Shown here piece after piece: positions 1 to 38,252 of a stretch of DNA of 38,252 bases. This DNA is from Candidatus Kapaibacterium sp. GTDB lineage: Bacteria; Bacteroidota; Ignavibacteria; Kapaibacteriales; Kapaibacteriaceae. Below the pieces are notes generated by a model. That model worked only from the letters and a program-made list of their open reading frames with translations. It searched no databases and was not told where the DNA came from. The stretch is taken from the NCBI GenBank assembly GCA_026390655.1, contig JAPLFN010000120.1, positions 1-38,252 on the forward strand, read 5' to 3'. The first letter of the stretch is position 1, and every line of letters starts with the position of its first letter. A program made the translations under genes and the position numbers.

Positions 1-21
1 TGCCGTGACCGTGGTGCGGGG

Positions 22-1092
22 TTACGGGGTTACGAAGCCCCCCAGAGCGATGGACGTGGAGAACGTCACATAGGTATCCGACGTAGAGTGCCCGTCAAAC
101 GAAGGATACAGGGGGTTGTCGGCCCACATTGACCGAATCTCGCCCCGGAGTAAGATCGCAGGATCAGGCCTGAAATCAACATTAAGCGAAGCAGAACTGG
201 CAACAAAGTGATAGCCAGTAGGAGTGGTAACGAAAATGTGATCAGGATCCGCATAGTGTTCTGCTCGCAGTGCCACTCGCCAATCGGGAAGAAATGCCCA
301 GGCAGATATGAAGCCGAGATACCACTGCTTGTTTGCATTGTCGGACGCACTTTCTTGAAGGCAAAGGTCGGCAAGGCCAACGATCGTAACGTCGGGAGCC
401 GGCTTCCATTCAATCCAGAAGTTGTTAAAAAATCTGGTCAAAGGCTTCGCACCTCTGGGTTGTTCGTTCCCAACATACGTGCTCCAATTGACTGTAAAAG
501 TTGGGAGCGGCGTGAAGACAACCTTTGAACCAAAGGCAAGGTTCTCGTTGATGTCTACGATCTCTTGCCATCCATTTACAACGACCGCTGTTATAGCTAG
601 ATCGGATGAGGGACTCCACGTTAGCGAAGCGCCGGTCTCGAAATACGGCGTATAGTCGGAACCGAAACACCGAGAGACCACGAGATTGTCACGCGCTACC
701 ATTGACTCATAGCCTATGTGCGAAGGTAGGATCCCAGCATCAAGCCACAACCCCTCTGCAATGCGAACACCAGCCGACGCTTCTTGAATGAACCTCCACG
801 ACGTGTCCGCCCCAGTGTAGTTCACTCGTGTGAACCATCCCTCCTGGAATGCCAATCGTCCTCGCACCCGAGATGAGTTTGCTGTGATTGCGATGTGGCC
901 AAGCATCAACCCGAATTCATCATTTCTCGAGGGCTGCAGTGTGTATGCGCGCTGGTGATTAGGTGGGTGATCGAATGAGTGCGAGAAAACGATGTCCGCC
1001 ATTCCCGATACACGCACAACAAGGCTGTCGTTTGCGAGCAGCTGGCAAGGGGCGATCACCAACACTGTGATGAGTAGGATTCGTATGACCAT
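22..1092 (-). CDS. Putative outer-membrane beta-barrel porin (BBP2/OmpL-like)
   Basis: A 356-residue protein with a clear Sec signal peptide (basic MVIR start, hydrophobic stretch to about residue 20, cleavage near LLA-ND). The rest is made of alternating short amphipathic strands rich in Trp, Tyr and Phe, as in a beta barrel. The segment around residues 36-95 (FSHSFDHPPNHQRAYTLQP, then a GRLAFQEGWF motif) and the later WLDAGILPSHIGYES stretch resemble the BBP2 (OmpL-like porin-2) family. The expected role is an outer-membrane porin or channel; the substrate is unknown. It is divergent from the LamG gene. The last codons (FVTP and the TAA stop) lie in a GGGGTTACG direct repeat at the window edge, so the C-terminus may have been trimmed or rewritten by that repeat; it lacks the usual terminal aromatic residue. 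Family call moderately sure, function unsure. Confidence 0.72.
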   Translation of the reverse strand: MVIRILLITVLVIAPCQLLANDSLVVRVSGMADIVFSHSFDHPPNHQRAYTLQPSRNDEFGLMLGHIAITANSSRVRGRLAFQEGWFTRVNYTGADTSWRFIQEASAGVRIAEGLWLDAGILPSHIGYESMVARDNLVVSRCFGSDYTPYFETGASLTWSPSSDLAITAVVVNGWQEIVDINENLAFGSKVVFTPLPTFTVNWSTYVGNEQPRGAKPLTRFFNNFWIEWKPAPDVTIVGLADLCLQESASDNANKQWYLGFISAWAFLPDWRVALRAEHYADPDHIFVTTPTGYHFVASSASLNVDFRPDPAILLRGEIRSMWADNPLYPSFDGHSTSDTYVTFSTSIALGGFVTP

Positions 1093-1175
1093 TCACAAAA
1101 ATCGCACTATTGAGGGAAAGAGTCAGCCGCCCCCTGTAAAGGTTTTGTCTAGGTGTTTCAGAGTTCCCCGGTCCT

Positions 1176-1200
1176 GATGTTGCAACCGTATAACAACATC
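1176..1200. promoter_or_regulatory. 7-bp dyad in the divergent intergenic region (possible operator)
   Basis: GATGTTG at 1176-1182 and CAACATC at 1194-1200 form a perfect inverted repeat with an 11-nt spacer, just upstream of the ATG at 1217. A TATAAC word (1189-1194) resembling a -10 box lies inside it, but I see no good -35. This could be a repressor site or a small 5'-UTR hairpin. The 124-bp region 1093-1216 otherwise shows nothing clear. Confidence 0.25.
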
Positions 1201-1216
1201 AATACGGAGCGCCATT

Positions 1217-2470
1217 ATGATCATCAAGAAAATCCTCGGATACCTTTTCATCCTCGGGCTGGCGCTATGCCTAGCCCCATACATGCGATGCCAGCCTCAT
1301 CCCATGACGGTTCATGCGTGGGGATCGATCCAGATTGAGGCTGTGGTTCTTGGTGAGAGGTCCACACCTGACATTGTGGAGCTACAGCTGTCAGCGCCAA
1401 TAGGGCGCACGTTCAAAGGTCGCGATGTGATCGATAGTGTGGAACCCGGTCTATATACCATCAGAGCGGTTATAGGCGGCTACTCAGCCATACAGCGTCT
1501 TAGAGTTGCACCAGGCGAGCACGCTGTTGTACGCATGGTGCTACAACCCACGGACACTATGGTACAGGTAGCCCGGATTATCGTTCGTGACGGCATCTAC
1601 AAAGAGCCGCTTGTGGAACAAGAAATACGAATTGACTCGACATCCGCCATTCTGACGGATGCTGAAGGCGGAATCACGCTGTCATCGGCGCAGCCTGGTT
1701 CGAGCATGTTCATCCGAGGTGTGCGAAGCGGGAAGCAGTCATTTACCACGAATCTTACCCTACGGCCGGGAAGAGAAGCGCGTTATGTAGTGGATGTAAC
1801 AACAGACGAACGCTTTGCTCCCGTTACCAAGGGCCTCCTTGCATGGTATCCAATGAATAGCGGTAACGCACAGCTTTTTGATGCCGGTCCGTTTCAACGA
1901 CACGGAGTTTACGGCAACGTAAAACCGAGTGAATGTGTGGATAGATACGGAGTAGCTAATGGGGCTCGACTCTTCAAGCCTGCAACTGACGCGGCTACAG
2001 TTCCCGACGGCGCATGGCAGAATTCCTTTCCGATGACCGTGAGTTTCTGGATGAAGGTAGATGTAAACTCTGCCGCCACTTGCTTCTTCCTCGGGAAGTA
2101 TCTTCATCCGTACGGCGAAGGTTGGTCCGTCTTTTTTGAAAATCAGCACTTGTGTGCGGGCTACTTTCGAAGCAATTTCAACAACTCCACTCGCGTAGAC
2201 ACCGAGTCACGCATCGATACTCTGTGGCATCATGTGCTGATAACGGTCGACAGCACTCAACTGAATCTCTACGTTGATGGAGGTCGCATTCCTGCTCGAA
2301 AGTTCGCCTCGAAAGGCGGTCCGACAACATCTACAGAGCCGATCATGATCGGGAAAATTCGCACGGAGTATTCGCAAAGCATCAATGGCTTTCGCGGCGC
2401 ACTGGACGATATCATGTTCTTCGATCGCGTGCTGGAAGAAGTGGAGATTCGGAAGCTAGGAGAGAGGTAG
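1217..2470 (+). CDS. Secreted protein with C-terminal LamG/concanavalin-like domain
   Basis: A 417-residue protein beginning MIIKKILGYLFILGLALCL, a classical signal peptide with probable cleavage around MRCQ. Residues about 35-200 look like one or two small beta-sandwich or PEGA/carboxypeptidase-regulatory-like modules (EPGLYTIRAVIGGYSAIQRL). Residues about 204-415 are a LamG_3-type jelly roll: it opens with GLLAWYPM and DAGPFQRHG, has the central VSFWMKVD and LWHHVLITVD strands, and ends with FRGALDDIMFFDRVLEEVEI. Such domains bind glycans or proteins at the cell surface. There is no T9SS sorting domain and no lipobox. It is divergent from the porin and convergent with the PhnA-like gene across a repeat tract. 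The partner or ligand cannot be told from sequence. Confidence 0.72.
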   Translation: MIIKKILGYLFILGLALCLAPYMRCQPHPMTVHAWGSIQIEAVVLGERSTPDIVELQLSAPIGRTFKGRDVIDSVEPGLYTIRAVIGGYSAIQRLRVAPGEHAVVRMVLQPTDTMVQVARIIVRDGIYKEPLVEQEIRIDSTSAILTDAEGGITLSSAQPGSSMFIRGVRSGKQSFTTNLTLRPGREARYVVDVTTDERFAPVTKGLLAWYPMNSGNAQLFDAGPFQRHGVYGNVKPSECVDRYGVANGARLFKPATDAATVPDGAWQNSFPMTVSFWMKVDVNSAATCFFLGKYLHPYGEGWSVFFENQHLCAGYFRSNFNNSTRVDTESRIDTLWHHVLITVDSTQLNLYVDGGRIPARKFASKGGPTTSTEPIMIGKIRTEYSQSINGFRGALDDIMFFDRVLEEVEIRKLGER

Positions 2471-2580
2471 AGAGTTACTAGTTACGAGTTACTAGTTACT
2501 AGTTACGAATGACGGATGACGAATGACGAATGACGAATGACGAATCACGAATGACGAATTACGAATGACGATTCACGACA
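2471..2580. repeat. Heptamer-type tandem repeat tract between convergent genes
   Basis: About 110 bp built of two related 7-nt words. 2473-2507 is copies of AGTTACT/AGTTACG and 2508-2580 is about ten copies of GAATGAC with single-base variants (GGATGAC, GAATCAC, GAATTAC). The tract starts three bases after the LamG stop codon and its last copies supply the TGA stop of the PhnA-like gene. It resembles the short tandemly repeated repetitive (STRR) sequences known from cyanobacteria. No terminator-type hairpin is obvious. Confidence 0.85.
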
Positions 2581-2785
2581 CCTTGCGGACGAACTCAACC
2601 TTGACGGCGATCTTGATTCCATCCACCTTGCAGTCGATGTGTTCGGGATCGTCCGTTACGCGGATCTTCTTAATCACTTGGCCACCTTTGAGCGTTACGC
2701 TGGTGCCGCCAACCTTGAGGTCTTTGATGACCTTGATCGTGTCGCCTGTTGCGAGCACGTTGCCGATACTGTCTTTTACTTCCAT
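2573..2785 (-). CDS. PhnA/YjdM C-terminal-domain protein, 70 aa
   Basis: A short protein, VKDSIGNVLATGDTIKVIKD then LKVGGTSVTLKGGQVIKKIR, ending HIDCKVDGIKIAVKVEFVRK. This matches the C-terminal PhnA (YjdM) beta-barrel domain over its full length. The N-terminal zinc-ribbon of the E. coli protein (about 110 aa) is missing, and the only cysteine is in IDCK. From memory, 70-residue stand-alone versions are common in Bacteroidota, so this need not be a truncation. Despite the historical name, a role in phosphonate use is not established. I chose the ATG at 2785 rather than the TTG at 2791, because MEVKDS fits the family start and the TTG lies in a repeat. The stop codon lies inside the GAATGAC repeat tract. 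Confidence 0.8.
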   Translation of the reverse strand: MEVKDSIGNVLATGDTIKVIKDLKVGGTSVTLKGGQVIKKIRVTDDPEHIDCKVDGIKIAVKVEFVRKVS

Positions 2786-2800
2786 GTGCAAAGTTACTAG

Positions 2801-3688
2801 TTACTTCGATGGCATAGGGGGCTTTACGAGCACGAAGGCGATTCGTGTGTCATCGTCGTTGACGGTAATGCGAACAATGGTGCCAACGAGATCTGCAAGG
2901 GTAGCAAACGGTGTGAATGTTGTTGTGCCCGTCTTCCATTGTACGAGCGTATTGCCACGTACACATATCATTGTGCCGTCCTGCAGCCAACAGAAGTCTT
3001 CACTGCCAAGTGGTGCGGCGATCAACGGTGTTGGTTTGGCGTCACCCTGTGCTATGGTCGAAAACATCCATTTCGTTGAGTCCGACTTGTCAACGAACGA
3101 CAATCTTCCGTCGGGCATTCGTTTTATGGTGCGGCCAATGTTGGATGCAAGGTCAACCGTCTGGCGTGATGCAAGGTCGGTTGCAACAAGGCGATGGGGG
3201 AGCCCCTTTTTGTCATCTCCAACAATGAACAACGCAACTAGCCCGTCGTCGAGCCAGCAATGGTAGCCAACGCGACGTGTTCCAAGAATAGGTGCAATAG
3301 GTTTACCGGTGAGATCATAACGCCAGAGTTGTTGTGACTCTGTATACGCCTCGGTTGTGTCATCTGGTAGTCCAACACGAATAGCAGAGAAACTCTTGCC
3401 ATCGGTCATAGGCGTCGGCGAAAACTCAGACTCTCGCGTGTCTGTTATCTGCGTCGTTAACGATGTAAGGATATCGTACCGATAGACGTCTGTAGACCCA
3501 CTCCTGTCCGACACAAACAATAATGCATTCCCATCGGCAGTGAACGCCGGCTGGTTGTCATATCCCGTCCGCTGAGTGACGTTCCGAACATGAGAGACGG
3601 TCATTGATGTTCGATCAAGATCGGCAAGGTAGATGTCAGTATCCGGGAGTGTGGAGATGGAGGTGCAGCCAACACACAGTAAAGCCAT
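2801..3688 (-). CDS. Probable lipoprotein with TolB-like (PD40) beta-propeller repeats
   Basis: A 295-residue protein whose N-terminus is MALLCVGCTS; LCVGC fits a lipobox with Cys8 as the lipidated residue, but the signal is unusually short. The next section (GYDNQPAFTADGNALLFVSD then RSGSTDVYRYD) is a textbook PD40/WD40-like propeller blade. Further blades follow (SEFSPTPMTDGKSFSAIRVG, YHCWLDDGLVALFIV, GRTIKRMPDGRLSFV, FCWLQDGTMICVRGN). TolB-like propellers are periplasmic or surface protein-binding scaffolds; the role here is unknown. The ATG at 3688 is the only standard start between this ORF and the proS stop. Upstream codons in frame are the repeat itself (VVTRTSSLVT), which could extend the signal if a non-standard start were used. 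The TAA stop is also part of an AGTTACTAGTTACT repeat. Confidence 0.72.
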   Translation of the reverse strand: MALLCVGCTSISTLPDTDIYLADLDRTSMTVSHVRNVTQRTGYDNQPAFTADGNALLFVSDRSGSTDVYRYDILTSLTTQITDTRESEFSPTPMTDGKSFSAIRVGLPDDTTEAYTESQQLWRYDLTGKPIAPILGTRRVGYHCWLDDGLVALFIVGDDKKGLPHRLVATDLASRQTVDLASNIGRTIKRMPDGRLSFVDKSDSTKWMFSTIAQGDAKPTPLIAAPLGSEDFCWLQDGTMICVRGNTLVQWKTGTTTFTPFATLADLVGTIVRITVNDDDTRIAFVLVKPPMPSK

Positions 3689-3762
3689 AGTTACTAGTGA
3701 CGAGGTACGAGTTACAACTCTCGTAAATAGTAACTGGTAACTCGTACCTAGTAACTGGTAGT
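3688..3762. repeat. GTTAC-type repeat with long inverted repeat between proS and the lipoprotein gene
   Basis: The spacer is almost wholly made of AGTTACTAG/GGTACGAGTTAC words in both orientations. GGTACGAGTTAC (3704-3715) pairs perfectly with GTAACTCGTACC (3737-3748), and AGTTACTAG (3689-3697) with CTAGTAACT (3748-3756). The transcript could therefore fold into a long stem that covers the ATG of the lipoprotein gene. No T-run follows, so it is not a standard terminator. Confidence 0.8.
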
Positions 3763-5228
3763 TAATACGCTCTTGCAAACAACACTCTTTGTGTACTTGG
3801 CTTGCCGGACTTAATGCACACGCCAACTTCTTGTGAGTTATCGAGCGGAATACAGCGGATTGTGGCCTTGGTTTCTTCCTTGATAAGGTCTTCTGTCTCC
3901 GGTGTACCATCCCAATGTGCACTCACAAAACCGGTCTTGGTATCGAGGACGCTGATGAAGTCTTCCCACGTATCCACGCGAGTGATGTGCTCATCGCGGA
4001 ATGCACGTGCACGTGTGAGCATGTTCTGTTGGATCTCTTCGAGAAGTGCTGCAACGTAGTCAGCAATCCCATCGACGGCAACGCTTGACTTTTCGCGCGT
4101 GTCTCTTCGTGCAACCTCGATGGTGCCGGCAGCAAGATCACGAGCACCAAGGCCAAGACGTACAGGAATGCCCAGTTTCTCATACTCAGCGAATTTGAAA
4201 CCCGGACGGTTCTGATCGTCGTTGTCGATCTTTACGCGAATGCCTCGTGCGCGCAACTCGCCAGCTATTCTATCCGCTACTTCAGTGAGTTCGGGAAGGG
4301 GCTTCGGTATTGGTATGATCACTACTTGCGTAGAGGCAAGCCTTGGCGGTACGATAAGGCCCTCGTCATCAGAATGCGCCATCACCAGTGCGCCCATGAG
4401 TCGCGTAGATACGCCCCATGACGACGCCCACACATATTCCAACGTGCCTTCTTTTGTTGTGAATTGCACATCAAAGGCTTTTGCAAAACTTTGACCGAGG
4501 AAGTGTGACGTGCCGGCCTGTAGTGCCTTGCCATCTTGCATGAGAGCTTCGATGCAATACGTGTCTTCTGCGCCGGGGAATCGTTCGTTTGCTGTCTTTA
4601 CACCCTTGATCACCGGAAGTGCCATCCACTCCTCAGCAAACGTAGCGTACACATCAAGCATCTTTATCGTTTCCTCGATGGCTTCATCACGAGTTGCGTG
4701 CGCTGTATGACCTTCTTGCCAGAGAAACTCCGTTGTGCGCAAGAAGAGTCGCGTGCGCATCTCCCACCGTACAACATTTGCCCACTGATTGATGAGAAGG
4801 GGCAGATCGCGGTACGACTGAATCCATTCCTTGTACGTGCTCCAGATGATGGTCTCAGACGTAGGACGGATGATCAGTTCTTCTTCGAGCTTGGCTTCCG
4901 GGTCAACGATAAGCCCCGTACCATCATCTGAATTTTTCAAACGATAGTGCGTAACAACGGCACATTCCTTGGCAAAGCCCTCGATGTGTGCTGCTTCCTT
5001 GCTCAAGAAGCTCTTTGGAATCAGCAAGGGGAAGTAGGCGTTGACGTGTCCGGTATCCTTGAACATGCGATCGAGCTGATCGCGCATGTTCTCCCAGATC
5101 CCAAAGCCATACGGCTTGATGACCATGCAGCCCTTAACGGCTGAATAATCTGCCAAGCCCGCTTTGCGGACAAGGTCAATGTACCATTGTGAATAATCGT
5201 CGGCGCGGGGTGTGATCTCTTTGCTCAT
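3762..5228 (-). CDS. proS: Prolyl-tRNA synthetase, archaeal/eukaryal-type (ProS type 3)
   Basis: A 488-residue class II aminoacyl-tRNA synthetase that charges tRNA-Pro in the cytoplasm. It opens [20 protein letters not shown], the typical start of the archaeal-like form, which lacks the editing insertion of the E. coli enzyme. Visible landmarks are [15 protein letters not shown], motif 2 (VVRWEMRTR to [18 protein letters not shown]) and the substrate loop [14 protein letters not shown]. Motif 3 lies in [19 protein letters not shown], followed by the anticodon-binding domain (about residues 300-390) and the C-terminal zinc-binding-type domain ending with the characteristic VLFARAY. The ATG at 5228 is chosen over the TTG at 5237. 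It lies 21 bp downstream of the VOC gene and so probably shares its transcript. The TAA stop abuts a GTTAC repeat. Confidence 0.95.
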
Positions 5229-5249
5229 AGTGGGCAAAGATAGTTTTTC

Positions 5250-6047
5250 CTACTTCGTCCCCTCGAACAAAAACACGAGCTGACCATCTGGAGACTCGTA
5301 GATAGCGTTCGCCTTGCGATTATCGGCGGTAGGAATCTCTTCTACGGGGAAGATGCCGCTGGTCCTCAGGTTCTCGATCCGCTTCTCCATATCAGGCATG
5401 AAATACGTGAACGCTGTTGACACAATGTCTCTGTCCAGGTGGATGCCGATCTCAATGTGGCCATCACCCATGTTCACAAACTCGTAGGGAATCGAATCAC
5501 CGCGCACAACAACAAATCCCAGGTCCTCCCAGTACTGTCGCTCGGGTTTGACCTTGGACGCTGCAGCGCTAAACTCCGTGAGCTTGCCACACATAGGATT
5601 GAGGGCAATCACTTTCTTGTAATCCTCTTCCAGGGTCTCAGGACGCAAAGCAAGGTAGACGTTGTTTGGTGAACGAAGGCGTAGCTCGCTGAAACTCGGA
5701 CCCTCAACATCATACGTTGATGCGATTGTTAGCGAGTCAAGCTTTGCCTTAAGGCTCTTGATGTTCTCGCAACGATAGACGAGAACGGGTGACGGCTGTG
5801 ATGTCTTTACCAGCGTGATCACTACTTGACCGTCAAAGAGAGTTATTGCTGAATCGATCTTATCCGTTGGGCGCGACACTGGCGAAAACCCCATTTTCGT
5901 CCACCACGCCATCGACTGCAACATGTTCTTTGTGCTAAGCACTACGCGAGTTGGTGTGCCGATGAGGGTCTTAGGCGTCTGGGTTGACGTTTGTGCGGAC
6001 AGGAGCCCCGTAGATAACAACAGAATGAAAACAACTCTAGAGATCAT
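5250..6047 (-). CDS. Exported VOC (glyoxalase-fold) protein with two modules
   Basis: A 265-residue protein with a signal peptide ([20 protein letters not shown], cleavage about residue 18). Residues 30-125 ([40 protein letters not shown]) form one vicinal-oxygen-chelate half. Residues about 150-262 ([20 protein letters not shown], then HIEIGIHLD and [16 protein letters not shown]) form the second. Potential metal ligands seen are His and Glu in HIEIGIH and Glu in FLFEG; the first half lacks an obvious His/Glu pair, so metal catalysis is uncertain. Export to the periplasm is unusual for this fold. The ATG overlaps the ruvB stop in ATGA (6044-6047), so translation is probably coupled. Confidence 0.78.
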
Positions 6048-7078
6048 GGATTGTCTCCGTTGAAGAGCGGAATGTCGGGTAATGGAGCAGAGAGTCCCAG
6101 GTGACGGTAGGCAAGGGGCGTAGCAATGCGCCCTCTTGGTGTCCGTTGTAAGAATCCCTGCTGGATAAGAAACGGTTCATACACCTCTTCAAGTGTACCG
6201 GGCTCTTCACCAACGGCAACGGCGAGGGTGGAAATGCCAACCGGACCGCCCGCGAACTTCTCGATAAGGGCGGAGATGATGCGTGCATCCATCTCGTCGA
6301 GACCAAACTCATCCACATCCAATGCCTGCAATGCCAACCGTGCTATCTCGAGCGTTACAACTCCCGTGCCCTTGATATCTGCGAAGTCCCGCGTGCGTCG
6401 TAGAAGTCGATTCGCAATCCGTGGGGTTCCCCGAGCACGTCTTGCTAACTCGTTAGCCCCTTCCACATCGATATCAGCATTGAGTAACGATGCGCTTCGA
6501 ACGATCACTCGTGCAAGGTCTTCGGCGTTGTAGTAGTCGAGTCGATTGGTGATGCCGAAACGTGAGCGTAAGGGGGCTGTGAGCAATCCTTGCCGTGTGG
6601 TGGCACCGATGAGCGTGAAGCGTGGCACAGCCAGTTGAATGGAGCGTGCTGCCGGACCAGAATCGATCATGATGTCGAGACGGAAATCTTCCATCGCCGA
6701 GTAGAGATACTCTTCTACAACGGGAGACAGCCGATGAATCTCGTCGATGAAGAGAATATCGCCCTCTTCAAGACTGGTTAGTAATCCCGCAAGGTCGCCC
6801 GGTTTTTCGAGGACAGGACCAGAGGTGATCTTGATGTGCGCGCCCATCTCCCGTGCGATGATGTGCGAGAGCGTGGTCTTGCCAAGTCCGGGCGGACCGG
6901 TCAAGAGAACATGGTCAAGTGCCTCGCCCCTTCCCTTGGCAGCAGCAATAAAGATCTTGAGATTCTCAACGATCTTGGGCTGTCCTGTGAAGTCCGCAAA
7001 CGTAGTGGGGCGCAACGCCGCCTCAACGTCTTCGTCGGTGCGTGCTAACGGATCTGTCTGTTCGTTGTGTCTGCTCAT
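6044..7078 (-). CDS. ruvB: Holliday junction branch-migration ATPase RuvB
   Basis: A 344-residue AAA+ helicase motor that drives branch migration with RuvA at Holliday junctions. The order of motifs is complete: [11 protein letters not shown] (residues 23-33), Walker [10 protein letters not shown], Walker [10 protein letters not shown], the RuvB beta-hairpin region ([18 protein letters not shown]), sensor 1 GATTRQGLL and the arginine-finger segment PLRSRF. Sensor 2 is at [13 protein letters not shown] and the C-terminal winged helix ends [18 protein letters not shown]. The start is ATG 7078 ([12 protein letters not shown]), which gives the usual family length; an upstream in-frame extension reads through a repeat and is rejected. 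No ruvA or ruvC is nearby. The stop overlaps the VOC start. Confidence 0.97.
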
Positions 7079-7089
7079 GGATGGGAGAA

Positions 7090-7160
7090 AGTTACGGAGA
7101 TACGGAGTTACGGAGATACGGTGGAGGTCCCTCCTCGCTGGGCTCGTCGGGATGACGCGT
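7090..7160. repeat. Composite intergenic repeat between the T9SS plug and ruvB
   Basis: 7091-7120 is almost two copies of the 16-mer GTTACGGAGATACGGA, itself two variants of an 8-mer. It is followed at 7121-7157 by GGAGGTCCCTCC (small inverted repeat) and CTCGCTGGGCTCGTCGGGAT. The latter resembles the GTCATCCCGACGAG-type intergenic repeat that I recall in many bacterial genomes. It is the only gap of about 100 bp in the era-to-ruvB run. Confidence 0.6.
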
Positions 7161-7178
7161 GCGTTCTTTAGCCCGATG

Positions 7179-8459
7179 CTACCGCCCATTCGTGTAGATA
7201 TTACTAGCCGTTACTGCTACGATGCCGTCATAGCCACCAAAGTCGAACTCGCGGTAATAGGCAAAGGCCACAAAGCTGTTGCTGGCCGATGCAGTGTTGC
7301 CTTCGAACTCTTCAAAGGAGAGATCGAGGATCTCGTCGCTGTCTGCACTGAGGCGCCCCGTTGCATAGAGATAGTCTTGTCGACCGCGACGGAGCCAATT
7401 GCGACATCGGTAGAGGCGCAGTTCTTCGTCGTAGTGCATCATCCAGGTTCTGTCGGGCTTCCAGTTGTTGAACGACCCTACAACAAACACGTCGTCCTCA
7501 CTTGCGCCACCCGGTGCGGGATCGAGGTTGATCTCTACCGGTACGTACTCATCATTATAGCCCGAAACCATGTCGGTGATGAGAGCCCCATCGTCCGACT
7601 TCTGAATGAACATGCCGTTGCGACGTAGGTCGCTCAAGGGCATGCGAACGGGCTGACCGGTAAAAGGGAATCGGGAAAGATCTGTGAGGTCGAGCACGCG
7701 ATACTCGTTCTGCGCCGGCAAGCGAGAGATGCGAAACACCTTGCCCCCTTGAAGAATACCAACGATTGCATTCCCCACACCTCGCGGGTTGAGATCGGTT
7801 GACACCTGATCGGAGACAATGAATGGCTCATTCCATCGATGATTACGGTAGTATGTTACCGTATGAAGGTTGTTGGTGAGGAGTTTCCCTGTGCGCTCAG
7901 TTACGGTTGCCTCAATCGTGTACGCAATAGAACTCACGCGCTTCTTGGGCTCGTAGAAGTCGGTCATAAAGGCCAACTGCATAGCTGCACGTTTGTTCAC
8001 GGCAAAGATTCGCGTCTGGGCGATCGGGGCATCCGTATTCAGATCGTAGATCGTGATCAGCCAATTGCCACTGAACTTCAACGTTGTTTGTTCGTTGGGA
8101 ATCTTGATCTTACCACGATAGCGGTAGTACTTGGATCGCTCTGGGGCGAGCGACCAATTCACGAGGCTGGTTCGATTGGTTATGTCGGCTAAGAATCCGT
8201 TGTCATCCGGACGCCAATCGGCGGTGCAATGCGTAGCGCGCGCATACACATTGGGTATCGTGTTTGCCGCTAGATCAAATTCTACCGTTGCGAATGGCGA
8301 GCCCACCTCATGCTCTGCCTCGCTGTCGAGCATAACAATAGGCGGAAGTTGCTCATTGGTGCCGCCATAGGCGCGAATCATTCGTACCGTTGGTAGCTCA
8401 TCCTGCGCCAGACATAGCGACGCCGACAAGAGAATGCCAACGAGAACGTGTCGGATCAT
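7179..8459 (-). CDS. Type IX secretion system plug protein (DUF5103 family)
   Basis: A 426-residue exported protein (signal [19 protein letters not shown]). It has the T9SS plug (former DUF5103) signature. The N-terminal beta-sandwich ends in [20 protein letters not shown] followed by IYD, the middle contains [14 protein letters not shown], and the second domain starts near residue 320 with [20 protein letters not shown], an E-set-like fold. The C-terminus [20 protein letters not shown] is typical. In Flavobacterium this family binds the SprA translocon and seals the pore from the periplasmic side when no substrate is present. The length matches the family. The ATG overlaps the thioesterase stop (ATGA, 8456-8459). 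Its presence in the same window as two T9SS cargo genes supports a working system, although the other T9SS core genes are outside. Confidence 0.87.
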
Positions 8460-8935
8460 CCGCGCAAGGCCTTCATCGTTTCGCGTGCCTTCAATCGATT
8501 TTCGCGCCTGATCGCAGCTTCTTCAAAGCGCAATTTCTCTTCCTCAGTGACCGGCTCCAACTCAGGTGCGGGAAGGGGCTTCCCATATTGATCGATGGCA
8601 ACAAACGTGAGGAATGCTTCTGATGTACTCGTGCGTGTCCCGTGAATTGGATCCTCGCGATCCACCTCTACATAGATCTCCATGGACGTGCGAAACGCGC
8701 GCGTAAGCACGGAGCGGATGTGGACTACGTGACCAAGTTTGATAGGCTCTTTGAAGCTGATCTCGTCCACAGATGCTGTAACACATACCTTGTTGCAATG
8801 CCGTTGAGCGCTTAACGCAGCCGCAATGTCAATCCAATGCATGAGTCTACCACCAAGGAGATTCCCGAGGAAGTTCGTGTCGTTCGGCAGGACAAGCTCG
8901 GTCATAATAACCACGCTGTCAGCTGGGGTCTTCAT
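8456..8935 (-). CDS. Acyl-CoA thioesterase, hotdog fold (YciA/BFIT type)
   Basis: A 159-residue cytoplasmic enzyme expected to hydrolyse acyl-CoA to free acid and CoA. It begins MKTPADSVVIMTELVLPNDT, followed by the hallmark GNLLGGRLMHWIDIAAALSA (hotdog helix with the catalytic-loop Asn/Gly-Gly and the Asp of WID). Next come VTASVDEISFKEPIKLGHVV and TSTSEAFLTFVAID. The C-terminal tail (about residues 128-159) is a charged helix, as in many YciA-like proteins. Substrate chain length cannot be inferred. Its ATG overlaps the bamD stop (ATGA, 8932-8935) and its stop overlaps the plug gene start, so three genes are tightly coupled. Confidence 0.88.
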   Translation of the reverse strand: MKTPADSVVIMTELVLPNDTNFLGNLLGGRLMHWIDIAAALSAQRHCNKVCVTASVDEISFKEPIKLGHVVHIRSVLTRAFRTSMEIYVEVDREDPIHGTRTSTSEAFLTFVAIDQYGKPLPAPELEPVTEEEKLRFEEAAIRRENRLKARETMKALRG

Positions 8936-9687
8936 GGTAGTTCCTTTTCGTATTCGTCAACTTCTGCCTTCATCTTCGGTTCCTTGATCGCTCGACGATA
9001 GTAGGCGATGAGAGACCGTGCGTCGTCGTTCTTCTCTTGAAAGGTGAGGATCTTCAGTTTAAGAACCATTGCGCTTTCAAGCCATTTAGAATCCGGGTAG
9101 TCGTCGATGATCGCATCCAAATGCACAGCCGCAGCCCTACGTGCCAGCGTCTTCATGTAGTGTTCGGCAATGAGCCAATTGCGTTCTGCCAATCTATCGC
9201 GTAGGACGCGTGTTCGAATCGCTGCTTCGTGCGCAAGTGAGTCACTCATGAACATCGCCTGGAAATCCGAGTAGGCCTGGAGAGCCTTGCGTGTATTCTC
9301 TTGGTCGCGGTCCGCCGGAAGCGACATCTTATCGTAGCACAGTCCGGTTTTATACATAGCCCGTTTCACAAACTCGCTCGACGGATACGACCTTCGTATG
9401 AGACCATAGTTAAACGCTGCAAGGATAAATTCGCCCCGTTCAAAATTGATCTCCGCCAGGTAGAACTGCGCGTCGTCTGCGTACTGAGAAGCCGGGTACT
9501 GGAGCTTTATCACATCCAATTGTGCTTGTGCGTCTAGCCAATCGCCATCATCATACGACTTTTTGGCAATCACCCACACGTCATCCACCGTTCGTTGCTT
9601 ACGAGCTTCCTCAGCAGAAGAGCAGGAGAAGAGCGAAAAAGCGAAAAGGGCGAAAAGGGTCAGGAATATGTGGTGCGTGGAGGGCAT
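8932..9687 (-). CDS. bamD: Outer-membrane assembly lipoprotein BamD
   Basis: A 251-residue lipoprotein. The signal MPSTHHIFLTLFALFAFSLF ends in lipobox LFSC with Cys22. TPR-type helical repeats follow: DVWVIAKKSYDDGDWLDAQA, LDVIKLQYPASQYADDAQFY with LAEINFERGEFILAAFNYGL, and SYPSSEFVKRAMYKTGLCYD, which is the diagnostic BamD pattern, then a long run to KMKAEVDEYEKELP. BamD acts on the periplasmic face of the outer membrane with BamA to insert barrel proteins. I chose ATG 9687 because it places the signal peptide at the N-terminus; the upstream GTG-type extension does not. It is 40 bp downstream of era and overlaps the thioesterase start. Confidence 0.92.
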   Translation of the reverse strand: MPSTHHIFLTLFALFAFSLFSCSSAEEARKQRTVDDVWVIAKKSYDDGDWLDAQAQLDVIKLQYPASQYADDAQFYLAEINFERGEFILAAFNYGLIRRSYPSSEFVKRAMYKTGLCYDKMSLPADRDQENTRKALQAYSDFQAMFMSDSLAHEAAIRTRVLRDRLAERNWLIAEHYMKTLARRAAAVHLDAIIDDYPDSKWLESAMVLKLKILTFQEKNDDARSLIAYYRRAIKEPKMKAEVDEYEKELP

Positions 9688-9727
9688 AGACCGCAAAGAT
9701 AACGGATAGTGCTCGCCCGTATTGGGT

Positions 9728-10627
9728 TCAATACCCAAGACTTGCCAGTTGCGTGCGGTCATTGCGCCAGTCGTTGCGGACCTTGACGTAGAGTTCTAGG
9801 AAGACGGGCTTGCCGAGATGGGCTTCAATAGTGGCTCTGGACGCCTCACCAACCTGCTTCAAGGCGCTGCCCTTGGCACCGATGAGGATGGCCTTTTGGT
9901 TCTCGCGCTCAACAACAATATCGGCTGCGATGTACCATTTGCCCTTGGTGCCTTCTTCGCGCTCTTTGAAGTCGGTTATCGAAACATCAGCAGCGTAGGG
10001 GATCTCTTCGGAAAACTGCTTAAAAATAGCTTCTCGGATAAACTCTGCTACGAAGAAACGCTCCGTTTGATCGGAGACGATTTCGGAGTCGTACTCAAAA
10101 GGATTTTCCGGTGCTAACTCACTCAACATTGCAATGAGGTCAACAACAAAGGAGTTGTCTTTTGCGCTGATCGCAATTGCTTGCGTAAAAAGTCCGCTCA
10201 ATCGCGCTTGCTCAATAAGAACCATTGCCTCCTTGGGAACACCAAGCATGTCCATCTTATTGAGGACGAGAATAACGGGGGTCTTGCGTTTTGTGATCTC
10301 TTCCGACCACATGGGGTCGATGACATTCCCGCGTTCAAAGGCCTTCTTTACGTCTACGATAATGCAAATGATGTCGGCGGCATCGAGCGACTCATCAACA
10401 TATGACATCATATGTTTTTGCATCCGATACTTCGGTGCAAGAAGTCCAGGAGTGTCAAGAAAAATCAGCTGCGTGTCGCCTTCTGTATGAATGCCCAATA
10501 CGCGCTTGCGCGTGGTCTGAGGTTTATTTGTGACGATGCTTAAGTGCATGCCAAGGATGGCATTCATCAACGTGGATTTTCCGGCGTTGGGTCTTCCAAC
10601 GAGGGCAACTGTTGCGCAACGCGTCAC
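9728..10627 (-). CDS. era: Ribosome-assembly GTPase Era
   Basis: A 299-residue GTPase that binds 16S rRNA during 30S maturation. All G motifs are present: G1 GRPNAGKST (residues 11-19), G2 region NKPQTTRKRVLGI, G3 DTPGL, G4 NKMD, G5 SAK. Era-specific segments follow: SDQTERFFVAEFIREAIFKQ, SEEIPYAADVSITDFKE, and a KH domain with GAKGSALKQVGEASRATIEA and the end VKVRNDWRND. The start is GTG at 10627, whose first bases overlap the TGA stop of the 101-aa gene (GTGA, 10624-10627). ATG is not available without losing G1, so the GTG start is firm. Confidence 0.97.
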   Translation of the reverse strand: MTRCATVALVGRPNAGKSTLMNAILGMHLSIVTNKPQTTRKRVLGIHTEGDTQLIFLDTPGLLAPKYRMQKHMMSYVDESLDAADIICIIVDVKKAFERGNVIDPMWSEEITKRKTPVILVLNKMDMLGVPKEAMVLIEQARLSGLFTQAIAISAKDNSFVVDLIAMLSELAPENPFEYDSEIVSDQTERFFVAEFIREAIFKQFSEEIPYAADVSITDFKEREEGTKGKWYIAADIVVERENQKAILIGAKGSALKQVGEASRATIEAHLGKPVFLELYVKVRNDWRNDRTQLASLGY

Positions 10628-10929
10628 GCTACCTCTGTTGGCGTAGGTTGGAACGTAACGTCGGGATGTGCGGCCGTGTACGCACGCTCTCGCTCAATGA
10701 TCTCACGCACTGCAGGCTTCATGAACTGGTCATCCGGAATGAGTCTGCTCAACGCACGCGCCAGGATTACAGCCGCCGCTTCCAACGGCATCGAGCGGTT
10801 GAGGATGATGAGTCGCTGCTCATGCACTACACAGGCGCCACCACGGAATGTACCCGATTCGCGACGTACGTTGTAGTCCAATGTCTTTGCCAGTTCCATG
10901 AGTTCTTCGAGAAGCTTTTCTGCCTTCAT
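10624..10929 (-). CDS. Conserved-looking hypothetical protein, 101 aa
   Basis: A small soluble, probably alpha/beta protein: MKAEKLLEELMELAKTLDYN, VRRESGTFRGGACVVHEQRL, IILNRSMPLEAAAVILARAL. A charged helix and a proline-rich tail (TFQPTPTEVA) follow. No signal or membrane segment and no catalytic motif that I can name. The FRGGxCxVxxxxxIxLNxxxPxE pattern is one I recall from hypothetical proteins of Bacteroidota and Chlorobiota, but I cannot name the family. Both ends are in 4-bp overlaps, with the membrane protein upstream (ATGA, 10926-10929) and era downstream (GTGA), so it is certainly translated as part of the era operon. A link to ribosome assembly is only guilt by association. Confidence 0.83.
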   Translation of the reverse strand: MKAEKLLEELMELAKTLDYNVRRESGTFRGGACVVHEQRLIILNRSMPLEAAAVILARALSRLIPDDQFMKPAVREIIERERAYTAAHPDVTFQPTPTEVA

Positions 10930-11477
10930 GATGCGGTGCTGTCCGTTAAGGGTTTCTGTAAGGGGCGAATGGTGCAGAACAAGATGATCGTAAGTGCCGC
11001 AAAGAGCGACATTCCAAGCATGACGTTTACAGCCGTATTTGTGTACCGATGAAGGAACACGCCGATGATCTCCGCTGGCTGCGCGAACGGCATTCCCGTT
11101 GTTCTGTCAAAGAAGGTCCAAAGCTGATAGTCTTCCCAGGCGACATAGGCTTGTACGGGAATCAAGAGCACGAGCAGGATAGCCGACATAAGCAACCACC
11201 CATGCGTCTTGAACGATCTGCGCACCAGGATCGCTGTGCCCACTCCTCCAACTGTGCATGTGAGGAAGGACCAACCTGTCCAGCCCCCTAACAAGGTAAA
11301 AAGCCAGATGGTATGCAGGCGGACAGATTCCGACTGTGTTGGCTTAAACACGAGCGTACCGGGTACAAAAACGTCAAACCCGACAACCATTCGTGCAACA
11401 CTTGCTCCAAGCCAAATCACGCCACCAAGGGCGAAGAGCGCAACAAAGACCCTGAAAGGCCAAGAAGAAAACGACAT
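10926..11477 (-). CDS. Small integral membrane protein, unknown function
   Basis: A 183-residue protein with four predicted transmembrane helices: about residues 8-30 (VFVALFALGGVIWLGASVAR), 56-84 (TIWLFTLLGGWTGWSFLTCT), 95-112 (WLLMSAILLVLLIPVQAYVA) and 146-168 (TAVNVMLGMSLFAALTIILF). A short loop between helices 3 and 4 contains WEDYQLWTFFDRTTGMPF. I do not recognise a family. It starts at ATG 11477, close to a 28-bp palindrome, and overlaps the 101-aa gene, so it heads the era operon. Confidence 0.78.
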   Translation of the reverse strand: MSFSSWPFRVFVALFALGGVIWLGASVARMVVGFDVFVPGTLVFKPTQSESVRLHTIWLFTLLGGWTGWSFLTCTVGGVGTAILVRRSFKTHGWLLMSAILLVLLIPVQAYVAWEDYQLWTFFDRTTGMPFAQPAEIIGVFLHRYTNTAVNVMLGMSLFAALTIILFCTIRPLQKPLTDSTAS

Positions 11478-11494
11478 GGACGAAGTTACGGAGG

Positions 11495-11522
11495 GTAGCG
11501 CGATAGCATGCTATCGCGCTAC
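11495..11522. repeat. Perfect 28-bp palindrome
   Basis: GTAGCGCGATAGCA followed directly by its exact reverse complement (two 14-base arms, no loop), centred at 11508/11509, between the SRPBCC gene and the membrane-protein gene. There is no T-run on either side, so it is not a canonical intrinsic terminator. It may be a dispersed palindromic element or a protein-binding site. A GTTACGGAG word, as in the other repeats, sits beside it (11485-11493). Confidence 0.85.
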
Positions 11523-11531
11523 AAATGCATT

Positions 11532-12524
11532 CTACCGGTAGCTATAGTACACCTTCGTTAGCCATTTCGACGGATCCTTCTCCGATGCGGGGTCGGAAAC
11601 ATACTCCTCAAAAGGGGCTCCTACGGCTGTCTTGCCGTGGTCTTTGAGCCATTTCAGGCATGCATCATGCGCCATCTCGCTCTTTTCATACGGGCCGTAG
11701 TAGTGGGCAATGATCATTGGGCCCTTACCGAGGATGACGGGATGAATCGATGCGTTGCCTTTTACAGGGGACTTGATGGGGATTACTGCTTCCATGTCTG
11801 TAGTCTTGCCATCCCAACTATGGTAGATGGCCATTGGGTAGCCATCCATGGTGATGGCATTCTGAGCCATGAACTGCATGATTGCGCCATAGCTGCGTGC
11901 TAGAGTGGTACCGATTTCCAAGGCATTAATAGTGGACCGAATCCCAAGTCCGAACCCGCCCTCGCACGTGTACTCCTCCATTTGAACGATCTTACCCATG
12001 ACGATCTTCTTTGCTGGTGCCGACATGTTGTCAATACCTTTTTCAAAGTCAGGGCCTACCATCAAATCAAGAACAACATTGAACCAACGCGATATGATGT
12101 TGCCCTTTGCATCTGTATCCAACGTCCACGTTACCTCGGTGCCATTATCTTTGGGTGTGAATGTGAATGTTGCAAGCGCCGGACCCATGTTGCCGAAGAC
12201 AAGGTCGATCTCGATCTTCTCTGGTGATGATGTTTTAATGGTGTACGATCCCTTGTCGAGCTTGTCACTGACCCATGTATACTTGGCACCAACTCCGGAG
12301 TGCGGACCTGAGAAGGTGAGCACGGCATTTGTGTCCATGGCTAGCCACGGTGACCAGCTCTTGACGAGGCTGAGGTCGTTGACCAGTTCATACGCCTGAC
12401 GTGGGGATGCATCCACATGGCCTGTCCGAGCCACATGCCCCTTGTCAGAAAGAAGAAGTCCGCCAATAAAAATGATGGCGGCGATGCAGGCAAGAACGAT
12501 ACCGACCCATTTGAGAATTTTCAT
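11532..12524 (-). CDS. Membrane-anchored SRPBCC plus GyrI-like effector-binding protein
   Basis: A 330-residue protein. An N-terminal hydrophobic helix (MKILKWVGIVLACIAAIIFI, residues 1-25) acts as an anchor or signal. Residues about 35-175 form an SRPBCC/polyketide-cyclase-like domain (ARTGHVDASPRQAYELVNDL, VKSWSPWLAMD, GTEVTWTLDTDAKG). Residues about 185-330 form a GyrI-like/AraC effector-binding domain (YPMAIYHSWDGKTTDMEAVI, GPMIIAHYYGPYEKSEMAHD, PFEEYVSDPASEKDPSKWLT, KVYYSY end). Both folds bind small hydrophobic ligands. The pairing is recurrent in Bacteroidota, but the substrate is unknown. I chose the ATG at 12524 because GGAG lies six bases upstream and the hydrophobic helix then begins the protein; ATG at 12554 or GTG at 12596 are alternatives. 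Confidence 0.83.
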   Translation of the reverse strand: MKILKWVGIVLACIAAIIFIGGLLLSDKGHVARTGHVDASPRQAYELVNDLSLVKSWSPWLAMDTNAVLTFSGPHSGVGAKYTWVSDKLDKGSYTIKTSSPEKIEIDLVFGNMGPALATFTFTPKDNGTEVTWTLDTDAKGNIISRWFNVVLDLMVGPDFEKGIDNMSAPAKKIVMGKIVQMEEYTCEGGFGLGIRSTINALEIGTTLARSYGAIMQFMAQNAITMDGYPMAIYHSWDGKTTDMEAVIPIKSPVKGNASIHPVILGKGPMIIAHYYGPYEKSEMAHDACLKWLKDHGKTAVGAPFEEYVSDPASEKDPSKWLTKVYYSYR

Positions 12525-12669
12525 GACCATCTCCATAATACTTGACGTAGCCATTTCGAAGTTCGGTTCAAGTTCTATTTCGACGGCAATATCCACTTCT
12601 TTCTCTTCACATTCAACCCTTAGGTAGCATCGCTCCTTGGTTCCGGAAATTGACGTTTAAGACTCTGTA

Positions 12670-15600
12670 TCACCTAGCAACACGCATCAACGCTCTTGTG
12701 TTTGAACTCCCAACAGACACGCTATAGACTCCAACAGGGAGCGTTGACACGTCAAGACCGGCAATGCTCAACCCCGTCGTGCTGAGTTTGATCATTGTGC
12801 GAAGCACTTCTCTGCCCGCCAGATCTGTAACGATAAGATCTGTGATGGTAGGTTCTGCTTGGGCAAGATTGCCACTATTACTTGCAGCAATCAACACGGT
12901 CACCAATTCTGATGCCGGCTGCGGAATCACTTCGATGGTATTCTCTGTGAACCCTTGGCCAGAAGCCTCAATGGTCTTCATCTTTCTCAGATCCAGCACT
13001 CTTGACACTTCTTGTGTCTTGCCCTGCCTTGCACCTACGGGCGTTGGCTCCAATTCGATGTCCGTTGCAATTCCGGCATCCTCGTCCGTGCATTCCAACA
13101 CGAACCGGTATTGCTCTGACTTTGTACTTACAAATCGCCACTGAAAATCGGTTGTCTTGTTGGCGGTGGCCTTCATGTTGGTGTACTGTGGCGCAAAGAG
13201 ATTCAGCGGTAGCACGGCGCCGTCACTCTTGCGTTCAAGCCAAGCCTCGGCATTTTCTGCTGATTCACCGCTAGCGATCGACGATAATCCCAAGTCACCG
13301 ATCTCAGGAAGTTCAAACCAGGTGCTCTGAACTCTTTGAGCGTGATCGCGTGCGTATGTTGTTATCGGCGCTTCCAAACTCATTTCGAGTTCTTGCCCAT
13401 CAACCAAAATGCGTGACATCATGGCATCGAAGCCTTCGCCCCGGTAGCCCAAGAACGTGCGAGATAACTGATATCCGGGTTGGTCTTCTTTGTCTTCTGC
13501 TGCTGTTACCTTATAGAAACCTTCTGAAGACCTGCCGATAGACGGAGCCTGCTGATAGGTGCCATCAACGAAAGGCCACTGCTCATAAATACGTCTGCCC
13601 ATCGTAAGTCCATGATAGCGCGACGCTGAGTGCTTGGCCGCAGAGTGATGGTGACGTCCTCTTTCGGTGATCAGCCTGACGATGGCTCTGCTCGTTAGCG
13701 CCGGATCCCACATGGCCGACATACCGGGTGAGCCCATAAGGTCCCAGCCGAAATTTATCTGCCACAGTTTACCGTCATTAAAGCCAAACTGCGGTTTCTC
13801 ATCAAAGCACATCACCATGCTGCTGTCGTCATAGTCCCAGGACTGCGGGCGGGGCGCTCCGCCATACACGGTTTTTTGTTCTCCAAGTGATAGTTCAGGA
13901 TTTTCAAGCGAGAGCATCGAAAAGACAAAGCCCGGTGCGTTGGTCCATAGGCGCGTGGTGTCTCGTCCCTTGCATGGCAAGTCTTCAATACCGTCAACGG
14001 CCCGTCTGCCGATCATCGAGGCTCCCCACGCGGGCGGATTACTCTGCGGCTGGTGCGCGTTATACGTCCAAGCAATCCTGTCGGCCTTGTGATTAATGAG
14101 CCCCACGGAGTCGATAAATCCCTGCGGGCTATGAAACCCCGATTGGTCATAGTCTGTAAGCGAGCGGTAGATCGTAGGCTTCCCAACATAGTCATTGGCG
14201 TTTCCTTGGTAGATGAGCGCTACGCGTTTGTTATCAAACAATGGCAGAACTGTGATTGGCACTTTATCGTTGTAGCCCAGTTCACGTCTGAGCACGCCTG
14301 CGTTAGATCGAAGATGCGTATAGTAAATCTTGTTGCCCCAGTCACATCCGAACGTATTAGGTGTGCCGTCCTGCCACGCCAAAGCGCAGTCTTCTTCGCC
14401 GATCTCTAGACGAGAGTAACTGTTGAGCGTTGGATACATCGGCTTCGAGATCGTGTTAGGGCCAAGCCGAATCGATTGAAGCTGCGGCAGCACAAAGGCG
14501 CGTTCATGAGGCTGCTTAAAGCCGTAGACGATGCCGCGCTGGAAGTCACTCCAGGCGTAGTAGTTGCCCAAATGTGATGCGTTGATAACTGGCGTTCCCC
14601 AGAAGTCAAGACGTGAGGCGTAGGGATATTCGTTAACACAATTTTGATTTGTACTGGAGTACACCTCGTCGATCACTCGCGATCCCAGCGCCAATGTGCG
14701 GTAGTTGGCATCCTGATCTGCTCGAGTGGGAGCATCTGCCCACAACTGTGCTTCACAAATAGAAATGTCAGGGATGTTCGGCCCCGGTGCCACGGTGTTT
14801 TCACATGCATAGACCACGTATGCCTTTGACACACCGCTCTGGCGGTCAAAGCGAACAACAATTGACGGGTAGCCGCACGAGGGCGTACCTTGCAGGCGCT
14901 CAGTGGGGACGATAAAGTCGTTTAGCCGAATTTCTTCTTCCCACTGCACGTCACCACCGGCTGAGAATGTAGCTTCCGAGCCTCCAGAAGAGTAGAGAGG
15001 GAAACTTCGGCGGTAATACACTGACAACACATTAGGACCCACTTGAGGATCAGGATTCAAACGCCTGTGATACACCATGTGATAGCGCACAGTATCGTTG
15101 TGCTTCATAAGAACAAGTGTGGCGTCCGAACAGTTGGTTGAAGAATCCGGATGAACCCTGACAACAGTATCAAGACCTGCAAAGGCCGGAAACACTACCA
15201 TCTTGCGCTGCGTGTTGTGCGAAAGCCACCCGCGCGCTATGCCTCGCTCATCGGCGGCCAACACGTCAACTTGAAGCATCTTGCCTTCGCCCGGGAGCAT
15301 GTTGATCGATAGCTCTCTGTCTTGGCCGATCACGGTGTCGATGCCGCCACCGAGTTCACGCACTCGAAGCAGACGGTAGCGTCCATCGATGTGCTGATAC
15401 GAAAACGGTACGGTGATTTCGCGCGCGCCGCGCTGCGCATAGCGTTCTTCCGGATGAGCAGTCGTGCTGTCATTCCAATCGTTATGCGTTACAAAATGCC
15501 ACTGTGCTGTAGTGATCGTATCGGGCGAGGTATTGAACGCCTGTCCATGAGCCATCATGCGTGGATCGGTGCGCCTGTTGAGTACTCCGATCACCCAGCG

Positions 15601-17868
15601 GTTCAGCATGGATTCCTCACCGGCAAAGGCGTGCAGTGTAAGATCAACAAAGCTTGAATCATAAGGCTCATAGTTATAGTAGCCTAGTGAATCGTTGTTT
15701 AGATGACCATGTATATCTGTGCCCGTTCCCACGTATATCCTTCGCCGTGGGTGACGGGTTTTCATTCGTGTGGAAATTGTTGAGCCGAACACTCGGTTTA
15801 GACATCCTGTGTTATTTGGATGCTCAAGGTTGATGACTCCGAAGCCTTTGCCCCACCAACCTTGCAGGCGCAGGTTCATGAGTGGATGCAAGGCGGTCGG
15901 GGTGGTAGTTGCAATAGGTGTGCGCCCTAGCGAGCTGCGCATGTTTTCTACCTGGTCCGATACTTCGGCTAGTGTTTGACGCATTCCTCTCATGCCCATG
16001 AATATGCGTGAAACACCGCCCGCAGGTGCTGCGTTATTGTTAAGCCTTCGTGCGACTTCCTCAAGCCCAGTGGCGGCGTTGAGCGAGTCATCCATAAGAA
16101 ACGCAGTGCAGTTCGTTGGGTCTGTTTGCACCAGATAATCTGGACCGAATGCTTCATCATTGATGACCTGATTGGCCGTTGATGCGGTAAAAGATGCAAG
16201 AGGAAACAGTGGAGGCGTCCATTGAATTCCCGTTTCATAGTTGCGCACGTCTTCTTCTGTGCCACCTGCCTTAAAACGCGGCGCAGTATTCGGTACCGCG
16301 GCCAGCGCTTGGCCGTCCTCGGTGCCAGAGATTCCTTTGTAGACCATGAAACCTTTTGCGCCAAGCACCAGTGGCATCCAGTAGCTAAGGCGCATCTCAG
16401 GACCGCTCTTGGCTCTGTTATTTAGGTAGGCCGCCCAATGATGCATGGGCTGCTCAGCACCGTTGCCGGCAAGAGTACGCAGGTACATCTGCGGCCAGAC
16501 ATTGGAGATCCAAGGAGTGTACCTTCCCGGATGTGAGAAGTTCTGTCCAAAGAGCAGACCGGGCTCCGGCATGAATGCAATGCACAGCATAGCCTCTAAG
16601 GACCCCTGTATGCCGCCGTTTTGTCCGGATACATTCTCTAGCAGTAGTGCAAGAGAATCCGCGGTCGCTGGCAATGGGTTGGGATGAGGGTCTTTGGGGC
16701 GGAACTCTAAAAATGTTTCAGGGTCATCCTGAAACGCCGTCCCTGTGTTTGGTGCGTCCGAAAGTAGCGGCAGTGGCCATTGATTCGAAGGCTGCGGAAA
16801 GCGCATGTTTACCATGCCATACTTCAGCCCTGCCCGTTGGTTGAGGTTCCTCTCAAACCATGGCCTAAGTCGCGCGTCATACTGCGCGTCCGTTTCGCCC
16901 GTATTCTTTGCAAACGGCAGTGCTCCGCCTCTGTCATAGCCCCTCTGTATATCATAGCCGGCGATGTCATGGCTTGTGTTAAAACCCGCGCCTTGCCAGA
17001 ACGTGGATTGTAATAGGCAGTGCTGCTGTTTTACGGAGTTCTGCGCACCTACCTCGGTGATCAGTGTGGTGTCGAGCAAGATGTTAACGCGCCGAAACAC
17101 AAGCCAGTGCATGATCTCGGCTTCGTCCCTGCCATAGAAGCGCCAAATGCGCGCAGGAGGATTGCCGCCCACGCCTACGCGGGTTGTAAAATTGTGTGCG
17201 GGGTCATCCAAGTTTAATCGCGTTGCAACACGGTCTAGATACAAGTTGACAGAATCTTGGATCTGATTGTCAAAGTCACCAAACAAAACGTCCGTGGCAT
17301 GCGGTGTCTCAATCCGAAGAGAGCGAATCTCTACGCCCAAACCAGATGCAACGTCTTGGTTGTGAAAGACCTCAATTCCAAGGTGGCTCATCACGTCAGG
17401 CAGTGCAGTCTTTCCGCTGTTGGCACGTACCTGGACGTTGTTGCGGTCTCCGTTATTAACTGCTCCACTATCGCATAAAAACTCGGCCCAGAGAGTCACC
17501 AGCTCTCCGTCTGCGTCACCAAGCGGTGGCAGCATGTTGCGGCGGATGAGGAATTCCGTGGTGTGGTCGGTGAGTGGCAATGCTAATGTTGGTCTTTCTG
17601 ACAATCTGCCACTAGGCACAATTGCACCTCCTTCAGTAAATGTGCCTGCATTGTGCAAGGGTGGCGGTACGTTTGCCGGTAGACGGTTGAACTCGATAAA
17701 ACGAGTACGACTGGCGGGGTTTACCGGTATGGAAGCTGTGCCAATTTCATACGGCAGTCTGATGCGCAGGATGATGTTGTCTGGATCAGAGCCTGCAGGG
17801 TTTGCCTCAGTCCTGCGTAGCGTGACCGCTACGCGAAGGATGAACGTGTTGAGGGAGGTGAGGTGCGG
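12670..17868 (-). CDS. 3' segment of frameshifted ~1930-aa T9SS surface protein
   Basis: 1732 codons that continue the ORF at 17868-18470 after a -1 frame change at 17867-17869. Reading from that point gives HLTSLNTFILRVAVTLRR, clearly protein-like. No ATG start exists upstream (the first possible start is a TTG at 17658), and the segment has no signal of its own. A section near residues 180-460 of this segment (RIWRFYGRDEAEIMHWLVFR, RLSYWMPLVLGAKGFMVYKG) recalls a TIM-barrel glycosidase-like fold, where GAKG would be a late barrel strand; this is only a suggestion. The middle is a long beta-rich region. The last 85 residues are a T9SS type A sorting domain: VIPQPASELVTVLIAA, LIVTDLAGREVLRTMI, LSIAGLDVSTLPVGVYSVSV. 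The protein is expected to be exported through T9SS and anchored at the surface. Function unknown. Confidence 0.75.
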   Translation of the reverse strand, partial: PHLTSLNTFILRVAVTLRRTEANPAGSDPDNIILRIRLPYEIGTASIPVNPASRTRFIEFNRLPANVPPPLHNAGTFTEGGAIVPSGRLSERPTLALPLTDHTTEFLIRRNMLPPLGDADGELVTLWAEFLCDSGAVNNGDRNNVQVRANSGKTALPDVMSHLGIEVFHNQDVASGLGVEIRSLRIETPHATDVLFGDFDNQIQDSVNLYLDRVATRLNLDDPAHNFTTRVGVGGNPPARIWRFYGRDEAEIMHWLVFRRVNILLDTTLITEVGAQNSVKQQHCLLQSTFWQGAGFNTSHDIAGYDIQRGYDRGGALPFAKNTGETDAQYDARLRPWFERNLNQRAGLKYGMVNMRFPQPSNQWPLPLLSDAPNTGTAFQDDPETFLEFRPKDPHPNPLPATADSLALLLENVSGQNGGIQGSLEAMLCIAFMPEPGLLFGQNFSHPGRYTPWISNVWPQMYLRTLAGNGAEQPMHHWAAYLNNRAKSGPEMRLSYWMPLVLGAKGFMVYKGISGTEDGQALAAVPNTAPRFKAGGTEEDVRNYETGIQWTPPLFPLASFTASTANQVINDEAFGPDYLVQTDPTNCTAFLMDDSLNAATGLEEVARRLNNNAAPAGGVSRIFMGMRGMRQTLAEVSDQVENMRSSLGRTPIATTTPTALHPLMNLRLQGWWGKGFGVINLEHPNNTGCLNRVFGSTISTRMKTRHPRRRIYVGTGTDIHGHLNNDSLGYYNYEPYDSSFVDLTLHAFAGEESMLNRWVIGVLNRRTDPRMMAHGQAFNTSPDTITTAQWHFVTHNDWNDSTTAHPEERYAQRGAREITVPFSYQHIDGRYRLLRVRELGGGIDTVIGQDRELSINMLPGEGKMLQVDVLAADERGIARGWLSHNTQRKMVVFPAFAGLDTVVRVHPDSSTNCSDATLVLMKHNDTVRYHMVYHRRLNPDPQVGPNVLSVYYRRSFPLYSSGGSEATFSAGGDVQWEEEIRLNDFIVPTERLQGTPSCGYPSIVVRFDRQSGVSKAYVVYACENTVAPGPNIPDISICEAQLWADAPTRADQDANYRTLALGSRVIDEVYSSTNQNCVNEYPYASRLDFWGTPVINASHLGNYYAWSDFQRGIVYGFKQPHERAFVLPQLQSIRLGPNTISKPMYPTLNSYSRLEIGEEDCALAWQDGTPNTFGCDWGNKIYYTHLRSNAGVLRRELGYNDKVPITVLPLFDNKRVALIYQGNANDYVGKPTIYRSLTDYDQSGFHSPQGFIDSVGLINHKADRIAWTYNAHQPQSNPPAWGASMIGRRAVDGIEDLPCKGRDTTRLWTNAPGFVFSMLSLENPELSLGEQKTVYGGAPRPQSWDYDDSSMVMCFDEKPQFGFNDGKLWQINFGWDLMGSPGMSAMWDPALTSRAIVRLITERGRHHHSAAKHSASRYHGLTMGRRIYEQWPFVDGTYQQAPSIGRSSEGFYKVTAAEDKEDQPGYQLSRTFLGYRGEGFDAMMSRILVDGQELEMSLEAPITTYARDHAQRVQSTWFELPEIGDLGLSSIASGESAENAEAWLERKSDGAVLPLNLFAPQYTNMKATANKTTDFQWRFVSTKSEQYRFVLECTDEDAGIATDIELEPTPVGARQGKTQEVSRVLDLRKMKTIEASGQGFTENTIEVIPQPASELVTVLIAASNSGNLAQAEPTITDLIVTDLAGREVLRTMIKLSTTGLSIAGLDVSTLPVGVYSVSVGSSNTRALMRVAR

Positions 17869-18470
17869 GTCAGTACCTCTATTTGGTCCCTGACGAGGGT
17901 CAGTCCATACGGTGTTGTAGAACCGTCACCTGTGCGCGTTCCCCGAAAGCGATCTGCAAAACCAAAGACAGAGCCCGTGGCGTCCGTAGGCTCCAGATCG
18001 ACATCGTTCGTTGCCGAGTTAAAATTGAGCCACGGCGCGAACTCCACGGCAGGAGCTTCCGAAGGGTTGGTCTCTATAGTCATACCAGGTCGTGCGTCCG
18101 TCACCCCACGAACAACGGACACGAGTTGGATTCCGGGGAAGTATGTTGAGTCGAATATCGCCTGCATGTCGTCGGGATGCGTGGGACCGTTGTGAAACGC
18201 GTCAAAGTAATCAGAGACGTGCCAGCGCCTTCCTCTGAAGCGCTCGCCGAGTTTGCTCCGTGGCGCGGCCCAATTCCAGCCGAAGCTGAAATCTGCTTCC
18301 GCGAAATCGACGACCGCTTCTCGCGCTGCCGTGTAGGCTGTGTTCGTATGCGGCGGAACGTATGTTGCCCCTGGCTTCCAGCCAAGCGAAGGCAAGGGCG
18401 CAGGGCGGGGCTGAGCGTACAAGGCAGCAGTGCCCATTAGCAGACACAATACTACAATCGGCGTCCTCAT
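17829..18470 (-). CDS. 5' segment (signal peptide and N-terminus) of the frameshifted T9SS surface protein
   Basis: The ORF starts MRTPIVVLCLLMGTAALYAQ, a classical signal peptide cleaved at about residue 20. It continues through FSFGWNWAAPRSKLGERFRG and HVSDYFDAFHNGPTHPDDMQ to YGLTLVRDQIEVLT. It then runs into TRTSPPSTRSSFA and a TAG at 17829-17831, which has no protein character, while the -1 frame carries on sensibly. Joined to the 3' segment it gives about 1933 residues. The ATG at 18470 overlaps the TGA of the propeller gene (ATGA, 18467-18470), which fixes the start and makes the pair an operon; an ATG at 18494 is rejected. Confidence 0.78.
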   Translation of the reverse strand: MRTPIVVLCLLMGTAALYAQPRPAPLPSLGWKPGATYVPPHTNTAYTAAREAVVDFAEADFSFGWNWAAPRSKLGERFRGRRWHVSDYFDAFHNGPTHPDDMQAIFDSTYFPGIQLVSVVRGVTDARPGMTIETNPSEAPAVEFAPWLNFNSATNDVDLEPTDATGSVFGFADRFRGTRTGDGSTTPYGLTLVRDQIEVLTRTSPPSTRSSFA

Positions 18471-19915
18471 TGCACCACCACTTTTTTTGAACATAGTGGT
18501 TTTGTCTGGCTTCGTAGCTGCAATACGTACGCTCCTGAACCAACAGAAGCAGGCACTACAAACGTGTAGGCTATTTTTTCTCGCACAGGTGTGGGAGCGA
18601 GCGCGCCGCGAGCTACTTCTCTGCCATCAACCGAGAACAATACCCACGTTGTGGCTTCCTTGCCCGGGCATGTTACCGTAATAACGCCCGTCATCGGATT
18701 AGGGTACACCGTATTACTGTCCTGACTTGCTTTGAAGTCGGGAACGCTAGAAGTACTCGGAATCAAACTCTCGGCGCGTAAGCCACCTTCCCCACGGCCA
18801 TTGGTGAAACCGATGGTGAGAGCCGAGTTGTTTGTGGCGCCAGCATATACGGACCACGAGTTGCCGAAAAACTTACTTGTGTCACTCATTTTGTTTAAGG
18901 GGACCGAGTCTCCAACATTGTAGAAAACGAATCCGCGCCAATCTGCTGGAATCTGCTTTGAGTCTCGCAAGCAGAAGAAGCGGGCCGCGTCCTTGGACCA
19001 TGAAGGGTTTTGAAAGTCGTCATCATTCTCCCCCGTAAAATCTCCCGTAATAGACCAGATCACCTTGCCCGTTTCGATCTCTGTGACGCTGGCTCGGGGG
19101 CCTGTGACGGGGTCGGGGCCGAAGCCTATTGGCAAACCATAGCCTGAGGCCATAACGTGGCGTCCGTCTCCCGAGACAGCACAGAAGCCACATTCCTTGG
19201 TATGCCGAAAAGTTGGTGCGCCGTTTCCTATCGTTGCAATCGAAACACGATTGCGGGCACTGACACTGCCGATGCTGCCACTTGATACGAAAACCATTTG
19301 ATGCTCTGCATCATCGAAGTCGCAACGGTAGTATGATCTTGCGTCAACGAGATACGATGTATCTTCTTGCAAGTCATGCAACCTCATCTGGTAATAGAAG
19401 TAGTTCGGCACGCTTACCGACCTTGTTGAGTCCGGCACAATCACATAGCGCCCCGACGGCGAGACCTTCACGCGCACCCCCCCCCAGTCTGCCCCGAAGC
19501 CACTGCCGTAGAACATGCTGTCCTTGATAATACGCTTGGACGGGTAGTCCATCAACAGAACTTTGCAGACTTTCTCATTTCTGGCAACAATCAACGCAAG
19601 TACCTTACCGTCACGAGAGCACGAGATGTCTACTACTGCGCTAAACCGGTCACTAGCCTTGCCATTGGACCAGTCACTCATCTTGATTGTGTCACGAGCT
19701 TCTCCGGTCTTTGCGTCAAGCACGTAGATGCGTTCATCTTGCGCACCGCCAAACAAAAGTCCCGCACCTTCGGCCAAGGCTATCCCACCAGTCGGGTACG
19801 GATTGCTAACCTCCCACAACACTTGCCCCACTCTAGGTAATGTCTGGGCTTGCATGGAGGTGGCTGCTAAGATCAACGATAGTATTGCAGCGATAATCGT
19901 TTTAATGTTTATCAT
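18467..19915 (-). CDS. T9SS-exported beta-propeller protein with type A sorting domain
   Basis: A 482-residue protein: signal MINIKTIIAAILSLILAATS with cleavage near MQAQ, then a propeller-like body. Repeated strands include GGIALAEGAGLLFGGAQDER, IYVLDAKTGEARDTI, VVDISCSRDGKVLALIVARN, VKVSPSGRYVIVPDS, GFCAVSGDGRHVMASGYG and IETGKVIWSITGDF. The C-terminal 85 residues are a T9SS sorting domain (VYPNPMTGVITVTCPG, WVLFSVDGREVARG, GAYVLQLRSQ, KKVVV). The ATG at 19915 is chosen because AAGGA lies 12 bases upstream and the signal peptide then starts at residue 1. A strong sigma70 promoter is at 19945-19973. A nine-G coding tract (plus-strand C run 19477-19485) sits within DWGGVRV, a likely slippage site. 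The gene is coupled to the giant surface protein downstream. Function unknown. Confidence 0.83.
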   Translation of the reverse strand: MINIKTIIAAILSLILAATSMQAQTLPRVGQVLWEVSNPYPTGGIALAEGAGLLFGGAQDERIYVLDAKTGEARDTIKMSDWSNGKASDRFSAVVDISCSRDGKVLALIVARNEKVCKVLLMDYPSKRIIKDSMFYGSGFGADWGGVRVKVSPSGRYVIVPDSTRSVSVPNYFYYQMRLHDLQEDTSYLVDARSYYRCDFDDAEHQMVFVSSGSIGSVSARNRVSIATIGNGAPTFRHTKECGFCAVSGDGRHVMASGYGLPIGFGPDPVTGPRASVTEIETGKVIWSITGDFTGENDDDFQNPSWSKDAARFFCLRDSKQIPADWRGFVFYNVGDSVPLNKMSDTSKFFGNSWSVYAGATNNSALTIGFTNGRGEGGLRAESLIPSTSSVPDFKASQDSNTVYPNPMTGVITVTCPGKEATTWVLFSVDGREVARGALAPTPVREKIAYTFVVPASVGSGAYVLQLRSQTKPLCSKKVVVQ

Positions 19916-19944
19916 TTTCTTATTTCCTTCGGGTGTAGCAGTCA

Positions 19945-19973
19945 ATTGTAGACGGCCGGAAAATCTGTGTCAA
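19945..19973 (-). promoter_or_regulatory. Sigma70-type promoter of the T9SS cargo operon
   Basis: On the minus strand TTGACA (19973-19968), exactly 17 nt, then TACAAT (19950-19945). The predicted start is near 19938, giving a leader of about 23 nt that holds an AAGGA ribosome-binding site before the ATG at 19915. Five or six of six bases match in both boxes. Confidence 0.75.
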
Positions 19974-20186
19974 TGTTACAGCGATTTCAACTTGCAGATA
20001 CCTTGACAAAACCTTTATTCGACAGTCGGTGCGTGAGGCAAGACATTCTAACCGAGGACGATTCACCACGACGATGAACGCGAAACAGCATACTACGGAT
20101 ACTGATCCGCCTTATGTGTTAATACGGTATAAAGTTCCTAGCTTGCTACGATTCTTCAGTCTTCAAGCTGGTTAAGGACGTATTCT

Positions 20187-20324
20187 ATGACAGAGCAGGT
20201 CGTCACGAAAAGAGAATTCAAGGACCTTGTCGCTTATGTGCGTTTTGGCCTGATCCGAGAATGGTACATTGACGTCGCTACGCAACTTCACGCCGGGAGC
20301 CATACTCTCCCGGAGACAGAGTGA
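20187..20324 (+). CDS. Possible 45-aa small protein
   Basis: ATG at 20187 preceded by AAGGA with an 8-nt spacer, coding MTEQVVTKREFKDLVAYVRF, GLIREWYIDVATQLHAGSHT and LPETE, then TGA. The sequence is amphipathic and helical-looking, with no signal or membrane segment. It lies alone in the 430-bp space between the T9SS cargo promoter and the end of the first giant gene. I recognise no family; it could be a real small gene or a remnant. The rest of 19974-20371 shows no other ORF or clear structure. Confidence 0.35.
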   Translation: MTEQVVTKREFKDLVAYVRFGLIREWYIDVATQLHAGSHTLPETE

Positions 20325-20371
20325 TCATATCGATCTCAGTAAGCACGTAATCGTCAGACTAAAGCCAGACG

Positions 20372-20791
20372 TTAATACAACGGCAACACGTCTGCATAGA
20401 CAATGCGTTTGTCGAGGGTGAAGTCCATATCGCCCCCTCCATCAGCATTCTTGTTGCCAAGACTGAGTGCGCGTAGGCGGTTGTCGAGTGGGTCAGAGAA
20501 GAACTGTTCGTACTCCTTGATCACAACGCGATGCTGCGTACCGAGAACGCCGCCATCAACACGAAGAGTACCGCCCCACATGTTTGCGGCGGGAATACGG
20601 TCAATGCGCTGTGACACTACGGGCGTCCACCCAAGATCGTCGCCACCTTCAGATGGGTTCCGCTTCTCGATGGTCACCTCAATCTCACTGCCTGTTTGAC
20701 CCGTGGTGTTGATTCGATATGTAGGCCCAACTACTTGCACGTTGATCGTAGAACCATCGGCGTCGATCGATGCCGTTGCTTGACGGTCGGG
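20372..20791 (-). CDS. 3' segment of frameshifted giant protein A (~1389 aa)
   Basis: 139 codons in the frame that continues protein A. Reading with a one-base backward slip at 20789-20791 gives FIRLHPDRQATASIDADGST then INVQVVGPTYRI, a smooth junction, whereas the original frame runs into TVKQRHRSTPMVLRSTCK and a stop. The segment ends GGGDMDFTLDKRIVYADVLP followed by LY and TAA. The only local start codon is a GTG at 20740, mid-domain, so this is not an independent gene. Beta-rich, no known domain. Confidence 0.7.
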   Translation of the reverse strand, partial: PDRQATASIDADGSTINVQVVGPTYRINTTGQTGSEIEVTIEKRNPSEGGDDLGWTPVVSQRIDRIPAANMWGGTLRVDGGVLGTQHRVVIKEYEQFFSDPLDNRLRALSLGNKNADGGGDMDFTLDKRIVYADVLPLY

Positions 20792-23700
20792 TGGAGGCGG
20801 ATGAATGGATAGTACGACTCACCAGGGTTGATGGTAACGTCACAGAACCATAGTTGACGCTCGGTATCATAGTGTGGCTTGTAGGCCACCACGGTGAATC
20901 GTTCTGTAACACCAAGCTCCTCAAGAGAAACTCCGCTTTGAATCACATCTGCATCGGCAAAGTTTGCGGCAAGAGGTGTTGAATCAGACGGTGTTGGAGC
21001 GCTCAACCAGATCGGATCAAGACCCCATTGCGTTACGTACGGCGTGTGGCTCTCCGGAATGTCGACTTTCGAGAGCGCCATCGATCCTAGGACGGTGCCC
21101 TTCGTGGCAAGTGCTCCTCCGTCCTTGAGATATAGCGTTCCCTTGAAGTCCTTACCGCCGCCTCCACCTCCGCCGGTTCCAGGTGTGAACTTCTGGCCCG
21201 TGTACAGAACAATCCCAACCATCTCCTCATTGCCGGATGAGTACCACGTGCGCTCCATCCAAATACGCAGACCGCCACCCTTACGTGTAGATGTTACGAC
21301 GTTGCCAGTAAGAACTTTTTCGTTTTCTACCCACGTGAATGATGGTATCACATACAAGAGTTTTACAGCATCAGGACGCTTAGAGCTAAGAATGTGGAGT
21401 GCCTTGCCTACGCCCTTGCGTGTAAGGTTTGCTTGATCCTTATTGATCGACTCCGGCATGTACTCTCGGAACAGGGTAGTGGCCGTAGGGACGTATGTAA
21501 CATGACGATGCTTTGTATCGCCAAACTCCTGTGTCTTCTCCGCCATGAGCTTGTCTACTGCGCGGTCTTCCACATGCTGGTCATAAAAGTACGATCGCTG
21601 CTGAAGTTCTTCTGGTCCAGGCTTGTTAAGATTGTCTTCCTTCATCATCCACTCTGTATTCATGTCGATCTTCTGCGTTGTTCGACCATGAACGTAGGTG
21701 TCGCTGATGTTGATCGTTGCATTCGTTCCACCGAATTCACGAAGCGCAACCACCGCCGCTTTCACTTCTGGTTTTTTAAGGGGCTTCTGGGTTGCGTGCA
21801 CAAGATTCAAAACTCGGCCCGGTGTTATCAGCCACGAAAGTCCTCGCGATGCAGCTGCGAGTGCAGCTCCGGCAATGCCCGCCGCTTGTAAGGTTCCCTT
21901 GTGCCCGAGTAAGTCCAGATTCTGATCTGCTTCAGTTTGTTTCTCGCCAAGTGAGCTACTGAACAAGATCTTTGCTTGCTCGCCCTTAGGAAGCATGATA
22001 GTTAATGTGCGCTGTCCAAGATCCCACGTGGGAGCACCGGATCCTTCTGCGAGCTTGATAATGATGCTACGTATCTCGGGCCATACGTCAATCCCGTCAA
22101 AGACCACGGTAACGACGCCGGAGGCTGATGCGACACTCGCCATATTCACGCCAGCGAGAGTGACCTCCATGAGCTGACTCGCTGTAACACCAGGAACACC
22201 GGAAAGCGTAAAGCCACGCGCCAGCGGATCTGGCAAATATGGCGGAACTGCTGACGGACCAGGAACGTATGGGTAGTTGATCGCATTTTCTCGTGCGTCG
22301 CCTGCGGGTGGCACGTTGTCCGTTGCTTCCGGCTTAAGATCTCCGGTAACTGTGCGAGTGTACCAACGAGTTGGAAGCTGCCCGCTCTTCTTTACGATCA
22401 GGTCGTAGGTCGGCACGTCGCCCTTGAGTTTCCCCTTTGGAGTAACATCAAAGAATCCGTGGCGCTCGCACGTTTGTTGAGCGGCAAGGGGAGGATAGAC
22501 GTGACGTTCTGAAGCCTCTGTTGTAGGAACTTCATCAGCATCGTTCTCACTAGCATTGTAATTGCGGATGACCATTCGCTCCAGAGACTCGCCCTCTATC
22601 GGGTGTCTCTTCAGCGCAAGTATCGGCGATACGATCGGGTCCCAGCGCAGGTAACGCACAAGCGCAGTTGTGCATGAAATGTCATCGGGGGCGATCTCGT
22701 TCAAATGAGGACCGTTACCCAGCGCGTCCACCACGCGTGCACGCATCCGATAGCCCCTGCCGTACCGTAGTCGAGGCAGGGAGCCCTTCATAACGGTAAT
22801 GCTGGATTCAATCTGATAGTCGTAGTCAGATGGAGGCGATTGCTTCTTTGTGTCGGGCGCGATCTCATCTTCTGTTCCGATGTGCTGACCGATCAACGGC
22901 GCAACAAGACTCCAGCCTTCCCATTGCATCACGGTTTCGTGAGCGTACAGCGAACGCAAGGATGGCGTGTCGTCGGAGCCAACAGGACGTGAAGCACCGA
23001 AGGTCATCACTCCCTCTTCGTCTGCAACGGAAACGCCCTTGGTCTTTAAGTCGCCGGTGGCATTCGGGAACGTGTACGTAGCGTTGCGTCTCATCAACGA
23101 ATGCCACTTCTTTGAAACATCGTCCCAGACGTCAATTCTGAAGCCACGCAAGAGATCGTCTGCGTAGAGATTGACTTCTGTGTCAGTGACAAGTTTGTTG
23201 TAATTCTGCGCGCTGCGAATAAGAGACTTTGCAAGCTTTAATCCGCGGTTGACGCGGATCAATTGCAGTCCTGTTCCGCGCACTGCCGGTGGTGTTGCAT
23301 CCGACGCAGAATCAAGAGTATCAAAGGTCATCTTCAATCGGTGCAGCATGCCACGCGTGTATTGCAGCGTCTTAAGCGCTGCAGCATCAACATCAATTTG
23401 GATGATGTCAAAATGACTTGCATCGTCCAGACAAAGAACAGCCCCCCTTATCTCAGAATCCGGTAGGGGGCGAGGAAGGAACTGCCAATACTCAGGAGCA
23501 CCTACGCGGTCGAGTCGGTATGCTACCCATGGCGTTGTATTCTTAGTGCCTGGAGTCTTGGGTGACGGGAAATCAACGAGGCAACGTAGACGGCTGACGT
23601 CAGTGAAGCCCGATGGAATCTCGAACTCCACATGCTGAACAAGACCCAGCTTGCGAAGCATGATCGGATACTCGCGCATAAACGAGATCACCTGATGAAA

Positions 23701-24540
23701 GTCGTAGGTGGGCCGTGCGATCTTTGGGCGACCAACGCGACGCTGAATCTTATCACCCTTTTTGAGTCCGGGTTTGTCTACACTGTAGTTTCTCGCCGTG
23801 TGGAAGATCTCTGCCATCAAGAGTCCACCTACGGGCTTATCGTAATCGACGGGCCGAAACAACATCCGCTCAGCCTTTGATGGAACCTCTATTGGACGCT
23901 TATTGATCTCACGGACGGCTCCCTTTGCTGTGTCACCTTCATTCATCCGCTTCGCAGTGTTCGCCATGCCCTGAGACTCCCATGAACTCTTGAGCTGACG
24001 CAGACCCGCTTCGTCTTCATCTGTTGGTGTAAGATCTTTCATCAGATCCATTACCTTGGGCAGCTCAGTTAGAACTCCAAAGTTGGACTTTGTCTTCTTG
24101 AACTTCGATAGGACAACGTCAATTTTTGGAGCTGTAGAAAATTCCTTTGCAAGCGTGACGTATGCGGCGTTGACCGAGTCCATCACGTTCTTCACTGGGA
24201 ATGATACTACCTGAAAATCGGTGAACGGGCGATACTCAAATGGGCGCACAAGCGTTGTTGGCGCAAAGATCGCCTTCCACGTTTCCGAGTCCGCAGCATC
24301 ATCCTTCTGCGTTTGATCCGTCGGCTTTACCTTGATGCCGTCGAAGTCGAGAGTGACCTTGATACCTTTCAACGTTTCCGGCCAATTCAGCCAGTCCGGA
24401 TAGTCGTTCAAAGTACGAGGGGCAGTAGTTGCTTCTTGCAGCTTTGGTGTAACGCTGATCGCTACGGAGAGGTACGTTCTTCCGCTGCGTTGTTCAACGT
24501 CATACGGTATTGCGATCCATTGGAGTTCCTGTGTAGCCAT
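20731..24540 (-). CDS. 5' segment of giant uncharacterised protein A
   Basis: The ORF starts MATQELQWIAIPYDVEQRSG with no signal peptide, and YPDWLNWPETLKGIKVTLDF lies at about residues 41-60. About 1250 residues precede the frame break. The protein is beta-rich, with a low-complexity Gly run (GTGGGGGGGKDFKG, near residue 1122) and late segments such as PFIRLHP. From memory, large hypothetical proteins with the same opening (an aromatic IPxG/IPY start, then a PDWLxWP signature) exist in Actinobacteria and Myxobacteria and often lie next to homologues of giant B; I cannot check this here. ATG 24540 is chosen because a strong GGAGG lies nine bases upstream and the giant B stop is only four bases before it. 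The transcript is shared with giant B. Function unknown. Confidence 0.75.
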   Translation of the reverse strand: MATQELQWIAIPYDVEQRSGRTYLSVAISVTPKLQEATTAPRTLNDYPDWLNWPETLKGIKVTLDFDGIKVKPTDQTQKDDAADSETWKAIFAPTTLVRPFEYRPFTDFQVVSFPVKNVMDSVNAAYVTLAKEFSTAPKIDVVLSKFKKTKSNFGVLTELPKVMDLMKDLTPTDEDEAGLRQLKSSWESQGMANTAKRMNEGDTAKGAVREINKRPIEVPSKAERMLFRPVDYDKPVGGLLMAEIFHTARNYSVDKPGLKKGDKIQRRVGRPKIARPTYDFHQVISFMREYPIMLRKLGLVQHVEFEIPSGFTDVSRLRCLVDFPSPKTPGTKNTTPWVAYRLDRVGAPEYWQFLPRPLPDSEIRGAVLCLDDASHFDIIQIDVDAAALKTLQYTRGMLHRLKMTFDTLDSASDATPPAVRGTGLQLIRVNRGLKLAKSLIRSAQNYNKLVTDTEVNLYADDLLRGFRIDVWDDVSKKWHSLMRRNATYTFPNATGDLKTKGVSVADEEGVMTFGASRPVGSDDTPSLRSLYAHETVMQWEGWSLVAPLIGQHIGTEDEIAPDTKKQSPPSDYDYQIESSITVMKGSLPRLRYGRGYRMRARVVDALGNGPHLNEIAPDDISCTTALVRYLRWDPIVSPILALKRHPIEGESLERMVIRNYNASENDADEVPTTEASERHVYPPLAAQQTCERHGFFDVTPKGKLKGDVPTYDLIVKKSGQLPTRWYTRTVTGDLKPEATDNVPPAGDARENAINYPYVPGPSAVPPYLPDPLARGFTLSGVPGVTASQLMEVTLAGVNMASVASASGVVTVVFDGIDVWPEIRSIIIKLAEGSGAPTWDLGQRTLTIMLPKGEQAKILFSSSLGEKQTEADQNLDLLGHKGTLQAAGIAGAALAAASRGLSWLITPGRVLNLVHATQKPLKKPEVKAAVVALREFGGTNATINISDTYVHGRTTQKIDMNTEWMMKEDNLNKPGPEELQQRSYFYDQHVEDRAVDKLMAEKTQEFGDTKHRHVTYVPTATTLFREYMPESINKDQANLTRKGVGKALHILSSKRPDAVKLLYVIPSFTWVENEKVLTGNVVTSTRKGGGLRIWMERTWYSSGNEEMVGIVLYTGQKFTPGTGGGGGGGKDFKGTLYLKDGGALATKGTVLGSMALSKVDIPESHTPYVTQWGLDPIWLSAPTPSDSTPLAANFADADVIQSGVSLEELGVTERFTVVAYKPHYDTERQLWFCDVTINPGESYYPFIRLHPTVKQRHRSTPMVLRSTCK

Positions 24541-24544
24541 GATA

Positions 24545-27500
24545 TCAGGCCTCCTCATAGTCAAAACTTGAACAATAGAGTTCCCAGAGCGATGGCTCTG
24601 GTAGTGCGTCCTTGAATGTCGGATCGCCGTCGGAGCCCTTTAGTTGACGTTCTACGGTAACGCCTACGCTAAAGCTGAAGAACAATATCTCGATCTCTAC
24701 TTCGATGGTAGCAACACCAAAGACCTTGCCGTTGCTTTGCCATGTGAGTTTCAACTCAAACAACAAATTGATGTGGATGAGACCGAGAACGGAAAGGTTT
24801 CCTGTCAGTCGGAAATAGCCGGTAAGCTCCGATTGACTCACAAGCTTGCCTTCGATCTCTTTCTGCTCAAGCTTGTAATAGATGCCGGCCATCACGCTTG
24901 CGCCGCCAGATGCTATCCCGCAATCGAATGCGAAGTTGCCTCCAAATTCGAACGCGGCCTCAAGCATGCGCACACCCGATGGTGTGATCTCTATGCCGAA
25001 GAATCCGCCCCCTGCAAACATCATAATTGTCAGGCGGAACGGATTATCCTTTGTGCAGAACGCGAAATAGGCGGAGAAGGGGCGACCATCAAATGGTATC
25101 GTGATGCTCATGAGGAAGGCCATGTTCTGCAAGGAGAACACACCTACTGTCACGTTCGGCAAGCCGATCGTCATCGAAGCGGTGATGCCCGTTGGAAGTA
25201 CGCTGAAGTCAAATGAGAACCCAACGCCACCGCCACCACCACCCTTGGGAATGAGATCCTTGAGCTTATTGACGAACGATAGCGGACCAGCAAACTCTAC
25301 GCTCTTGATGTCCGGGTTGATCGATGGTTTCTCGCCGATCTTTGCCGAGAAGGAGATCTTGTTGAACGTGATGATGAGGAACTGTGCCGCACCATCGCCA
25401 ATGAGATTGATGATGAAGTTCGAGAGCGATCCGTAGAGTTTTACCTCCGGTGGATCCAGGTTGAGCTTCTTGATGAACTCAGCCTTGAGATAGAGGAACG
25501 CTTTGTCATCTTTATTGGTAGCCGACGGATCGCGAGGCATTAGGATGTTGCCTGGCGAGCCTTTGATCTCTGTTTGCCATTCGTAGACGAGCTGCAGTCC
25601 TTTCTTCAACGACTCAAGATTGCCCGCCACTTCCTTGTACTTGTTTGCAGCTTCGTTACCCGCCTCGATAAGGGGCTCCAAGGCTTTTTCAATCTCTGAC
25701 TTTAGTTCATTGGCCTTGTCTTCGATCCGTTTCTTCCACTCCTTGACGCGATCTTCCGCAGCTTTCTTTCCCGCAGTCACGTAGCTCTGAATCTCAGCCT
25801 TTACTGCGTCGACCTCTGCCTTCAGTGCATCCTTCGCTGCGTTCACTTCGGCAGCAACATCGCCGGCAAGTTTGTTTGCCTCCGCTTTTAGATCATCTGC
25901 CTTTGCCTTGATATCATTGATGTCGTCCTTAATTCCGAAGTCATCCTTCTTGTCGAGACCCGGCATCTTATCGAGATTATTCAGGATGCCTTGCACAAAA
26001 CTCAGGATATCCTTGAGTGTGATGTCTCCGAGGATCTTGCTCTTGAGCAGACCTTCGAAGTACTGCATCGGATCGAAGTTCCCGACGGCAGCTGCAGAGT
26101 TCGCAAGGTCGTTTACTTTTCCCTGGATCGGACCCATGAGGCGTGACAACGCGTCAACGCCAATGCTCGGTGCAGCAAGGCCGCCGGCCTTGTCCGACTG
26201 AGCACCGAAGTCCATCTGCAATGAATCCTTAAGAGCAAGGAACATTTGCGACGGATTCTTAATGTCGGCTACGTTAACAGGTGCCCCCTTGGCAACGGCA
26301 GCGCCGGCTTCAAACGCGTGTGCTAAATACTTCTCATAGAACTCAACTGTGTTACTGCCGCTCGTTCCTAACAACTCTTGTACCTTTTCGATCCGCACTG
26401 TGGACTTCTCCATGCGCGGAAAGAATCTTGGTGTTTCAACAGGGATGGAGTCGTTCGAATACCCCATCAAGAAAAACTCTTGAGTGGGTAGTGCAGTGTC
26501 GCCGCGTTTGATCGAAGGAGCAAAGGCAACTTTCTGTCCGCTCAAGTTTATCGTTCGACGAGACATCAGATTGATGTAGGAGTCGGGCTTGTTAGCACCA
26601 CCCTTAACACCGGTGAACGTTTGAAGTGCTGCTGGACTTGTAGGGCCAGCTGCATCCGGCGACGTGATGAAGGTGAGAGGTATACTGAATTGAATGGTGT
26701 TGTTGTCCCAGTCAGTACCGACACAGTTCCACAATACATCTTGTGGTGAACCACCTCCAATGGTGAACATCGGCCAGAAGCTATTTCCGGAGAACAATGT
26801 TGGTTGCGATGCGATAAGGGGCTTCGGCAGTTCGAGATTCGGTGTCACCTTCGTGGTGATCGTGATGCGCCGGAATGGCAACTCTCTACCTTGATGATCC
26901 ATGCCTGTGAGACCGTCAGCCGGAAACTCTCGCGTTGGTTCACGGAGCATGATGAACATCCGCTGCATGAGATAGGCAGCCATGTCTCCGCGAGGTGTGC
27001 GAACGAACTTGCGTTCCGTTTCCTTAACGAGTGTGGCGCGGTTTCCAAACGGAAAGAGATATCCCTTGTAGGCAACACGAACAAAGCTGTCTCTGCCCTG
27101 TGCGCCGCGTTGGACCCATGATTCTACTTCCAAGTCATCGGATGCGGCAGGATCCCACGATCCCGTACCATCCATCCATGCGCCAAGGGAAGTGAGCATG
27201 AGCCGTTTTACCTTTACCGGCTCCGGCTCGGTCTTGATCATGTTGTAGTTGGATGTAAGATCTACGATCTCACTGCGATCACGGCGATTAAGCGATGTCC
27301 GAAAAGGTCGCTCTTTATAAAGGGGCTGCATTGTACGTGCAGTCCCATAGTCGGGTGACCAGATAGCCCTTACAGTGCGGAAGTATTCGGAATATTCGTT
27401 TACAGTTCCGTCTGTGTGACGAACGCCAAGACGTGTATGCCAAAGTTCCGCACGACGTTGGTCCTTAGAGAGTCCGCTATCTTTTCTGTGCGCAAAACCT

Positions 27501-29620
27501 GCATACTTATTGGGCGACAAGAAAAGTCGATACGGATATTCGATAGCAGTTTCATCGAGGTCGGGCCACTTAATAGGGGGCTTCGCGTTATAGTATGACA
27601 CGATCTCATTGATCGTGGATTCGCTGAGAGATGTAGCAAGATCCGCTTGCGTCTCAAATGATTCCTTGACCTTGGCGCTCCTGGAGGTAAGCCTACTCGA
27701 AGCGCCGGAATTGAACGAGTACTTCTTTGAGGCGAATCCCTTTGACTTTACGAGAAGCGTTGTGGCTTTTGCATCCTTCTTCTCAACATCTGCATACGAC
27801 CCAAATTTCAGGTACGTGCTCTTTGCCAATGCGCCCATTACGAATGGCATGTCAGGGGGCTTCGCACTCGGCGACACGGCGAGAGTGAACTTCGACCAGT
27901 CGAGAAGTCCTTCTATGCTGTACGAGCCCGTGTATCCACCCGGCAACTGAAACACAAGGCGAGAAGGATGCGCCATGGCTGCATCGATCGGAGGATCGAG
28001 AAGGGGCTCATCACTACTTGTCTTTTTTGATGCGTCGGCCGGCGGATACGATGAGTTGTCTTTTGGTTTGTTCTGCGTGTAAAAGAACGCACGCTCTGCA
28101 ATGTGTTGCGGTTGAAAATGAACGATAAGTTTTGACCCGGCTCCGCTCGCAGAGAATGTGCCGCCGGCCTTGTTCAGCGTGATGCCCTGAAACTCAAACG
28201 TGAGAACAAGCATGTCGTCGGGTCTGATGACCGTAACGCGTGGGTTGCTCGGCATTTTGAACTTGACCTTGCCGATATTGCCAAGCGACTTCTTCACCTT
28301 GCTCGTGATCGTTGCATCCTTCACCTGCGACTGCACGGACATCTGCTGTTTGAAGTCCACCTGCAGCGATGCGAGGTGAATCTGCGACTTCGGAAGCGCT
28401 GACGTTTTCACGGCACTCGTCAGCAAGGCGAGCTGATAGAGCGGATGCGTGGTTGTAGGCTCTGTAACTGCGCCGGAGACCGGGATCGAATATCGCTTGA
28501 GACCGGGAGCTACGATGAAACGGGTAATCTCATTGCCTCGACGCTCGATCTCCAAAGGTGGGATACCTTCACTGTCTCCAAGTTCAACAGAAACGCCTTC
28601 GATGTGTGACCACTGTGCATTGCGAGCATAACGGGCTACGAGGCCTTCGTGGCGCCCCTTCTCCGTGTCTGTCCACGCATATCGCAGATCACGCAATGGT
28701 AGATTGATACCTGCTTCCGCCACGTTCATGGACGTTGCGCCTTCGCGGCCCGACTCCAACATTCCCGTTGACCGGCCCTCGCTGGTGATCTCTACAGAGC
28801 ATGCATCGAACGACTCGTCATTGCTCACGAGTTGCCAATCAGCAAGTCCAGTTGCATCTACGCGGACATCCCATTTCTCACTGCCGCGATCAAGTCGAAC
28901 AAAAGATCGGCTCCCATTCGCGCCCATCGTGAGAGAGGGCGCACTTTTGGCAAGAGTCATGAGTGCGAACTTCTTCCCAAACAATGTCCGCCCGTCAGTA
29001 GTGAGCATCGTGGCTGCCGCAAACGATATTGTCCACGACGGACGAAACGTTGCAGACCCTGCGCCAATTGCTACAGCATTGCCATCTCCAAGACGAGATT
29101 GCAGCGCGGACGTGCGATAGAAGTTTGCTGTTGTGTTGTCCAATAGCCACGATACAAAGTCAACACTCTCTGTATTTCCGAATGACGCAAATCGGAAGGT
29201 TGCCTGCGCGCTTATGCCGCGCGTAATATGTGCCTCAACATCGGCGCGGATCTGTGTACCCGGAAACAACGCGTTGCGCAGATGGACAACGATTCCAGCG
29301 TCCGTTTCTGCCACATCAACAAATGGTAATCCGTCAAAGAGGTCAGGATCCACGGACCAACGTTCTATGCCGGCAACAAGAAAAACAACGCGCTTGCCTT
29401 TACGAAGCATCTGATACGACGTGCTGACGGCTGCGTGAACTGCGTTTACCAACGGGCCGGCCGCAAGAGTAAGAGCGCCAGCGAGTTTGATCGCATGCCG
29501 GCGGGTAAGGCTGAAAGCCTCTGGTTGATGAACGAGGGAGGCCGTAGTGCGGGTCTCGATCGGAATCCGCGGAACCTGCGCACGCTTAAGTGACGCAAGC
29601 GACAACCGTTGTCGGTTCAT
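24545..29620 (-). CDS. Giant uncharacterised protein B (1691 aa), Tat-type signal and coiled coil
   Basis: N-terminus: basic leader, then LTRRHAIKL (RR at residues 40-41), hydrophobic GALTLAAGPLVN and a VHA-A cleavage-like site near 63, all typical of a twin-arginine signal. A beta-rich body follows with the series PYRLFLSPNKYAGFAH (about 692), ELWHTRLGVR (about 722), VRAIWSPDY, LTSLGAWMDG and VRVAYKGYLFPFGNRA (about 845) with ERKFVRT. A long charged coiled coil runs about 1227-1340 (DDINDIKAKADDLKAEANKL onward), a hexaglycine occurs near 1460, and the C-terminal part is strand-rich (AGGGFFGIEITPSGVRMLEA, FGGNFAFDCGIASGGASVMA) ending WELYCSSFDYEEA. I recall the YKGYLFPFGxRAxLVKxTERKF and GGFFxLxxxPxGVxMLEAAxEFGG motifs from hypothetical giants of other phyla. 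There is no T9SS sorting domain. The ATG at 29620 has GAGG seven bases upstream. Function unknown. Confidence 0.85.
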   Translation of the reverse strand: MNRQRLSLASLKRAQVPRIPIETRTTASLVHQPEAFSLTRRHAIKLAGALTLAAGPLVNAVHAAVSTSYQMLRKGKRVVFLVAGIERWSVDPDLFDGLPFVDVAETDAGIVVHLRNALFPGTQIRADVEAHITRGISAQATFRFASFGNTESVDFVSWLLDNTTANFYRTSALQSRLGDGNAVAIGAGSATFRPSWTISFAAATMLTTDGRTLFGKKFALMTLAKSAPSLTMGANGSRSFVRLDRGSEKWDVRVDATGLADWQLVSNDESFDACSVEITSEGRSTGMLESGREGATSMNVAEAGINLPLRDLRYAWTDTEKGRHEGLVARYARNAQWSHIEGVSVELGDSEGIPPLEIERRGNEITRFIVAPGLKRYSIPVSGAVTEPTTTHPLYQLALLTSAVKTSALPKSQIHLASLQVDFKQQMSVQSQVKDATITSKVKKSLGNIGKVKFKMPSNPRVTVIRPDDMLVLTFEFQGITLNKAGGTFSASGAGSKLIVHFQPQHIAERAFFYTQNKPKDNSSYPPADASKKTSSDEPLLDPPIDAAMAHPSRLVFQLPGGYTGSYSIEGLLDWSKFTLAVSPSAKPPDMPFVMGALAKSTYLKFGSYADVEKKDAKATTLLVKSKGFASKKYSFNSGASSRLTSRSAKVKESFETQADLATSLSESTINEIVSYYNAKPPIKWPDLDETAIEYPYRLFLSPNKYAGFAHRKDSGLSKDQRRAELWHTRLGVRHTDGTVNEYSEYFRTVRAIWSPDYGTARTMQPLYKERPFRTSLNRRDRSEIVDLTSNYNMIKTEPEPVKVKRLMLTSLGAWMDGTGSWDPAASDDLEVESWVQRGAQGRDSFVRVAYKGYLFPFGNRATLVKETERKFVRTPRGDMAAYLMQRMFIMLREPTREFPADGLTGMDHQGRELPFRRITITTKVTPNLELPKPLIASQPTLFSGNSFWPMFTIGGGSPQDVLWNCVGTDWDNNTIQFSIPLTFITSPDAAGPTSPAALQTFTGVKGGANKPDSYINLMSRRTINLSGQKVAFAPSIKRGDTALPTQEFFLMGYSNDSIPVETPRFFPRMEKSTVRIEKVQELLGTSGSNTVEFYEKYLAHAFEAGAAVAKGAPVNVADIKNPSQMFLALKDSLQMDFGAQSDKAGGLAAPSIGVDALSRLMGPIQGKVNDLANSAAAVGNFDPMQYFEGLLKSKILGDITLKDILSFVQGILNNLDKMPGLDKKDDFGIKDDINDIKAKADDLKAEANKLAGDVAAEVNAAKDALKAEVDAVKAEIQSYVTAGKKAAEDRVKEWKKRIEDKANELKSEIEKALEPLIEAGNEAANKYKEVAGNLESLKKGLQLVYEWQTEIKGSPGNILMPRDPSATNKDDKAFLYLKAEFIKKLNLDPPEVKLYGSLSNFIINLIGDGAAQFLIITFNKISFSAKIGEKPSINPDIKSVEFAGPLSFVNKLKDLIPKGGGGGGVGFSFDFSVLPTGITASMTIGLPNVTVGVFSLQNMAFLMSITIPFDGRPFSAYFAFCTKDNPFRLTIMMFAGGGFFGIEITPSGVRMLEAAFEFGGNFAFDCGIASGGASVMAGIYYKLEQKEIEGKLVSQSELTGYFRLTGNLSVLGLIHINLLFELKLTWQSNGKVFGVATIEVEIEILFFSFSVGVTVERQLKGSDGDPTFKDALPEPSLWELYCSSFDYEEA

Positions 29621-29696
29621 AGTCCCACCTCTCCCTTGGTACATGACGCCGAAAGTCAGACCGCAAAACAACGCTATCGACGGGACAAATAAAAGG

Positions 29697-29730
29697 TTTG
29701 TTCCAAGTATAGTTTCAACGCGTATGTTTG
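29697..29730 (+). promoter_or_regulatory. Bacteroidota-type promoter of the RCC1-barrel operon
   Basis: TTTG at 29697-29700 and TATGTTTG at 29723-29730 match the Bacteroidota -33 TTTG and -7 TAnnTTTG consensus with a 22-nt gap. The start codon at 29792 is preceded by GGAGG with suitable spacing. The same 171-bp region must also hold the promoter for the giant genes on the minus strand; the best candidate there is a weak TTGAAA-type box near 29720. Confidence 0.5.
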
Positions 29731-29791
29731 GAACCTCACCAGCGTCTGTGGTGTCACATCGCCTGGTTTCATTTTCGGGGAGGGTAGCCCG

Positions 29792-32605
29792 ATGGTTCGT
29801 CTTTATGTTTCGCTCGCAGTAGTGCTTCTGGTAAGCGCACTAGGCATTCGAGGACAGTCGCCTGAGATGGTCAGTGTGCGCCTCAGTCAGCCCCCTCCCA
29901 ACCAGCTCCGCGTTGCGGATTTATGGAAGGTGCAGCTCACAAACACTTCCGGACGTCCAGTTCGTGTGTATTTACATGGCACAGCAGAGGAGACATCCAT
30001 CCCAGACGGCATTATTGCGGACGCCACAACAAAGATCTTCGAGATTCCAGTAGGCACCATTGTGGTCACGGGTTCTCAGGTGCAGCCGATCAAGGTGGAC
30101 CAATACAATCAGAAGTACCGGGATGCACTGCTCCGCACTGGCACCGTGCCAACAGGCGATTATCAGATCTGCTGTGAAGTGATCAGTGCAGAGTCGGATC
30201 AGATCCTGGGAAAGGACTGCAAGTTCACAACGGTCAATCGTCTCTCTCAGCCAATTCTCATTGCTCCGCCCGACGAGTCGGAAGTGCCCGGTGGATACCC
30301 TGTGTTCACGTGGATGTCATCTGTACCTCCGGGTCCGGGGCAACGCATTCTCTATCAACTCCGCATTCATGAGATCTTTGCTACCCAAACGCCACAAGAT
30401 GCTACTCAACGCAACCCGGCGTTTCTCGATATCAGAGACCTCAACAGAACGATCTACCAGTATCCGGTTTCTGCCCGTCGTTTCACCGTGGGTCAGAAGT
30501 ACGCGTGGGTGATCTCCGCGTATGAACAGAGTGGTTCGTCTATCATCAACCTCGGAGTCAGCGAAGTGTGGACGTTTGTCTACAGGCCCCTCGTGAACGA
30601 CACGTTGCCTGCTGACCGGCGAATTCGGGCGGCCGTAGTTCCCGAGCTAACAGAGATCTGTCCGGGAGAGAACTGGGATTTTGAGATAGGATCGTTGGCC
30701 TGCTGGACGGTTGAAGGCGATGCGTTTCAAGATGACCCTGTGAACGGCGAACATCCTGTGCTCGGCAATCTCGGTCAAAACGGTCGCTTCTGGGTAACCT
30801 CCTACGGAGCCTTTGACGCCGATGGAGCTATGGGCAGAATGCAGTCTCAGGAATTTCGCATTCAGACCAGTATGGTCGGCTTTCTTGCAGGGGGCTCAGC
30901 AAGCCCTGAGGCAGCCGTTGAGCTCTACGTGGAGAAACTGGCCAAGGACACGTTCAAACTGCCAGTGCGTAAGCTGCCGGGGCTCCCAGGTGAGTTTTAT
31001 CTAGCATACACAACCGGCGTTCCCAAGGCAAAAGCCGGCTCGAGTGAGCGGCTCGTACCTACGGCATGGAATGTGGTTCGATACATCAATCGGGCGGCAT
31101 ACATCGTTGTGAAAGACAGCGCGAAACTTGCACACATCAATGCCGACAATTTCCGATTCTTTGACCGAGAGAAACTCGACACAATCAAGTTGCCGGTTCT
31201 GATGATGGCTGCTGGTGAGCGGCATTCAATGGCGATGACGCCCGAGGAAAAAAGCCCCCTTCAACTCGTTAAAGATCTTGGCATAAGCGCAGCAGATTTC
31301 AAAGCCGGGAAGTCGGGCTTGGCAAATGAAGCCACGATCAATCAGGTGTCGATGGGACTAAAGGCAAAGAAAAATCTCGTAAGTCAGTTCGCCGGCGGTG
31401 GTAATGGCGATGCACCTCCACCAGCATTTAACGTGGTGGAGGCCAAGTTTGATCAAAAGGCATCACCATTCGCAAAGTACTTCCCACTTGCCGCCGTGGA
31501 TTCTAAAACCACGTTGTGGGGATGGGGCGACAATCTACGTGGCGAGCTCACAAAGGCCTACCCTAGTGTTGTTCCGGAACCAAAACCTCTTTTAAAAACG
31601 ATGAATGCCCTTGGCCTTGCCGCAGGGATGGATAACTCCTTTATCGTTGAGCGTGGAGGAACGGTGAAGGGATGGGGCTTTAACGACTACTGGCAATTGG
31701 GCGTGAACGATCGTGTGATCAAGAACGTGCCTACGGTGCTACCCGGACTGAGTGGCGTTATTGATGTGGCAGCCGGGTCTCGCCATGCAATGGCGTTAAC
31801 GAGTGCCGGCGATGTTTATGTATGGGGCTACAATCGAACGTTTGAGTGTGGTTTTTTTGGTGGCAAGCTCAACGCCACAACGGGTCAGCTCGAGAGCATT
31901 GACAATCCAACGGTTGCTCGTAAACATCCGATGTTGTCGAACATCCGTGCAATTGCTTGTGGCCATTCGCACTCCCTCGCACTTACCATGAGTGGTGTCA
32001 TCGCAGGATGGGGTGTTAACGGAAGTGGTCAAACGGGCTTTGATGACGATTACCCGTTCGTTCCCATCCCACTACCCATCACGATCGATTTGGGTACCAT
32101 CGCGGGTTTTAAACGTGGTAAGACAGTGATAGACATTGCTGCCGGGGATGCTCATTCGATGGCATTAACAAATACGGGTGAAGTGTTTGTGTGGGGCAGC
32201 AACTCGAGTGGCCAGCTTGGAGACGGGACCACTATTGATCGCCATACACCTAAGAAGGTGGATGGACTGGTGAACATCCGCGCCATTGCAGCTGGTGGAG
32301 CGTTCTCACTCGCGCTAGATTCGGCGGGCGTTGTGTGGGCGTGGGGGAATAACATCCTCGGTCAGCTTGGCGATGGAACGAGATATGGTCGACTCAAACC
32401 GGTGAAGGTGTCGCGCATCGATGCCGTGCAAGGTATCGTAGCAGGTGGCGCCCACGCGATGGCCGTGCGTTCTGATGGAAGTCTTTGGACATGGGGACAG
32501 AATGGACTTGGCCAGATGGGAGAGGGGCCTATCATGAATCTCGTTCCGGTTCCTACAGATCCTCCTGTTGGGCCTCTGCGTGTTGAACGGCTAGCAATGC
32601 CATGA
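29792..32605 (+). CDS. Secreted multi-domain RCC1 beta-propeller protein (937 aa)
   Basis: Signal MVRLYVSLAVVLLVSALGIR with cleavage near RGQS. Residues about 25-150 form a beta-sandwich (QLRVADLWKVQLTNTSGRPV, PTGDYQICCEVIS). Residues 152-260 (QPILIAPPDESEVPGGYPVF, TWMSSVPPG, LYQLRIHEIF) have the layout of TANFOR-like or FnIII-like modules of large Bacteroidota surface proteins. About 295-465 is a jelly-roll-like module (ACWTVEGDAFQDDP, FLAGGSASPEAAVELYVEK, VKDSAKLAHINADNFRFFD), as in carbohydrate-binding modules. About 570-935 is an RCC1/ATS1 propeller of about seven blades (GWGFNDYWQLG, VAAGSRHAMALTSAGDVYVW, GSNSSGQLGDGTT, WAWGNNILGQLGDGT). This looks like a surface binding protein. It has no sorting domain, so its route out is unclear. 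The stop overlaps the barrel gene. Confidence 0.87.
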   Translation: MVRLYVSLAVVLLVSALGIRGQSPEMVSVRLSQPPPNQLRVADLWKVQLTNTSGRPVRVYLHGTAEETSIPDGIIADATTKIFEIPVGTIVVTGSQVQPIKVDQYNQKYRDALLRTGTVPTGDYQICCEVISAESDQILGKDCKFTTVNRLSQPILIAPPDESEVPGGYPVFTWMSSVPPGPGQRILYQLRIHEIFATQTPQDATQRNPAFLDIRDLNRTIYQYPVSARRFTVGQKYAWVISAYEQSGSSIINLGVSEVWTFVYRPLVNDTLPADRRIRAAVVPELTEICPGENWDFEIGSLACWTVEGDAFQDDPVNGEHPVLGNLGQNGRFWVTSYGAFDADGAMGRMQSQEFRIQTSMVGFLAGGSASPEAAVELYVEKLAKDTFKLPVRKLPGLPGEFYLAYTTGVPKAKAGSSERLVPTAWNVVRYINRAAYIVVKDSAKLAHINADNFRFFDREKLDTIKLPVLMMAAGERHSMAMTPEEKSPLQLVKDLGISAADFKAGKSGLANEATINQVSMGLKAKKNLVSQFAGGGNGDAPPPAFNVVEAKFDQKASPFAKYFPLAAVDSKTTLWGWGDNLRGELTKAYPSVVPEPKPLLKTMNALGLAAGMDNSFIVERGGTVKGWGFNDYWQLGVNDRVIKNVPTVLPGLSGVIDVAAGSRHAMALTSAGDVYVWGYNRTFECGFFGGKLNATTGQLESIDNPTVARKHPMLSNIRAIACGHSHSLALTMSGVIAGWGVNGSGQTGFDDDYPFVPIPLPITIDLGTIAGFKRGKTVIDIAAGDAHSMALTNTGEVFVWGSNSSGQLGDGTTIDRHTPKKVDGLVNIRAIAAGGAFSLALDSAGVVWAWGNNILGQLGDGTRYGRLKPVKVSRIDAVQGIVAGGAHAMAVRSDGSLWTWGQNGLGQMGEGPIMNLVPVPTDPPVGPLRVERLAMP

Positions 32606-34560
32606 TGCGAGCGATCTGCTTGATCCTCTTTCTTGTGTCGGTGAACGTGGCGGCCCAAACCAGCTCATCACAGCCTGACAAACCATGGGTCGTCTTCGGT
32701 GCTGATCAAGGTGACGCACCGGTGATTTTCACTGGTGGATATCGTTTGCTGGGTCAGCTTTCGAATCGCTCAGGTTCGTTTCAAGCTAAACCCCCTGACT
32801 TTTGGCGTGTAGAGCTTACACCGTCGATGATCATTTATGGGATCCCGCTTACGGCCAATCTGCTTCTGTCTTCAGAGCAACAGAGTATTCAGCAAACCAT
32901 TGACGCGTTTTCGATCTCGTTAGATCCCGACGCCGTGAAGAGAATCATTGCACAAAGAGCGTATCGCGAAGTAGAGAACTTTGCGATGTCGGAAGCAGGG
33001 TGGATGTTAAGTGAATACGATAACATCAAGGATTCCCTAGCGCAGTACGATCCGCAACAACTTGAGCAGCTCGACGCTATCCGGCAAGTAGAGCAAATGC
33101 GTGACGTGGCTAATGGCAACATCACCAACTACGAAGATGTTCTCACAAAGCTTGGCGTGATGAGTGATGTGGAGAGTGTGATGGCCGCATTACCTAAGGT
33201 TGGAGTAGGAACAGTGTTCCCGTCGTTCACGCCCCTTAGTCTTAGCGGAGCGCGTATCGTAGGGGGGAATCTAGAGTGGAATCCCGGCGGGACGTTCTAC
33301 ATTCACGGTGTATTCGGTACAACGCAGCGCCCACTCGCACGTGTGGATTCAACACGAATTGACACGACGATCTATCGCACTACGGACAATTCGGACTTTG
33401 GCCGCAGACTCTATGGTGGACGCATCGGCTATGGCACGCTCGGCGGCGATCACGTAATGCTCACTGGGGTATACACGGTGGATGACAAGACAAGTCTGAC
33501 GGTTACGGACACAACATCGGCCCTGACGCCACAAAAGAATATGCTCTCGACTGTAGACTTCCGTGTTGAACTTATTCCAAGTACGTGGACAATGGAAGGA
33601 GAAGTTGGGGGCTCGCTCACCATCGGTGATCTCAATGCGCCGCAGTTCGGTGCAAACACTATACCCGATTTTCTCCTCGTACTTGTTGATTCAAATGCTT
33701 CGTCGTACGTAGACTGGGCTGCGAAACTTTCCACAGCCGTTAACGTGCGAAGTACCGGCACCCGATTCACAGGCTCCGTTCGCCGAATTGGTGCGGGTTA
33801 CCGAGCTCTTGGCGTACCGAACCTTCGTGTTGACGTGCTGCGGTTTGATGTAAAGCTGGATCAGTCCTTGATGAAGAGACAGATGACAATCGGATTGTTC
33901 GCACGTCAGGATCGCGACAACCTTATTCCCATTAAACGATCAACGTCAACACTGTTGTCCATCGGTGCAACGCTGGGGCTCAACTTCAGGGGGCTTCCAT
34001 ATTTCCGCATCTCGTATTCGCCATATGTGCAGGAGAGCAACGCATCAGATCCGTTGTTGCAATACGTGAACCGTACAACAATGTGGAACGTTGCAGGGGG
34101 CTATGCATATCGCTTGAGTGATCTGAGTGCAAGTACCAATGTGACGGTGGCCCGTCAGGACGCAACCACAAAGGACAATCTGTATGACTACGCAGTAACA
34201 TCTGCAAACGTTAGTCAAACGGTGGGCCTCGTCATTCCGTTGTCGCTTACTGCCGGGCTGGGATGGATTCACCAGGAGGCTGTTCAAAGTGCTAGCACGA
34301 CGATCATCACCATCGATGCATCTGCATCGTACCTATTGTCTGATGTACTCAGCGCAAACGGTGGCCTGAGCGTCGCGCTTGATGATACGTATGGAAACCG
34401 CAATGGGTTTTTCATCGGCTTGAACGCACATCTCGGGAAACTTGCAGACATTGACCTGCGTGCAGAACGGACCCTCTTCAATGAAAGACTTACTCCAGCG
34501 GTGCTTGGTGGTACGTATCAAGAAACAGTGGGGCGGTTAACAATCAGCAGAAGTTGGTGA
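32602..34560 (+). CDS. Outer-membrane beta-barrel protein with helical insertion (652 aa)
   Basis: Signal MMRAICLILFLVSVNVAAQT. A first part (GGYRLLGQLSNRSGSFQAKP, VELTPSMIIYGIPLTANLLL) leads into a helical region at about residues 85-190 (DPDAVKRIIAQRAYREVENF to EDVLTKLGVMSDVESVMAAL). Alternating-strand barrel sequence follows to the end (FTPLSLSGARIVGGNLEWNP, GRRLYGGRIGYGTLGGDHVM, MTIGLFARQDRD), finishing LTISRSW with a terminal aromatic as in barrel C-termini. The pattern FTPLSLSGxxxxGGxxxxNPG is one I recall from uncharacterised barrels of Bacteroidota that sit next to TANFOR-type proteins. ATGA overlap with the RCC1 gene (32602-32605) indicates coupling, and the pair could be a surface protein with its outer-membrane platform. 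Substrate or function unknown. Confidence 0.8.
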   Translation: MMRAICLILFLVSVNVAAQTSSSQPDKPWVVFGADQGDAPVIFTGGYRLLGQLSNRSGSFQAKPPDFWRVELTPSMIIYGIPLTANLLLSSEQQSIQQTIDAFSISLDPDAVKRIIAQRAYREVENFAMSEAGWMLSEYDNIKDSLAQYDPQQLEQLDAIRQVEQMRDVANGNITNYEDVLTKLGVMSDVESVMAALPKVGVGTVFPSFTPLSLSGARIVGGNLEWNPGGTFYIHGVFGTTQRPLARVDSTRIDTTIYRTTDNSDFGRRLYGGRIGYGTLGGDHVMLTGVYTVDDKTSLTVTDTTSALTPQKNMLSTVDFRVELIPSTWTMEGEVGGSLTIGDLNAPQFGANTIPDFLLVLVDSNASSYVDWAAKLSTAVNVRSTGTRFTGSVRRIGAGYRALGVPNLRVDVLRFDVKLDQSLMKRQMTIGLFARQDRDNLIPIKRSTSTLLSIGATLGLNFRGLPYFRISYSPYVQESNASDPLLQYVNRTTMWNVAGGYAYRLSDLSASTNVTVARQDATTKDNLYDYAVTSANVSQTVGLVIPLSLTAGLGWIHQEAVQSASTTIITIDASASYLLSDVLSANGGLSVALDDTYGNRNGFFIGLNAHLGKLADIDLRAERTLFNERLTPAVLGGTYQETVGRLTISRSW

Positions 34561-34582
34561 TTAGCACACTAGCACACTAACG
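34561..34582. repeat. Short repeat at a convergent gene end
   Basis: TTAGCACAC followed by TAGCACAC and TAACG fill the 16-bp gap between the barrel gene and surA. The minus-strand copy supplies the TAG stop codon of surA. There is no terminator hairpin. Confidence 0.6.
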
Positions 34583-35869
34583 CAGTTCCCAGTAGAGTTC
34601 GCGGCGAAGCTTCAGCATCCACTCTTGTTCGAGGCGTTGCTTTTTCTCGAACGACGCCATTTGCTCTATCTGTTTGTAGTCTGCCTCCACGGTTGGCGCG
34701 TGGGACGGTATGATGCGTTTACGATAGAGGAGGTGGAAGCCGGGCTTTGTTGGATCTGCGGCATAGGGCATCGGCTCCGAAACACCATGGTCCTGGAGGG
34801 CATTGATCGTGTTGCGCATTTCTTCCGGTAGTTGCGCTAACTCGATCTGACCCATTGCGCCGCCAAAGCCTTGTGTTTCTTTCTCTTCACTCAGTTGTCG
34901 TGCAAGTGTTTCAAAGTCTTCACCTTTCTCTACACGAGCCTTGATCTCAAGGAGTCGGGTCTTGATTATTGCTCGGTCTTCTTCACTCTGACCCGCTCGA
35001 ATGAGAATGTGCCTCGTGTTCATAGTTGTCGTGGTACGGCTGATCAGCTGGATGATGTGCCAGCCAAACGGAGTCTCCACAGGTTGCGAGATCTCATCGG
35101 GCGTAAGAGAGAACGCCGTTGCTTCAAATGCGGGTACAAACTTTCCTTTTTCAACGTTGCCAAGATCGCCACCATTGGCTGCAGAGATCGGATCTCCGGA
35201 GTACCGACGGGCAAAGTCGCTGAAGGAGCCCCCCTTTACAATTGAGTCACGAATGCGCATAGCAAGATTGTACGCCTCTTTGTTCTTTTCGCTAGAGGCC
35301 TGTACATATTTCACGATATGGAAGAGGTCTACACGCTCTGGAACCTTTGGTAGGGAGTCTCTATACTTCGAATAGAACTCCTCTACATCGGCTCGTGAAG
35401 CCTTGATCTGACCGAATTGTTTCTGCTGGATCTTTTCAACAAGTAGTCGCTTGCGAATCTCATCACGAAACTCTCTACGGATCTTAGCCATGCTCATGCC
35501 ATACATGTCTTCGATGCGTTTCTCGGACCCGAATTGCTGTATGAGCGTTTGGATCTGATACTCCATGCGTTGAGTGATCTCATCATCGGACACATCTACG
35601 CTATCTTCAATGGCCTTGGTTACCATGAGCCGCTCGTTAATGAGCTGATCCAAAATGGCCTGACGTAGTCTGGCGTCCTTGCGGTTCACTCGTGGGTCTC
35701 GCTGGGCGAGGATCTCCATCTGTCCATCCACGTCCGACTTCAGAACGATCTCTCGCCCGACCACAGCAACAATGCCCTCCATTGAGTCTTGTGCAAGAAG
35801 CAATGGGGCTGCCCAGATAGAAAAAAACAGGGCAACGAGGAACAGATGTATATGCGAAGTGCGGATCAT
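34577..35869 (-). CDS. surA: Periplasmic peptidyl-prolyl isomerase/chaperone SurA
   Basis: A 430-residue exported protein (signal to about residue 27, ending PLLLAQD). The SurA N-domain begins EGIVAVVGREIVLKSDVDGQ and contains LRQAILDQLINERLMVTKAI. Rotamase 1 (about residues 175-280) has VDLFHIVKYVQA, GSFSDFARRYSGDPISAANG and ETPFGWHIIQLI. Rotamase 2 (about 285-390) has NTRHILIRAGQSEEDRAIIK, GEDFETLARQLSEEKETQGF and PGFHLLYRKR. The parvulin His and Gly positions are present in both. It assists folding of outer-membrane proteins such as the barrels in this window. The ATG overlaps the stop of the larger PPIase gene (ATGA, 35866-35869). The gene symbol rests on domain order. Confidence 0.9.
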   Translation of the reverse strand: MIRTSHIHLFLVALFFSIWAAPLLLAQDSMEGIVAVVGREIVLKSDVDGQMEILAQRDPRVNRKDARLRQAILDQLINERLMVTKAIEDSVDVSDDEITQRMEYQIQTLIQQFGSEKRIEDMYGMSMAKIRREFRDEIRKRLLVEKIQQKQFGQIKASRADVEEFYSKYRDSLPKVPERVDLFHIVKYVQASSEKNKEAYNLAMRIRDSIVKGGSFSDFARRYSGDPISAANGGDLGNVEKGKFVPAFEATAFSLTPDEISQPVETPFGWHIIQLISRTTTTMNTRHILIRAGQSEEDRAIIKTRLLEIKARVEKGEDFETLARQLSEEKETQGFGGAMGQIELAQLPEEMRNTINALQDHGVSEPMPYAADPTKPGFHLLYRKRIIPSHAPTVEADYKQIEQMASFEKKQRLEQEWMLKLRRELYWELR

Positions 35870-37989
35870 TTACTCTTGCCTGACGTGGCCTTGCCCCAGA
35901 TCTTATCGATCATTATCTGATCGTAGGTAACAGGATGACGGACACGAACAACAGATAGCCATTGCTCTGTTAGCCGCTTCTGCAAGGCGTCTTGATACGC
36001 GGGAGCTAGATCTGTCAGAGCAGCTTCAAAAGACTTCTGTTGAGGGGGAACTATGCCCTCAAGACGAATGATTGACCAGCCGGCATCCATTGCGAACGGT
36101 CCGATGACAGTTCCAATCTTGGTTGTTGGTATGACCTTCTGAGCGAGTTTGGATGTCTTTGGCGATACTGCACTGGTGAATCCCTTTTTGTCGCGGGCAC
36201 CTTCTCGTTGAGAATACTGCGCTGCTAGCGAACTAATGTCCTCGCCCTTCTTAATGCGGGCGTCGATGGCATTTGCAGCAGAATCGCTCAATACATAGAT
36301 CTCCGTGAGGTTGTATTTCTGCTCACTCATCCAACGCGCTTTTGTGGAATCGTAAAACACGCGAGCATCAGATGTGTCAAAGCGCAACTTGCTCCACACT
36401 TCTTTCTCTTCGACCTTGAAGAGAAGGATGCCGTCGTTAAACTCCTGCATGAGGGCGGCAAAATCAGGGTATTGCTTTTCAAGTCCGGCAGTTGCCTGCG
36501 CAAGAACGAGGGGGTCAGCGATTTTGTTGATCGCTCTCTCGAGTCCGGCACGGTTCAACGTGTATCCGCGCATGTCGATACGAAGTCGGAGTGAGTCTGT
36601 GAACTGACCGATCGCGATAGGGCCGCGAGGCATTTCATAGATCGTTCTATCTGCAAGAAATGGCGTCACCGCACGCGACCACGTAGTATCCTGCGTATTC
36701 TTCGTGGTGTCTATTGCTCCCATGAAGGCCATGAGCGCCTGATCAACCCAACGATAACCATAGACCTTCTTAATGGAGTCTAACACGAGGCGTTTGTCTT
36801 CTTCAAAGTAGAGCCTGCGATAGGTTCTCTTGGCGGCATCACGCTCTACGAATGCGTCCGGCTTCTTCGTTGAATCGCGGATCATGATGTGCGTGCCATA
36901 AAGGGTCTTTACACGACCGGAGATCTCGCCATCCTTGAGTTTGTAGATGGCTTCTTCGAAGCCGGGTGCGAGTCTGGAACCATTAGCGTCCATCCCACCC
37001 GACCGCGAGTAGGCGGAACCCAAATAGCCACCCTTTGAAGCCGATGTCTTGTCGTCAGAATAGGCCTTGGCCAGATCAGAGAATGCATCGCCACTCGGTT
37101 CGATTTTGCGCGCGCGAAGAGCCATTGCTTGTGGCGCCGGCTTCAATTTGAGGATCGCAATAAGCGTATCGGCAAACAGGTCCGTAGAAATAGAATCCCT
37201 GTCGTCCTTTGGAGTCAAAAGTATGTGGCGGAACTTCACCATGTCGCGGGGCTCTTCGTTGAAAACCTTTACAATGAAGTATCCAAAGCGCGATCCCACT
37301 GGTGCCGGAGAAACTTGACCCGCTTTAAGCGCATACGCTTCGTCCTCAACAGACTTGATGATCGAACCGCCGGAGATCCACGGCAACATGCCGCCATTGG
37401 CAGCAGTCTCTTTATCATCCGACGAATCACGTGCGAGTTTTACAAAGTCAGACCCCGCGTTCAATTGTGTGATCAAGCGCTCTGCTTTGCGACGGCTGCC
37501 GGCAGTATCCCACTGTTTCGAGACAGGATCGGCGATTGCGCAGAGGATGATGCCGATGTGCAGTTCTTTGAGCCGACGGCGCGAGAGTTGATCAACGCGT
37601 TGATCTGCAATAGCCTTGTCGTAGAAGAATGTCTCGGACAATAGTCTGCGGTTGTTTGCGAGATCAACCTTTACAGCTGAATCACTTTCAAGTCCACGAT
37701 CCTTGGCATCCTGAACCTTGAGTCGGTAGTTCGTATAGAGTCTGAGAAACTCTAACGCTGTGTCTCTTGGTATCGCTGAGAGTTTGGTATCCCGACGAGA
37801 AAGATTTTTCTGAAATGCGCGCTCAACATCTGCAAGGTCTATCTTTTCTGTGCCAACCGTGGCCACAATGATCGGAGCAGTAGACATTGAGGAAGGGGCT
37901 GATTGTTTTTTGCCCTTCTGAGCCGACGCAATAGACGCAAGGCAGAGAATGCCGAGCGCGATCGAGATTACACGAGAATGAATCGCCAT
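35866..37989 (-). CDS. Large exported PPIase with several rotamase domains (707 aa)
   Basis: Signal MAIHSRVISIALGILCLASI to ASA, no membrane anchor. An N-terminal helix region (VATVGTEKIDLADVERAFQK, EFLRLYTNYRLKVQDAKDRG, a SurA/PpiD-like pattern) is followed by three parvulin-like domains. Domain 1, about residues 140-260, has LKELHIGIILCAIADP and GSRFGYFIVKVFNEEP. Domain 2, about 260-375, has VKFRHILLTPKDD, KGGYLGSAY and KTLYGTHIMIRD. The last, about 545-660, has YNLTEIYVLSDSA and GPFAMDAGWSIIRLEG. Domain 2 is the most canonical; the others are divergent. Similar multi-rotamase proteins are recurrent beside surA in Bacteroidota/Chlorobiota. ATG 37989 is preferred because the signal then starts at residue 1; ATG 38004 is the alternative. 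It is coupled to surA and about 80 bp after murC. Confidence 0.86.
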   Translation of the reverse strand: MAIHSRVISIALGILCLASIASAQKGKKQSAPSSMSTAPIIVATVGTEKIDLADVERAFQKNLSRRDTKLSAIPRDTALEFLRLYTNYRLKVQDAKDRGLESDSAVKVDLANNRRLLSETFFYDKAIADQRVDQLSRRRLKELHIGIILCAIADPVSKQWDTAGSRRKAERLITQLNAGSDFVKLARDSSDDKETAANGGMLPWISGGSIIKSVEDEAYALKAGQVSPAPVGSRFGYFIVKVFNEEPRDMVKFRHILLTPKDDRDSISTDLFADTLIAILKLKPAPQAMALRARKIEPSGDAFSDLAKAYSDDKTSASKGGYLGSAYSRSGGMDANGSRLAPGFEEAIYKLKDGEISGRVKTLYGTHIMIRDSTKKPDAFVERDAAKRTYRRLYFEEDKRLVLDSIKKVYGYRWVDQALMAFMGAIDTTKNTQDTTWSRAVTPFLADRTIYEMPRGPIAIGQFTDSLRLRIDMRGYTLNRAGLERAINKIADPLVLAQATAGLEKQYPDFAALMQEFNDGILLFKVEEKEVWSKLRFDTSDARVFYDSTKARWMSEQKYNLTEIYVLSDSAANAIDARIKKGEDISSLAAQYSQREGARDKKGFTSAVSPKTSKLAQKVIPTTKIGTVIGPFAMDAGWSIIRLEGIVPPQQKSFEAALTDLAPAYQDALQKRLTEQWLSVVRVRHPVTYDQIMIDKIWGKATSGKSK

Positions 37990-38058
37990 GGCGGATATCG
38001 TCATGAATATTGTCGCTGAGAATGTGAGTGGGATCGGTCGTCACAGACGCCCGAACCA

Positions 38059-38066
38059 CAAAAATA
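38059..38066 (-). promoter_or_regulatory. Possible -7 box upstream of the PPIase operon
   Basis: Minus-strand TATTTTTG fits the Bacteroidota TAnnTTTG element and lies 70 bases before the preferred start at 37989. I found no matching -33 TTTG at the right distance, and it overlaps the murC stop region, so this is weak. Confidence 0.22.
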
Positions 38067-38067
38067 G

Positions 38068-38252
38068 TCAGCCAATGAGTGCCGTCGATACCTTCCAGAT
38101 ATCTCCGGCTCCCATGGTAAGGACAAGATCGCCCTCTTGTACGATGGTTTTGAGGAGCTCCGGAATGTCCGAAACGTCTTCAACGTAGTACACGTTGCGA
38201 TGCCCGGCAGCCCTTGCAGCATCTGCTATGAGCTTCCCGTTGATGTCCGGAA
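38068..38252 (-). CDS. murC: UDP-N-acetylmuramate--alanine ligase MurC, C-terminal end (partial)
   Basis: The 5' end lies beyond the window. The visible 61 codons read DINGKLIADAARAAGHRNVY, VEDVSDIPELLKTIVQEG and DLVLTMGAGDIWKVSTALIG, then TGA at 38070-38068. GDLVLTMGAGDIWKV is the characteristic C-terminal segment of the Mur ligase MurC, which joins L-alanine to UDP-MurNAc in the cytoplasm. The frame was read directly and is too short for standard ORF limits. It is the upstream neighbour of the PPIase/surA operon. Confidence 0.85.
   Translation of the reverse strand, partial: PDINGKLIADAARAAGHRNVYYVEDVSDIPELLKTIVQEGDLVLTMGAGDIWKVSTALIG

Follow-up and report, generated by a model that had tools for sequence, protein, structure and literature searches.

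Two giant protein families without a name, here called A and B, form a conserved gene pair that spans at least twelve bacterial phyla. Two observations on this pair are new: a twin-arginine (Tat-type) motif is found on B and not on A, and in some loci a gene for TatA adjoins the pair. Because B carries the motif and A has no recognisable signal, B would be likely to take A across the inner membrane. Judged from sequence, B may well be a cargo of the Tat pathway that carries A along as a folded hitchhiker complex, a reading to which a probability of about 0.5 is given. The locus from which the analysis started belongs to a real system. Its core is A-B, and an RCC1-repeat protein and a predicted outer-membrane barrel are partners of the pair in one lineage.

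This locus lies in a contig of Candidatus Kapaibacterium sp. The window, that is, the whole stretch of DNA analysed, is 38,252 nucleotides long. The features of the locus are the following.

20372..20740, minus strand: C-terminal tail of giant A, 122 aa, displaced into a different frame by a break in this assembly
20731..24540, minus strand: main frame of giant A, 1269 aa, with no signal peptide seen
24545..29620, minus strand: giant B, 1691 aa, 185 kDa, from the ORF sequence and relatives
24617..25258, minus strand: beta-meander at the C-terminus of B, which looks porin-like in a relative's model; limits approximate, placed by alignment
25592..25930, minus strand: coiled-coil or apolipoprotein-like helical insert of B (PF01442, 26.1 bits, cut-off 90)
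29411..29509, minus strand: twin-arginine (Tat-type) motif region of B, residues 38-70 (LTRRHAIKLAGALTLAAG...), from the sequence compared with relatives
29621..29791, no strand: divergent intergenic region of 171 bp between B and the RCC1 gene
29792..32605, plus strand: N-domain protein of 937 aa with an RCC1 propeller; N-terminus Sec-type by eye
32602..34560, plus strand: predicted outer-membrane beta-barrel, 652 aa, with a C-terminal W that is invariant in five aligned copies

The first-pass annotation had described a minus-strand pair of about 1389 and 1691 aa, four bases apart and with a strong GGAGG, that diverges over 171 bp from a plus-strand pair overlapping by four bases. Most of this can be read directly from the ORF sequence and the coordinates. 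B is 1691 aa long; the start of A, at 24540, is preceded by GAGGAGG and lies four bases past the stop of B; the two pairs diverge over 171 bp; and the RCC1 and barrel genes (29792-32605 and 32602-34560) share four bases. Only the length of A as one frame has to be corrected, to a 1269-aa frame plus a 122-aa tail in a different frame. The profile of A matches both pieces (profile positions 1-1171 in the main frame, 1179-1286 in the tail), and the break falls before the last ~120 codons, in the region 20372-20791. Most relatives are intact; most of the close ones (at least 43% identity) reach 1407-1467 aa, one being listed at 894. With 185 kDa for B and at least 141 kDa for A, the pair amounts to at least 326 kDa in the source genome. 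The coiled-coil insert of B differs in size between aligned relatives.

The flanking genes are ordinary. They include SurA-type isomerases and a BamD-like protein as well as ProRS, RuvB and Era (translations read by eye). Two SurA-type peptidyl-prolyl isomerase genes directly adjoin the barrel gene (34577-38004). Farther off, 12670-18494 on the minus strand holds a 1662-aa ORF that lacks an evident signal peptide and, just upstream of it, a 221-aa ORF with one; the two may be one broken or split gene, at the end of which a weak type 9 sorting domain can be seen (18.6 bits, cut-off 27). The first domain of a type 9 secretion plug protein is found at 7179-8459 (PF17116, 48.7 bits).

A scan of genome contigs gave 202 pattern matches, 193 of them relatives of B, from which 80 loci were kept. 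Some of the collected loci are duplicates: L037/L088, L039/L089 and the source locus/L001 are the same record twice, and L024/L101 are near copies. In 73 of the 80 loci, A immediately follows B in the same orientation; one of these is L069, in which A was at first obscured by a long upstream frame. Five of the other seven (L028, L059, L062, L070, L077) reach a contig end at most 88 bp from B, and the remaining two (L024 and L030) show no A in the 2.5 and 10 kb past B. Single copies of A or B, with no partner in the stretch covered, are seen in L100, L101, L024 and L030.

The adjacency of A and B in several phyla, put forward as a check on the initial proposal, is therefore borne out. Judged from the titles of the records, loci with the pair are spread over Bacillota (Symbiobacteriaceae), Armatimonadota, Acidobacteriota, Chloroflexota, Bacteroidota, Ignavibacteria/Chlorobiota and Desulforhopalus. 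Further paired loci come from cyanobacteria, Verrucomicrobiota, Nitrospirota, Actinomycetota, Pseudomonadota and Planctomycetota. Where a phylum is named that the title itself lacks, it is the one we take to apply. The pair is also found on plasmids: 15 of 72,556 plasmid records match the relative P0067, and 13 of the 14 examined carry B and then A. The same query matches none of 50,697 phage records. On plasmids of Sinorhizobium, Rhizobium, Agrobacterium and Ruegeria (L106, L108-L111), B has about 2300-3300 aa, up to twice its size elsewhere, and one B relative (L116) lies on a contig from a viral collection.

Among the candidates scored, at least 211 relatives of B and at least 101 of A were counted. 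Blocks such as ELWHTRL, GRDHYVRVV and GYLFPFGHRA are strongly conserved across very distant bacteria. Clusters of flanking neighbours are small (at most nine loci) and mostly bound to one lineage, and the neighbours read by eye (66 ORFs, first 60 residues) appear to be unrelated genes.

Evidence for Tat export is provided by the N-termini. Residues 1-140 of each stop-to-stop frame were searched for the strict motif [ST]RRx[FLVIMAW]. It is carried by 42 of the 70 B, by 4 of the 67 A and by 47 of the 874 other ORFs (Fisher test of B against A, p=3.5e-12), where the 70 and 67 come from L003-L082 only, with one B or A per locus and a closed 5' frame of at least 800 aa. The signal is called by pattern, not by a trained predictor, and the copy of the source genome lies below the cut-off of the twin-arginine model TIGR01409 (11.4 bits against 16.7). 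Long forms of B (at least 1400 aa) carry the strict motif in 21 of 29 cases. On a second look at the eight misses, D or G precedes RR in five, L005 carries the strict motif deeper in, beyond the 140-residue limit, L006 carries it in a different frame next to masked bases, and L021 has none. When a hydrophobic stretch is required as well, the counts are 46 of 99 B against 8 of 874 other ORFs. RR followed by such a stretch is seen in 0 of 94 A, and a hydrophobic N-terminal stretch of any kind in 1 of 94.

The N-terminus of B often reads S/T-R-R-x-hydrophobic and continues into a weakly hydrophobic stretch. Examples are LTRRHAIKLAGALTLAAG in the source genome, SRRNFLKGLGFGFLAF in Marinifilum, SRRKFLSYAG in Aminicenantes and ITRRDFLGAAAAAP in Sinorhizobium. 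Upstream of the motif, the long B of several phyla have in common a second block like R-L-N-L-x-x-L-R. Two features of Tat hitchhikers can thus be recognised by pattern, a signal on one partner and a signal-less partner encoded alongside. The giants had originally been proposed as part of an export apparatus; this relation is more aptly reversed, as they look like cargo of the Tat pathway.

By this rule, the strict motif is absent from 28 of the 70 B, mostly short forms. They include actinobacterial (L050, L068, L069, L082), proteobacterial (L056, L062, L063) and Chloroflexota copies (L026, L029, L059). Since A still adjoins most of them, Tat is not universal to the pair. Short B without the motif would remain inside the cell or leave it another way.

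Further evidence is provided by the genes for TatA. TatA follows A immediately in L003 and stands just ahead of B in L006, L010 and L031. On a Sinorhizobium meliloti plasmid, B (3052 aa), A (1766 aa) and tatA follow one another in this order, the last named by the record annotation. The first TatA profile was built from four of its five matches, and a search with PF02416 served as an independent check. This search covered 49 B-carrying genomes (about 213 Mb) drawn from the 80 loci, gave 100 TatA-family matches and recovered the same four adjacencies. TatA is thus next to the pair in 4 of the 49 genomes, against 0.02-0.04 expected by chance, with genomes counted irrespective of kinship. Overall, such adjacency is rare: of the 110 loci scanned that have A or B, 5 show it, and their genomes may not be independent. 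In one genome (G172), the sole TatA found is the one adjoining B. The co-occurrence of TatC was set aside as evidence: TatC is present in all 13 genomes of the class that carry A-B but also in 146 of 149 overall, and being nearly universal it is uninformative for or against Tat export.

Size speaks against Tat export. At 326 kDa or more, the pair is far above the figure for Tat cargo, which runs up to 150 kDa in the consulted part of a review (PMC6708511). A second reading, which we hold to be unlikely, is that of an envelope-bound structure in which an uncleaved N-terminal twin-arginine signal anchors B, and A, acting in the cytoplasm or on the cytoplasmic side of the membrane, never crosses it. 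Many B signals, read by eye, have only a short hydrophobic stretch and no clear AxA site, as this reading would expect, and the forms of B that retain A without any motif also suit it. So does P0074, in which the B core stands behind a cohesin domain and a membrane helix; its order by eye is signal, outer domain, membrane helix, B core, so that the core would sit inside. The TatA gene adjoining the pair in five loci argues the other way, as do the N-domain and barrel proteins linked to A-B, which resemble envelope proteins and have Sec-type N-termini by eye.

Neither A nor B matches a family above cut-off in Pfam, NCBIfam, PADLOC or PHROGs. The weak lines for B in these searches are its coiled coil and the twin-arginine model already mentioned; the tail of A gives a chance line of 9.7 bits in NCBIfam. 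Two labels were rejected on this account, apolipoprotein (PF01442, as given above) and alpha-xenorhabdolysin in NCBIfam (9.7 bits against 125), both of which reflect the coiled coil. In PHROGs, B matches through the coil alone and the main frame of A has no match. Pfam (E up to 1) gives no type 9 sorting domain (PF18962 or like) in the pieces of A, B, the RCC1 protein or the barrel. Single-sequence and profile searches of PDB sequences found nothing better than E = 0.07.

Structure models were available for relatives (P0067, and an L082 copy minus three N-terminal residues), not for the proteins of the source genome. Foldseek found no global match in the PDB for either model. A BFVD fold search with the model of the B relative gave tail-fibre and porin rows, with a TM-score of at most 0.11 over the query. 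The C-terminal piece of a B relative used as a query found 160 proteins; among the matches listed (120 of 160), the source names given are "hypothetical protein", and many of these matches are taken to be contig fragments. No description of A or B was found in the literature searched, from which many journals are missing. Some relatives carry other domains: in P0114 the B core is fused to an Hcp-like domain, and in P0215 A is fused to phospholipase D domains.

The same searches bear on a third reading, in which B, as a secreted effector, would form pores or bind lipid, with A as its carrier or shell, and act against other cells or in lipid uptake. This appears less likely still. No toxin or defence family is over its cut-off; in PADLOC, B matches an anti-phage defence model through its coil region only and A matches none. 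Sheets like that of B give middling matches to many barrels, and among the neighbours read, no immunity-like gene recurs between phyla.

Among the 149 genomes of the class, A is present in 13 and B in the same 13. The four other searched genomes of the source genus have neither, from which it follows that the pair is gained or lost patchily. In G014 and G034, one further copy each of B and A is present, on separate contigs. An N-domain protein stands beside A-B in 13 of 13 genomes (in G128 through a contig-end piece), and the barrel is on the same contig in 10 of 13, the exceptions being G014, G034 and G128, which have it on another contig. Within the class, the proposal that the RCC1/barrel pair would be found near A-B is therefore upheld.

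The linkage persists although the gene order varies between genomes. It is divergent in the source locus and L083-L087, B-A-RCC1-barrel in L037, L071 and L072, N-domain-B-A-barrel in L035, L090 and L091, and N-domain-barrel-B-A-N-domain in L039. The plus-strand gene of the source locus does contain RCC1 repeats, as first described, far over the cut-offs (PF00415, 185.6 bits in 6 stretches; PF25390, 258.7 bits). Several A-B-linked copies lack them in a pattern search, however, and the conserved part of the "RCC1" protein is thus the N-domain.

Weaker relatives of both proteins are also found without A-B. Some match to the barrel family is present in 109 of the 149 genomes, mostly weak, and 96 of these genomes are without A-B. 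Barrel scores of at least 570.9 bits over nearly the whole profile single out exactly the 13 A-B genomes, the next score being 453.1, a gap read off afterwards with a profile built from A-B-linked copies. N-domain matches occur in 93 of 149 genomes. The best 17 (at least 311.6 bits) are in 12 of the 13 A-B genomes, and the next (310.7) is in a genome without A-B. The thirteenth, G128, has its N-domain in pieces at contig ends (243.8 bits). As the N-domain profile too was built from linked copies, both rankings lean towards such copies.

In some genomes without A-B (L097-L099), the N-domain and the barrel are one fused protein of 863-1400 aa, near which other N-domain proteins of ~600-1700 aa are encoded. 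Genes of this type are an unnamed paralogous envelope system of the class. Their fusion suggests that N-domain and barrel are a natural couple, which accompanies A-B here. Outside Ignavibacteria/Kapabacteria-type genomes, blastp over the A-B flanks covered found no relative of the barrel or the N-domain, and the neighbours in other phyla are mostly unrelated. A universal four-gene unit was rejected on these grounds. Of the original idea that the four genes form one export or surface apparatus, the linkage within the class stands; the core is A-B only, and RCC1 protein and barrel are a lineage-specific partner. That the four are one outer-membrane secretion system, with the barrel exporting the giants in a two-partner-like manner, is the least probable reading, for the linkage and the barrel score gap in the class favour it but other phyla have no barrel of that family in their A-B flanks, relatives of the barrel are widespread in genomes without A-B, and Pfam (E up to 1, five locus proteins) gives no POTRA/TpsB or TpsA domain.

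If the Tat reading is correct, A and B would bind each other in the cytoplasm, the Tat translocase would export the folded complex, and a neighbouring TatA may serve this cargo. In the class, the N-domain/RCC1 protein and the predicted barrel would receive the complex in the periplasm and either hold it at the outer membrane or pass it through. The putative porin-like C-terminal sheet of B and the putative chain of Ig/FN3-like sandwiches of A could together build a large envelope or surface structure, with lipid binding, pore formation or adhesion as candidate roles.

A more far-reaching form of this reading is offered tentatively and with lower confidence. A-B(-TatA) would then be an unnamed mobile module of at least 12 phyla that exports a folded heterodimer of >320 kDa (>500 kDa on a rhizobial plasmid) via Tat, with its own TatA in some lineages. 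No larger Tat cargo would be known, and the module would represent a new class of giant envelope machine. The joint conservation of two giant nameless families over very distant bacteria points to an unrecognised envelope function. Should the pair be Tat cargo, it would lie beyond the reported size range of the pathway and provide a natural system, with its own TatA in some lineages, for how the Tat pore adapts to the size of its cargo.

Several known systems resemble parts of this one. Giant1-5 of Apilactobacillus, compared by description only, are very large predicted surface proteins in a row, as are A and B; unlike A-B, the portion of their description consulted shows no Tat signal and no two-family pairing (PMC12863079). 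The source RCC1 gene is like RCC1 beta-propeller proteins in its family matches, but it is the N-domain, rather than the propeller, whose association with A-B is conserved.

The named Tat hitchhikers HybO/HybC and PaoABC are cofactor enzymes. A and B match no enzyme family and are jointly >320 kDa, and their export is putative. They share with these hitchhikers a twin-arginine signal on one partner and none on the other, and hitchhiker export of a folded complex, as proposed for A-B, is an established mode of the Tat pathway in the text consulted (PMC4273604). An extra TatA tied to some Tat substrates is described, in the section of the paper available, for TatA2 of Campylobacter jejuni (PMC4148689). 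The likeness lies in a TatA paralogue linked to its substrates; here, unlike in that account, the neighbours of tatA are two giant orphan genes, an arrangement seen in unrelated lineages as well as on a plasmid.
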